This document shows positions 1 through 64,000 of a stretch of 64,000 nt of DNA, in pieces; the first letter of the stretch is position 1, and each line of letters starts with the position of its first letter. The stretch spans positions 304,250 to 368,249 of the forward strand of contig JAJEKV010000302.1 in assembly GCA_021234155.1 (NCBI GenBank), in the 5' to 3' direction. The DNA is from Isoetes taiwanensis (lineage: Eukaryota > Streptophyta > Lycopodiopsida > Isoetales > Isoetaceae). The notes under the pieces are model-generated. The model saw only the letters and a program-made list of their open reading frames with translations. It had not been told where the DNA came from and searched no databases. The position numbers and the translations under genes were made by a program.

Positions 1-290
1 GTAGATTCTCGTAGATTCCCTTAGATTCTAGGAAGATTCCACTAGATTCTCTAAGATTCCATCAAGGTTCCCCTAGATTCTGAAATATTTTTTAAAGATT
101 CTCTTAGATTCTCTTAGATGCTTTTGGAATTCCCATAGATTCCTTAAGATTTTCTTGAGATTCCCTTGATTCCCAAAGATTATCCCAAAATTCCTCTAGA
201 TTCCCCAAGCTTCTACATAGATTCTCTTAGATTCCCTTAGATTTTATGAAGATTCCCCTAGATTATCCAAGATTGCACGGAATGATGCCA
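1..290. repeat. Degenerate minisatellite, 'tagattcccct'-like
   Basis: The first ~280 bases consist of imperfect copies of an 11-12 base motif close to TAGATTCCCTT, with many substitutions and spacing changes. No open frame of note crosses it. It is truncated by the window start, so the full array length is unknown. Confidence 0.8.
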
Positions 291-639
291 AACCATTACT
301 CATTGAAAAGCATTCGATGAGAGGAATTCAATGGTGCAGGTCCCACTTTGATCCGAGATCTCGATCGCAAGATAAAGTCGTTTGAAGGCAACACAAAAGA
401 AGGAAGCTTCCATGAAAGCTTCATAATTAATGGGGTGCCACCTCATTATCTTTTCATTAAATAAGGGTGACACCTCACCCCTTTAATATAAAAAACACTA
501 ATTTAATAAAAAAATGAATGGCTAGGAAAGGGATCCATACTCATAATAAATGCAATAAATCTAGGAATTTACAACTTGCATAAACACATAATAACCAATA
601 TTTTGTTGCATGACGAATTTCCGGTCTAGTCATTCACAT

Positions 640-930
640 AAAAAATCTCGAATCCAAGTGGGAAAAGCTAACACTAAAATCTCGAATCCAAGTGGCAATC
701 CAATTGGTATATATATAAAATACATAAGATAAGATCTCCATTAGAAAATACATGGAGAAGGTCAATTTTTTCATATATGTGCTCATAGAAAATACATAAT
801 ATATGGTGTCCATTAGAAAATACATAGGATAATATTGTGTTTATTAGAAAAATACATAGGATATGGTGTCCATTAGAAAATACACAGATTATGGTATGCA
901 TTACAAAATATATAGGATATGATGTCCCAT
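640..930. repeat. Short tandem repeats, AT-rich
   Basis: A 34-base direct duplication (aaaatctcgaatccaagtgg at about 643 and 677) is followed by four to five imperfect ~30-base units built around 'ccattagaaaatacatagga'. Small reading frames here are by-products of the repeat. 950-2275 holds no gene I recognise. Confidence 0.7.
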
Positions 931-2275
931 TTTTTACTAGCTAAATTCACATTCAATAGAATATTCTATCACTTAATCTTGAGGCTTGTCAGTTAGTAAG
1001 TTGTAAACTTTGTTTAGCTCGAATATCGGGGTACATGAGGATTAGGTCCAATTAGTCATAATTTGTGCTCCATGATATTGGAGCTATAAACCATGTTTGT
1101 AGGCGCCACACTTGTTGCATGTTTGAGCACATTTGAACAAAAATATAGTAATACAATATAGTATTTGAGTCGATTTTTGCATTGGGTTAATTTCGTGCCG
1201 CCATGTGGCAGACGATTCAATTGCAGAATGGTACTTGAATCTACCATTCCGCATCTCCGGTTTCTAGCCGGTTAACAATCCTCTATTTCTTGCCAGTTAA
1301 CAACTTTGTTAGTCTGTTTCCAGCAGAGCCAAGCTTGATCAATCCGACTCTATTCAAACCAAGACAGCGTCATTCGTAGTTTGAATCCATAGCTTTTTAC
1401 CCCTGTAAAAAGGGTCGTAGCTTCTTCATCATGCAGGGCAAGATGTCTTGGATCCATAGCAAGTCGAGAAAGACCTTCAGGCATGCGTTTTCCACTCAGG
1501 CCTGTGTTTTTCACTCTGAGCTACCTTTCTCGACTCGAGAAAGGGTCTTGTACCTACCTTTTTTTCACTCTCAACTTGCGAGTCGAGAAAGGCTCTCAGA
1601 CCTGGTTTTTCAAATATGGCCTTCAGAACTGGTTTTTTACTTTATTTGTCTTGTCTGTAGCATCACTTGATTAACTTCATTCTATCTTTTGCAGTCCTTA
1701 GCAGGACTAGATAGTACATTTTTGAGGGCAATAGAAAGACATGTTCATTGAAGAAGGAGGCAAGAAGAGGGTGGTGACATCGGTTGAAATGCCAACGCTA
1801 GGCCCATGAAGCACCTCCTAATACAGATTTCTATTATATTCAAGTTGCTCTCGTGGCTTAGAACACGTCGGAGAGTGCTCCACATGACGTTGGCATTAGG
1901 TGGTCCATGTGTGAAGAGGGTGTAATCGTTGTGACAGCATGGCCGCTATAGTATCTTCATCCACTGTAATATACATTGTAATGAACCCAGTTTTTAAATA
2001 TGAATTCTTAATTTTTGTTGGACTTTGTGATTTTTTGTCTATGCATCTGAGAAAAAAGGGTCGAAATGTCTTGGTAACGGTATTCACCCTCACACAGAAA
2101 AATGTTTAATTTCAACGAGTTGACTGGCCATCGAGAAAAAAGTGACAAAATTGTGTGAAATTGAAGACTGGAAAAATCAAATGCTGAACAAAAGCAATGG
2201 ACTTTTTGTAAATAAGTAGACCTTACTGATGCTAAAGCACACATCAGAAAAAGATAGCAGGGGTGAAGTGTTTTT

Positions 2276-3840
2276 AATCAAGAAGTTTGTTTATTTGCAA
2301 TCCAATTCCTACTATCGCCTTCCCAAAGCTTAGTTACACTCCAGAGCCTCTTGCACGTCTGCTTACACCATCAACAATGGGGTTAGTCACAGGGACTAAG
2401 TGGGGATTGAGGTTATAGGACATGCCTAAGCATCATCAACATAATGCATCCATACAAAAACAATAACTTAACCTTACCGTGGCCTCGCCCCTGAAACTCA
2501 AGTTAGTAATCCATACAAGCATGTCTCACAATGCACAATTTACCCATGAATAGCTACTACATACTACAACCATTGTAATTCAATACAAGACATCCCAATT
2601 AACATAATAACAACTTAGCAACCATGGACAACCAATATTCCTCTGGGTCTGAGCATGGTCAACTCGGCTGATCAGGCCAGTGACATAGAGGCGGGGTAAA
2701 CCACATGTGTACACACCCATCCGCGTTGCGTCCAGCATTGGAGGACCACTTAACTGTGCAAGACGTTGTACCCTAAGGTACCAACGCCCGATGTTCCAAA
2801 TAAACCATTTACATATCATTGTGCATATATCATAGCATATTCCAACAAGAAATTCTTAATGTCAACCAAATTTGTGTGGCAAACCATAATGCCATATTAG
2901 TGGGTAACCAAGCACACCATGGGACATCCCAAAAACATGCTTTTAACAATAATCCATGCATGCATAATTGTACTTTACTAAGCCAACCAAATCAGGAATA
3001 TCCTTTAACTAATTGCAGCCATTAACAACAAGCACATTCTTCTCATTTACATTCAATAATCTATCTTTGATTATGTTAATTCAATTCAGATCATGCCTCA
3101 ATCCATTAAATCTACAAATCATCATCAAAGCTCATTAAGCTTTTCCAAAACACGTCAACCATGACATAGACATCACAAGAACCCCAGGTGTAAGACTTGA
3201 CCCCCACCTGGAAATACTTTGTTTCTTCTCCTCGGTTCAATTTTGATCAATCTAGTGCAAGGGTAAAAGCATGTTAGGGTGTCCCTTAAAAAGTATTATT
3301 TAGTGACCAAAAAAGTACCTAAAAAGGTACCCAGGACTGGGTACTGGGTACCTGTGTAATATCTCAATAAAAGGTACATTTTAGAACTTTTATATATATT
3401 TTGGTCTCCGGTAGCATTATCTTTATCTTAACTTTGAATATTAATGCGTCCTTGACTTTTATTTTGGATATTTGTACTAGTTTTAATGAAAATAAAAATG
3501 AGAAAGTACCCAGTTCTGAAGTACCTAGTGTATGTACTTTTGCAGGTTCCAAAAGTGGTACACCCTAACATGCTTTTACCCGCAAGCGCATCCACCACAA
3601 CAAAAACAAAGAAGGCTTCTTTCCCATGGAAAACTCCTTCCCAAGAAATCAAACATAATATTGTTGCGCTTATATAACCTAGCAATGCCCTTGCATGCAT
3701 GCACACACTGCATGCATGGACACATTGCATGCATGCATTCCTAGCACATAATCATTTATTTTACCATTGAAAATGCACTCTTATATAATGGCAACGTTAC
3801 TTACATCTTAATGTTGGTGCTAGGTTGCTAGGTCCGTTAC
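2276..3840 (-). mobile_element. 3' LTR (truncated) of a broken LTR retrotransposon, carrying a MITE
   Basis: The segment 2276-2763 recurs at 6281-6727, and the segment 3176-3840 (without its MITE) recurs at about 8722-9078. On the minus strand the sequence just before 3840 is a purine-rich tract (GGAGGAGAGAC) and the LTR then begins TGTAACGGACC, the usual polypurine-tract/LTR junction of a plant LTR element. I therefore read 2276-3840 as the 3' LTR in minus orientation. It lacks about 246 bases present at the other LTR (6035-6280), so it is truncated. No flanking duplication can be checked on this side. Confidence 0.6.
3262..3581. mobile_element. MITE, ~320 bp, 22-bp terminal inverted repeats
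   Basis: The ends are near-perfect inverted repeats (left GGTAAAAGCATGTTAGGGTG, right its complement). GCAAG lies on both sides (3257-3261 and 3582-3586), a 5-base target duplication. The paralogous copy near 8806 has a single GCAAG and no insert, so the empty site is present in the same window. Subterminal 'ggtaccc'-type inverted motifs lie inside. There is no transposase, so it is non-autonomous. The superfamily is not clear from a 5-bp duplication and these termini. Confidence 0.85.
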
Positions 3841-6034
3841 AGTCTCTCCTCCAAAAATTCAGCCCATGTCCTCATGGGTGCATCTTAGGGCACTCATGAA
3901 AAATCCAGTTTGTATCTCCCTTTGTGACATCTTCCTTGGAACAAACCCAACCATTGAGCTAAATTTTTTTTTATAGTCCGCCTCCTTAATTCCCCGGGTC
4001 TCTTCCTTTTATGCCTTCACATCTTAATCCTCGATTCAACATACTCCCAAATGAATACAATTTTGTTCCTCAGAACTGACCCATCCTTGTCAAACACAAT
4101 TGCTTAGCCTTCCAATCCAAGATGATGCCTCTCCAAAGTTGAAAGTTCAAAGCTAGCTTCATACAAGTAATTTAAGCTAAAGGAGAAATACATATTAGAT
4201 AGCTCCAATGCATGACCCTTCTAACATTCAATTTAACATACCACCGAGTCTAGAACTAACTCAAATATTAATAACATTGAGTATACTTTATGCATCAATA
4301 ACAACAAAAGGAAAAGAGGAACATACATATCCAATTCAATATAATAAAAGTAATGCAGTTAATACAACTTTTTCATAAAGAAGGTACGTGCCATATAAAG
4401 AAAAGCCCACCATTCCAAAGAGATACTCAGGTCGAACTAGATATGTAATCTCTCGAGACTTCTTGGGTGGCCAAATCCAAAAAGTAACAAGCAAAATACA
4501 TAATCAAGTCTCCCAGTCTCGGTATCTTATAGCTAGGTAACACACTTAAGTTGATACAAGGGATCCCATAAGAATTATAGCCCATGGTACAGAGAATTCC
4601 TCTACGAGTTCAACCAATGATATTGAAGTATCCTGGGCTATACACTTGACCTCTATATCTAGCCTACTTCCATACATATTACCCCATCACACTGCTTTGT
4701 CTTTCAACAAGATTTTATAGGCACCAATTGCCGTTAATTTCAATGAAGCTCTTACTTTATGTATTTCGTTCACAACTTCAATCCTTTGACTATATCCTTA
4801 ATCAAGTAATGCAATCTCTATCCCTCCATTAATTTACAATCACTTCTAGCATGCCAAATAATTACGATACATAGAAGCACCATTACTAGATGTGCTTACA
4901 ACTCTTCTATTACATTCTAAGATTTTCAAAAATGGCACTTCCCCATGTCTATACATTCCCCTCTGCCTTTATCTCATGTCTGGGCTTTATCTGACAACTC
5001 TTTCGTTCAACTTCATGGCTTACCTAGTACCACGATTAAATATGGTATTCCTCTATTCGTCGTCGTCTTCTTCCTGATCCATAAGATGGATAACATTGTT
5101 CTATCTTGGCCAATCAATTCTTCAATCTGCCATAATTTAAGTGGATATCATTCTCTAAATATAAATGCATAACCTGACCACTTTGTTCCATTAAGTGCTT
5201 TCTTATACTCCAAGAATTTTTTTCAAGGCCAAGAACTTTTTCAAGGCTATGACCGACTATTCTAGCCATAACCCTAGAGTCAACAACTTTATACACCTCA
5301 AGTAGGACCATGATGTAATCATGACATTTCCTTCTACGTCACACATCTGCTATTTACACATGAGCTTCAATCCGACTATCATGTCAATCTTATTTTATAA
5401 CCATATCTTAGCATTCTCAAAACTTGTCTTACAATCACCGTGTTGTAACCTTATCCAACCATAGCCTGCATGCTATCAACTTAGCAACCTCTGGTTATTT
5501 TACCTCTGGATATCAATATATGGATGCTGCCTAGTTTTCTCAATTTTAGCTTCAAAAGGATGCACCTAACATCACATCAAGAATCTTATTCATCCGATAT
5601 GGTGAGATGAACCTTCTCTGAATATCATAGGCATTATATATCATGCAATGCTTATTTCAAATTTTCTTGCCACTAGAGTATACTACTACGAGATCACATC
5701 TACACTATAAGGAGTGGTTACCTGTAACTTAATCTCTCTCAAGCATCACTTCCATGCTACGCGCACATTGGCAACCCTAAATCAAAGTTAGCCCCTTGAT
5801 GAAGTACATTTTTCTAGCTCATCTACTTTGCAGGATAGAAAATCAACTAAGATTTTAGAATACCATGTGATCAATTTCACATACCTTCATAAAACAATTT
5901 GTCACGCCTCCTCTAAGGTTGTCATCTCCACATATATTCAATTGAATACTATTAGCATAATCCAACAATCTCAACTTGAATCTAGACTTCGCTACCATAC
6001 ATCCAAGGATCCAACTATGCTCTGATACCAACCG
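3841..6034 (-). mobile_element. Internal region of the broken LTR element, no gag-pol visible
   Basis: This lies between the polypurine-like tract at about 3841-3860 and the primer-binding site at 6019-6030. I find no gag, protease, RT or integrase motif in either strand, only short frames. It is either a non-autonomous element or a heavily decayed one. The 2.2-kb length is too short for a full gag-pol. Confidence 0.5.
6019..6030 (-). other. Primer-binding site, initiator-Met tRNA type
   Basis: The minus strand reads TGGTATCAGAGC, the classic plant retrotransposon primer-binding site complementary to the 3' end of initiator methionine tRNA. It lies four bases from the presumed end of the 5' LTR (plus-strand TGACATGCC from about 6035), which fixes the element's orientation as minus. 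Confidence 0.75.
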
Positions 6035-6727
6035 TGACATGCCTGTCAGTTAACCTTTATGGTAACTGGAGATCCCATCAATCTTGACCATTGGATCTAC
6101 TTAAGCTTAAAAACTTAAGAAATTAACTTATGCATCCGCAACAATAACAATTAGGTAAAGGATTTAATCTTTATCAATATTCGAAGGTCCCAAAAACTAT
6201 TCCCCCATAACCAATAATAATATTCTCACGCTACATCCATGAACTTAGCAATTACAGTTTCAACCCAGTTCTTATAATAATCAAGAAGTTTGTTTATTTG
6301 CAATCCAATTCCTGCTATCGCCTTCCCAAAGAGGTTAGTCACATGGACTAAGTGGGGATCGAGGTTCTAGGACATGCCTAAGAAGCATCAACATAATGCA
6401 TCCATACAAAAACAATAACTTAACCTTACCGTGGCCTTGCCCCTGAAACTCAAGTTAGTAATCCATACAAGCATGTCTCACAATGCACAATTTACCCATG
6501 AATAGCTACTACATACTACAACCATTGTAATTCAATACAAGACATCCCAATTAACATAATAACAACTTAGCAACCATGGCAACATAGACAACAACCAATA
6601 TTCCTCTGCGTCTGAGCATGGTCAACTCGGCTGATCAGGCCAGTGACATAGAGGCGGGGTAAACCACGTGTGTACACACCCATCCGCGCTGCGTCCAGCA
6701 TTGGAGGACCACTTAACTGTGCAAGAC
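6035..6727 (-). mobile_element. 5' LTR fragment of the broken LTR element
   Basis: This begins beside the primer-binding site. From 6281 on it matches 2276-2763, apart from a ~55-base stretch present only in the left copy. Similarity stops abruptly after 'gcaagac' near 6727. The remainder of the LTR seems to resume at about 8722-9078, so the LTR looks interrupted and partly deleted by 6728-8721. Confidence 0.6.
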
Positions 6728-8721
6728 TTTGTTTGAGTTTGGCTTTGTAGTTATCGTAGGACTTTGTAGGCTTTGTATTGGTTTTTTTGACAATTGATAT
6801 GGGCTTTGAGCTTTCCTATTTGTGATGGATGTTTGGTGGTTTAGACACTTGTAGTTCCTACTTTTTATTTGATCTAGCTGTAGTGTTGAGTTTTCGGGGT
6901 CTGTTGATGTTTCCTTGAACGAGTCAAGTCCTACTCTCCATTTGATGGTATACCTTGAGCTTTCGTAGTATTGGTTTTTCTTGGAGTAAGTTAATACCTT
7001 CTTTTTCTGCCTCTATTTTCAGCATGGTTGTTGTATTGTTTGATTTGTGCTTGGAGTGTGCCCAACTAGACTCTAGAAGTGTGATTTATTTGCGTTTCAA
7101 GATTAGCAGATAAATCCGCTTCTTGAGATAAATCCGCTTCTTGAGGCTAGTTGAGAGAGTTCTCATTAGAGTATTTATAGCCTTTTGCATCTCTTTCATT
7201 TTCATCAGCTGTCTTTGAGCCTCTCCCTTTGTAGTCGCTTGTCCCACCCTCCCTCTCTCCCTCCCATTTAAGATGTTTTGAGCCCTATGCTATTAAAGTT
7301 CTCCTTTAGTCCATGTTTTAGTTTCTCATGTTGATTATTTTGTTGTTGACTTCTTCATCTTGTTATGGTACTTTGTACTATAGGTTGCGGGCTCTCATGC
7401 CAAGCGTAGCTTTCATGTCTTGAATGTTGGGATTTAAGAGGGTGGTAAGGCCTTCGTGCCTAACTCATTTGTGTAGATATGTGGTGCTTATTTTAGAGGA
7501 TGTTTATGGCCCTTGTGCCACGATGGTTGGCCTCGTGCTAGGTGGTCATTCTTATGCCATTGTGGTGGGCTTGTGTCAAGTGCTTGCATGTTTTGTAGGT
7601 TTAGTCGGAGGGAGCAAGTTTCATTACTAGCCTGGTGGAATCTTGTGGGGTTGTGCTTCAGGAGGACATTCGTGGTGAAGGCTTGAATAGACACTTCTAG
7701 CTAGTTTGTTTGTTTATTTGTGCACCCAAAAAGGCCAGTAGGCATGAGGGACTATTGAAAATAAAAGATACTTTTGTAGTGTTTTAGGATGGTACTGTAC
7801 ACTTTGACTTAAAAGTAAAAGGGAGGGCTACATGGCTCAACCATGGTTGTTGTATTGTTTGATTTGTGCTTGGAGTGTGCGCAACTAGGCTCTAGAAATA
7901 CTATTTAGTATGCCCCAACAAATACGACATCAGAATCATAGGAAAAACATGCAAAAATTATATAAAATTACAAAAAAAACCCCGTTACAATGTTAGGTAT
8001 GCTCTCAAAGATGGAATACCCTATTCTTTACTTTTACACCCAATTTGATCCTAACTTACCCTACCCTTAACCATAACTTATATTGAGTAGTTTATTCATT
8101 TATTGTACCCTCTAACTTACATTTACCTCATTGCAAGATGAAGAAACATCGGTAGAAATAAGAGTGAGTCATATTGACAATATTGACAAGTTGAACTTGA
8201 TTTTGCCCTTAAGAACAAAGGTTTATGCAAACTTTATTTAGGATTTACAGTAAATTTAACTAGATTACCTTACAAAACAAATGCTTCATATTGTAACATT
8301 ACTTTTGCTAGAAGTACGATGCCAGGGTCCCCCTCTCGTAAATATATGCCATGTCCAAGCTCAAGATGTAAATGATCTCGTAAGTATACACACATTTTGA
8401 AACCCCAAAAAACCCCTTCCCGCCCATGCACCCCTTTTATAAGGAATACATATGTGAACCCCCCTTGTTCAAAATATAGTTTGTAGTGTCTTAGTGCAAA
8501 ACACACGATGAAATCTTCTTATTGTTTACTATCATAAACTTAGGACACGTATTTGCTACTTAGAAGTTTCTAGTTTAGGTATAATAATAGTAACTTTAGC
8601 TTGTCTTTCATGATACACTATAATTTTTATGTATTTAAGCTTCATTGGCAACATAGATCTTCAATTTGATCTTAACAATAACATACTACTATATGTAAGA
8701 CTTGAATATAAATGGGCATAG
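6728..8721. other. Unassigned sequence inside the split LTR, with a ~58-bp direct repeat
   Basis: A 55-60 base sequence (around 'ttgtttgatttgtgcttggagtgtg') occurs at about 7022-7079 and again at 7843-7900. The rest shows no protein motif that I recognise. It may be an insertion that split the LTR, but no clean terminal repeats are visible. Confidence 0.4.
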
Positions 8722-9078
8722 ATCCACAAGAACCCCAGGTGTAAGACTTGACCCCCACCTGGAAATACTTTGCTCCTTCTCCTCGGTTCAATTTTGATCA
8801 ATCTAGTGCAAGCACATCCACCACAACAAAAAAGGCTTCTTTCCCATGGAAAACTCCTTCCCAAGGAATCAAACATAATATTGTTGCGCTTATATAACCT
8901 AGCAATGTCCTTGCATGCATGCACACGCAGCATGCATGCACACACTGCATGCATGGACACATTGCATGCATGTATTCCTAGCACATAATCATTTATTTTA
9001 CCATTGAAAATGCACTCTTATATAATGGCAACGTTACTTACATCTTAATGTTGGTGCTAGGTTGCTAGGTCCGTTACA
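8722..9078 (-). mobile_element. LTR fragment (outer part), MITE-free
   Basis: It matches 3176-3840 without the 320-bp MITE, including 'accccaggtgtaagacttg' and the end '..ctaggtccgttaca'. It stops at TTACA, where the two copies diverge, which marks the LTR edge. It preserves the MITE's empty target site near 8806. Confidence 0.7.
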
Positions 9079-9279
9079 AATACTCATCTGGAATCTACGG
9101 CTGCTATGTAACTGACACTGGCAAGGCACTCGATGCTTGGAAAAGACAATACATGTACATGACAAAGTTCTTGCCTCTATGAATTGACTCATTGCAAGTT
9201 TAGGGACTCTTTCCATGACATCGGTTGCCATACGAAGTGGCAAATTCTCTGCTATATTCTTCCGAAGTGGCATACTCTA

Positions 9280-12200
9280 CCTAGACAGAAGATATCCAGT
9301 CTAAAATTCATTCCATGACATAAGATGGCCATCATTTTACCAAGTCTGGATTGAGATGATGCCTGCTTGTGTGTCCACCATCATTGTGTAAGAGGATGGA
9401 CTAATGTAGCGGGGAAGGGAGGGGAAGAGGAGGTGGGATTGATCTAGTGGTAGTGGTTTCCACCACCACAACAACTCTAACATAGCATGAATGGAAGAAG
9501 ACGGTTGAAATAGTATATGTACTGCAGTCGATGTATCCAACAACTCTTGCAAAAAAGCCAACACATTCGGGAATGGCTGTAGTGGATGAAATAGAGTTCA
9601 TGGTAAAAGGAATCTAAGTGCCATCTTGCCAAGTGGGATACAATGAATAAGTGGCTGCTTGAGAAGATGTAGGCCAGGAGAGTCATCCTCCTGATTCAAA
9701 AGCCTCCAAATGAATTTTGAAACGAGGGCTTTACTTTGAACTAAGAAGTCTATTATACCCAGACCAACTTGCCCACTTGCGAAGGACACACTTGGATCAG
9801 TCCATCTTGACTACTGCACCCGCTTCTATACTCCCCCAAAGGGAAGTTTTTAATGATGGCTATGAGTTTTTACACCTTGGTCCATGGAGCTAGCAAGCAA
9901 GATGCTATGTCAACACAATAGATAAATCCCTTCATAACCCGCAGCCACATTGTTAAGAATGCACCTTCTAGAAAGGAACGCATATTGGGTAGTGGAGCTA
10001 GATACTGCACAAATGAATTTCACCCGTTCTATAAAAGCTTTGACAGGAAGTTTATAAATAGATGACAATTATATGATTGGATGCCAATCTAAAACTCTTC
10101 GTGGCCACTTGGTCTTATGAATCAATGAGATAACACCTATATTGAGGATTCTGTCGAGGGCACTAGACCGACGGAAGTCATAGAATGCATCAAACACGTT
10201 TGGTTTCACGATTCCCAATAATTTAGAAAGAACTCAATAGATGTCCTAAAGGATGCTGGCTTGTGCTACGACGTAAAAAATACATCTCTCTCTCATCAAG
10301 TCCTGGACATTATCCTTTTTAAGAGCAAAACTATCGCGTTCAAATCACCTATAGTGATGCGTGCCTCTATTGATGACGTTGCTTATCAGGGGTGAGATCT
10401 TTGATGACATAGCTTCTTTCATTTCTGCCCGAAAGGATAAATGTCTTTTAGCAAAGGAACTATTGAAATGACCATAAAGGTATTGCTTACGATCTGCACT
10501 GAACTATCTCACAATTCCAATGAGGACATGGTAGAGATTATGCAATGCCGCTTGACTATCCTAAAGAACAAACCTATGCATCGATCACCCTCACAAAACC
10601 ACTGCATGTTGGATTTGGTCTTTCTCCAAGGCTTTAATTTGTGCTAAGATGTCTCTTTCCTGGATTCTAGATAAGAGTCCATGTTGATAGAGAAGGAGAT
10701 CATGATATAAGATATACAATGCATCACAACTTGCACTTCTTAGCAAATTGTTTTACTGTCGCAATTGCATCTACAACTCATGGTATACCTCGGCATCGGT
10801 CAAAGGCAGTTGTCCAATGCCAAGCATGTTGGAAATCCTCGTCCTTTAATAACTTTTTAAAACAAGTGCGACTCGCATAGCATTGCAACACAAATAAATA
10901 TGAGAGGAACTACAAGTAAAAAACAATTGTCATGGAGGCAGGACCGGAAAAGTCCTGAAAATGACAACGCAACTCCACCATTCCAATAAACCATGTCAAG
11001 GCAAGAGCTTTGACAATAACTACCACCAGCATAAGCCATTACACAAGTGAAACCTCTCTCACCATCTACCTCTGACAGATTTTAACTGGGAGGAAAATGG
11101 TGCCATTGCTAGCACTCAGGGCCAGACATAATGCTAGAAGTGATTCTGAATCGATCGAACTCCACCTCTATCATGTTCAAATCCCCCACAGCCAGCCATG
11201 AGATATGTTGACCCATGCTAAAGCATCTTAGATTGTAAAGAGGTCCGTAAGGAAGCTCTCTAGCGGGGTCTATTATGTTCATATACATTTACCAAACCAT
11301 ATTGAATCCCATGTTTAGACTATAAGATTATAGCCCATCTGCCAAATCGGCCGACCTGGGTAGCAATAACCTGGAGGGAAGGAGCACAGGCTATGACTAG
11401 ACCAACACTAGAAGAGTCTATAGCTGCAACCACGACATTGAATCGTCAGCCAATCATGTCTACCAACTTCGAAACGTCACCCTTGCAGCACTTATGTTCT
11501 TGCAGACACACAATTGAACATCCAACTTAGACAACTAAAAGGGGATATGAATCCTCTTTGGGAGGGAAAAGGCCACTTCCTGAACATTCCACGAGACTAA
11601 CTGCATGGACATTGTGCGAAGACAGGATTAGGAGCAACTATAGGAGCAGGATCAGGAGTAATCACTGCTCGCACATGAGCATTAATAAGTGTAGTCTGGA
11701 TCTATGGTGGTGCGCTAGTTCAATGGTGCAAAACAACCATGATGACATGTATTAGAAGGAGAATCTATCTGTGTGGTTGTATGTGGAAGATGCAAAAGGC
11801 CGAGGAACCTGAGTACTTAGCTACATTATGGGGTTGACAAAAAGTTGGAGTGGCAGGTGAATACATGAGGATCAATCTCCATGGCTTGAGAACATGCCTC
11901 CTCTACTTCCTTTTGCCTCTTTTGAATCTCTGTCAATCGTTCCTTTTGACGAGAGAATGAAGAGTCAAAAGGATCAAGGGTGGATGGGACCATAGAGACA
12001 TCCATTGGACTAGGGGATGAGGGCATAAGACGAGGGCCAGAAGCTGAAGAAACTACTGGCTGGGATGAAAAGGACCTATGATACTAAGAAAAAAGAGGTG
12101 CCTTAGAAAACATAAGAGCTATCTTAGGGCCATTAAATAACATCAACTTAAAAAGGAGGAACATTTGCCCACCTTGAATGACAACTATTGAGGGCAGCTC

Positions 12201-12700
12201 ACAATCAATGGGCCTGTCAATGCATATATTTGTAAGACATTAGTGACAGAGTGTTGAAGCTAGAGGCTAATCTCACTAGTCAAGGTAGAGATGAATCCAG
12301 AGTCCTGCAGCTCGGGAGGGAAGTCTTCAATAGCAATAAAAAAAGGGGCTCGTAAAGTATTTGGCTTGCCTAAAAAAGAACTAGGGATATATTGATGATA
12401 TAAAAGAAAATACCTTCACAAAGGATCAACGCCTTGTTAAATGAGTTGGGTAGCTGGCTCTGGAGACCCAAACATGAGTAGAAAACAACACTTATTTTTT
12501 GCCATCAACTTATGCAATCCTAGTTTCTGCAGATGTCCAGACAACCACGGTCTCATATGCTTCAAATCCAAAAAAGGCCCATGAAATGCACACCATTGAA
12601 CATGCAACTAACTAGTCCACATGATGTCCACGAGCATCATGGCTGACTTGCACTACTAGAGTTTTAAAAGCAAATCTATACTCTTGCATCTCATTAAAAA
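9280..12700 (-). mobile_element. Degraded L1-like LINE
   Basis: Minus-strand fragments read as pieces of a LINE in the order ORF1, endonuclease, RT. Around 9600-9790 there is 'GLGIIDFLVQSKALVSK', typical of the L1 RT C-terminal side. Around 10080-10200 there is 'ILNIGVISLIHKTKWP', the N-terminal RT signature. At about 11460-11530 there is 'IVCLQEHKC', the endonuclease 'qE.k' motif. A Glu/Lys-rich piece at 11826-12026 and an ORF1-like stretch at 12400-12650 follow. Stops and frameshifts are frequent, so it is dead. The 5' limit is uncertain. Confidence 0.65.
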
Positions 12701-14819
12701 TATCATCGGGTGGGAGCTGAACATCCAAACCATCTTGCTTAACACATAACTATTGTGGATACAATGCCACCTCCTTCTTGTTGTTGTCCATTATGGTGGA
12801 AATAGCCTCTGAAACTCAAAAAGTAGCAAGGGAGGACATGCCTTTGCAGAACCATGCAAAAAGTGGACTCCAGTAACATGAGCCACTATATCTGATGACC
12901 ACCAAGGAGAATAAGTTGTCATAGCTGGGGCAGAGAACAGGCAAGGAGACAACATGAGATATAGAAGCAAGTACTAGAGAAGTCCATAACTGCCGTGGTG
13001 GAAGTGGAGAAACTTATCATATCCTGAAGAAGATTGATTCAAAGAGATCTCGGAAAAGACCATTGTGGAGGCTACAATAAAGGCAAATGGAACACGAGCA
13101 ACAAGCTGAAAAGAAGAAAGCAGAAAGTTGCATCAATGCTAAGGGGTTAAGGCGCACATAGGAAACCCTTTCCTATTCATCAAGGTCCAAAGTAGTTAAG
13201 CTATTATTAGATATACCTTGAACCTTCATGAGTCAACCTATGAATGGGGACAACATCCAACCCTGGTGAAGATACATTAAAATTCTTATTAGCATTCAAT
13301 TTCTCGTGTTTGACGTACCTGGAAAGCGCTTTTCCTTTTTAGCAGGATGACAAGATCCATTGTTCACACTTTATTTCACATATTTGTTCATTTCCTCGTC
13401 ATACTCGTCTTATTAAACTTGTTTCACTTGCTCCATTTCCTCACGATCCTGTTATTCCTGCTATTGTGATTTACTCATTCTACATAAGCTACTACTTCAT
13501 TCAATGCATTATTTGCAAATTTGATGATTACTTACATGTTAATTCCATGCGTACATATGGAATTATCGTGCCTATATGTCCACAACTCCTATTGCAAAAA
13601 CAAACTCACTATTGGTTTTCATTTGTTGTCCAACATTGAATGGCAGTTTCTGTTGCCCCATCCCGCTTGGTACAACAGGGTTGTTAATCCCGTTTTTTTG
13701 GATGCGCACCTTTTTAAACTCCTTAAATGGATCAACGATATTACAAACCATTTAAGCATTTAGACATTTGCCTTTCAATACATTGTTAACCATTTCAAAG
13801 GCAAATCTTGCAATAACATTTGTTAATTAAACATCTAGTTGCGCCTCTATACGTCTGAATTTCAGAAAGCTAGTATTCAAGGTAGAAGTAGAAGTTAATA
13901 TTACATTTCCTAAGATTGGGAACATATGAGGCTATATGTGAGCAAAACTAAGATGCACAACTATGACATGAAAATCTAAAGTGTAATGCTATGATGCATA
14001 GACTTGAACCACAAACTTTATATAGCCATTATGCCCAATATCACATACCATAACAAATTTGTACCTGCACAACCCCCTGAATCAAAGATAAAGAATCTTC
14101 TTTGCATGGCAACTGATTCAATATCTTCAAGCGACCAACTTGTTCTTTGCCCAAGCATTAAAAAAGATCTCTTGGAACTAGACATTGCAGGTAGACAACT
14201 CAAAATGGAGATGGTATAGCCGCTAGGGCAAGAGCCCTAAGCGGCCAAGGCAAAAAAATTGTGCGCCAGATTTTTTCGCATCTGTGATATTAATTTGATT
14301 TGATGTTGAGTGCTGTTATATACAAGTTTGATCAGAATAAGACGATGTGATATTAGATGTGATGTATAATGCCCTTGTTATGAAGATTTCTTCATGTGCA
14401 AAACTATTCAGTTAATTACTGTCAACGAAGAACCCATTCTACTTCAAGCTCCAACTAGTCATTTATTTAAGGACGTTGGAAGAGATGCAAATGGTTTAAA
14501 TAATTTAAAAAGGTTGTTGATCAAGCTTTGTTCACAATTTAAAAGTCTGAATCCCAAGGAACGACATATTAAGCTTAAGCAAGGAGAACGAATATGCACA
14601 AGGAAAATATTTTCATCACGAACTTTACATTGATAAACAAATATTATAGCTTTTTATATCTTTACTTTACCAATATTTCCACAGCCAGCACCTGCTGAGA
14701 TGGTCAACATTACTCTGAAGGTCAGAATAAAATAGAATAGAATAGATAAACAATAGGAGCTAAGACGAAGGAGCCACAATTAGGTGGTGTGCAGCCTACC
14801 ATAGAAGCATAAAAGAACC
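12701..14819. other. Intergenic, no gene recognised
   Basis: AT-rich sequence with only short frames (for example 13521-13763, 14004-14219 and 14394-14633) that resemble no family I know and lack clear splice partners. I see no repeat structure of note. Confidence 0.5.
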
Positions 14820-17800
14820 TCATTGGATGGATAGCTTGGTCCCCTCACATATGACATTTTATACACCCTTCAACATTGCTAGGGCAAGCAGACATAGTGA
14901 TCGCTCTGACCGTCCATGTGTTGTCACATTCACAGTCACGGACGAGCTAGAACGAGGAGCTATATTGCGACATGCCAAACAATTGATAGGGGCCTCATTA
15001 TATGTTAATTAGGACCTCACTTCGACATAGTAGAAATCCCACAGGAATTGGTCCAAGTTAATGCATACTCGCCACCTTTGGGGAGGGGAAGTGGGAGCAG
15101 CAACACTGATTTGAGGCAAGATGCAGATCTTTCGACTAGCAAGCTTATGCACCGCATATTGTCCCCCTTGCCGCCGTTGCAACTCCATGAATCCTGCAGG
15201 CAGAAATTGGTCCGAGTTAATGCATACTCGCTGCCAAAGGGAAGGGGAAGTGGGGGCAGCAACACTGATTTAAGGCAAGATGCAGATCTTTCGACTGGCG
15301 AGCTTATGCACCGCATATTGGTCTCTTGGAATGCCGGGGTTTACCCTGGCAGAAAGGAGATAGTATCAGCTCCATTGCTGCCGATATGGATTCTATCTTC
15401 CTTATGGAGATATGGGAGCATATAAGATATAGGCTACCAGATTTGCCAGGCTATCAACATTACTCAATGTCCAATGAGTGCACAACAAAGCGGAGACATG
15501 GGAATATTGCTTGCTATATCGAACAACTTTGACACCATTAGTCTCTTTGCACAAGATAGACAGACACAATTGCTACCTGTAGGTGCGGGTGTAACATTGC
15601 AGTGGCAACCCTCTCTTTGTGGTGGCATGCTACTACCCACATGTAGATTGTAACTTCTATTCCTCGCATTCAGATGTGGATAGGCTGGAACTCTATGTCG
15701 ATCTATATAATGACATACAACATTACAAACAATTGGGCAGGGTCATCTTGTTTGAACACTTCAATGTATGCACGAGGATGAAACAACTTACAAAATTTGA
15801 CCCCTTGGCAGAGGACGTGCTACAACTGCGCCCAGCAAAGGTGTTTTGGATAACGCATCGGATGACAACTACGTCATGCACTATGGCAGGCAGTTGCTTC
15901 ACCTATGCAACATTTTTGACTTGGTAATTTGTAATGGACTAGCGCAATGGATGGAATGTAACATCTTTGGCTTGGTAATTTGCAATGGACTAGCGCAGTG
16001 GTAGTAGCTATACTTGTAGGCAAGAGAACCAGGGGGCGACTCCAGTGTTGTTGACGGTATTACTCGCAAAGCAGGATCTGCACCTGCTTACCCATCTCTA
16101 CATTGGTACAGATAGTAGAGATGAAGAAGTTAATTTTGATCACCAACCCATCCTCTTGCAGGTGGATTGACAAATTGTGTGCATGCCCATTATTCTGACA
16201 CCATATACCTCAGCTACATTTAGGTTATGACATGCATAGACCTATGCGCAGAAGATCAAAACTAAGCTAGAGGGAATATTGTAGCTCTCCACGCTACAAC
16301 AACAGACTGCCCAATTAATCAGTGTACTTATGGCTACTGCTGACAGATAGTTTGGGAGAAGTCGCACACATCGGAGGCTCTTCAGAGATATAATATTTCT
16401 TCGCAACCAGTGGTTTGATGACAATTGTAGGGAGCTTAAATGCTAGTTTCGACATGTCACTAACCCAGAATTGTGCCCTCCTGCAATCAAACAATACCGC
16501 ACTTTTCTCAAGGGAAAGAAAGCCAAGCACATTGTGGAACATCAGCGAGAAATGTTCTACATCCTAAATCGTCATCCAAGGTACATTGTGAAACATCAAC
16601 GAGAAATGTTCTACGTCCTAAACCATCATCCGAAGACATTCCGGTAAAGGGTACTACACAATTCTTTGCGGACTGTGGGGAATATCACTTCAGAGTAGTG
16701 GATACAACATTTGCAACAACTCGATAATCCGTTTAGGATTCGTACAAGAACACCATTAGAACAATTTGTCGTCAAGAACATTGAAGTCTGCTAGGGATGC
16801 CCACTCTCTCCAACGCTCTTTGGCCTGGATCAGTGGAAAATTGTCTCATTGAATAAGGGGGAGCGGAGTCCAAATCCTACACTACATAATTAGGCAGCTC
16901 ATATACGTCAATGATGTGGACCTCTTAGCCTACATTCCAACTGACATGCAATGCCATTTGGATGCTCTGGACACCTTTTACCAGTTTACTGGCATGCGAT
17001 CAACTTGACCAACTAAAGTGCTGCTTGTCTCATCATTGCACCAGCCAAAGGCTCCTTCCTTAAAATGTGGAGATGACAATCATAAAGCAGAGTTGTATGC
17101 CTAAACCCATCAGTCACACTTGTTCGAGCATTGGTGGAGCCTGTTCTCTTATACGGGTCGAGGTTTGGAGTCATGTAATTTTCCTCGCCATCTAGAATGA
17201 CCTGAAGCAGGTGCAGAAAGCCTTCTTAGCTCGCACACTTGGGGTAAAGTCCATAGTTCCCTATCAGATCCTGCTATAAGAAACAGGTTTATTGCCCCTT
17301 AAACGGGCCGCATTGGACTGCCACATTATGTACTTTCAAAAAGTGATCAGTATGGGCGATGTTCATCTCCCCAACCTTGCTTATGCTGTGGCACTGAGAC
17401 CACAACGTCTCAAAATTTGTTGCAAGGAAAAATGAGTTCAGTGGTTCTCGCTATGGAACATGCAGGAAAGAGGTGTATACAGGTCCAAACCGAAGAGGAC
17501 CACTACCATTTGCGATAGTATCCTGATCTTGCTTCATTAGCAAAGTCTGGAATGCAAGCACCTTGGAACAGATTAAAACGACACACTACAAGCAACAGAT
17601 CAATCCCATTCTGACATGAGGTCGACAACACTACCTGCGTACACATCTGCCCATGAAGAACGTAGACTGATAGCTTCCATTCCGACGGAGGCACATTGCC
17701 TTCGCATTGAGATAGGTAGATGGATTCAGAAAGCATGCAAGAACAAGATTTGTCAATGTTGCCAGCAAGGAGCCGTTGAGAATGAATGCCACGCCATTTA

Positions 17801-17960
17801 GAATTGTCTAGCATATATGACCATATCCAGACACGATATCCAGTTAGCCCTGCGTAGTCATGTGCTGCTAGACATGACCTCTGTGGGCTTAGTGGATCAT
17901 ATATTTGAGAGATCATGAGTACAGGTACTCAGCTATGTCCTCTGGAACACTGAATTATAT
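14820..17960 (+). mobile_element. Degraded LINE (ORF1 tail, APE endonuclease, RT, zinc finger)
   Basis: The plus strand keeps LINE order. At 14890-15010 is an ORF1-like segment ('GAILRHAKQLIGASLYVN'). At 15320-15530 the endonuclease start reads like 'SWNAG..P', later 'HGNIACYI'. At 15619-15800 are the endonuclease middle 'DVDRLELYVDLYNDIQ' and 'GRVILFEHFN'. Near 16795 is the RT block B remnant 'GCPLSPTLFG'. At 16910-16990 is the RT 'D-V-D-L-L-A-Y' block and 'LDALDTFY'. At 17700-17830 is a C-terminal C-x2-C..H..C finger. Many stops break it. It is related to the minus-strand LINE at 25280-27090. Confidence 0.75.
15047..15321. repeat. Tandem duplication, ~159-bp period
   Basis: Two copies of a block running from 'attggtccaagttaatgcatactcg' to 'cttatgcaccgcatattg' lie at about 15047-15164 and 15206-15321. 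They sit between the ORF1-like and endonuclease parts of the LINE relic, so the duplication happened within the element. Confidence 0.8.
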
Positions 17961-18646
17961 CTTAATATATCATTGTATAGCTTTGTACAGTTTGTCAGCA
18001 TACCTATTACGGCCAAGGTTCCCCCCTGGAAAACCCTTTGGGGTAGGGATTTTTTCATCCTAACAGTAATACGCTTGCTGTTTTTTTATGTTTGGGTCCT
18101 ACAGGCCAGTTGGTTTTCATGGACGATAAAAGTACCTTCTATTTTATTCCTCATAATCACATTCCAAATTCCTTTCCAAATTTGTGTAAAACATAACGTA
18201 TTCGTTAGTCACCCTTCTGTTTTGTCCTGCTCATCAATTCATGCTAATTTCTTGTAACATACACCTGCAAATTACAGGCTTGAGTTGAGCAACAATCCAC
18301 TTTCCTCTTATTTACAATTTTGTGTTCGTCTCGCAACCCACAATGCGACATCACCTTATTTATTTCAAATGCTTCGTTTGCTCATATTGCCCAGCTTCGG
18401 TCGCTTTGGATCCTCGGCACACCCACCACGAAAAAGTGCAAGCTACTTTGGAACACATTTTATATTAAACCAATCTGCCGAGAGGTACTAACGCCACCTT
18501 ATCAGCGGAATCTAGGGTGCCACGTAGGTAGGGAAAGAAGATGACGTGGCATACATTAGATGGGCGCTTTTCACAGGCATAGCATAATCTCCCGCGCTCT
18601 TCTTCTGCTCGAAGGTCCGGAGCTAGGGTAACGGAGCTAGCTAACC

Positions 18647-21600
18647 ATGGGCGAGGCAGCAATCCACCAATTCGGCAATATCCTTCTTGGAGGGCGAGGA
18701 GGCACGGTATTACATTTTCCATGTTTTTTTCTGTCTATTTTCCTTTTTGGCAGCATGAGATCTTCTTTTCCTTGTTTAAGATGGGCTCGTAGTGGGTTTT
18801 GTTAAGAGCCTTAAAGCATTCTATTAAAGGTTTTATGAATCCTACTATGGGTACAGAATCCTGGTCAGCTGAAAATTCATTCCGGTGGTTTTTTATGGAA
18901 GAAAACCGGAGGAGGGAAGGTTGTAGAGGTAGCGAAGGCTGACATTCAGTCTATTACTTGGACCCGTGTTCCGAATGCCTATCAGTTAGGAGTTCGTCTT
19001 AAAGCAGGCTCTAACGTCAAGTTTAATGGATTTCGAGAACAGGTATTTGCCTGCAAACACATATGCAAGCGCTTACAATGCTGTTTTGTGGCATTCTCAT
19101 CATACTCTTCGCCTGCCATGTTGATTGTTTCGCAGTCTAGCTTTGTTGCAAAGTAACCGGTTTCTTGCATGCAGGATGTCTCCACTATAAGTACCTTTGT
19201 TTCTTTAAATATGGGAGTTTCTCCAGAAGACTTGCCACTTGCATTGAGTGGCCGGAATTGGGGTGAAATTGAGCTGAAAGGTCGGCATTCTTTTTTGACA
19301 ATCAGTATATGCTAGCTACATGATTGGCAAATGACCGTGAAATGTGTCAGCAGGCAATACCTTAGCATTTATGGTCGGGGGAAAGCAGGGATTTGAGATT
19401 TCAGTAGCCGATGTTTCACAAACACAAGTGCAAGGAAAAAATGATGTGCTGATGGAGTTTCATGTCGATGATACAGCGAGTGTGAATGAGAAAGATACAT
19501 TGATGGAATTAAGCTTTCATATTCCAAATAACAATACAACTTTTATTGGAGACGAAGAGCGCCCATCTGCACAGGTACAACAGATGTATGTGAAGAAAAT
19601 TTATTTCTGCAAGCGCACCAGTATCCATTCACTATTTAGAACTTCTATAACCATAGGCTGTACCAGGTATTCTGTGACCGAATACTATCTATGGCGGATG
19701 TAGGACCTAGTGGAGCAGATGCCATTGCTCTGTTTGAAGAAGTTGGAATTCTTACACCAAGGTATGCAGCTTGATGTCTTTTTATGAAGATGGATATGTT
19801 AACATCATCACATGTTTGTAGGGGTCGTTACAATGTGGAACTGCATCTTTCTTTTCTGCGGCTTCAGGGCCAGGCTAATGATTTCAAAATTCAATATGCT
19901 AGTGTCGTCCGTCTTTTCATTCTTCCAAAGGTGTGATGTGGCTCTTTCTAGTGCAGCTTTAGCATGCACATTTTGTTAGCAGTTTGCTTATGTTGTTTAA
20001 TGGTTAAAATTTTTATTGTTGCAGGCAAATCAGTCCTATACTTATGATGTCATTACGTTGGACCCTCCTATACGGAAGGGCCAAACATTTTATCCTCACA
20101 TAGTTTTGCAGGTACATCAAATATGGTGAATTTGATATATTTGTAGACTACCTGTTTTGTTTCTTACCTTATATTTCGCAGTTCCCAACTGAAGAAATAG
20201 CTGAGTGCACTTTATCAATGAGTCCTGAGCTCTTGGAATCAAAGTACAAAGATAGACTTCAACCAGCCTACAAGGTAAATTTCACATGCACATCTTTGAA
20301 GAATCATACTTTTGCACGTAGTCTGTTCACAGAGTATGTTCCTGGTTCTTGTATCAGGGTCTCTCTCATGAGGTATTTGGTCAAATTCTTCGAGGTCTCT
20401 CTGGTGCGAAAGTCACGAGACCTGGGAAGTTTCGGAGTAGTCAAGATAGCTATGCAGTACGAGCATCTTTGAAGGCTGAAGAAGGAACCTTGTACCCCTT
20501 GGAAAAAAGCTTTTTTTTTCTTCCCAAACCTCCTACACTTATATTGCATGATGAGGTATGTATTAGCAGGGAGTATGGTATTGTTTTCTTATTATGGGTT
20601 GCTTTTATTAATGTTTATGTGATGTTGCAGATTGAATACGTTGAGTTTGAGAGGCATGGAGCTGGAAACAGTATTTCCTCCAAAAACTTTGATCTTATCA
20701 TACGTTTAAAGAGTGACCAAGAACATCAATTTAGAAACATAATGCGGAATGAATATCATAGCTTATTTAGATTTGTGAGGTAAGTACACGGAGGCTTCAT
20801 GCTCAAGTAAATTATTTAGCTTAGCTTGACCCACTATTATGTTTATGAATTTTGCAGTTCAAAGGAACTAAAGATCCTGAATGTGGATCCTCAAGGAACG
20901 AGTGCAGTTGTCGAAGCCCTGCAGGGTTCAGACGATGAAGGTGTTGATCCACATCTTAATAGGATCAAGTCTGCTAGGGAAAGTGGTGCAGCTGGTGATG
21001 GAGGAGACAGTGATGAGGAGGTAAGTTGGACTTATGTACCTACATGGGAAGATATATGATATGTTTTTCATTTAAGGGAAGCTTAATAGTAATTGCCATT
21101 TTATTCTTCTAGGATGAAGATTTTGTAGCAGATCGGGATGATGCAGGTTCCCCAACTGATGAGTCAGATGAGGAAGGAGGAAATGCCAGTAACAGTAGTG
21201 GCGGAGAAGAGGAAGAGGAGGAAGAAGAGGAAGATGTAAGCTTTGCATATGCATCAAATTATTGGAGTAGCAAGCATCTGTTGTTTATTTGTAATATAAT
21301 ATCCAATTATTTTGTAGAAACCAGTAAAGAAAAAGGAAAAAAAATCAGAGGTCGCTCCAAAGGCATCCACACAAAAAAGAAAATCACGCAAAGATGATGA
21401 CGAGGATGGTGGAAAGAAAAAGAAGAGAAAAAAGAAGGATCCAAATGCACCAAAGAGGGCTCTGTCTGGATTTTTTTACTTTTCGATGGCTGAAAGAGAG
21501 GTAATTTTATTACAAGGATGTAAATGTGTTTTGGTAAAAGGGTTTACGTATGCATATTTGGGAAAAGTCGTATATTAATGCTTTCTTTTCTGGTGCAGAT

Positions 21601-21879
21601 TATGAAGAAAACCAACCCGAATGTCGGGTTTAAAGACATGGGTAGAGTTCTTGGTGAGAAATGGCGAAGCATGTCAGGTATGCTATAATAGTGACTTTTT
21701 TATGTGAAAATAGTGAAATTCTTATTGTGTTTTTTATTGGGACTTTAGCGGAGGAGAAAGAACCCTACGAAGCTAAAGCAAGGCTTGACAAAGAAAGGTA
21801 CAAAGAAGAAATGGCAGGTTACAGCAAGGCAGGAGGGGTGGTTGCAAATGACTCAGCAGGGTCTGAAGAGGAGGAATAA
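18647..21879 (+). CDS. SSRP1: SSRP1, FACT complex subunit (HMG-box histone chaperone), 15 exons
   Basis: This is the small subunit of the FACT histone chaperone, which with SPT16 handles H2A-H2B during transcription and replication in the nucleus. Exons by splice-site reading: 18647-18706, 18857-19042, 19175-19280, 19354-19574, 19667-19761, 19822-19930, 20025-20111, 20182-20274, 20358-20555, 20631-20779, 20858-21020, 21113-21235, 21318-21500, 21599-21677, 21749-21879. They total 1,983 nt, or 660 residues, near the usual plant length (~640-650). The N-terminal PH/POB3-like part ([18 protein letters not shown]) is followed by the SSRP1 core ([18 protein letters not shown]) and a second PH module ([16 protein letters not shown]). 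Then come an acidic stretch (about residues 470-530), a Lys-rich segment, and one HMG box (about 570-640, from [15 protein letters not shown]). All introns are GT-AG and short (60-150 nt). The start ATG precedes the conserved N-terminus. No lesion is seen. Confidence 0.96.
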
Positions 21880-22066
21880 AAGGGAGGATCAAGTGTTTAA
21901 TTTAAAAATCTGGACATAATTAATGGGTTTCTATGGTCCATGCCCAAAGAAATTTAACCAAAATATTGTACCATTGTTACTGTTAGCTGAGAAAAAAATC
22001 TCAGATGGAAATGAAATCTCAGAACATCCATTGAAGACTGGCCAAGCATGTTTTGATGTGTCTTTA

Positions 22067-22072
22067 AATAAA
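22067..22072 (+). terminator. Poly(A) signal of SSRP1
   Basis: AATAAA lies about 190 bases after the SSRP1 stop codon in an AT-rich 3' region. This is a plausible plant near-upstream element; position and motif only. Confidence 0.5.
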
Positions 22073-22099
22073 GTTGGATGCAGATGTCCTTTTGAAATA

Positions 22100-25040
22100 T
22101 GAAATTGACGTACAACTAAAGGCGTAGTTTAATAATGAGAAAATTTGCCCTATATTTTTGCATATTTCTTAAAATACGCTCTTATTTCTGGTATTTGTTA
22201 AAATGCCTCTATTTCTCACGATTCATGCTTTCCTGTGGTTTTGTTCTTTGATTCTGATGCCTCTCTAGACGAGTATGATTAGCAAAGAGGGAGTATATTT
22301 CGGTCTTGGCAGGGGCAGCTGGCCACCGCAAGCTGTTGGCGGTAGCTAGCTGCCCCGGCCAAGGCCGGAATGCACAACCTCTTGCATTCCACGGCGTCAA
22401 GGAAAGCGCAGCGGTGATGGAGCTCCAAGAACACAGAGTTCTTTTAATTTTTTTTTGCCAAGAACAGAGATTTTTTGGGTATGAACAGATTATTTGGCTA
22501 TGAACAGGGCAATGGCACAACTATGATCTTGTTGCTATGAGCTGCATAGAGCTGAATCCGATGACGATACGAAGCTACAATGGAGCTGGATCAACATGCT
22601 GTAACAAGTCATGCCAAGGGAGCCCGAGTTAGAATGGTTGCCACATATTGACCTCTCATTTGATACTAAACAAGAATGCTCACCCACTTTCCAATAGATG
22701 GTTCATAGATCATAACAAACTATGTTCTTTGTTGACAACTTGCATGAATACAAATGATGAAAGTTGCTTCTGGTTCACACTAATCAATGTCATGTATATG
22801 TCATTTACTTTGTATAAGCAGATTCAATGACACGTGTATGGCTCTTAATTCGTAAGCAGAGTTAATGGGTTATTGTGTGGCCCACGTTTTTTTTTTAATT
22901 TTTCCTTTTTTTTTAGAACCCATTAGAGTTCAAGACCCTTAGAGTCCTACTGCTCTTTTCAACTCTAATCGCTCTTTCAACTTTAATCTCTCTTTTTGTA
23001 AATACAAAAAAGACAGGAGCCATTGGTTTAATCATTGAATTTTGACAGAGGAAATCGCGGCCGTACACGTGGCAAGGAGGAGAAAAAGAAAAGGAGAAAA
23101 CCGCAGAAGCAGTGGGCGACCTCCCAATAATTGCAGGGATTCAGATCCGGTGATCCGAATCTTTAGATGCTTGACTGATGATTGCAATTGGAACAATAAA
23201 TTATGTGCTACGACGAGGCCAAAACCTAGCTATTCCGAAGACATCTCTAATGCCGAAACCCTGTTGCTTAAAGTAGACACCCCTGGATCTTACTTATAAT
23301 TATGGTCAGACCGGGGTTCAAGTTTGACGGGTACCCCCTAATTTTCCAATGACAGGCACTTTCTTTTTTGGTTTTTCATACAATAGAATGTTGATCAATT
23401 TGAACCTTTCAACTGACATACAAAAATTTTAATCGATAAACTTAGAACAAAAAGGTAAGTTACATAGTAGTAACTACTAATATAAACATACAGTTAAAAA
23501 GTTAAGAGTAGCAGATGTGGGGCTCTGGGATGTCCATTGGTGAATCTCGATGATAGAGACAACGACCGCCTCTCTGCTCGGCAGTGCTCGCTCTGATTGA
23601 AACATGGTGAAAAAACCAAGCCACAGACTCCGTCCACAGACTCTCCACACAGACGCCATTTTGTGAAAAAGGGGGGAAAGAACAAAAAAAAAAATAAAAA
23701 ATGCTCTGAGCATTACCGGCTTACTGCAAAGAGCTGTGGCAGGCAGCTGGCAGAGCAGAAATGACTCGGATTTCCCAAATTGGTGGATTTGTTGGGAAAT
23801 GGGAGAATGTAGGAGGAATCAGGAATGTAGGTTTAAAAAAGAAAATAAAAATAAATTAATGTTACCTAATTCATTATTCTATTAGAGGTAAGGTACACAC
23901 CTTATTGGAAGAGTTGAAAAAGCCGTTGTTGGTCTTCTATAGTGCCATCCATATTCTTCTGCTTTCTCCAATGGAGAAAATTGTGCAGCATTCTTCACTG
24001 GGCTGAGACAAAAGAATCCAGCAAGTCTAAATCATATTTTGACCTCAATATTCTCTTAAGATCGAATACCCAGATCTTAAACAAGGGATGGAAGTTAGCA
24101 TTAACCATGTAGTTAGAAAACAAATCTATATTTATGCTCTTAAAATGGCTGGGTCTGATCCTAATACATGGTCAGGAAAAAAGAAAAGATATCATCTTCA
24201 GGCATTAACTTCATCTCCATCCCTTGTAACAAAAGGTGGAGAATGACCTCCTATTCTAGAGACAAAGAATTTGTACATATGACTTACATCAATATTGTGT
24301 TTGTGATACATCATTTAATGGAAATTCTATTTTATTCAATTCTATTCCCTTTCTTGTTGATTGCAGTTACAACAAAGGTCTTGAATGTTTAAGGTGTCAA
24401 GTTATACTTTGGTGTTCGAACTTGGGCAGTTTGTAATCCTAGTATGAAAATTTTACCTTCATAGTCATAATTATAATTGTGGTATTATAGTTTTTAAAAA
24501 GTATGTGATGCATGCATGTTTATATGCTGATCCTTTGTGCACAATGTTAATGGTGGGCATAAACGAAGTAGATGATTGCCTTGCAAGGCAAGAAGCTAAA
24601 GAGATTTTACATTAAAAGATTTATTAACTCGATATGCCCATAAAATAACCCTAGTACTTATACAGAATGAAAGGCAAATTTATATTCGTGACCTTTCAAA
24701 TGACATACACATTTTTTTTTTTTTGCCTGTGCCTATAAATAACCCTAGTACTTATACAAAAATGAAAGGCAAATTTATATTCGCGACCTTTCAAATGACA
24801 TACACATTTTTTTTTTTGCCTTTCTATATGACATGCAAATTGATATTTGTTACCCTTCATATGCAGGGAATTCTTTTTGCTACCTGTTTTGACGGCCAAA
24901 AAAGCCAAAAACAGGCATGAAAGCCGTCAAACTTGAACCCTAGATCATACTTATGCATTCTTAAGAATGAGAATGAGAATGAGAATGATTTTTTATCGTC
25001 CACTGAGGCCAATCGGCCTATGGGACCCATAAAGAGCGCA
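22100..25040. other. Intergenic region with small repeats
   Basis: No gene is recognised. There is an imperfect GC-rich inverted repeat at about 22302-22376, centred on 'aagctgtt'. Short frames at 23042-23299 and 23477-23713 resemble nothing I know. Confidence 0.5.
24641..24821. repeat. Tandem duplication, ~93-bp period
   Basis: Two copies of 'ataaccctagtacttatac' followed by 'aaaggcaaatttatattcg', 'gacctttcaaatgacatac' and a T-run, at 24641-24730 and 24734-24821. Differences are few, so the duplication is fairly recent. Confidence 0.8.
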
Positions 25041-25045
25041 GCAAA

Positions 25046-25116
25046 CTTATTACTGTCCGGGTTAAAAAACCCCCGCCCCGAAGGGTTTTCGAGGGAAAAA
25101 CCGTGGCAGTAATAAG
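25046..25116. repeat. 71-bp inverted-repeat element (cttattactg ends)
   Basis: A perfect 10-base inverted repeat (CTTATTACTG / CAGTAATAAG) bounds a GC-rich interior with runs of C and G that can also partly fold. No obvious target duplication. It may be a tiny foldback element or the remains of a transposon end. Confidence 0.5.
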
Positions 25117-25279
25117 AATGATGTCAAACTGTACACGTATACATCAATGTTTATATACATGTCAAGTGTGTGCCCGAGGACATAGCTGATCTCGCATGTC
25201 CATAACCTCCTGAAGATATGATCCCAAAGACCGTCACGGATCGTGCTCAATGTCACATGTAACGGCTGGCCAGGCCGAC

Positions 25280-27090
25280 CAACTCAAAGATATCGTGTCC
25301 GAATTTGATCATATCTTTGGGCAACTTTGAAGGGTATGAGATTCATCCTCAATGACTCCCATTTGGCGGCATTGATGAGCACTGTCTGGCGTGGCTCATC
25401 CATCCGCCTCGTCTCAATTCGAAGATGATGTGCCCCAATGCGAATGGAGGCAATGAGTGCGCCTTTTCATGGGCAAGTGGGTGCGTAGGTAGCATTGCGG
25501 GCCTCGTTCCAATGTGGGATTTATGTGGCTATTTGGTAGTGTCTTTGTCTTGACTGTTCAAGGGCATTGGCATCCCAAAGCTTGCCGAGGAAGCAATCGT
25601 CAAGATATTGCCTCAAGTTATGGCGATCGCCTCTGTTTGCACATGTATGCACTGTGCTCCCGCACATTCCATCTAGCCAACCATTGAGCTCTCTTTTCCC
25701 TCCAAAGAGGGCCTTGAGGCGGCGGCTCCATTGCCATGATATAAGCTAGTTTAGGGAGGCGAGCATCGTCCATATTGACCACCTTCGAAAATAGACAATG
25801 TGGCGATCAAGGGCCGCCCTTTGAAGAGGCAAGAATCTGTCTCCTGCGGTAGAATTTGATATGGACTTTGTGGACTTCACCCCTAGTGCTTTCGTACTAA
25901 GAAGGCTTTTCGGACTGCTCCAAGTCATTCCAAGTAGCAAGTGATACTCTTGGGCCCCATACTTCCACCCCGTGTATAAAAAGGACGGGCTCCACTAAGA
26001 CCTTGAGCAAAGTGATGGGCCCAATCATACAACTCCGCTCTATGACTATTGTTTTGCATTGCATATAGTGCCTTCTAGCCCGTCACTTTCGTAGCCGTAT
26101 GGATGTGTCCCGGTGCATGGTAGAAGGAAACTCCACTCCCAAATATTTGTATGTGGATGCAACTTCCACATTTTGGCCTCGAATCGAAGGAGGGGACCCT
26201 CGGTACGGCGTGAAGATGATATGAAAACCACCTTAGTCTTGGCCAGGTTGACGCCGATATCGATTCGCTTGGCGAGAATGTGTCGAGGGCATCGAGATGT
26301 CGTTGCATGTCTGCTGGTGTGTAAGCTAGGAGGTCCACATCATCGGCATATATTGCTTGTCGATGATCTCGATAAAGAAGGTGAGCTCCATCGCCCCCAT
26401 TATCGACAAAGCCAGCTCTCCAATTGATCAATGTAAAGCCCAAACAATGTTGGGGAGAGGGCATCCCCGGCGAACCCCGACATCGCTATCAAATGGTTGG
26501 CTTGTCCGGCCGCAACCGACCCGAGCATCTTTTAGATAGCTTTGCATTAATCGCATTACGCAAATCTACAGAAACCCCAACATGGTGATCTTGCCCATAG
26601 TTTTTCCCGAGGCACAGTGTCAAACGCCGCGCAAAATCCACAAAGCAACAATATAGATCGGCGGTTCCTCGCTTTGTCTTCAATCAAAGTTATAGCGTGA
26701 AGATGTGGTCAATGGTTGAGTGCGGGTGCGAATCCCGCCTGGGTGAGGGCCCGCACCTCTGCCCTCTGCCCGGCCGTCAATTCTTTCGAGAATCCGCCAA
26801 GCAATTTTGCAAACACCGAACCCGACCATGATTGTTCGATAATTGGGTGGGCGGTGTGGGTCACCCGCCTTTATATATGGGAACAACTCGCTATTGGTCC
26901 CGCTGCGGGAAACCTTCTGTAATGCCTTGTTGAACAAGGCGGTCGACCTTGGTATTATGGACGGCCCTGCCCACTTAAGCAATTCTGCCTATATACCATC
27001 CAAGTCTGGGGCTTTCCCATTGGCAAGACGCTGCAAGCCTTGTTCCACGTCCGAATCTGTGATTTCCAGCAATGGGCCTTCTTGCAAGGG
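25280..27090 (-). mobile_element. Degraded LINE RT region (minus strand)
   Basis: Read on the minus strand from 27090 leftward, the fragments are in LINE RT order: 'QRLANGKAPDLDGI', 'LFPYIKAGDPHRPPNYRTIM', 'LYCCFVDFARR' (motif A region, near 26640), 'AIYADDVDLLAYTPADMQ' (motif C with YADD intact, near 26350), 'LDALDTF', then the thumb-side 'VEVWGP' near 25950. Near 25400 is 'IGAHHLRIETRR', the region before the C-terminal finger. The frame changes several times, so it is inactive. It is the same lineage as the relic at 14820-17960. Confidence 0.8.
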
Positions 27091-27589
27091 TAATGCTGCA
27101 TGTAAGGAATTACCTATGTCAGATATAGTCATGTGTCGCTTTAAATATTTGTGGTTTCATCATGCGAATTATCAAACCTCAAAATATTCACCATCCATGA
27201 TGGAACTCTCAGTCTAGAGACCTATCCAAATTGAATGGATATGTATATTTCTCGGGACTTACTCCCTAGCGCCCTCCTTTCTCTGGGGTTTCCAATCCCT
27301 AAACCTTAAAATACAAGCACTTGCTTTTATACAGGTTGCTTGATGCAACTTTATACACCCCTTTTTAGTTCTAATTCTAAACTCTCAAAAGTACCATCGA
27401 GCAATCCTTTTTGGTGCTTCCCCTTTGCCCCTCCCTCCCCCCTTCCCCCCCTTCCCTTTTTCCCTGCTTTGACCCCCCTTCCTTTTTTATCTACCCCCGA
27501 GCTCTAGTAGAGTCATGAGGACCCCTTCTCCACTGCGCAGACCGGATGACGCATGCAAAATTGACAGGTACACAATGAAGCAAGAGGCT

Positions 27590-29800
27590 CGGGCAAAGTC
27601 TCGATATCTCACCTTCATACAAAAGATGAGGAGATGATCGTGACGATCCAAAGGGTAGTTCGGAATACCAAAGAGAAGAGCCAGTTGCGATGCCATCACC
27701 TACAAACCTTCAAGGACAAGGCCAGTGGTCCAGAGATAGCTCTACTAGCTGGAACCGAGGTTGCCTTCAGACTCAGCAACATAGCTAGAATTGTCTGTCT
27801 AATAGAAGAGATACAGACCTTCACATCTAAATTGTTAAAAAAATAACTGATTGCAGAGAAGCAGCATGTTTTTGGATGGAGATCCATATGGAGCAGCTTG
27901 AGGATGGCCTTCGCCTAGCACAGTCTAAAAGGAAACAAGATAGAACAAGTCTTGCTGATCTTTGGAAAGGGAGTAAGATAGGGCGGGCTCGAGAAAGTGA
28001 ACATTCTTGAGCAGGAGACTAGGGTAGCTATATCCACCTGTGCTCAAAAGCTGAGGAGAAGTCTACCAAAGTCTAAAGGGCAGTTCAAGCAACCAGCGAC
28101 GAAAGCCAGTTGTAGCATCAACACCGCTGGACTCTCCAGGATATGGTCAGCAGCCTAGACACACCTGCCCCCCTCCCCCTGCATTTGGATGCCATGTCCA
28201 CTAGCGTAGACACCATGGCTCAAGACAGGGAACATTTTGAGAAAGAAACTAGGACAGGTATATCTCACCTTCACATAAAAGCTGAGGGGACGATTGTTAC
28301 GGTCCAAGGCAATTCAGATTACCAAGAAAAAGAGCCGGTTATAACGACAGCACCTACAGACCCTTCATGATAGGGTCGGCGATCCAGAGATAGCTCTACC
28401 AGCTGGGGATATTGAGGTTGCCTCCAGACTTCAGCTACATAGCTAGGATTATCTATCTGATAGAAGATATATAGACCTCCGCACCCAAATTGCTAAAAAA
28501 ACAACGGACTACAGAGAAGCAACGTGTTTTTGAGACGGAGACCTGTATGCAGCATCTTGCGAAGGGTCTTCGCCTAGCACAATCTGAAAGGAAGCAAGAT
28601 AGGGCAGGCCTTGCTGATCTCCAGAAAGGGAGCAAGATAGGGCGAGCTCGAGAAAGGGAACCTTTTGAGTGGAAGACTAGGGCGGCTATATCCACCCTTC
28701 GCTCAGAAGCTGAGGACAAGTCTACCACAGTCTAAATGGCAGTTCAAGCAACCAATGACAAAAGCCAGTTGCAACGTTAGCACCACTGGAACCTCTAGGA
28801 TAGGGTCAGCAGCTTAGAGAGAGCCCTCCCTCCCCCCAAGTATGGATGCCATGTCCACCAGCATAGACACCATGGCTCAAGATAGGAAACACTTTGAGAA
28901 GGATACTAAGACAGGTATATCTCACCTTCACACAAAAGATGAGGAGATGATCATCATGATCCAAGACAGTTCAGATTACCAGTGAAGAGAGGCGGTTGCG
29001 ACATCAGCACCTATAGACCTTTTAGGACAGGTCAGCGGTGCAGAGATAGCTCTACCAGCTGGAGATACTAAGGTTGCCCCATACTTCAGCAACATACTAG
29101 GATTGTCTGTCTAATTGAAGACACACAGGCCTTCGAGCCCAAATTGCTCAAAAAACAACTGACTACAGAGAAGTAATGTGTTTCTGAGATGGAGACCTGC
29201 ATTCAGCATTCGCCTAGCACAGTCTGAAAGGAAGCAAGATAGGGCGGGCCTTGCTGATCTTCGAAAATGGAGCAAGAGACTAGGACAACTATATCCACTC
29301 TTCGCTCAGAAGCTGAGGAGAAGTCTAACATAGTCTAAAGGGCAGTTCAAGCAACCAGCGATGAAACCCAGTTGTAGCGTCAGTACCACTGGACCCTCCA
29401 GGATATGATCAATAGCCTAGAGATAACTCCCCACCCCCTCATTTGGATGCCATGTCCACGAGCATAGACACTATGGCTAAAGACAGGGAATGTTTTGAGC
29501 AGGAGACTAGGGCAGGTATATCTCACCTTCACACAGAAACTGAGGAGATGTCTGTCGTGATCCAAGGTAGTTCAGATTATCAAAGAAGAGAGCTGGTTGC
29601 AACGCCAGCACCTACAGACCTTCCAGGATAGGATCAACGGTTTAGAGATACCTCTACCAGCTGAGAAGCTCTTCAGTTCAGAGATCCACCCTTCATTCAA
29701 AAGCTGAGAACAAGTCTACCACAGTCTAAAGGGCAGTTCAAGCAACCAGCGACGAAAGCCAGTTGCAGCTTGAGCACCCTGGACCCTCTAAGATAGGGTC
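27590..29800 (+). repeat. Tandem array, ~0.60-0.66-kb period, LINE ORF1-like coding content
   Basis: About four degenerate units recur. The phrase 'tatatctcaccttcacac' is found near 27605, 28260, 28917 and 29519. 'gggcagttcaagcaacc' is found near 28079, 28738, 29340 and 29729. 'tctgaaaggaagcaagatag' is found near 27928, 28586 and 29222. The encoded pieces are rich in Glu, Lys and Gln (for example 28143-28370 and 28490-28735), as in coiled coils. Stops and indels differ between units, and the last unit is shortened. The position just upstream of a LINE ORF1 C-terminal-like segment suggests repeated amplification of the ORF1 coiled-coil region. Confidence 0.75.
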
Positions 29801-29819
29801 AACAGTCTAGAGACAACCT

Positions 29820-30530
29820 CCCCTTCCTTCCCCAACCTCCCAGCTAGGGATACCGAGCTTGTCACCAGACTCGAAAGCTTAGAGCATAGCTCTATTCCGT
29901 GGGATCGAGATATACGAGAGCTGCATGCAGTATTTGCTCAGCAAGGCATGGCCACGATGCAAATGCCCATGAGCATCTACAACATTGCATGTGTGAGTTG
30001 CAATTGGCAAGATAAGTGTTGCCCCAGCAAGAGCTAAGCTCTTTGCTCCAGGGGCTGAAAGCTACTTCGCAAACTGGTACTGCTGTTCATAAAGCCTAGA
30101 CAGGCAGATGCTGCCCCATTTTCCCATTCCAATCAGCTCCTCCCCAACTTAAGGAATAGATAGCTCCTCACAGAATTGCCGACATGCCATGCATTGCCCT
30201 GTTCCTCAAAGAGGAACAAGCACAGAGGTGTAGGTGTTACAATGTGGTGGTCCGCGGCCTCCCCAAATAAATAGGGAAGAACCTCATACGATGACTCCAG
30301 ACACATGTCCTCTTTCACATGAAGTTCCATGCTCTAATACAGATTGCCAGGGCTACTCATTATGGTGTTCAATGCCTTGATCACCCATGCATTGTCAAAT
30401 TCATAATATCAACTGCACTGATGAGAGATGCTATATTGAGTCAGGGGGTCAAATTGAAGGCATCTCACTGTACATCGATCATGATCTCACTCCGCAGCAA
30501 TAAGAACCCTGTCAACAAGAGATAGCCCCC
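29820..30530 (+). mobile_element. LINE ORF1 C-terminal-like remnant
   Basis: The frame around 30319-30525 ('ALMRDAILSQGVKLKAS') matches in style the ORF1-like segment at 14890-15010 ('GAILRHAKQLIGASLYVN'). Both are followed by LINE sequence. It is too short and broken to be a gene. Confidence 0.5.
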
Positions 30531-30839
30531 GTCATAAACATTCGGCATACTAGGGGATCTATCGCACTGGTCCAAGACAAGATGCGGACATCCCCACTGC
30601 CTAATATTGAGGTCGTGGATGTCATATACAAAGCTATTAAAGCGCCTCGAAGATATTACTATAGCTATTATTGATGCTGATGATGTTCTTGCTGCTCCTG
30701 CTACTGCTGCTGCATCTGACTACCCAGTCCAGGGACGAGAGTGGCAAATTCTGAAGCAAATTCTGTTAGGCTACAAATTTCTTCACAAAATCAGCTACTA
30801 CCAAATCTAGTAGCAGAACCAAGGGATGCCAGATCCATG

Positions 30840-32155
30840 TCTTTTGTGGGCACTTATGAATACTTAGCACCAGAAATTGTGTCTGGCGGTGTCCATTATC
30901 GCCTACTCTGTTAGGTCTTTTTATTGATGAGCTTGAATCATGGCTCACAAAGGAAGATGTTGGTGTTCAGTTAGGTAAATATGTTTTACAACCTTTGCTT
31001 TATCTTGATGATGTGGTACTTGTTTCCGAAACACCAGAGGATTTGCAAAAACTTCTTCAAGGAAGAAATTTTGTGTCTATGCTGGTATGAATGTGAATAG
31101 AGAAAACGAAGGTGATGGTGGTGGGTTCTCGACAAAAAGCGGATATGGAATTTGATGGAGAGATTTTGGAACAGGTAAAATCATACAAGTATTTGGGCAT
31201 AGAGTTGATAAATAACTATAACTGGAATGCTGGAGTTTGCAAGAGAATATCGGGGGGCTAAGGGCACTATATCATGTGCTCAACTATTGCAGATATAACT
31301 ATATCTGGAGTTGGCATCTCTGTAATATAATGTTTCGGATATTGGTTCAAGCAGTGGTACTGTACGGTTGCACGGTCTAGGGTCCTAGGTGCACGCTCAA
31401 AGTGGAATGAAGTAGAAAAGTTTCAAAAGCGCTTCTTGCTTGAAGAATTGGGAGTTAAAACTCAGACTCCATATGAGATGCTACTTGCAGAAATAGGTAT
31501 GTATCCACTTGAAGTGGAAGCCCTTTGCCAAACACTGGAGTATTTTGGTAGAATCCAAAAATTAGAAGAACACAGATTGCCGAGGCAAGCCTTGCAAGAA
31601 TCTATGATCAAATCCCATGTGGGATGGTATCAGAATCTAGAAGACTGGGCAGGTTATTGGGGCATTGGACTGGATGATCTACCTTCATTTCGAGATTTAG
31701 TGATCGGCAAATCTCTATTGAAATTGTGGCCAGTTGGAGATCTTGGGACAAAAAGAAACTTTTACAGGGAAGAAATAAATGCAATGATAGTCTACGGCGA
31801 GCAGGATTATTTAAATGGTAAGCTTAGTAGAGGAAAGCGGAAAAGCTTCTCTGATTGCATGCGACTAAGTTCACATAGACTGGCAATTGAGGTGGGACGA
31901 GAGCAGGATGTGCCACGTGAATTGCGTTTTTGTCCTTGCTGCCTAGACGCTCAAGTAGAAGATGAATGGCATGCTCTTCTCCATTGCTCAGCTTTTGACT
32001 ACCTAAGAGCGCAACATGATATCAGTTGCGATTATTTTCACGAGCTTTTGAATTTACCAGTTATAAAACTTGGTATGTATCTTCAAGATTATGACAGATC
32101 AAAAGGAAAGAGCTACAGGATCTTTACGGCCCAACATATAACCTCCATGCATTAA
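30840..32155 (+). mobile_element. LINE RT C-terminal part with zinc finger
   Basis: Around 30900-31060 the RT motif C region reads 'LLYLDDVVLVSE' (YADD replaced by YLDD), then 'MNVNREN' with frame breaks. The long open frame 31436-32155 (239 residues) covers the thumb and C-terminal domain. It ends with a finger, 'RFCPCCLDAQVEDEW' plus H..LLHC, i.e. C-x2-C..H..C as in LINE C-termini. The open frame is the longest LINE coding piece in the window, but upstream RT motifs and the endonuclease are missing or broken, so it is a 5'-truncated relic. Confidence 0.75.
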
Positions 32156-32185
32156 ACCTACCCCTGGCCCGATCGTCCTTAGGTT

Positions 32186-32630
32186 GTGATGCACTCATGT
32201 ATCAGCAGGAAGAAACGCATGCTTATTTCGCAAATGAGATTGTCATCTCATAACTTGCGAATTGAGACTGGTAAGTGGGATGAAACACCTCATAAGGAGC
32301 GGTTTTGTCCAAGTTGCTTAGAACCAGCTATTGAAGATGAAGAACACACACTCTTGAAATGCGCAGCATATGAACAAGTAAGGGCTCGTTATGGCATTAT
32401 AGCTTTAACACTTGGTGAACTCTTTCTTTTGCCTGCACATACTTTGTATTCATATTTTAAAGATCTTTTGAAGGAAAGAGAAGATATAATTGAGCTTTTC
32501 ACTCTTATGAGTAATTTTGATATTGAAGGCACTCTGAATTAAGTGCCAAAGTATTAAGTATTAATTTGTATTCTTTGCCATAGAGGGGGGCCTAAATGGC
32601 TTGATCAATAAATTATTATTATTATTATAT
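32186..32630 (+). mobile_element. Second LINE C-terminal finger and 3' tail
   Basis: The frame at 32186-32542 repeats the end of a related LINE: 'MRLSSHNLRIETGK', then 'RFCPSCLEPAIEDEEH', giving another C-x2-C..H..C finger. It is followed by 'cctaaatggcttgatcaata' and an (ATT)n run at 32611-32628, a typical LINE 3' end. The two adjacent finger copies (31860-32010 and 32230-32360) come from diverged elements or an internal duplication. Confidence 0.7.
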
Positions 32631-33138
32631 TTCATGGCAGCAGACTTCTAATTCATCAAAGACATGAGATCGGACTTCTTATTCGTCAAAGACATCATAT
32701 TTTGACCTGCATGAACATAAACACTAATTAAGAACCATTAACTGGTAAAATCTTCAAGAAAACACAAAAATGTTAAGGAATCATGCACCTACCTTCAGAA
32801 TCGCTCAATGTTGATGGAAGCACGCCCTGAAAACCTACAGATTATAAACTTTACATTAGAAAGAATGAAATCAATGAAATGAGCTCTAAAATAAAAAAAT
32901 ACCTGAAGTAGTAACTAAAACTTGAAATATAACTCCTTGAGTAGCATTTCTTGCTGAAGAACAACGGAGAAGGAGGAAGGGGAGGCCGTGAAGCAGGGCT
33001 GCTCCCTGGCGCCATGGCAGAGCTTCTCCAAGAACATCGCAGTCTTCCTCTCGAAAATGACAAAACTGTGTTCAACAAAAGAACAAAAAAACAAAAAGTA
33101 CAAAATTTTGAACGACCCAACTTCCACTTTGTTGGGGA

Positions 33139-33482
33139 ATGGCCATTAAGAAGTTGCTGGATCGACCTGAAGTTTGGAGGTTCAATAGCCTGAAGCCTTT
33201 TTTCCAATCACTCTTCCACAAGTGGCAGCAGAAGAGGGAGGCCCGGGTGCTAATGTTGGTGGATTATACCACATTCACAGTGGAGGAGTTAGATGAACTC
33301 TTGAATATTTTTGGCAGATCTGCTGTGGCCGAAAGTTTAACATATCTGTATGCAGCCAATATGGCTTATCCTTATGCTTTTTCAGAATCTTCCTAGCATG
33401 GAAGATTCTGACATGATGTATTCCATGTAAAATGAATACAAAACCCACCTTGCCTTTAAAAAAAAAAAAAAAAAAAAAAAAA
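33139..33482 (+). pseudogene. Possible processed sequence with poly(A) tail
   Basis: An open frame at 33139-33396 (85 residues, start 'MAIKKLLDRPEVWRFNSLKP', family not recognised) is followed by ~60 bases of 3'-UTR-like DNA and a run of 25 A at 33458-33482. A coding-like stretch ending in poly(A) fits a retrocopy of a spliced mRNA or a SINE-like tail. No target duplication could be defined. Confidence 0.35.
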
Positions 33483-33490
33483 TTGTTGGG

Positions 33491-33597
33491 GAATGAAAGG
33501 GGATCGCCCCTTTCCGGTTTGGAAGGGACCCCCTCCCAGCTACCGGCGGTCGAGGGGCCCCCCTTCCAAACCGGAAAGGAGCTCCCCCCTTTCATTC
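33491..33597. repeat. GC-rich hairpin element, 37-bp arms
   Basis: Arms 33491-33527 and 33561-33597 are inverted copies with only a few mismatches (outer ends GAATGAAAGG and CCTTTCATTC; inner ends GGTTTGGAAGGG and CCCTTCCAAACC). The loop is ~33 bases. It directly follows the poly(A) run. It is probably a small foldback transposon. It is far more GC-rich than its surroundings. Confidence 0.75.
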
Positions 33598-33603
33598 CTA
33601 AAT

Positions 33604-33856
33604 ACGTAAAGGCAGCTTAAAAGACATCCAGGCCACAGAGCCAATCACGATGTGCCACGTGGCGACGTTTCTTTTAAAGAATGTTACTAAAATTCTTCAA
33701 CGGACTCTTCTGCGCAAAAACTCACGGATCTACTTTTTTACTCGACCGATCTGCATTTTTACCTGCATTCTGCTATTTTTCACCCTGATTCTGCTGTTCT
33801 TACCCACGACTCTGCTATTCTTACCCGACTGGATGCCTTCTAAGCTGCCTTTACGT
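33604..33856. mobile_element. MITE-like foldback, ~253 bp
   Basis: The ends are inverted: ACGTAAAGGCAGCTT at 33604-33618 and AAGCTGCCTTTACGT at 33842-33856. Imperfect pairing continues inward ('aaagacatccag' against 'ctggatgccttc') for about 29 bases in all. The interior has tandem 'attctgct.ttcttaccc' motifs. The target duplication is unclear. Confidence 0.65.
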
Positions 33857-33861
33857 TATGT

Positions 33862-33930
33862 GAAAGACCTTCTGCTTGCAATTCTGGGCTGGAAAGCATG
33901 TCGACGCGCTTTGCAAGCAGAAGGTCTTTC
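33862..33930. repeat. Perfect 20-bp inverted repeat, 29-base loop
   Basis: GAAAGACCTTCTGCTTGCAA at 33862-33881 is exactly complementary to 33911-33930. The stem-loop lies between the MITE and the gypsy LTR. It resembles a small-RNA hairpin in size, but its perfect pairing and position suggest a foldback remnant. Confidence 0.6.
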
Positions 33931-33951
33931 CCTTATACAAGACCATCTCGA

Positions 33952-34445
33952 TGTTACAAATCCCGCTCAGAAATCAGCTAAGTTCTTATCCTAGCACACA
34001 ACAGGGAAAAGGCAGAACTCTCCACCCAACCATAGAATCCTCAGATTCACCCTTGAGCAGAGAGAGACAGCAAAGCCAATGGCCAGAATTCACGTTTTTC
34101 CTTCAACGTCCTCCTCTCTATTTATATGCCGTACTCCCATTTTAGCCCTTTTTCCTCTGGCCTTAATTGGCTGCCTTTTGGCCGAAGGCAACTTGTAAGG
34201 ACCAGCGTATATTTGGGATCATGACTACCAATACATACGGCTTGGCCATCAGACCCTCCTCTGATGCCATGTCCCTATGGATGATCTGCCTATCCAAGGC
34301 ACAGTGTACACTACTTAGTATTAGCTTGACTAATACCTCTTGGGGCGCTATGCTCCTCCCAAGGCTGAGCTTCATGCTCTAATCTGTCTACACAGATCTC
34401 GGTGACTGTTACTTAACCAGATTCTTCTAACTCAAAATCGTAATA
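33952..34445 (-). repeat. 3' LTR of the gypsy element
   Basis: About 494 bp, starting TGTTACAAATCCC on the plus strand and matching 39133-39623 with scattered substitutions, a one-base and a three-base indel. The expected terminal CA is TA here. Confidence 0.9.
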
Positions 34446-34557
34446 GCCCACCGGGGTAAAAGACAACTGTCCTCAGTTGTCAGAACCTCTAGCAGTGCCA
34501 GACGGTCCAGCCTCATAGAACATAGGCCTCCCACTTTCAGCTGAGAGAAAAACTTCT

Positions 34558-35655
34558 CTATAAGCTTCCAACAAAGGAAGATAGTCTTGGAAGAATTCTT
34601 CTTGTGTGGGATATATTTTGATACTTTACCAAGTATCGACGTCGTTGTCCCTTTCCCTTGTGTTGAAGAATCATCTCAGGAACATAGATTGGGTCCATTT
34701 CTTCCAACTGCGGCTCAACCTCAATAGGCAGTATCTGAGGGTTAAGACCCTTGAATGGCCGCAAATACTCGATGTTAAATGCATTATGCATTCGCCACTC
34801 CGAAGGTAGTTCAAGTCTATAAGCATTGTCATTTATCATCTCGATGATCTTGAACGGCCCATAGTTGCGTGTCAACAACTTATGTTTGCTTTGTTCAGGG
34901 TGAGCTTGTCGTTCTTTGATGACTCGTATAAAAACCCAATCATCAACTTCAAATTGCACATCACGTCTTCTCTGATTTGCTTGTCTAACATATTTTGCTT
35001 GAGCAACTTCAATTGAACTTTGGGCCGCCTTTAAAACCTCGTCCATGTTATGTGCCACCTTGTCAGCCTCCATCACTCCTTCCGCCACCTTAATCATAGG
35101 AGTTGGGGGTAATCTCCCCTGGATGACTTGAAAAGGTGCTAAATTTGTGGCAGAATGTGTTGCCATGTTATAGGCAAACTGTACTATAGGCAAATAATTC
35201 TCCCATTTCCCTACGTGCTCATGCACATAACTTCGGAGCATAGACAACAAAGTTTTATGAGTCACTTCCGACTGAGCATCCATTTGCGGATGAAACGTTG
35301 TAGAAAATTTCAACTTAAATCCCAGACTAGTGAATAGAGCACGCCAAAATTTACTACAAAATTTGGAATCACGATCTGATATGATTACTTCTGGAAGTCC
35401 ATGATTTTTGAACACCTCTCTCAAGAAAAGTTGAGCAGCTGCTGTGGCCTTCAATGATTTCTTGCAAGATATAAAAATTGCATACTTGCTTAATCTATCC
35501 ACAATGGTCCACACCTGATCATTACCTTGCACACTGTGAGGTACAGAAACAAAGTCCATTGTCAAGTGTTGAAAAGGCCTTTCTGGTATACACAATGCCA
35601 TGAGTACCCTGGAGTCTTTGCATGTGAATCCTTTGTCTTTTGACATGACAAACAA
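34558..35655 (-). pseudogene. Gypsy integrase with chromodomain-like C-terminus
   Basis: 365 residues. The catalytic DDE core is visible: 'LTMDFVSVPHSVQG' (first Asp), 'EVIISDRDSKFCSKFW' (second Asp), and 'HPQMDAQSEVTHKTL' (Glu). The integrase C-terminal GPF/Y-like part ('LLTRNYGPFKIIEMI') and a chromodomain-like end follow. The N-terminal HHCC finger ('CLSCQKTK') lies in the preceding frame (35562-36827), so a frameshift separates the finger from the core near 35600. Confidence 0.88.
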
Positions 35656-36827
35656 TTTTCCACAAAAGTGACTACATCACTTCTAAGAGTTTCCCAATAA
35701 AAATACCTTGACACCAAGTCTAGGGTGTTGATTATTCCCCTATGACCTGCAGTAGGTACCTCGTGACATTCTTTCAGCACAAGATCACGAAAATCTTTTG
35801 TCACACATAAACAATCTTTGTGGAACAAGTACTCCCGTCGGATGTAATAACTGTCCACCACTCGTGTTTGGCTATTCTTTAACAATGCCCAAACTTCCCC
35901 AAACTCCGCATCATGCTCATATGCACTTTTCATGTCCACGAGCGTATGTTCCTCCCATGAAGAAAAATTATTCACCTGAATAATGGACTGAGATTGCTGA
36001 TCTGACATCCGGCTTAAAGCATCGGCAACTTTGTTGGTGCTACCTGGAAGATACTTGATTGTGTCAACACCAAACATTTGAAGATATTCTGCCCACTTGA
36101 TTAGGCGTGGGGTAGCAGCAGCTTGTGTCAGAAGAAATTGAATGTTTTGCTGATCAGTTTTAATTTCAAACTGAGAACCTATAAGATAATTCTTCCAGAT
36201 TTTAAGGGCATGAACAATGGCCAATAACTCTTTCTCATAAACCGTGTACTTCAGCTCTGCAGCATTCAACTTGCAGCTCTCAAAGGCAATGGAATGCTTA
36301 TTTTGTTCTAACACGGCCCCAATAGAAGATCCACTAGCATCCGTACAACACACAAAGAATTGAGCATCCAAATCTGGTAATTGTAACACAGGAGCAGAAG
36401 TTAAGCGACCCTTCAAAGTTTGAAAAGCATCTTGTTGAGGCTGGTCCCAATAGAAAATCGTTTTTTTCTTTAAAAGGTGAGTGAGAGGCAAAGCAAGTTG
36501 AGCAAAATTGCGAACAAAACGGCGATAGTAACTGCACAAACCTAAGAAGGAACGCACTTCTGACACATTTTGTGGAACTGGAACACGGACCTTAGCAGGA
36601 TCAACATGAATACCGGCAGCAGAGACAACATGCCCAAGATATTCAACTTTGGCCTCAAAGAAAGTGCTCTTCTTCCGATTAATGAACAACTTGTTGATTC
36701 GAAGAGTTTCAAGAACCTGACGCAGGTGTGCCATATGCTCTGCTTCATTTTTGCTAAAGATGAGAATATCATCGAGAAACACTACCACAAACTTGCCAAG
36801 AAAAGATCTTAAAATGCGGCTCATCAT
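35562..36827 (-). pseudogene. Gypsy reverse transcriptase C-half, RNase H, integrase finger
   Basis: 421 residues. RT motif C is 'VVFLDDILIFSK' (FLDD), then 'YLGHVVSAAGI' and 'FLGLCSYYRRFVRNFA'. RNase H begins 'FVCCTDASGSSIGAVL' with its catalytic Asp, and continues 'YTVYEKELLAIVHALK' and 'TDQQNIQFLL'. The integrase zinc finger (H..H..C-x2-C, ending 'CLSCQK') closes the frame. RT motifs A and B are in the next frame upstream, joined only by a frameshift near 36825. Confidence 0.9.
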
Positions 36828-37414
36828 ATGACAAAAAGTAGCGGGTGCATTAGTAAGACAAAAGGCATAACAAGGAACTCAAAATGACCAAAGGTAGTGC
36901 GAAAAGCTGTCTTAGGAATATCTGTTTCAGCGACTCGGACTTGATGGTAACCGGACTTAAGATCAATTTTACTGAAAATGGTAGCCCCTTTTAACTTATC
37001 CAAGAGATCATCAACATGTGGTACTGGATATTTGTTTTTGATAGTCGCTTTATTGAGTGCTCTGTAGTCAATACACATTCGAAAACTACCATTCTTCTTA
37101 GTGACTAATATGACTGGAGCACCATATGGAGAACTGCTTTCCCGAATCAACCCACGTTCAAGAAGTTCTTGGATTTGAGATTCCACCTCTTTCTGACCTG
37201 CAGGGGAAAGTCTGTGAGGCACCCCTGCAATTGGAGCAATACCTGGCTCAAGATCAATTTGGTGATCTTCAGGGCGCTCAGGTGGCATCTCCACCACATC
37301 ATCCTGAAAAAGATCGTGAAAAGAATTCAAAAGACCCAACCTATGATGCTCAAGAATGGAATATTGCATCTCATGTTGTTGCTTTGAAAAGACATAAACG
37401 AAGTGTGCATGCAA
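36824..37414 (-). pseudogene. Gypsy reverse transcriptase N-half
   Basis: 196 residues. It contains '[19 protein letters not shown]', '[19 protein letters not shown]', '[20 protein letters not shown]' and motif A '[16 protein letters not shown]' with the catalytic Asp. Motif B should read '[13 protein letters not shown]' in this family, but the frame degrades right after 'FEFLVMPF', so an indel near 36860 ends the reading frame. Confidence 0.88.
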
Positions 37415-37488
37415 GGGATTCTTGCGGAGACAACGTTTGATAGCAGCATACCCTACTTGAAGTATAGGGTTTCGAGACCAAATTCCTG

Positions 37489-37800
37489 CTAACTTGATGG
37501 AGCCACTGGATCCACATCACGCCACCAAGGCATACCCAAGACAAGGTCCACATTTTGTAAATTGGGTACAACTTGAAATGTTCTGATGGCAGCATAAGCA
37601 CCAATAGAGAAAGACTGATGCTGAACCTTTGCTGAACAAGCCCCAAACATGTTTCTGCAAATACCTGCAACTGCCCGAGTGCGGAAACGAACTGTAGGTA
37701 ACTTGAGTTTTGTGACTAAGGCCTCAGATATGAATAAGAGAGTGATTGCCAATGGCCCCATCGAATAACAATAAATCAGGAACCTCAGTACTACTAGCAT
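37489..37800 (-). pseudogene. Gypsy protease region, frameshifted
   Basis: The expected aspartic-protease motif is damaged. The gag frame ends 'LLFDGAIGNHSL', with the D-S/T-G triad disrupted. The flap-side sequence ('[16 protein letters not shown]') is in another frame. At least two frame changes lie between 37430 and 37760. Confidence 0.75.
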
Positions 37801-38776
37801 CAGAACCAGACATCTCCATGGCTGAAGATTTAACAGGTCCCTTATCTCTCTTATTATCCTCCTTGAAACTCACGCCTAAATGATTGTCCCCATCAGAGCG
37901 TGGTTTCTTAGCACCATGGGTGCAATCTCGAGCAAAATGCCCAGGCTTACCGCAGTTATAGCAATCAAAAGATCGGGATTCCCGTTTTCCCAGACGATTG
38001 AAAACTAAATTTCGTTGTTTGGAATCCTTTGTAAGCTCTTCTTTTGAAGCGGCCATCTGAGACTGAGACCTATGTCGTGACCTTTGCCACCTCTTTCGAA
38101 ACTCAGAATGAGCTCGAGTATTATCAGACTTTTTGTTCTTATTGTCAGCCTCATGAGCTAAAGCCATTGTACGAGCTTGTTGTAGAATTTTGGGCCGCAG
38201 CAACTTAATAAAGGAAAACTCCCTTCGCAAGGCCGTAAGGAATCGTACCCGCCGATCATGAGAAGAAATCCCCGGAAGAAGACTGAGCAAGGAGTTAAAT
38301 CGGCTCGTAAAATGTTTCACCGTTTCATCCTCTCTCTGACGCAAAGTTTGCCACTGATGTTTAAGATCATCCTCAAAATCACCGGGAAGACATTCTCGCT
38401 TGAGCAATTTCTGCATACGTGCCCAAGTAACAACAGGATATCCTGCATCCTCCATCTTGGTTATCCACTGCAACAGCGAGATACCATCCCGTTCGCCCTT
38501 AAAGAATGTAAGAACTTCCTTAGGATCTTTCAGAAACTTCTTTTTAGCAGCTTGCTTTTTATCCATAGGACGGTCAGAACCATCAGAATTATCCCCTCCA
38601 TCTGGAGAACTCCCATCAGGTGAGGAATCTCGAGACTTTGAATCATCACTATTGGTTGGCTCATTATGTCGGGGTCGATGTGCTACCTTATGGTTGTTGA
38701 ATTTTGTACTCTCAGAGACCTTCCGATCACTGAGCTTTTTGACCTCAGCTAACAATTCTCGCATTGTCCTTACCAA
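37724..38776 (-). CDS. Gypsy gag with CCHC zinc knuckle
   Basis: 350 residues, the longest intact part of the element. An N-terminal Ser/Asp-rich segment is followed by the retrotransposon gag capsid core ('LQWITKMEDAGYPVV', 'WQTLRQREDETVKHFTSRFN') and a basic stretch. A single knuckle, CYNCGKPGHFARDC, lies near residues 272-285. It would coat element RNA in cytoplasmic particles. Its C-terminus runs into the broken protease. The leader 38777-39113 to the 5' LTR has no gene. Confidence 0.88.
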   Translation of the reverse strand: MVRTMRELLAEVKKLSDRKVSESTKFNNHKVAHRPRHNEPTNSDDSKSRDSSPDGSSPDGGDNSDGSDRPMDKKQAAKKKFLKDPKEVLTFFKGERDGISLLQWITKMEDAGYPVVTWARMQKLLKRECLPGDFEDDLKHQWQTLRQREDETVKHFTSRFNSLLSLLPGISSHDRRVRFLTALRREFSFIKLLRPKILQQARTMALAHEADNKNKKSDNTRAHSEFRKRWQRSRHRSQSQMAASKEELTKDSKQRNLVFNRLGKRESRSFDCYNCGKPGHFARDCTHGAKKPRSDGDNHLGVSFKEDNKRDKGPVKSSAMEMSGSDASSTEVPDLLLFDGAIGNHSLIHI

Positions 38777-39113
38777 CGAATCTTCCTAATTACCAACCGT
38801 AGCACTCTTTGTGTGCCCATGACCCTTTCGAGCATCCAGCATCATCAGAGAATCTTGTAGAAATCCTTCACTTACTAGTGGAACTTGATTTTTTGAAGCA
38901 TCGAACGCCATCTCATGCTTTTTCTTATTTTTTTGTAAGCCAGACCCATCAGTCATTCCTTTTCCAAGGCCATCGTCTTTTTCCGGCAGAACTTCTCAGG
39001 ACAGTCCTGACGACTTCTTAAAACGTCGGCGTGAAGCGCTCGACCCCTCACCAGCAGATAAATCCATGACTTCTGCTCAGATTGTGTGCTGAAACTTCGC
39101 TTCCAATTTCCAG

Positions 39114-39131
39114 CTCTCAGTGAAAGCACCA
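39114..39131 (-). other. Primer-binding site of the gypsy element (non-iMet)
   Basis: One base inside the 5' LTR the minus strand reads TGGTGCTTTCACTGAGAG. The leading TGG fits a tRNA CCA end, so the primer tRNA should end GAAAGCACCA. This is not the common initiator-Met site seen at 6019-6030. I do not assign the tRNA. Confidence 0.6.
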
Positions 39132-39132
39132 C

Positions 39133-39623
39133 TGTTACAAATCCCACTCAGAAATCAGGTAAGTTCTTATCCTAGCACACAACAGGAAAAGGCAGAACTC
39201 TCCACCCAACCATAGAATCCTCAGATTCACCCCCGAGCAGAGAGAGACAGCAAAGCCAATGGCCAGAACTCACGTTTTTTCCTTCAATGTCCTCCTCTCT
39301 ATTTATATGCTGTACTCCCCCTTTAGCCCTTTTTCCTCTGGCCTTAATTGGCTACCTTTTGGCCGAAGGCAACTTGTAAGGACCAGCGTATGTTTGGGAT
39401 CATGACTCCCAATACATACGGCTTGGCCATCAGACCCTCCTCTGATGCCATGTCCCTATGGACGATCTGCCTATCCAAGGCACAGTGTACACTACTTAGT
39501 ATTAGCCTGACTAATAACTCTTGGGGCGCCAGGCTCCTCCTAAGGCCAAGCTTCATGCTCTAATATGTCTACATGGATCTCGGTGACTGTTACTTAACCA
39601 GATTCTAACTCAGAATCGTAACA
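39133..39623 (-). repeat. 5' LTR of the gypsy element
   Basis: 491 bp, TGTTACAAATCCC to ..GAATCGTAACA on the plus strand, with the terminal inverted TGTTAC/GTAACA pair intact. CTCGA follows immediately. Confidence 0.92.
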
Positions 39624-40327
39624 CTCGAAGCCTTCTCTTGGAGTGCAATCAGGGCTGTCTATCACAAGACCATCTCGAAGCGCTATGACCATGGAGACAT
39701 TGGTGCCCGGTCATTGTAAATAGAAATCATTTGAAAAGTAGTCACAAAAACTTCATTACAATGATGAACGTGCTTACACTAGACCTCATTATGGTGACAT
39801 CCTATAGGTAAGATTTATGAAGTGAGGACACAACAATAATAGAAAAACGGATTGTCCAAAATATTTCCTGCAGGCAAGCTAAACTTGCAGGTGCTTCAAA
39901 GCATAGAAACCATTTTAGCAGGTTTCCAAAACACCATCTTTGTGCAGGTTTCCAAACACCATCTTTGTGCACGAGTTACGGTAATGATACATACATCACC
40001 GGAAAATATCATGTACTTTTTGTGCCTTTTGTACATGATCCCAAAGGTTCGATCATGATGTATTGTTGGAAAAACTTTGTATTCATATCTAACACTCTGT
40101 TCCAGAAGTCCCCTGCGAGACTCCCTGCGAATATGGCTGTATTGAAAAGATGAGGGTTGGAAAAAACTGTCTGAGCAGAAAGCAAGGTTGGGTTTTCGAA
40201 GATGCCAAGAGCCTGAGTAGCTGAAGCAGAGCCATTGCCCAAAGTTGCAGCCGTGGAAGAGTTTTCGAAGATTCCAGGCCTTTGCTTGTAAGTGAACCCA
40301 TTTTGTGTTTTGGTTACATCTGTTGGC

Positions 40328-42557
40328 ATGTCTGGACGCCATGGAAAAAAGAAGATGGAGGATGAAGAATCGGATGGGTCTACAGAAGAGGAGGAAGATG
40401 ATAGTGAAATGGAGGATGATGAAAAGGAAATAGCAGAGGAGAAGGCTTACAGGTATTATTCTCCACTTGTTAAGTCTGCTGTTGGAAATGTGGCGCCCAA
40501 TTTAGTTACAGATAGGACCATTAGGATTTGTGAGGCCTGTCCTACAAGGCCTAGATTTCCTGGTTGGAAGGCTTTGTTTGCACATGCCGGTACATTCAAG
40601 AAGAAGAAGAGAATCCAGCATCGTGGATTATACAGGGCCTTGGAAGAGGCACTAGTCTCAGAAGCAGGAAAAGAAGTTGGTCTTGAGACTAGGGCTGCAC
40701 AGCCACACACTTCAGTTAGCCACAAAGTGGTGTGGCCTCCAATCCTTATTATGGAGAATGTCCATCATGATGATCCTGTGTCTCTCCTTCCTCATGTTGC
40801 AGCAGCCAATATTGCACAGGTTGTGCGAGCTCGAAACAATGATACCACCTTTTTCCTTGTCTTCAAAGATGAACCTCTTTGCTATGTTGAAGCAAGAGGG
40901 TTGGCTGAGCAGCTTGCAAGGGAAGGGCGAGGAAAGGCGGATTCTTTTAGATGCCGGCATGCCTGTGGATACTTGGCGGAGGCGGTTGACATGGAAACCA
41001 AGCAGCCTCTCCTGGATATTGCATGGTCTCTTGAGAACTGCCAAGAGAAAGTAAAAAATGCTGTGAAGCAAGAGAAACAGGTATGGACGATCAAACTGTT
41101 ATGGCAGGCTAGAAGTTGACTTCTTGTATATTGAATAGTTCTAGACTCAACTTTTGCTTACTTCTTGAAGATAAAACCTATTGTCCTTGCTTTCACCAAC
41201 AGAAATATGACCAAGAGAAGGCACTGTATCGAGGAAAGCAGCTTGATCTAGAAAAATTGAAAGAACACCATGAAGAGGTGAGATCAAGTCAGCAATTATT
41301 AGAGCTTCGTTTAGAACAGAAGCAGAAGGAGCTCGAGTTGCTAAAGAGGCGATCAGAAGAGATGGAGCAGCGCCGCATAGAAGAGGTGTTGTTTTTTTGT
41401 TTTGTTTTACATTTATTGATGTTAATTATTTGGCGAGGAACTTATCTTTTCTTGTTGCTTGCAGTTTAAATTGCAACAAGAAAAGTTTCTCACCCAGCTG
41501 AGACAACTTGATGCCCAAAGCAGTGAAAGAGAAAGGAAATTGCATGGCAAGCTGGCAGAGGAAGAAAGCAGAATGGCGCACCATAGGGTCACACGTTTAC
41601 ATGAGATTGGCTATCTGCGCGCTTGCTTTGAGCAAACAACAGAGCGAGCACAATGCCTGTGAGTCGATCATTCAAAGCAATTAGAAAGTAAGATAGATCA
41701 TGCAGTTTAATGAGTATTCTGATATTGATTAACTTTATGTACAGGGCAAAAGAGTTGCTAGATAAAGAAGAAGCCGCCTTAAAGAAGCAAGAACTATTTG
41801 AGAAGAGGCTTCTTGAAGAAGAGGCTAAGTTCAATGAGCAGGCTCGGGAAAGGGAGAAAGCGCTTATGCAAGAGCAAGAAAAAGAGAAGATGAGGGTAAA
41901 CATGTTCATTATTTCATGTAACAGTCGATTTATAGGTAGTTCATTGATATGGATTTTGTAAGAAATAAACAAAGTTTATTTTGTGCATAAACTGGTCCAT
42001 AGGAACATTAAGGATGAATTCTGCTTTACAATGATATTTAGATCAAAACAGAAAGAATCTCTTACCCCCTGCAATTGCACCCACATCCAGGACCTTGTAG
42101 TACTAATAGATATCTTAGGAGTCGTGTGCTTTAATCGTGTGTATGTTCTGATGGCAAGTTTGTTGCATGCAGCTCCTGGATGAAAATGAGAACCAGAAAC
42201 AAGCATTGCTTGAAGAATGGCTGGATAAGCAGGAAAAATTAAAGAAGGATGCTGAATCAAAGAAGGTTGCTGAAGCTGCAAATAATGTAAGTTGCTTTAC
42301 TGGGGCTATTTAACCTGAGGAACATCTAAGAGCTTTTACATGCTTCTTTGCAGGAGGAATGTGCAGTTTGTGCTTTCAATTTTCAAGAAGCAGCAGCAGG
42401 TGGTAGAGCGTTATTTGCCTGTGGTCATGTAGGGGTATGCATGACATGTGCAATTGATATCTGGGAACGTCAGAAGAAGAAAGAATGCCCATTATGTAGA
42501 GCACAGATAAAGTGTAGACCAACCAAGTTACCTGAAGTTATTTATGGTCTCCAATAG
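40328..42557 (+). CDS. Coiled-coil RING finger protein with N-terminal zinc-finger/XS-like region, 6 exons
   Basis: Exons: 40328-41080, 41203-41385, 41465-41658, 41745-41895, 42173-42286, 42354-42557; 532 residues, phases consistent. Residues 10-40 are very acidic. At 65-90 a Cys/His pattern (RICEACPTRPRFPGWKALFA followed by H) resembles the zinc finger before XS domains. At 130-235 a globular part begins VVWPPILIMEN, loosely like an XS domain of the SGS3/IDN2 type. At 252-465 is a long Glu/Lys/Gln-rich coiled coil spread over four exons. At 468-511 is a C3HC4 RING (CAVC, CGHVGVCMTC, CPLC). The RING predicts E3 ubiquitin ligase activity and the coiled coil predicts dimerisation. The XS link, and so any RNA role, is tentative. 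The second intron uses a GTGTTG donor. An upstream in-frame extension exists without an ATG, so I chose 40328. Confidence 0.88.
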
Positions 42558-45477
42558 GTTTGTGATAAGCCTCGAATATTGTACACAGATGAAAGCAGAG
42601 CATTGAAGTTCTGTACAATTAAGATAATTTTGTTAGCATATGATCCTTAAGTGCGGACTTGCATATAATTCCAAAGTGCTGACTGTTATAGAAAGATTAT
42701 AGCGTTTCCTTACGGTATGATACTAACATGGGCTGCAAGGTCTGTACGTCTTTTGTAGAATATTCAGCAATCTGACTTGGAAGCTTTAGGACCCCTAAAG
42801 TGGATGCTATTGGTATCTTCGCCGAGTGCCGTCTCCATTCAGGACCCGAGGACGAGATCACAGACTCAAAAACGTTTTCAAAGAACGGACTCTTGCTAAA
42901 ATGTCTCGATTTGTTAGTTAGTGGTCCCAATGATTCGATCCGGTAAAGTTTGGTGCCCAGACCAAAACAAATAATATTCATAGAGGCTGAAAACCTGTTG
43001 TGAGATCAATTAAATAATGCTACTGAATGTTGGAGGAAGCTGCAAGAGGAAAATATGATAAACTTAAAGGTCATGACACTGCTGAATAGTGCTTACCAGC
43101 ATACTAGAATAGAATAGAATGGTCCTTAAGGAACAAACGATATGCTTATGCTTAGTCTGAAAAAGTGAAAAGACCAAACTAAGAACTTGAAATGTCAACC
43201 ACAACCAGATGCATGACAATCACCAACATAATGATCAATCTCAAAGTAATGGCAAGAAGAATAATGAGGTTGATATCAAATAGAAGTCCCTAGCAAAGAG
43301 GTTCATAAGGTCTGTGAAAAGGTTTGGAACAAGAATAGGAGAGTGAAGGTGCTAAGGTCTGGTTCAGGTTAGCAGAGTAGAAATGTGTGGTGATGCCTAA
43401 AGCTATGAATAAAGGCCCCAATATGAATCATACTTTTGCAAACTTGGACAAGGTGGGTGGTCCTTGTCGGGTGGCGTTGGTCCTTGGCATTCGTTTTGGC
43501 CCGACGGGGCCTTGGCGTCTGACCGAGACATTTAGCTGTGAACATGGCCGACACTCTTGCTCGACTTGACGGCTACTCGGGACGGTTGCCCGTTGGGTTG
43601 ATCTAGCTAGTTGGTGGCTTTCTTCCCAAGCTTGTAAGACGGGCTGGAGCTGGAATGGGTTGCTTGCCCTTGGTCATTTTGGTTAACCGTGTCGGCTGCG
43701 TTCTTCAGGCCCGCCTTGGCTTCTGGGATTTGTGCGTGTTCAGATTGAGTTGGAAGTTGGGAAGTGTATTTCACCTTGTTGTTGCGTGCTACAATGCGGG
43801 TCCCTGACTCGCATCGTGCTCGCCCCGTGTTCCAAAGGATTTGGTTCCTCGGGTTTGTGTGCCACACTGGCTTGCTGCCCTCCCGTTGTTTCTGTCTGCC
43901 CTTGGTTGGCTTTGGCGTGTTGGTTCCTCAATGTTGGAAATTCGGCCTCGGCGTCCGACTTGCCTCTCTGGAAACGGGGTCGTCGGAAGGTTGCCAGGGC
44001 AGCAAGCAAATACTTTTAATGACTAAAGTAGCTCAAGGCTACTCATATCCCAAAGTTCAACTTGAGATCGATTAATATAAGGTAGTCATTGATTTTAAAT
44101 GGACCTTTCGATCAATAATGGGCTTAGGGACAGAAACCTTCCCCTCATAGAGTATTAGGCTTAAAAAAACTTCTTTATATAAAATCATGCCTTGTCTAAA
44201 ACATTTTCATTTTTTTGGCATTTTTTGGAATGAATTGGGTGGGTTGTGATGTTCATGTTTTTTCACAGGAACTTCGTGACTTTAATCTTCAAATAAAGAA
44301 AACCACGACAATCAGAGCACCATCAAAATCCACACATGGTCAAGTACTTGAAATATAGCAAATTCATAAGAATGTTTGGAAGGCCACTTGTTATTTAAAA
44401 AATGCCGACATGGAAGGTGGCCGCATGTGCTAGCTTCGATAAAGCAACCCAATATCTTATTACTACTCCAGGGTGGATTAGATGTTACATCATTGTTCTA
44501 TCCAGTATCTTATTAGTACACCAGGGTGGATTAGATGTTACATCATTGTTCTATTCAAATAACAGTAGTTAACATGTTAAATTAATACATATGCATAAAT
44601 TTTTAAAATACAATTAGCCTATAGTGCTGGTCATATGATTGTTAGTCTTCCTTTTTCCTCGTATATGTCAATGAATAGAATAGACAATCTTTATATTGTT
44701 GATATTTGGTAGAGTTGCAACGAAGGCATCTATTATTTATGTCATGGAAACGAGATATAGATTTACAAGTCGCACATCCTTTTTGGACGGAAACTAGTGA
44801 CATATTTTTAATGATGATGGTTACCTCATACTTCCTACATGTAAGGCACTTTAGATGCACAATATACGTTGCACAAATTCAAGCATCTAGACCCCGGATT
44901 AAATACACAGAAGCAATACACACGTAATGCAATGCGCCAAAATTAAGATACAAATATACATACAACGAGTCATTCATCCCCTTAGGGATTGGTAAGAATA
45001 GGTCGACATCCTTGAGCTAAGAGTGCCCTACACATGGCCACATCAAGAAGTAAATAAAAGGGGGCAGTAGCAAAAACTAGGTTTTGTGCGCTATTGGATT
45101 TGAATATCAAGACAGTGGGTAAGGTAAGTTCAAAGGTTAAAGACCTAGTGCTAGGCTAGCCATAGTTTTCACTCCCTTCTTGTGCCCCCCAAACCCAAAA
45201 ATTTTTCTTTTTTTTTTGAAGGATAAAATAAAATCTAATTAATATGATTCAAAGTAGATGAAGAGCAATATAGGAGAACCCTCGCCCATGCCAACGTAAT
45301 CACACGATAGCTCAAATATCGCATACAGAAGGAATACACTCTGATTTGTCTATAACATGAAGCATCTTTTAGCAACTTTAAACTGTTCTTCCCGAGTGGA
45401 TCCCATGCATGCAAATTTCATTACCCCACATATGAATAGCTATAATGCTTCTGAAAAAACAAACTATTCTAAGCCTT
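42558..45477. other. Intergenic, with a GC-richer block and a 53-bp tandem duplication
   Basis: The segment 43440-44030 is richer in G and C than its surroundings and has frames open on both strands, but no family is recognised. It may be a transposon fragment. At 44449-44501 and 44502-44554 a 53-base sequence (containing 'cagggtggattagatgttac') is directly repeated. No gene is supported. Confidence 0.5.
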
Positions 45478-45480
45478 TAA

Positions 45481-46046
45481 GGGCCACTTCACATTGGCCG
45501 TTAAAGTTCCATTAGGTTAAAAAAATTAACTTAACAGTGCTTCACATTGGCTTCCGTTAAAAAATTCCGTTAAGATTATCGGGTTAAAAAATAACGGCAC
45601 AATTAAGGTAACGGTGCAAGATAACTGGGTTCACACTATATTCCGTTAGGTTAAATTTTAACGGAGGACTTAACGGGCCATAATTTTTCTCTTCAAATTT
45701 AAGGGTAGGGGGACCCCATCCCTTAAGCTCCATTTGCAATTCAATTTTTAACTTAACGGCGTGACAGTCAGTGTGAAGCAATATTTAACTGTTTCCGTTA
45801 TGTTAACTCTTAACATAACGGCATGACAATCAGTGTGAAGTAATATTTAACGGTTTTTGTTATGTTAATTTTTAACCTAACAGCATAACCATCAGTGTGA
45901 AGCAAGATTTAACGGTTTTTGTTATGTTAAATTTTAATCTAACGGCGAATGTGAAGTGAAACCTTTATGTTACGTTACCCTAACATAAAGGGCATCCCGT
46001 TATGTTAGCAATTTAACCTAACGTAACGGCCAGTGTGTAATGACCC
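45481..46046. mobile_element. PIF/Harbinger (Tourist)-type MITE with internal tandem units
   Basis: The ends GGGCCACTTCACATTGGCCG and the complement of CGGCCAGTGTGTAATGACCC form an imperfect ~24-bp inverted repeat. TAA flanks both sides (45478-45480 and 46047-46049), the TWA target duplication of PIF/Harbinger elements. Inside, about three units of ~62 bp ('gtgtgaagcaatatttaac', 'gttatgttaa..ttaacataac') repeat in tandem between about 45750 and 45960, each with its own palindrome. No transposase, 566 bp. Confidence 0.85.
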
Positions 46047-46261
46047 TAAGTGCCCCTCGCCATTGAGTTTCCTTTTTCAAGTCATCCATTTTCGACAACA
46101 AAGGACCTTCAATGGTCTTCGTGTGCACCTGTTTGGGAACATAGTAATGTGGCACATACGATTGATGACATGCCTAGATTTTTAGATATATTTGATGATG
46201 TTCTTCCCCTGCTTCTTCCTCTTCTTCCTAGCTCACATTCGAAGAAACGTATACATGGCCC

Positions 46262-46565
46262 CTAGTCTTTAGGGCCTACACTTGGACAAATATTTGACGA
46301 ATAGATATGACAGTTTATATCCATATAACCAACCTGTAAATATAAAGAACGGAGTCGGACCCAGAGAAAAATCTTGCCCAAGTGTAGTCTCTGGGGCCTG
46401 CACTTGGGCAAAGGTTTGATGAATAGATATCAAAGTGTAAATATAGTGAATGGGGTCGGATATTTTGCCCAAGTGTAGTCTTCGGGGCTGCAAAGATTTG
46501 ACGAATTGAAATGACAGTCTATATTCATGTGACGTGTAAGTATAGTGGAAGGGGTCGGACCCAGT
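46262..46565. repeat. Tandem repeat, three ~95-115-bp units
   Basis: Three imperfect units each contain a 'gtagtct..ggggcctgcacttggg' motif, then 'ttgacgaatagatatgacag', then 'gtcggacccag'. Copies start near 46262, 46380 and 46476. Unit lengths vary by indels. Confidence 0.75.
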
Positions 46566-46610
46566 GAGCAATGTTGGTGTGTGTGTGCGCTCCATCGAAA
46601 TGTAAAGAAC

Positions 46611-46727
46611 CTATTCTCCTACACCAATTTAGATGCTACATTTTTATACCTATTCTCCTACACCAATTTAGATGCTACATTTTTATACCTATTCTCCTAC
46701 ACCAATTTAGATGCTACATTTTTATAA
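46611..46727. repeat. Tandem repeat, three exact 39-bp units
   Basis: Three back-to-back copies of a 39-base unit (starting 'ctattctcctacaccaattt') at 46611, 46650 and 46689. They are identical or nearly so. Because 39 is a multiple of three, a repetitive frame is open across them, but I see no gene. Confidence 0.9.
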
Positions 46728-47588
46728 CGGCAGTTGGCTCTATTTTATACTCTCCACAAATCCAGAAATAATGGTCTTAGACAGAATAATTAGAACGGCA
46801 TATCCTCAAGTATATTCGGAGGCATTGCCAATCATGGCGGGCAGACACACGCATGCTCGCACGCTTTTCCAACGTCTAGTATGTCTTAATCTGATATTAT
46901 ATTTGGACGGTTAAGATGGCCCCAAATCCGGAGTTCCGTAGGGCGGACGGCCTAGATGGTAGGTTCCCGCCACGTTGTTATTACAGAACACCGCGTTTTC
47001 TGTGTGAAGTGGGCTAGCAAGTGGGGGACAAGGGCGCGCCGGACTTGGCTATGGCGATTGGCTACCTTCTCGCTTCGGCCTTTGGCATCTAACCCATCTT
47101 TTCAAAAGGTCTTTTCAGCTCTTTGCTTCGGTCGGTTTTTTCCAGCTCACGGACCTTTGGCACCGCTCTGACGTCTTCCTGCTGCAAAATGGTACCTTCT
47201 TTTTTTTCCTCATCTCCACTGTTTGCTTTTTGCCTTTTATTTGACACCCTGCTCGGGTTTGAGTAAAATTTGAGCTTAATTTGTTCATACTGGTTTTTTT
47301 CCCTGCTGTTCTCAGCTTTCTTGTGAATGATTTGTATGTGGTTTATTTTTATTTTCCCATCCTCACGCCTAATTTGGCGAAGTTCTAATCTTACCAAACG
47401 GAAAAATTTGCGACAAGTTTTTGAGCATCTGCATTTGGGTTTACCTGTTTTCTCTTACGCGCAGGTTAAATGCCGGACATAGAAGCTCGTCCTAAATGCA
47501 GGGCCTTTTTGAATTGCGTATCGTGATGAGCAGAGCATGGTAACTAAAGTATCGACTAGCGGTTCCCTATTTATTGGATCAACAAAAC

Positions 47589-49099
47589 ATGGACTGTATT
47601 TTCGGAAGATGCTTGTGTGGAGGAAACAGGTAAGCAAATGGTCTCACTAGGGGTGCTATAATCAGGTCTGGCTTTGTAAATTTCTACTATCTCATAGGGT
47701 TACTAGATGCCTCCTGTGCTTTTGTTTGACCTCTCGAGATGAAAAGTGTCGGAAACACCATGTACATATCTTTTGTGTCTCGCCCGGTTTTTGAGGACAT
47801 ATGCATTATAACGATCTGCATATTTCTACAGACCTTCGACGGATAAGAAGTCGGCTACATGGAGAATATTTTCTTTGAAAGAACTTCATGCTGCAACAAA
47901 CAATTTTAATTATGATAACAAACTTGGGGAGGGTGGCTTTGGCAGCGTTTATTGGGGACAGTTATGGGATAGTTCTCAGGTGAGAAAAATGTTGCTGTTT
48001 TTTCATTTTTTTATTTAATATTTGAGCTTCGTGCATTTGATCACTAACAAGAGGTGTTACGATTATAGATTGCTGTCAAAAGACTGAAGGTATGGAGCAC
48101 AAAAGGAGAATCAGAGTTTTCAGTGGAGGTTGAAATTTTAGGTAGAGTTCGCCACAAGAATCTCCTAAGTCTTCGAGGCTATTGTGCTGAAGGACAAGAG
48201 CGGCTTATTGTTTATGATTATATGCCCAACTCTAGCCTTTTTACTCACTTGCACGGGAACTTTGCTGCTGATTCTCTACTTGACTGGCGAAAAAGAATGA
48301 ACATAGCAATTGGTGCTGCAGAAGGAATTTTGTAAGCAACATCACTTAGATTATGTTTGTTTCTATTTTCTCATTCATATAGAGGAAAGAGATATGTTAC
48401 TTAGTAATTATCCATGTCCATTTGTGTTTTTTTGATAACAGGTATCTACATCATCACGCAACACCCCACATTATTCACAGAGATGTGAAAGCCAGCAATA
48501 TATTACTTGATTCCAGCTTTGAAGCTCAAGTAGCAGATTTTGGCTTTGCAAAACTGATTCCAGAAGGTGTGACACATGTGACTACTCGGGTTAAAGGGAC
48601 ATTGGGATATCTTGCCCCTGAATATGCCATGCTAGGCAAAGTTTCAGAAAGCTGTGACGTTTACAGTTTTGGCATTCTTTTGCTTGAATTGATAAGCGGA
48701 AAGAAACCAATAGAAAAGCTTGCCTCTGGTGTTAAACGGACAATTGTTGAGTGGGCTGCACCCTTTGTTCTTCAAGACAGGTTAAGCGACTTAGTAGATC
48801 CAAAGCTGCAAATGAAGTATGATGAGGAAGAACTGAAATGCGTTGTTCGAGCAGCCACTTTATGTGCTCAAAATTCCCCAGAGCATAGGCCAACCATGAT
48901 GGAAGTGGTGCAGCTGTTGAAAGGAGAATCTAAAGGCAAAATTTCCAGGCTGGAGAATGGACAAAAGGTAAAACTTGAGACAGTCCAATACGAGGCAGAG
49001 TTGCTAGAGGCAGATGACTCGGTCTCAGCTGGAGAGCTTAAAATACAACCAACTAAGAATACAGTGCAACTCCCTAAAGATATGGTTGTGGCTTGTTGA
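47589..49099 (+). CDS. PTI1-like receptor-like cytoplasmic kinase (At3g15890 type), 4 exons
   Basis: Exons: 47589-47629, 47832-47979, 48069-48331, 48442-49099; 369 residues, phases consistent. This is a cytoplasmic Ser/Thr (RLCK) kinase without an extracellular or transmembrane part. Kinase landmarks: Gly loop GEGGFGSVYWG (46-56), catalytic Lys in IAVKRLK (67), HRD (163-165) in IIHRDVKASNILLD, DFG (183-185), and GTLGYLAPEYA in the activation segment. The sequence closely follows the plant PTI1-like kinase At3g15890 (WRIFSLKELHAATN, RGYCAEGQERLIVYDYMPN). The tiny first exon encodes MDCIFGRCLCGG, with Cys at 3, 8 and 10 that could be palmitoylated; Gly2 is absent, so no myristoylation. All key catalytic residues are present. 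The C-terminal ~60 residues are acidic and variable. Poly(A) signal AATAAA at 49173-49178. Confidence 0.92.
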
Positions 49100-50330
49100 T
49101 TGGTTTAGTTTTTAATTGAAATGCCAGCTTTGTCTGGAGCTATTTGGTCTTTGTGACCTATAGGTTTTGATAAATAAAGCCAGTGCTGCCTGCCAACCAG
49201 AAAAGATGAATGGAGTGCTTTTGCTTTAATCTTATAAAAAATGCCCATTGAAGCTCAGTTGAAGTATTATGTATCATTGAATATGTGGATATTTTACCAA
49301 ATCTCTCTCTTGGAAACCTGGTACTTTTCTGTGATAAAAGGATGAAAAGTTATAAAGGAACGACTTATAAGGGAAGTACAAAGTTGACGAGCTATAATGA
49401 ACAAAGTTATTGAGGAAGGTGATATCTTGATAATTGACATCATTTATTATAAGACCATTCTTTCATTGTCAATGTCAACATGGTTGGGCATTGTTTTAAC
49501 TTCGTGTCATTTGTGGGTGAATAACCAAACCAATTTGGCACGGCAGTTCTTTAATAGTAGGCAGCCAAGATTTTTGGGATATCATTTTAGCCTAGTCTGA
49601 TATCACATTTTTAGGACAAACTCTAAATACCTAACAAGTATATTTCTTGTATAATTTAACTAGCTGTATCTTAGGTTTTAGCTGGAAAATATAAAGAATT
49701 CAAAGTTTTTGGTCGGCAAATTTCTGAGGAAAAAGAGATTACAAAAAATTCCATACCAAAAATTTTCACTTGAGGAAAAAAACATTCCATGCCAGAAAAT
49801 TTTAATTTTAGTTTTAACGCGTAGGGTCAGGGATGCTAGAGTTTATCAGAATTTGTCCCACATTTTTTGGACTTTTATGGATTTTGAACAAATGGAAGCT
49901 AATCAAATATGGTATTTAGAATTTGTCCCACATTTTTTGGACTTTTATGGATTTTGAACAAATGGGAAGCTAATCCAATATGGTATTTGAGGACCTTACC
50001 TTATGCTTGAAACCAATCATGTTTGTATGTAGTCCCTACAAATAATGTTGATAACGCTAACATGGCACGTGATCTACGAAGACTTGAATAGCTTTAAGTG
50101 CCGTAACTTTTACTTGTCCATTACATCATAGGCGGGAGGGAGTTGCTTACTTCCATGAGAATTATCCACATACACGTGGACAATCGAGCCATAGCTCAGT
50201 TTTAAGTTCTAGCATAGCATCATCTGAACATATGTAATTATTATTGGGACGACTCTCTAGCATATTTTTCGTCATTGAGGCACTCATCTCAGTTGTCTAT
50301 CGATTATAAACAATTTTTGACCGTCGGCAT
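49100..50330. other. 3' flank of the kinase gene; ~70-bp tandem duplication
   Basis: Downstream AT-rich DNA without a recognised gene. A 70-base block ('agaatttgtcccacattttt' onward) is duplicated in tandem at about 49848-49917 and 49918-49990. Confidence 0.6.

Positions 50331-50385
<55 letters not shown>
50331..50385. repeat. (GATA)n microsatellite
   Basis: About 13-14 uninterrupted TAGA/GATA tetranucleotides, 55 bases. Likely length-polymorphic. Confidence 0.95.
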
Positions 50386-50562
50386 CCACCGCCATAGCCA
50401 TCGACAAACAGGGTTCAAGCCCCAAATGGTGGAGCGACGAACGTGGTCGGATCTGGAAATTTGTTGTTTGATTTTATTTGCTGCAATGGCAAAGCCTCGC
50501 CTATTTACTTGACTCGCGTGCCGGCACAATTTGAGGCGATGCATCCGAAGCCCTAATTTTTT

Positions 50563-50817
50563 TTGCCCTGTTACTCTATTCTAGCCACTCTATTCCGGCT
50601 TCTCCATGATGTTGCTATGAAGTTCAAAGCAGACAGGCCACCTGAGGCAAAGAATGAGATGCCTAGGAAGGATTTGAGTACTTCAAGAAAAAGTGCTGCA
50701 AGAGGGAGAACACCAATACTGTTGAAGCGATCAGAAGACGTATGGCTTGGGCCACTATTGTTAAAGCAGCAGATGCAAGTGGCCACGAAAACTTTCTTGC
50801 ATACAACAATCCAATGA
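50563..50817 (+). other. Unrecognised coding-like segment before the Penelope-like array
   Basis: A Lys/Arg/Pro-rich frame (containing 'MKFKADRPPEAKNEMP') runs here. An overlapping frame at 50742-50969 ('MAWATIVKAADASGHE') continues to the poly(T) run. The two together look like one coding piece with a frame change near 50740. I do not recognise the family. It may be part of a host exon or of an element truncated by the poly(T) junction at 50876. Confidence 0.3.
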
Positions 50818-50873
50818 GCAGAACTGATGCTCAAGAAGAGAACTTGCATGCCAACAACATGGCGACTCTAGAG

Positions 50874-50875
<2 letters not shown>

Positions 50876-50912
<37 letters not shown>

Positions 50913-50998
50913 CTGAATATTTATAAGTATTGGCCTCATAATAGGTGTTTTATGAAGTATGTCATCTAACAACTGATAGTATTATGCTAAGCCATCTT
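50876..50998 (+). mobile_element. Poly(T)-led 86-bp 5' fragment of the Penelope-like unit (copy 0)
   Basis: A run of 37 T (50876-50912) is followed by 86 bases (50913-50998) identical or almost identical to the 5' starts at 51894-51979 and 59908-59993. After 'gctaagccatctt' the sequence diverges. The last shared bases and the new sequence share 'attatgct', a short microhomology at the break. Confidence 0.85.
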
Positions 50999-51877
50999 AT
51001 TATGCTCATGACTCTCCTGGCAGATTACATCTTCTAAGACTTGCTGATTTCCATGTTTTACTACTGCTGTTTAAAACTGCTACTATAATCTTATGATGAA
51101 CGTATTTAGTATACTTGTTCTTGATGTTATATCTACAAGGTACTGCTGCTGTTTTCACCTTGAACTATAAGGTTTATGTGGCATGTCTCTTCTATTTTAG
51201 GACCGAGTTTATGCAAACTATTGGGCCTGTACCTACATTACAAAGTCTTAAATATAATGGCTGGAGATATTGCACTCATGGTGTGTTGATGATAATATGA
51301 TCTAGGCCATTTACTTTGACATAGTCTTGTGGTAGTTGCTGATAATTCAGTTACAGTATAGTTCTTTAGGCATGGGCTTATCGGCTGCGTTGTACACCAC
51401 TTAATTGATCAATGGTAACTAACCTAAATTCAAGTCTAGTATGAACGTCATAATCTGCTAAGCTGCAGCAATTATGATTAATATCCCTGTATATAATACT
51501 TCATATATTGAGCTTCACATATGACAGTATTTGGTGTGTATTCGACCGGGTTGTCTCCATAAATGCAGACCTATAAGAATGATGAATGTAGCATAACCTT
51601 AACCTGCCCCCTTGGGGATTGATATATAATTATAGATTTCAATCTATGTCTAAACTATATACTAGATCAATGGACCAGTCAAGGGTTCAATTGTCCTACT
51701 ATGGTTCTTGATTTGCATTGGCTTCGTCTAATGTTATTGATTTAATGTTTAGAGTCCTGTGAAAGTAAGTGCCATCATGGATTTAGATCCGGGTATGGGC
51801 TGATAATACTACTTATGGGATTGATCATAGTAGATGTCATGGCTAGTGGGCTTTTGCTAAGGCTAGTGTGGACTGGA
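50999..51877. other. Spacer between 5' fragment and full unit
   Basis: About 880 bp without a recognised frame, not matching the rest of the 8-kb unit by eye. It ends in 'gactgga' before the 16-T run that starts copy 1. Confidence 0.5.
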
Positions 51878-52238
51878 TTTTTTTTTTTTTTTTCTGAATA
51901 TTTATAAGTATTGGCCTCATAATAGGTGTTTTATGAAGTATGTCATCTAACAACTGATAGTATTATGCTAAGCCATCTTCTAACCATTATATGTGGTAGA
52001 TTCGAGAGGTAAAACCAATGGTCCTATGATACTAATATTAGGTTTAATTTGAGACTTATTATAGGATAAGCTCTGCATTAAAGAAAAGGTAAAGGTAAAA
52101 TGGCAGGCTTAAAGTTAAAGCTGCTCACCAACATTTGAGGCGGGCCTTGATGTGGCGCCGTAACCTAGATTCAACTATGTGCAGACGGCATTTATGGTAG
52201 TCTAGGAAACTGGTTAAGGTAAATACCTTAGCAAAATT

Positions 52239-55200
52239 ATGGGGCATGATTCTGATTCGGATTCAGACGGTCTTAGTGCTTGTGAGGCGCTGAATGAGCA
52301 GATACTAAACCAAGAGTTAGAGTGGTGTTCTCTGAATTCCGATCAGTGGAGAAATAGTTCTAATAAGATGAGCCGTGGTAGGGGCTTTGATGCCAAAAGG
52401 GCTTTCCATGATAACAATAGTGGGCAGTATAGCAAGAAAACATCTTCCTTTAACAGGAATAAGCAGCAGTACTACAAGGGCGGTAGCTCTTCTAATGACT
52501 TTGTCCCGGAGACGCAAGTTGACGAATTATTTGAATATGACAATGACGAATTCCAGGTATGAGGAATAAATTAAAAAATCGTATTAGGGATTCAACACCT
52601 TAAAAAGGAGTCTTTGCTGGCAGCGGCCATAAACAGATAAAGCTGAGTAACATATGAAAGCATAAAGGATTAGTTAATATCAAAGCTTAGAGTACATGAT
52701 GTAACAATCCATTTGGAGATGATGTGCTGTTTACTTTGATGGCTTCTAGCTAGCTAACGTGCAGTATTAGGATAATCTAGGCTGTAACAAAGGGGTAGCA
52801 GGAAACTGTGTTAATGGTTTATGATATTTATCTTTCTTGGAAAACAGGAGCTATGGTAGGATACCGAAGTATAGCTTGATAACATGACATTAAATAAGGA
52901 TTCTATCTTATTTTGATCTGTCAAGTGTTCTTAAAATGCATTTTATATCCATTGTACATGCTAACGTAGTTGAGCAGGGGCAAAAGTGTACAAAAGGTGA
53001 AGGGCGATAAGCCGAGAATCACCTTATGTACCTTTTGGCCCTTGCCTTGTTACCAAGATTATTGCTAACATTGGCTTGATTGGCTGCAGATACGTGTGAT
53101 TCTCCTCCTTTTGTATCAGTTTTTGTCTTTCTGCTCAACTATAGTTGCTATGGAGGTGGATATCTTGAAGAATATGGTTTGTTCGTGACCAAGTATATGA
53201 TCTGAGTTGAAACCTGTGTAAAAGAAAGTGATGATATGCTGAAAAGAGAGATTGAAGTATGAATCTTAGTATTCGAAAATGGAGCTAAACAGGGAAGGTT
53301 TCTTTTTTTGTATCTTACCTTAAGTGCATACACACCTTTCTGCCTCTTTTTCAGAAAACGGCATATGCCAGTATTAGAAACTTTATGCTTTATGCTATCA
53401 TAATGTATGTGTTGAACAAATGATCAGAAAAACATATCTGTGATTTTTCTATTTTGGATAAATAGTAATGCAGACTGTAAACATGGTATATGACTCATTA
53501 CTAGACATGTTTTAAGGCAGGTTGATGTTATTTAAAGAAAAGAAAGGGTTTCCTTTACAGAAAAGTTGCAAAACTAAAGCTGTTGATGAGTATAAAATGG
53601 GTCCCCATCTTAAATTATGTATTGAGCTTGGGCTTAGGATAATGATACATTAATATGAAAGCATGGGCTGAAATATTAGCAGTTACAGTAATTCTAATGT
53701 TATGAAACAAATACAGTACAGTCTAAAGAATGTATTTAAATAATTGGTGAAATGTAACCTGAATGGTTAAAAGTACAGTTTTGGTAGACATACCAATAAA
53801 TGGATAAGTTGTGCCTGAAAGGAGCTTTTTGGCTTCATGCCTAATATATGGCAACCATGATTGATCAATGTAAAGGCAGATGGTATGTACATATAACAAG
53901 GTATAATTAAAAATTAAAACTTGAGTTAGAGTTGCATTTCTGGGTGGAGGTGTGCCATTACAAATGAACTCAGTTTGTATATGGGAAGTTAACATTACCA
54001 AGGGATTGACCAAGGTATGTAGTAGCGCTAGTTGGGCTGTTGTCATAGCTAGTTCTGACTGGATTTTTTTTAGACATTTCTTCTCATTGGTCTTACCAGT
54101 GAAACACCACACCTTGATTATATTGGAGAGCCAACTATTAGCCATAATGTATAAGGCATTAAACATTTTGTGTAAGTACTAATGTACTGACTGAAAATTA
54201 TGCATACAGGACAATGCTGAAACTCAAACTGATTACATTCCAGCTGAATGGAATAAGGAGCTACTAAGCATAGGATATGGCAGAATCAAGATTGACTGTC
54301 CTAATTATGCAGTACAGACTCTGCTATGCTGCATTCGAATTGGAAGTGTACATCAGCTGATTCTGGAGAAGGAATATACAAGAACACCTGAGCAGTATTC
54401 GGCTATAGCACACCTAGGTTTCAGTGATTGGCTGGAACTAATCCCTGAGATCAATAAGTGCAGTGACACATTGGATGATGCTGTCAAAGTGGTTGAAGCC
54501 ATATATGAAGGAATCCCCGGGAGAATCTACAATCACACTGTGGAAGAGGATCAGGCTAAAAAATGTTTTCTGACAGGCATAGTAGCTTTGGAAAAAGCCA
54601 ACCAGATTACTAAATCAAACTCGGGTAAAGACAATGACCCTGCAAATACGGAAATGACTGGGCTCGAAATAACGGATGAGAATGATGATGACCCCTTTGG
54701 CGAAAGCCTTCTATCTGAGCAAGATAGAGCCACACTGCAGCATCCAAAGACTAAGGCCAACAGTATGGATGATAATGACTTTGATTTCACATTATATAAT
54801 TGTATGAGATTCCCGGTTATACCTGAGAGGTTGGTGGAAGGGCATGCTGCCTTTTGTAATCATGGAATATGGAGAGCAAAGAATTTTTTGGCGCTTAGCT
54901 CAATAAGCGGAAAAGCATGGCTAAGCTTAGGAGAAATAACTGATGAGCAGGTTAAGTATGCTAAGGCTGCAGCAATCAATATGGAAAAGGTTATCAAGAA
55001 GGAGAAAATTAAGTTAAGGTTTGACCACAGATTTTTTGACAAGAAATGCAACAAGGATGACTGTATTTACATTAGGCAGAAAGGGCATATGGCCTATCCT
55101 TCCATGGATCATGGTGACTTTTACCTAAAAAGATATGGAGAACAATGTGCCCGTACTTTAAATGTGTGTGTGATCCAATGGCTAGGGGAAACGCATGCAA

Positions 55201-55765
55201 GGAGAACATGACCTGGCTGGACCAGGGAGTTTGGTATATGTTCAACAATCTGGACAAAATTTACCCTGAAGTTTCTGTAGCAGGACAAATGTTCTTGATG
55301 AAGAAATGTTTAAAAACCGTGCTGAAATCAAGTATTATTGCATATATATCATATCTGGAAATTAGGGGCACGCTCATTGATATGGCAGTCTATGCAGCAG
55401 CAGACCCTTGTGCTGACTTGAAGATCCATTTCCAGCAGGGCAAAATGACTGAAATATGTGAAAAAACTATTAAGCCGCGCTCGTTTATGAAAATCATGGA
55501 GAAAACAGCCAGTAATAGTGGCAGCAAAATACCTGAGCATAGTAAATCCAAAGTGTCTTATGGTACACCAAGTTCTGGCTATAGACCACCAAGGATCACA
55601 AGGCCACCAGGGATAATGAATGGAACTGAGGTGACTAATATAACTGATAGCTCATCAGTGGAAATCATAGGAACACCTGGAGCTGTCGGGCATTCTTCCA
55701 CCAAAGTAATGAAACCAAATGAGAATACGGTTGCTGATGGAGCCGTACGGAAACTCAAGCTATGA
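52239..55765 (+). CDS. Penelope-like ORF1, two exons, with a frame break
   Basis: Exon 1 52239-52556 (106 codons) starts with an acidic Ser/Asp repeat after MGHD, then an Arg/Gly/Ser/Asn/Lys-rich stretch, as in nucleic-acid-binding low-complexity segments. It ends CAG|GTATGA. Exon 2 starts after GCATACAG at 54210 in phase 0 and stays open to 55211. The next coding-like frame (55145-55765, shifted -1) carries a Cys-rich start (CPYFKCVCDPMARGNAC) and continues 200 residues to a TGA at 55763. The switch must fall between about 55119 and 55209. It is present in both copies, so it is either an inherited lesion or used deliberately; no canonical slippery heptamer is visible. Cys and His around 55040-55190 could form a zinc site. 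No homology to a known ORF1 is recognised. Confidence 0.6.
52557..54209 (+). other. Intron in Penelope-like ORF1
   Basis: 1,653 bp, GTATGA donor and TGCATACAG acceptor, phase 0 on both sides. The exon 1 frame stops at once (V, stop) if the intron is not removed. It is retained with the same borders in copy 2 (60571-62238). Short minus-strand frames inside look incidental. Confidence 0.75.
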
Positions 55766-56044
55766 TCCAATGGTAAGTCCAACAGTTCATATCTAAATTC
55801 AGTATATGGTACCATATTGGCTCTGTATTGCTGTGGTTATTAGCATTTCTTGCTTTCCAGTGCCTTCTATGAAAGGCACTAATAAAACATAAAAGTGAGT
55901 CATTTGACTAAACCAGTAACATGGTATTGTATCCATATGACCACTTGGCCATATAATACACAAGGTATCCAGTAGAGAACTAGTTTTTGGCTAACTATAG
56001 CATATAATAAGTAAGCCATGGTTTAATTTGTATAGTGTGTGCAG

Positions 56045-59000
56045 ATTGAGAGGTACATCCGAGTGGACAGTCTAGGGAGAGCTCATCTGTCTGATATGAG
56101 GAATAAGAATGTGACGTCCCCTACTCCTTATACGATGCCCGCATCGTACTCGAAGGAGGAGCATTCCCCCTGGCAGCTGCCTGACAGGGGCCATCCACCT
56201 GACTCCACTCCCATGGGGGCAGAGCCAGCAAGGGAAGAGTGGATGTGTCATTCATCCGTCTTCCATCGGATCGACCTATCTGCGGAAGCGTAACAAACAA
56301 ACGTGAGCACAACCAATAATATACAACATAATCACCATAACAATAGCAACATCACAGAGTCAGCAATACCTTCATAACAATAATACAAAGGGAAGGTCCT
56401 ACCTGTGTCTCGACTCAAGGGGATGACCGACGGCTAGGCCTCCGAGTTAGTTCGCTGGGCATGAATTCATGGCAATGGATTTGGCTGGCATAGAACATGG
56501 CTTAGGGTAGTCCACTCCATCCGCCCCTCCCGTGCACACTTTGCAGAGTAGGCTGAAAAGTGTTGGGACTTGGCCGTAGCCTGCCGGGTGAATAGCCAGA
56601 GGGGCTACTACTGCTGGGTTGCATCTCCCCAACCCCGATGAGGCAGGAAGAGAGCTGCCTCTCCTCCAGAGGTATCCATGCTCATCGCAGGCGGCTAGAG
56701 GGCCACTGCCCTTATTCGACTTGAACTCACTGGAAGGTCATATCCACCACCCCACGAGTGTCGAGCTCATGCCTTGCCCACACGCAGTGGCAAGCCATTA
56801 AGCCTAGCCAGCAAAGACCCCCGATAGGCTTTACTACCAGAGGGGTCAGTCCGCGATGAGACAAGTTCCTCCTTATCAACCGGCCTTGCCCCTTCACCCT
56901 GCCGGGTGGGCTCACGTACCGCGGGCGCAATTATGTGGGAACTAAGGTGCTATGCTAGGAGCATCTTCTACACAGCCTTTAGGTCTCTACCCCCCTTCCC
57001 ACAACAAGGAGATCACAGAGTAGAATACATACAATATCACAGAACAGAGATAGAGAATCATATCAATCTATCTACTTAACATCCAATGTTAGGTTCATTC
57101 GTTAGAGTCTCAGATCTATGGATCTACAAGGCTTCCAGAGATGATCTAACATACTAAACCGGCATATTGCCATGCCTAAAGAGCGGTTTTGCACTGCGAG
57201 AACAACTAGATACCTGCTCCTTGGCTTGCTCTCGATCCTTGGAAGGCGTCCATGCTCTGATCTTGCGAAGGCGGCTGCTACTTTCAAGAACTTTGTTGTG
57301 CAAATCCGACTTTTCGGAGCCTGGCAATGCGATTTCGAGCCTTACCTTGGCCGAATTGGCCCAGGAAAGCCCTAAATGCGAATGAGGAAAGGAAGCTCTA
57401 GAAAACCCTAATTGGCAAAGTGAAAGGAGAGCTAGGGTCTAGGGTTTTAGCCCTTATATAGACCCTATCTAGGTTAGGGCATCCACATGGGCAAATGGCT
57501 TTAGGCCATTTGGAAATGGATGAACAAGGAACCTTTTGTTGTGTATGTTTAATTACATACCCAACATCCAAGGTTGCCCCCTAGGTGCAACCTTTAGCTC
57601 CTAGGTGCAACGTTGTCCTACTCTCAAGTACATGTCACTTGTGACATGTACGTGTGACGTGGCAGTATAATATACGTATTAGGGCGTATATTATGCTGGA
57701 ACGTCACAAAGAAGAAAGAAAAAATTGTACACTGCCTGTTCCTGTCTAAAGTCATGGACAAATTCTGTATACCTAAGATCATACATAGAGCCATGACGGA
57801 AGTACTAGGAGATGTTGGATCTATAATAATGAATGACACCATGTTTGCCTGGAAATATACTGAGAATCTGAGAGATATCTGCTATAAGCCTTTCTATGTT
57901 TTTGCCTTGGACCAGAAAGCTGAATGTCCGTGTAAAAACCCAAACTTAAGGAACTTCATTGATACAGATATAGGACATGTCAGGACAACTAGATTGGAAA
58001 TTGTAAAGAATAAGGCACTCATGAATCTCTTTGAGAAAGGCCTTAACCATATTCCCGATAAATGCTTGGCATGGAATGATTTAGAAGGTGAAATGGATGG
58101 TGTATGTGACAAGATTTTTGAGCTGCAGCAATACAGCTTTCCTAATATCTTGTATGAACACAAAAAAGAAATTAAAAGGAGGGTACTTCTCGAGGTTAAA
58201 GAACGTCTTGAGGCAGCATGTAAGCATGATGTAACAAGGAAATTTGCATTAAGTGACTCTATGGTCACCAGTAATCTGGAGTGGCTTACAAAAAATTTGT
58301 ACATATCAGGAGTGGATAAGGCAGCAAATAATCCCTCTTTTATATGCCCAAACCACATTAGAAGCATGGCCATTTTGCGACTCAGCAGTAGTGATTTTCA
58401 GCCCATAAATATGAACATTGAAGATGTTAGTGTGTTTATACAGGATGGCATCCGAGAATGTATGGGTAACATTAGCTTTGAAGTGACAAAATTACCTTAC
58501 CTGTTAGGACTATTCAAGGCACATAAAATGGACTACAGGTGGATAACAAATGCGCATGGAACTATCTACACAGAAATATCTGAAGTAATTACATCAGTGC
58601 TTAATTCCATTGTGGAAGCGTGGCCTGATATATCCAAAGAATTATGTGCCAACATCTGCACAATGATTCCTGGGAAAGTTAACCCCAATTGGATAGCTGG
58701 TTCTATATATGAGGTAACCCTCAATTTACCCAGCAGGATTAATGAGGTCTTCGTGGCTGACATCACTCGATGTTATGAGAATATACCCCTAAAAGGGGAT
58801 AATGGTATTTGTAGCATCATGCAAAAAATAGCTGAAGCTACATGGAAATACATGAAAGGTATGAACAAGAGATATGATTTATGGTTGAAGAAAGGAAGTG
58901 ATACTAAATATGTGGCCCAATGGTTTAAAATGGTACCAAAAGGTAAATGCTGGCATAAGATGGAAATGGAAAAGTTTATTAAGACTAACAACTGGCTACT

Positions 59001-59712
59001 AAATAACTGTTTTATCAAAATGGGAAAGCAGGTCTGGCAGCAAGTTTGTGGGATCCCTATGGGCTTTGCATGTAGCCCATGCTGGTGCAATCTGTACCTA
59101 GCATGGTTTGAAGTTAACTTTATCAAGAACTTAGCAGCACAAGGAAGATACGAGGAGATAAAATCTTTTAGACATATCTTCAGATATATTGATGATCTAT
59201 TGGCCCTCAATTGTCCATCCATTAGGAATTTTCTGAGTTGTCTCAATCATGGGAACATTGATAGGTTGCAAATATATGACATGAATTTTCTAGGTATTAA
59301 AGAAGAAACAAAGATGAGCAAAAGCTCGGATGGTCTACATGGGGTCATGGCCAACTTCCTGAATATGACTATACAGATTAGTAACAAGCAAACAGGTATC
59401 TACAGGACTATAAGGTATGATAAAAGAGACAGTCTGCCTTTTGAAGCCATCAAATTTGTCCACGCATCCAGTTGCAGACCATACATGCAGGCACGAAATG
59501 TGATATTATCTCAGATCATGCCGTACATGTATGTTAATTCCAGCCCTGTCAAAGCAGCTGAAGACATTACAAAATTAATGGTAACTTTTGAACAGAATGG
59601 GTTTGACAAGCAAGGCATAAGGAAACGTGTCATAAAGTACATCAAAGCAAGTCAGTTTCCAGGCCTAAAGTATGACACTAGTACTCTGATCCAAAGCTTG
59701 CTGGAACAATAA
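56045..59712 (+). CDS. Penelope-like reverse transcriptase, exon split by a solo LTR
   Basis: The main frame 57754-59712 encodes 652 residues. A frame from an acceptor at 56044 runs to the LTR at 56110 and lines up in phase with the frame resuming after 57713, so the exon was continuous before insertion. RT motifs: A 'VFVADITRCYENIP' (catalytic Asp), B 'VCGIPMGFACSPCWCNLYLA', C 'FRYIDDLLAL' (both Asp), and a later 'GIYRTIRYDKRDSLPF', matching the 'T..Y.K' block of Penelope-like RTs. 'LPYLLGLFKAHKMDYRWI' precedes motif A, as in this group. No GIY-YIG domain follows; the frame ends 20 residues after the last conserved block. All catalytic residues are intact. In-frame ATGs exist on both sides of the LTR, so 57754 may still initiate. 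Confidence 0.75.
56110..57708 (+). mobile_element. Solo LTR, 1,599 bp, inserted in the RT exon
   Basis: It begins TGTGACGTCCCC and ends ..GGAACGTCACA, with an 8-base terminal inverted repeat TGTGACGT/ACGTCACA. AAGAA lies directly on both sides (56105-56109 and 57709-57713), the 5-bp target duplication. It has no internal gag-pol, so it is a solo LTR left by LTR-LTR recombination. It is more GC-rich than the element it interrupts. A TATA-like CTTATATAGACC lies near 57453, followed by ~250 bp, consistent with a plus-oriented U3-R-U5. 'cctaggtgcaac' is repeated near 57580 and 57601. Confidence 0.9.
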
Positions 59713-59810
59713 AAGGTACTGGACTTTGTATTTCTGTTAAAACAAATAGTAATGATTGCTGAAACAAGATTTTCTTTGGGTCTGAATTTTATTTATGGGA
59801 TGAAGCATGA

Positions 59811-59831
59811 CCCCTACTATAATAGTAGGGG
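59811..59831. other. Palindrome in the 3' region of the Penelope-like unit
   Basis: CCCCTACTAT, one base, then ATAGTAGGGG forms a perfect 10-bp inverted repeat 99 bases after the RT stop codon. It is followed by G/A-rich sequence with 'ggtaggg' just before the next poly(T). It could act as a terminator or as a template-recognition structure. Confidence 0.6.
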
Positions 59832-59907
59832 GATGCCCATCCTACTGTTATAATATATCTAAAAGGGGAAATGCCTACATCCTACGGCTGGAGGTAGGGT
59901 TTTTTTT

Positions 59908-62900
59908 CTGAATATTTATAAGTATTGGCCTCATAATAGGTGTTTTATGAAGTATGTCATCTAACAACTGATAGTATTATGCTAAGCCATCTTCTAACCA
60001 TTATATGTGGTAGATTCGAGAGGTAAAACCAATGGTCCTATGATACTAATATTAGGCTTAATTTGAGACTTATTATAGGATAAGCTCTGCATTAAAGAAA
60101 AGGTAAAGGTAAAATGGCAGGCTTAAAGTTAAAGCTGCTCACCAACATTTGAGGCGGGCCTTGATGTGGCGCCGTAACCTAGATTCAACTATGTGCAGAC
60201 GGCATTTATGGTAGTCTAGGAAACTGGTTAAGGTAAATACCTTAGCAAAATTATGGGGCATGATTCTGATTCGGATTCAGACGGTCTTAGTGCTTGTGAG
60301 GCGCTGAATGAGCAGATACTAAACCAAGAGTTAGAGTGGTGTTCTCTGAATTCCGATCAGTGGAGAAATAGTTCTAATAAGATGAGCCGTGGTAGGGGCT
60401 TTGATGCCAAAAGGGCTTTCCATGATAACAATAGTGGGCAGTATAGCAAGAAAACATCTTCCTTTAACAGGAATAAGCAGCAGTACTACAAGAACGGTAG
60501 CTCTTCTAATGACTTTGTCCCGGAGACGCAAGTTGACGAATTATTTGAATATGACAATGACGAATTCCAGGTATGAGGAATAAATTAAAAAATCGTATTA
60601 GGGATTCAACACCTTAAAAAGGAGTCTTTGCTGGCAGCGGCCATAAACAGATAAAGCTGAGTAACATATGAAAGCATAAAGGATTAGTTAATATCAAAGC
60701 TTAGAGTACATGATGTAACAATCCATTTGGAGATGATGTGCTGTTTACTTTGATGGCTTCTAGCTAGCTAACGGCAAATAATTAGGATAATCTAGGTCAG
60801 AACAAAGGGGTAGGTGAAACTGTGTTAATGGTTTATGATATTTATCTTTCTTGGAAAACAGGAGCTATGGTAGGATACCGAAGTATAGCTTGATAACATG
60901 ACATTAAATAAGGATTCTATCTTATTTTGATCTGTCAAGTGTTCTTAAAATGCATTTTATATCCATTGTACATGCTAACGTAGTTGAGCAGGGGCAAAAG
61001 TGTACAAAAGGTGAAGGGCGATAAGCCGAGAATCACCTTATGTACCTTTTGGCCCTTGCCTTGTTACCAAGATTATTGCTAACATTGGCTTGATTGGCTG
61101 CAGATACGTGTGATTCTCCTCCTTTTGTATCAGTTTTTGTCTTTCTGCTCAACTATAGTTGCTATGGAGGTGGATATCTTGAAGAATATGGTTTGTTCGT
61201 GACCAAGTATATGATCTGAGTTGAAACCTGTGTAAAAGAAAGTGATGATATGCTGAAAAGAGAGATTGAAGTATGAATCTTAGTATTCGAAAATGGAGCT
61301 AAACAGGGAAGGTTTCTTTTTTTGTATCTTACCTTAAGTGCATACACACCTTTCTGCCTCTTTTTCAGAAAACAATAATAGGCAGAATGGCATATGCCAG
61401 TATTAGAAACTTTATGCTTTATGCTATCATAATGTATGTGTTGAACAAATGATCAGAAAAACATATCTGTGATTTTTCTATTTTGGATAAATAGTAATGC
61501 AGACTGTAAACATGGTATATGACTCATTACTAGACATGTTTTAAGGCAGGTTGATGTTATTTAAAGAAAAGAAAGGGTTTCCTTTACAGAAAAGTTGCAA
61601 AACTAAAGCTGTTGATGAGTATAAAATGGGTCCCCATCTTAAATTATGTATTGAGCTTGGGCTTAGGATAATGATACATTAATATGAAAGCATGGGCTGA
61701 AATATTAGCAGTTACAGTAATTCTAATGTTATGAAACAAATACAGTACAGTCTAAAGAATGTATTTAAATAATTGGTGAAATGTAACCTGAATGGTTAAA
61801 AGTACAGTTTTGGTAGACATACCAATAAATGGATAAGTTGTGCCTGAAAGGAGCTTTTTGGCTTCATGCCTAATATATGGCAACCATGATTGATCAATGT
61901 AAAGGCAGATGGTATGTACATATAACAAGGTATAATTAAAAATTAAAACTTGAGTTAGAGTTGCATTTCTGGGTGGAGGTGTGCCATTACAAATGAACTC
62001 AGTTTGTATATGGGAAGTTAACATTACCAAGGGATTGACCAAGGTATGTAGTAGCTTATTTGGGCTGTTGTCATAGCTAGTTCTGACTGGATTTTTTTTT
62101 AGACATTTCTTCTCATTGGTCTTACCAGTGAAACACCACACCTTGATTATATTGGAGAGCCAACTATTAGCCATAATGTATAAGGCATTAAACATTTTGT
62201 GTAAGTACTAATGTACTGACTGAAAATTATGCATACAGGACAATGCTGAAACTCAAACTGATTACATTCCAGCTGAATGGAATAAGGAGCTACTAAGCAT
62301 AGGATATGGCAGAATCAAGATTGACTGTCCTAATTATGCAAGATGACTCCTTTATCTTTGCATTCGAATTGGAAGTGTACATCAGCTGATTCTGGAGAAG
62401 GAATATACAAGAACACCTGAGCAGTATTCGGCTATAGCACACCTAGGTTTCAGTGATTGGCTGGAACTAATCCCTGAGATCAATAAGTGCAGTGACACAT
62501 TGGATGATGCTGTCAAAGTGGTTGAAGCCATATATGAAGGAATCCCCGGGAGAATCTACAATCACACTGTGGAAGAGGATCAGGCTAAAAAATGTTTTCT
62601 GACAGGCATAGTAGCTTTGGAAAAAGCCAACCAGATTACTAAATCAAACTCGGGTAAAGACAATGACCCTGCAAATACGGAAATGACTGGGCTCGAAATA
62701 ACGGATGAGAATGATGATGACCCCTTTGGCGAAAGCCTTCTATCTGAGCAAGATAGAGCCACACTGCAGCATCCAAAGACTAAGGCCAACAGTATGGATG
62801 ATAATGACTTTGATTTCACATTATATAATTGTATGAGATTCCCGGTTATACCTGAGAGGTTGGTGGAAGGGCATGCTGCCTTTTGTAATCATGGAATATG

Positions 62901-63473
62901 GAGAGCAAAGAATTTTGGCGCGCTAGCTCCAATAAGCAGAAAAGCATGGCTAAGCTTAGGAGAAATAACTGATGAGCAGGTTAAGTATGCTAAGGCTGCA
63001 GCAATCAATATGGAAAAGGTTATCAAGAAGGAGAAAATTAAGTTAAGGTTTGACCACAGATTTTTTGACAAGAAATGCAACAAGGATGACTGTATTTACA
63101 TTAGGCAGAAAGGGCATATGGCCTATCCTTCCATGGATCATGGTGACTTTTACCTAAAAAGATATGGAGAACAATGTGCCCGTACTTTAAATGTGTGTGT
63201 GATCCAATGGCTAGGGGAAACGCATGCAAGGAGAACATGACCTGGCTGGACCAGGGAGTTTGGTATATGTTCAACAATCTGGACAAAATTTACCCTGAAG
63301 TTTCTGTAGCAGGACAAATGTTCTTGATGAAGAAATGTTTAAAAACCGTGCTGAAATCAAGTATTATTGCATATATATCATATCTGGAAATTAGGGGCAC
63401 GCTCATTGATATGGCAGTCTATGCAGCAGCAGACCCTTGTGCTGACTTGAAGATCCATTTCCAGCAGGGCAAA
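59908..63473 (+). mobile_element. Penelope-like element, copy 2 (3'-truncated)
   Basis: It follows copy 1 directly after 'gaggtaggg' and a run of 8 T. It repeats the leader, ORF1 exon 1, intron and most of exon 2 with very high identity, but stops at 63473 after 'cagcagggcaaa', where copy 1 continues. The RT is missing. Offset from copy 1 is 8,014 bp at both the 5' start and the ORF1 start. Confidence 0.85.
60253..63473 (+). pseudogene. Penelope-like ORF1, copy 2 (stop codon, truncated)
   Basis: Exon 1 60253-60570 differs from copy 1 by one short patch (Lys-Asn in place of Lys-Gly-Gly context near 60492). The intron is 60571-62238. Exon 2 from 62239 has an in-frame TGA at about 62344, inside an 18-base block that differs entirely from copy 1 (54313-54330) though equal in length. 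The -1 frame break near 63174 is shared with copy 1. The ORF ends at the truncation. Confidence 0.7.
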
Positions 63474-64000
63474 TAGGAAGAGGATGCTTCTTCCATCGTG
63501 GCCGTGGAGACAACGCCCTATAATGCCTATACCACGCACTCGATCGTGGCCCGTAAGTGTTTAAGCGTAAGGGTCGTTTAAGACGATCCTATCATAGCCC
63601 ATGATTGGGTGCTACCTTATGCATGACCTCCCTGATCATGCATACCCCAGTGCAGCATGGCCCCAAAGGGTTTAAGCTAGAGAACATCCCTGATGATCTC
63701 ATCCTCGCCAATGTTCACTTCTACCTTTAATCGCATGTCCTTCCCCTATGAACATGCTTACATTACGGTGCAACACCTAACTATTCCAAGCAAAACTGCG
63801 GTCAATCCTACAATGATATTACACCACGTCCTAGAGATCACCGTAGTGGTCCCATCATCGGTAATTACGCATGCAACCCATACCTAGCATAGGCTACATG
63901 CGTAGATTAATCTTAACTACATATAAATCAATCTAGACATAAATCGACATGCCTGAGCCGATTACTTCGGAGATGACCTTGCCATCCCATTGCTCCATGA
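63474..64000. other. Unassigned sequence at the window end
   Basis: From the truncation point the composition changes (more C, less repeat of the unit). Only short frames are seen (63693-63887). It may be part of another transposon whose insertion removed the 3' half of copy 2, but no terminal motif is visible before the window ends. Confidence 0.35.

Follow-up and report, generated by a model that had tools for sequence, protein, structure and literature searches.

How does a retroelement with a reverse transcriptase (RT) and no recognisable DNA-cutting domain insert away from contig ends? The question is raised by a tandem of transposable units in a 64,000-nucleotide stretch of the Isoetes taiwanensis genome (the window), the end of which is also the end of its contig. 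We consider it somewhat probable that these units represent an endonuclease-deficient, two-ORF Penelope-like element (PLE) of a land plant, inserting at A/T tracts through internal priming at a U8 tract.

Organisation of the array in the window

The window contains a head-to-tail pair of units (all features given here are on the forward strand, except a solo LTR, to which no strand is assigned). Unit 1 (51894..59899) is a full-length unit of 8006 bp with the solo LTR counted in, and its 3' end, GGAGGTAGGG, is common to other arrays. Unit 2 (59908..63473) is, by comparison with unit 1, cut short inside ORF1. Direct repeats spaced by 8014-8029 and an identity of 98.6% across the overlap (51886-55444 against 59900-63473, 3578 alignment columns) uphold the tandem of one full and one 3'-truncated unit described in the initial annotation. 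Between the units, comparison with other loci delimits a 3'-end hairpin (TCCTACGGCTGGAGGTAGGG) and a T8 junction (59880..59907).

The unit start CTGAATATTTATAAGTATTGGCC was found at 50913, 51894 and 59908, preceded by T37, T16 and T8 respectively, while shuffled sequence gave a mean of 0.00 occurrences (100 shuffles, up to 3 mismatches). Repeat comparison, which places further copies of the unit start at 50897-50998 (102/94 bp), together with T-run reading and the start-sequence search, defines a 5' stub consisting of T37 and the first 86 bp of the unit (50876..50998), so the upstream 86-bp fragment noted earlier is also real. A stub of ~85 bp recurs at unit junctions in two other loci, C703 and C1063. 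Between the stub and the T16 run that forms the 5' end of unit 1 (51878..51893) there are ~880 bp (50999..51877), the last ~85 bp of which resemble the element 3' terminus (...GACTGGA) in a shuffle-tested alignment: the score of the last 100 bp was equalled in 8 of 2000 shuffles and that of the whole 880 bp in 19 of 300. This segment is read as the probable 3' end of another, diverged copy lying upstream, and the position matching its 3' end is the terminus of other arrays too.

Taken alone, three copies with a common sense 5' boundary behind T-runs, with the stub and unit 2 truncated at their 3' sides, would fit a polyadenylated antisense RNA as template, perhaps one copied by LINE machinery, with its poly-A now seen as T-runs on the 5' side. 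Such a template would explain both the retained introns and the cuts on the sense 3' side, and antisense templates have been proposed for PLEs (PMC3846280). This possibility is taken up again below, where the 3' ends of other arrays are described.

Coding capacity

ORF1 begins with an exon of 106 aa (52239..52556; ORF reading and tblastn), for which tblastn matches at E <= 0.01, some of them weak, were found in 15 of the 17 other loci groups of the same genome. It is followed by a predicted intron 1 (52557..54209; GT-AG, phase 0), which includes a T8 tract (54064..54071); in other parts of the genome, arrays have their 3' terminus at the corresponding position. Unit 2 retains the whole of this intron, which is assigned from sequence, and may itself be a DNA-level duplicate. 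Exon 2 (54210..55762) is broken in both units by a -1 frameshift near an A-run (55127-55131), and the two ORF1 segments are in a single frame at 7 loci of the same genome. In unit 2 there is also an in-frame TGA at 62344 (frame by arithmetic). The predicted ORF1 structure is poor (pLDDT 46.9). The initial annotation stated that ORF1 resembles nothing, which no longer applies, since exon 2 is homologous to ORF1 of Chara braunii, where CBR gene models carry the same ORF1-RT pair, several of them in the same order and one with the RT ahead of ORF1, the order to be expected from a tandem. The RT identity to the best-covered Chara models is 27-29%, in contrast to the shared architecture, and the common pair points to what may be a long-lived lineage in streptophytes.

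For ORF2, a putative start codon (55770..55772) lies directly before a likely GT-AG intron 2 (55773..56044). The sequence ATG|GTAAG at this place is also present in C703 and absent from 7 other copies looked at. Comparison with relatives places the N-terminal coding stretch (IERYIRVDSLGRAHLSDMRN) at 56045..56109; in metagenome proteins and same-genome copies its 'D.LGR' stretch is joined directly to the RT. In the window the two are separated by a solo LTR (56110..57708), with the ends TGTGACG...CGTCACA read from the sequence and flanked by the target site duplication (TSD) AAGAA (56105-56109 and 57709-57713). In the relatives no LTR sits at the matching place. The RT part is an open frame of 652 aa (57754..59712), recognised by ORF reading, alignment and predicted fold; in an alignment of 57 rows the Asp of motif A never varies and conservation of YIDD is at least 90%. 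The two ORFs claimed for the element stand, as do its putative introns, with ORF2 beginning further upstream than first annotated, and with the solo LTR and the ORF1 frameshift, both previously overlooked, added to its structure.

With ORF2 split by the solo LTR and ORF1 frameshifted, the window's own copy appears to be dead. Frames are broken in most of the copies read, and some relatives in the same genome have ORF1 exon 2 and RT without stops. The RTs evolve under purifying selection, with a low pN/pS among same-genome copies.

Class of the reverse transcriptase

The RT is Penelope-like, as proposed at the outset, and its fold is predicted to be telomerase-like. It has sequence homology to protein P0078, which extends over 86% of the RT length (E 7.9e-17) and includes a CxC region. 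P0078, which may be Naiad/Chlamys-like, has an N-terminal GIY-YIG match of 17.0 bits, below the Pfam cut-off of 22.6. Naiad/Chlamys PLEs reportedly carry an N-terminal GIY-YIG, and this part is missing in the Isoetes RT. Among the 57 aligned RT proteins, a GIY-YIG match at E <= 0.01 was found in one, the outlier P0078. The initial annotation had described the element as lacking this domain and named its discovery in other copies as a refutation; with a single weak query, the P0078 stretch, tblastn at E <= 1e-4 detected none in any of the 18 loci (the window and 17 further groups). The other refutation named there, a robust placement of the RT outside PLEs, did not arise either in the comparisons made, given the homology to P0078.

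In trees composed only of homologues found by search, the window RT was sister, on a long branch, to 52 metagenome RTs (91/71) and, in a second tree, to 20 of those (94/89, again on a long branch). Neither a grouping with Chara (p-AU 0.056) nor one with P0078/P0079 (p-AU 0.085) was rejected. A second protein search with the alignment added just 4 proteins and no named PLE, no relatives were confirmed in viral contigs, prokaryotic genomes, plasmids or phages, and a sequence search of the PDB gave no RT among its matches.

Array ends in other copies

Tandem and partial-tandem units (pseudo-LTRs), a PLE trait, are present. In 17 of the 18 loci examined the unit 3' end is followed by about eight Ts and the next unit start. 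Internal junctions are T8 in 17 of 21 cases, while array ends are longer and variable: T-runs longer than eight precede 11 of the 12 located 5' ends, C1018 having T6 only. C1078 lacks, at its 5' end, the opening bases of its unit start, and two of the 12 T-runs (T16 in the window and T22 in C1028) adjoin the apparent 3' end of another copy instead of host DNA. This comparison was devised after inspection of the data. It leaves out C1051a, C1051b, C415 and C79 (5' ends unlocated), C1067a and C1067b (disturbed starts) and the first junction of C1063 (...GGGC then T8), and for C703 and C1063, which share a site, ends were counted once and junctions separately.

The difference between junctions and ends could arise if the T-runs were made by the enzyme, with a telomerase-like RT slipping on, or re-copying, U8 at the start and end of the cDNA and templated internal tracts staying at T8. 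The predicted fold would suit this, as would the sequence just beyond the T-runs, which shows no TSD in the five arrays located at both ends (no more than two matching bases). However, microsatellite slippage of a pre-existing host tract gives the same data, and neither the T6 of C1018 nor C1035, which has no 3' T-run, is as expected, so that we regard enzymatic addition as unlikely.

Six independent array 3' ends could be located. Four are exactly at the intron 1 T8 tract, each with a T-run; C1035 ends there too but has no Ts, and the last unit of C1025 stops ~45 bp short of it. Another five partial copies, lying downstream, are broken at other positions, namely unit 2 of the window, C712 (after ~300 bp), C1067a and C1067b (at the same break, <200 bp) and C1028 (~510 bp); if these are counted as ends, four of 11 fit the intron 1 terminus. 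In C290 and C1078 the 3' stretches did not match the 5' repeat of the same locus, which left these two 3' ends unlocated. The varied breaks in C712, C1067a, C1067b and C1028 would also fit an antisense template, but the recurrence of one exact 3' end, which carries T-runs as well, and the apparently templated T8 at internal junctions do not. A polyadenylated antisense template was therefore mostly dropped as the main reading once the 3' ends in other loci had been read; the varied downstream breaks keep it as a rival, held to be highly improbable.

C703 and C1063 have their flanks and an internal deletion in common, so that at least one locus either arose by DNA duplication or represents a second haplotype. 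Arrays might then grow mainly by DNA-level events such as unequal exchange or break repair at T-tracts, with the RT playing a small part now, and the mostly patchy differences between the two units of the window, as in conversion, could be seen in the same way. Against this, the same kind of 5' end occurs beside different flanks, C1035 is a derivative with the same ends, and the pN/pS of the RT is low; predominantly DNA-level growth is thus thought to be quite improbable.

A tie to telomeres had been hinted at. No double telomere repeat was found in the window or in the 17 fetched loci groups, and the 12 loci on contigs >9 Mb lie 0.55-20 Mb from contig ends, which are not proven telomeres. These results lend no support to a telomeric origin.

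Proposed mode of insertion

T-bounded head-to-tail arrays without a recognisable DNA-cutting domain and away from contig ends suggest a mode of insertion by internal U8 priming. A typical array would consist of a T-run, at least one unit, a partial unit (pseudo-LTR) ending at the intron 1 T8, and a T-run. The template would be the unspliced sense RNA of an array and the primer an A-rich DNA 3' end at a break or nick within an A/T tract. Such an end could pair with the U8 tract within intron 1 and so serve as an internal primer for reverse transcription. Synthesis would then continue as far as the U8 found at the 5' start of a unit; there the cDNA, now ending in As, could join the T-tract on the other side, and the element would need no endonuclease of its own.

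A more tentative extension, which is possible although rather unlikely as a whole, is that the RNA U8 tracts in the intron and at the unit junction serve as landing pads for A-ended DNA, and that telomerase-like slippage on U8 adds the extra Ts. Poly-T would then be put on chromosomal breaks as telomerase puts repeats on chromosome ends. With an intronic sequence deciding where the mobile unit ends on its 3' side, unspliced RNA would be required.

Relationship to known Penelope-like elements

Telomere-associated, endonuclease-deficient PLEs such as Athena and Coprina have been described, and priming from exposed 3' ends is a published idea (PMC3846280, PMC12477314, PMC9033089). Endonuclease-deficient PLEs of plants are also in print, from Selaginella, pine and spruce (PMC9033089, PMC12477314). 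The Isoetes element shares with them a PLE RT without GIY-YIG, in plants too; by those descriptions it differs in that the copies examined are away from contig ends, have no telomeric repeats and end at T-tracts. Penelope/Poseidon elements, such as PAc of Anolis (PMC11167929), are likewise arranged in full or partial tandems with pseudo-LTRs, and their reverse transcription starts from an internal site. The Isoetes element differs from these in having a second ORF, no detected GIY-YIG and, in several arrays, a 3' terminus at the intronic T8 tract. A hammerhead ribozyme, described as consistent with other PLEs (PMC11167929), was not found in the window by Rfam scans, the core pattern being at chance level and absent from the element.

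Endonuclease-deficient plant PLEs as such are thus known; the two-ORF architecture looks new, as do the intron-embedded 3' terminus and the T-tract ends. PLEs without an endonuclease have so far been explained by telomeres and breaks. A selected RT, no detected nuclease and recurrent T-tract ends together give a testable account of how a primer could be found away from telomeres, and the intronic 3' terminus, if true, would be a concrete reason for the retention of introns in PLEs.

Tandem units and their junctions

The unit start of this endonuclease-free Penelope-like element (PLE) was found three times in the window, at 50913, 51894 and 59908, directly preceded by T37, T16 and T8, respectively. 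Unit 1 ends at 59899 and unit 2 stops at 63473, beyond which the window end coincides with the contig end; the two units are 98.6% identical where they overlap, and unit 2 has an in-frame stop at 62344. Their differences are mostly patchy, with clusters at 52760-52801, 54312-54329 and 54888-54909, a pattern that either gene conversion or a local error of assembly would leave.

A search of the 1.66 Gb genome (1110 contigs) with the reverse transcriptase (RT) listed at least 44 matches, the best 40 of 943 candidates being scored, and 17 groups of loci besides the window were sampled, with copies taken mostly from the upper part of the match list. At 17 of 18 loci, including the window, a T-run separates the 3' end of one unit from the start of another, the exception being the fragment C79. 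The junction run was exactly T8 in 17 of the 21 scored (the remaining four were T6, T7, T7 and T10), and in 19 of 21 the 20 bases 5' of it fold to -3.5 kcal/mol or lower. At loci C1067a and C1067b, one pair of this fold is altered on both sides. These two loci are about 45 kb apart, with downstream partial units breaking at one place, and are perhaps a duplicated locus.

The first ~85 bp of a unit stand alone as a stub at 50913-50998, ahead of the unit 1 start, and such a stub recurs at the C703 and C1063 junctions (L009, L010, L012, L013). The break point is similar in all three, and could perhaps be a second site of initiation or jumping.

All 12 loci whose contigs exceed 9 Mb are 0.55-20 Mb away from a contig end, and no double telomere repeat was found in the 17 groups of loci or the window. 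Near the element in the window are ordinary plant genes, represented by an Rttp106-like domain (20322-20780) and a plant-type protein kinase exon (48383-49096). The window also holds the remains of a Ty3-type LTR retrotransposon on the minus strand (34561-38785; gag, RT, RNase H and integrase). Together, these features make a land plant the most likely host.

Coding sequences and relatives

ORF1 comprises exon 1 (52239-52556), an inferred GT-AG intron ending at 54209, and exon 2 (54210-55762), which carries a -1 frameshift. Exon 2 was free of stops in all six same-genome relatives read, which had been picked because their two segments share a frame. The frameshift therefore appears to be a lesion specific to the window copy, or else an assembly error at a run of A. 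Frames are broken in most other same-genome loci.

The RT frame (57754-59712) is the rear portion of a longer ORF2, which would start with an ATG at 55770 and be interrupted by a putative intron (55773-56044); a short coding stretch follows, and then a solo LTR (56110-57708; target site duplication AAGAA). The same kind of N-terminal stretch is joined directly to the RT in metagenome and same-genome relatives, which supports both the LTR reading and the intron acceptor. The ATG|GTAAG donor was found again in only one of eight same-genome copies (C703).

In all 10 pairs of five copies, chosen for uninterrupted RT matches (one holds a stop), pN of the RT was 0.09-0.24 and pS 0.48-0.91, the latter saturated in most pairs. 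The RT of C1037 has no stops, but there is one just upstream of it. The repeated ends of C1028 (509 bp) are 100% identical, and those of C290 (911 bp) 98.6% identical. Those of C1018 differ between stretches (89.7% identity in 842 columns, 99.4% in a further 481), as do those of C952 (90.2% in 745, 95.8% in 524); with such unevenness, repeated ends give no clean date for the insertions.

Locus C1035 (L025/L030) is a tandem of ~3.16-kb internally deleted units, in which both unit ends are kept and most of ORF1 and the RT is gone. It is likely a non-autonomous derivative, and its structure is as would be expected of one moved in trans.

The ORF1 profile matched at least 12 proteins, all from Chara braunii, among the best 8000 candidates by shared words. 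The rear part of ORF1 matched P0064 (E 4e-10) and P0063 (E 3e-7), and the front part P0070 (E 1.6e-4). Several C. braunii gene models hold ORF1 followed by RT in a single model, and in P0064 the RT comes before ORF1, the order expected from a tandem. For ORF1, Pfam gave no convincing match, and its structure model was too poor for comparison. Metagenome RTs (P0001-P0062), on short contigs, form a large clade related to the element, and no GIY-YIG match was found among the scanned proteins of this set.

Plant PLEs without the endonuclease have already been published (PMC9033089, PMC12477314). In the literature searched, from listings and selected passages, no prior description of ORF1 or of the T-tract ends was recognised.

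Array ends and proposed mechanism

The T-runs at 12 located 5' ends, including both window values, range from T6 to T37, with a median of 21 compared with T8 at the junctions (p 1.2e-5 in a comparison framed post hoc), and 11 of the 12 exceed eight. Two of them (window T16 and C1028) come after what looks like the 3' end of another copy, and the C1078 unit start, also among the 12, is without its first bases. The main rival to the priming proposed here is that Ts are added through slippage of the RT.

The 3' end was located for six independent arrays, with the C703/C1063 site taken as one. Four of the six ends coincide precisely with a tract in intron 1, which in first copies is T8 (54064-54071 in unit 1), and carry T15 in C1018, T11 in C1037, T13 in C952 and T22/T9 at the C703/C1063 site. 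The C1035 array ends at the same position without Ts, and C1025 ~45 bp before the tract. Five further downstream partial copies (window unit 2, C712, C1067a, C1067b and C1028) break elsewhere, either as true ends or through later damage; counted as ends, they bring the fit to the intron-1 tract to 4/11. Window position 51877 looks like a terminus of this kind in a diverged copy, with modest statistics. In the five arrays with both ends located, at most two host bases directly flanking the T-runs match.

Reverse transcription of an anole PLE is reported to begin inside its RNA, with tandem occurrence (PMC11167929), and priming from exposed 3' ends is the published view for endonuclease-deficient PLEs (PMC3846280). 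The array ends and the conserved coding are observed here; by combining the two published ideas, we infer a primer, a template and an order of steps: A-ended DNA would prime on the U8 of unspliced element RNA serving as the template, and copying would run until the U8 where a unit starts.
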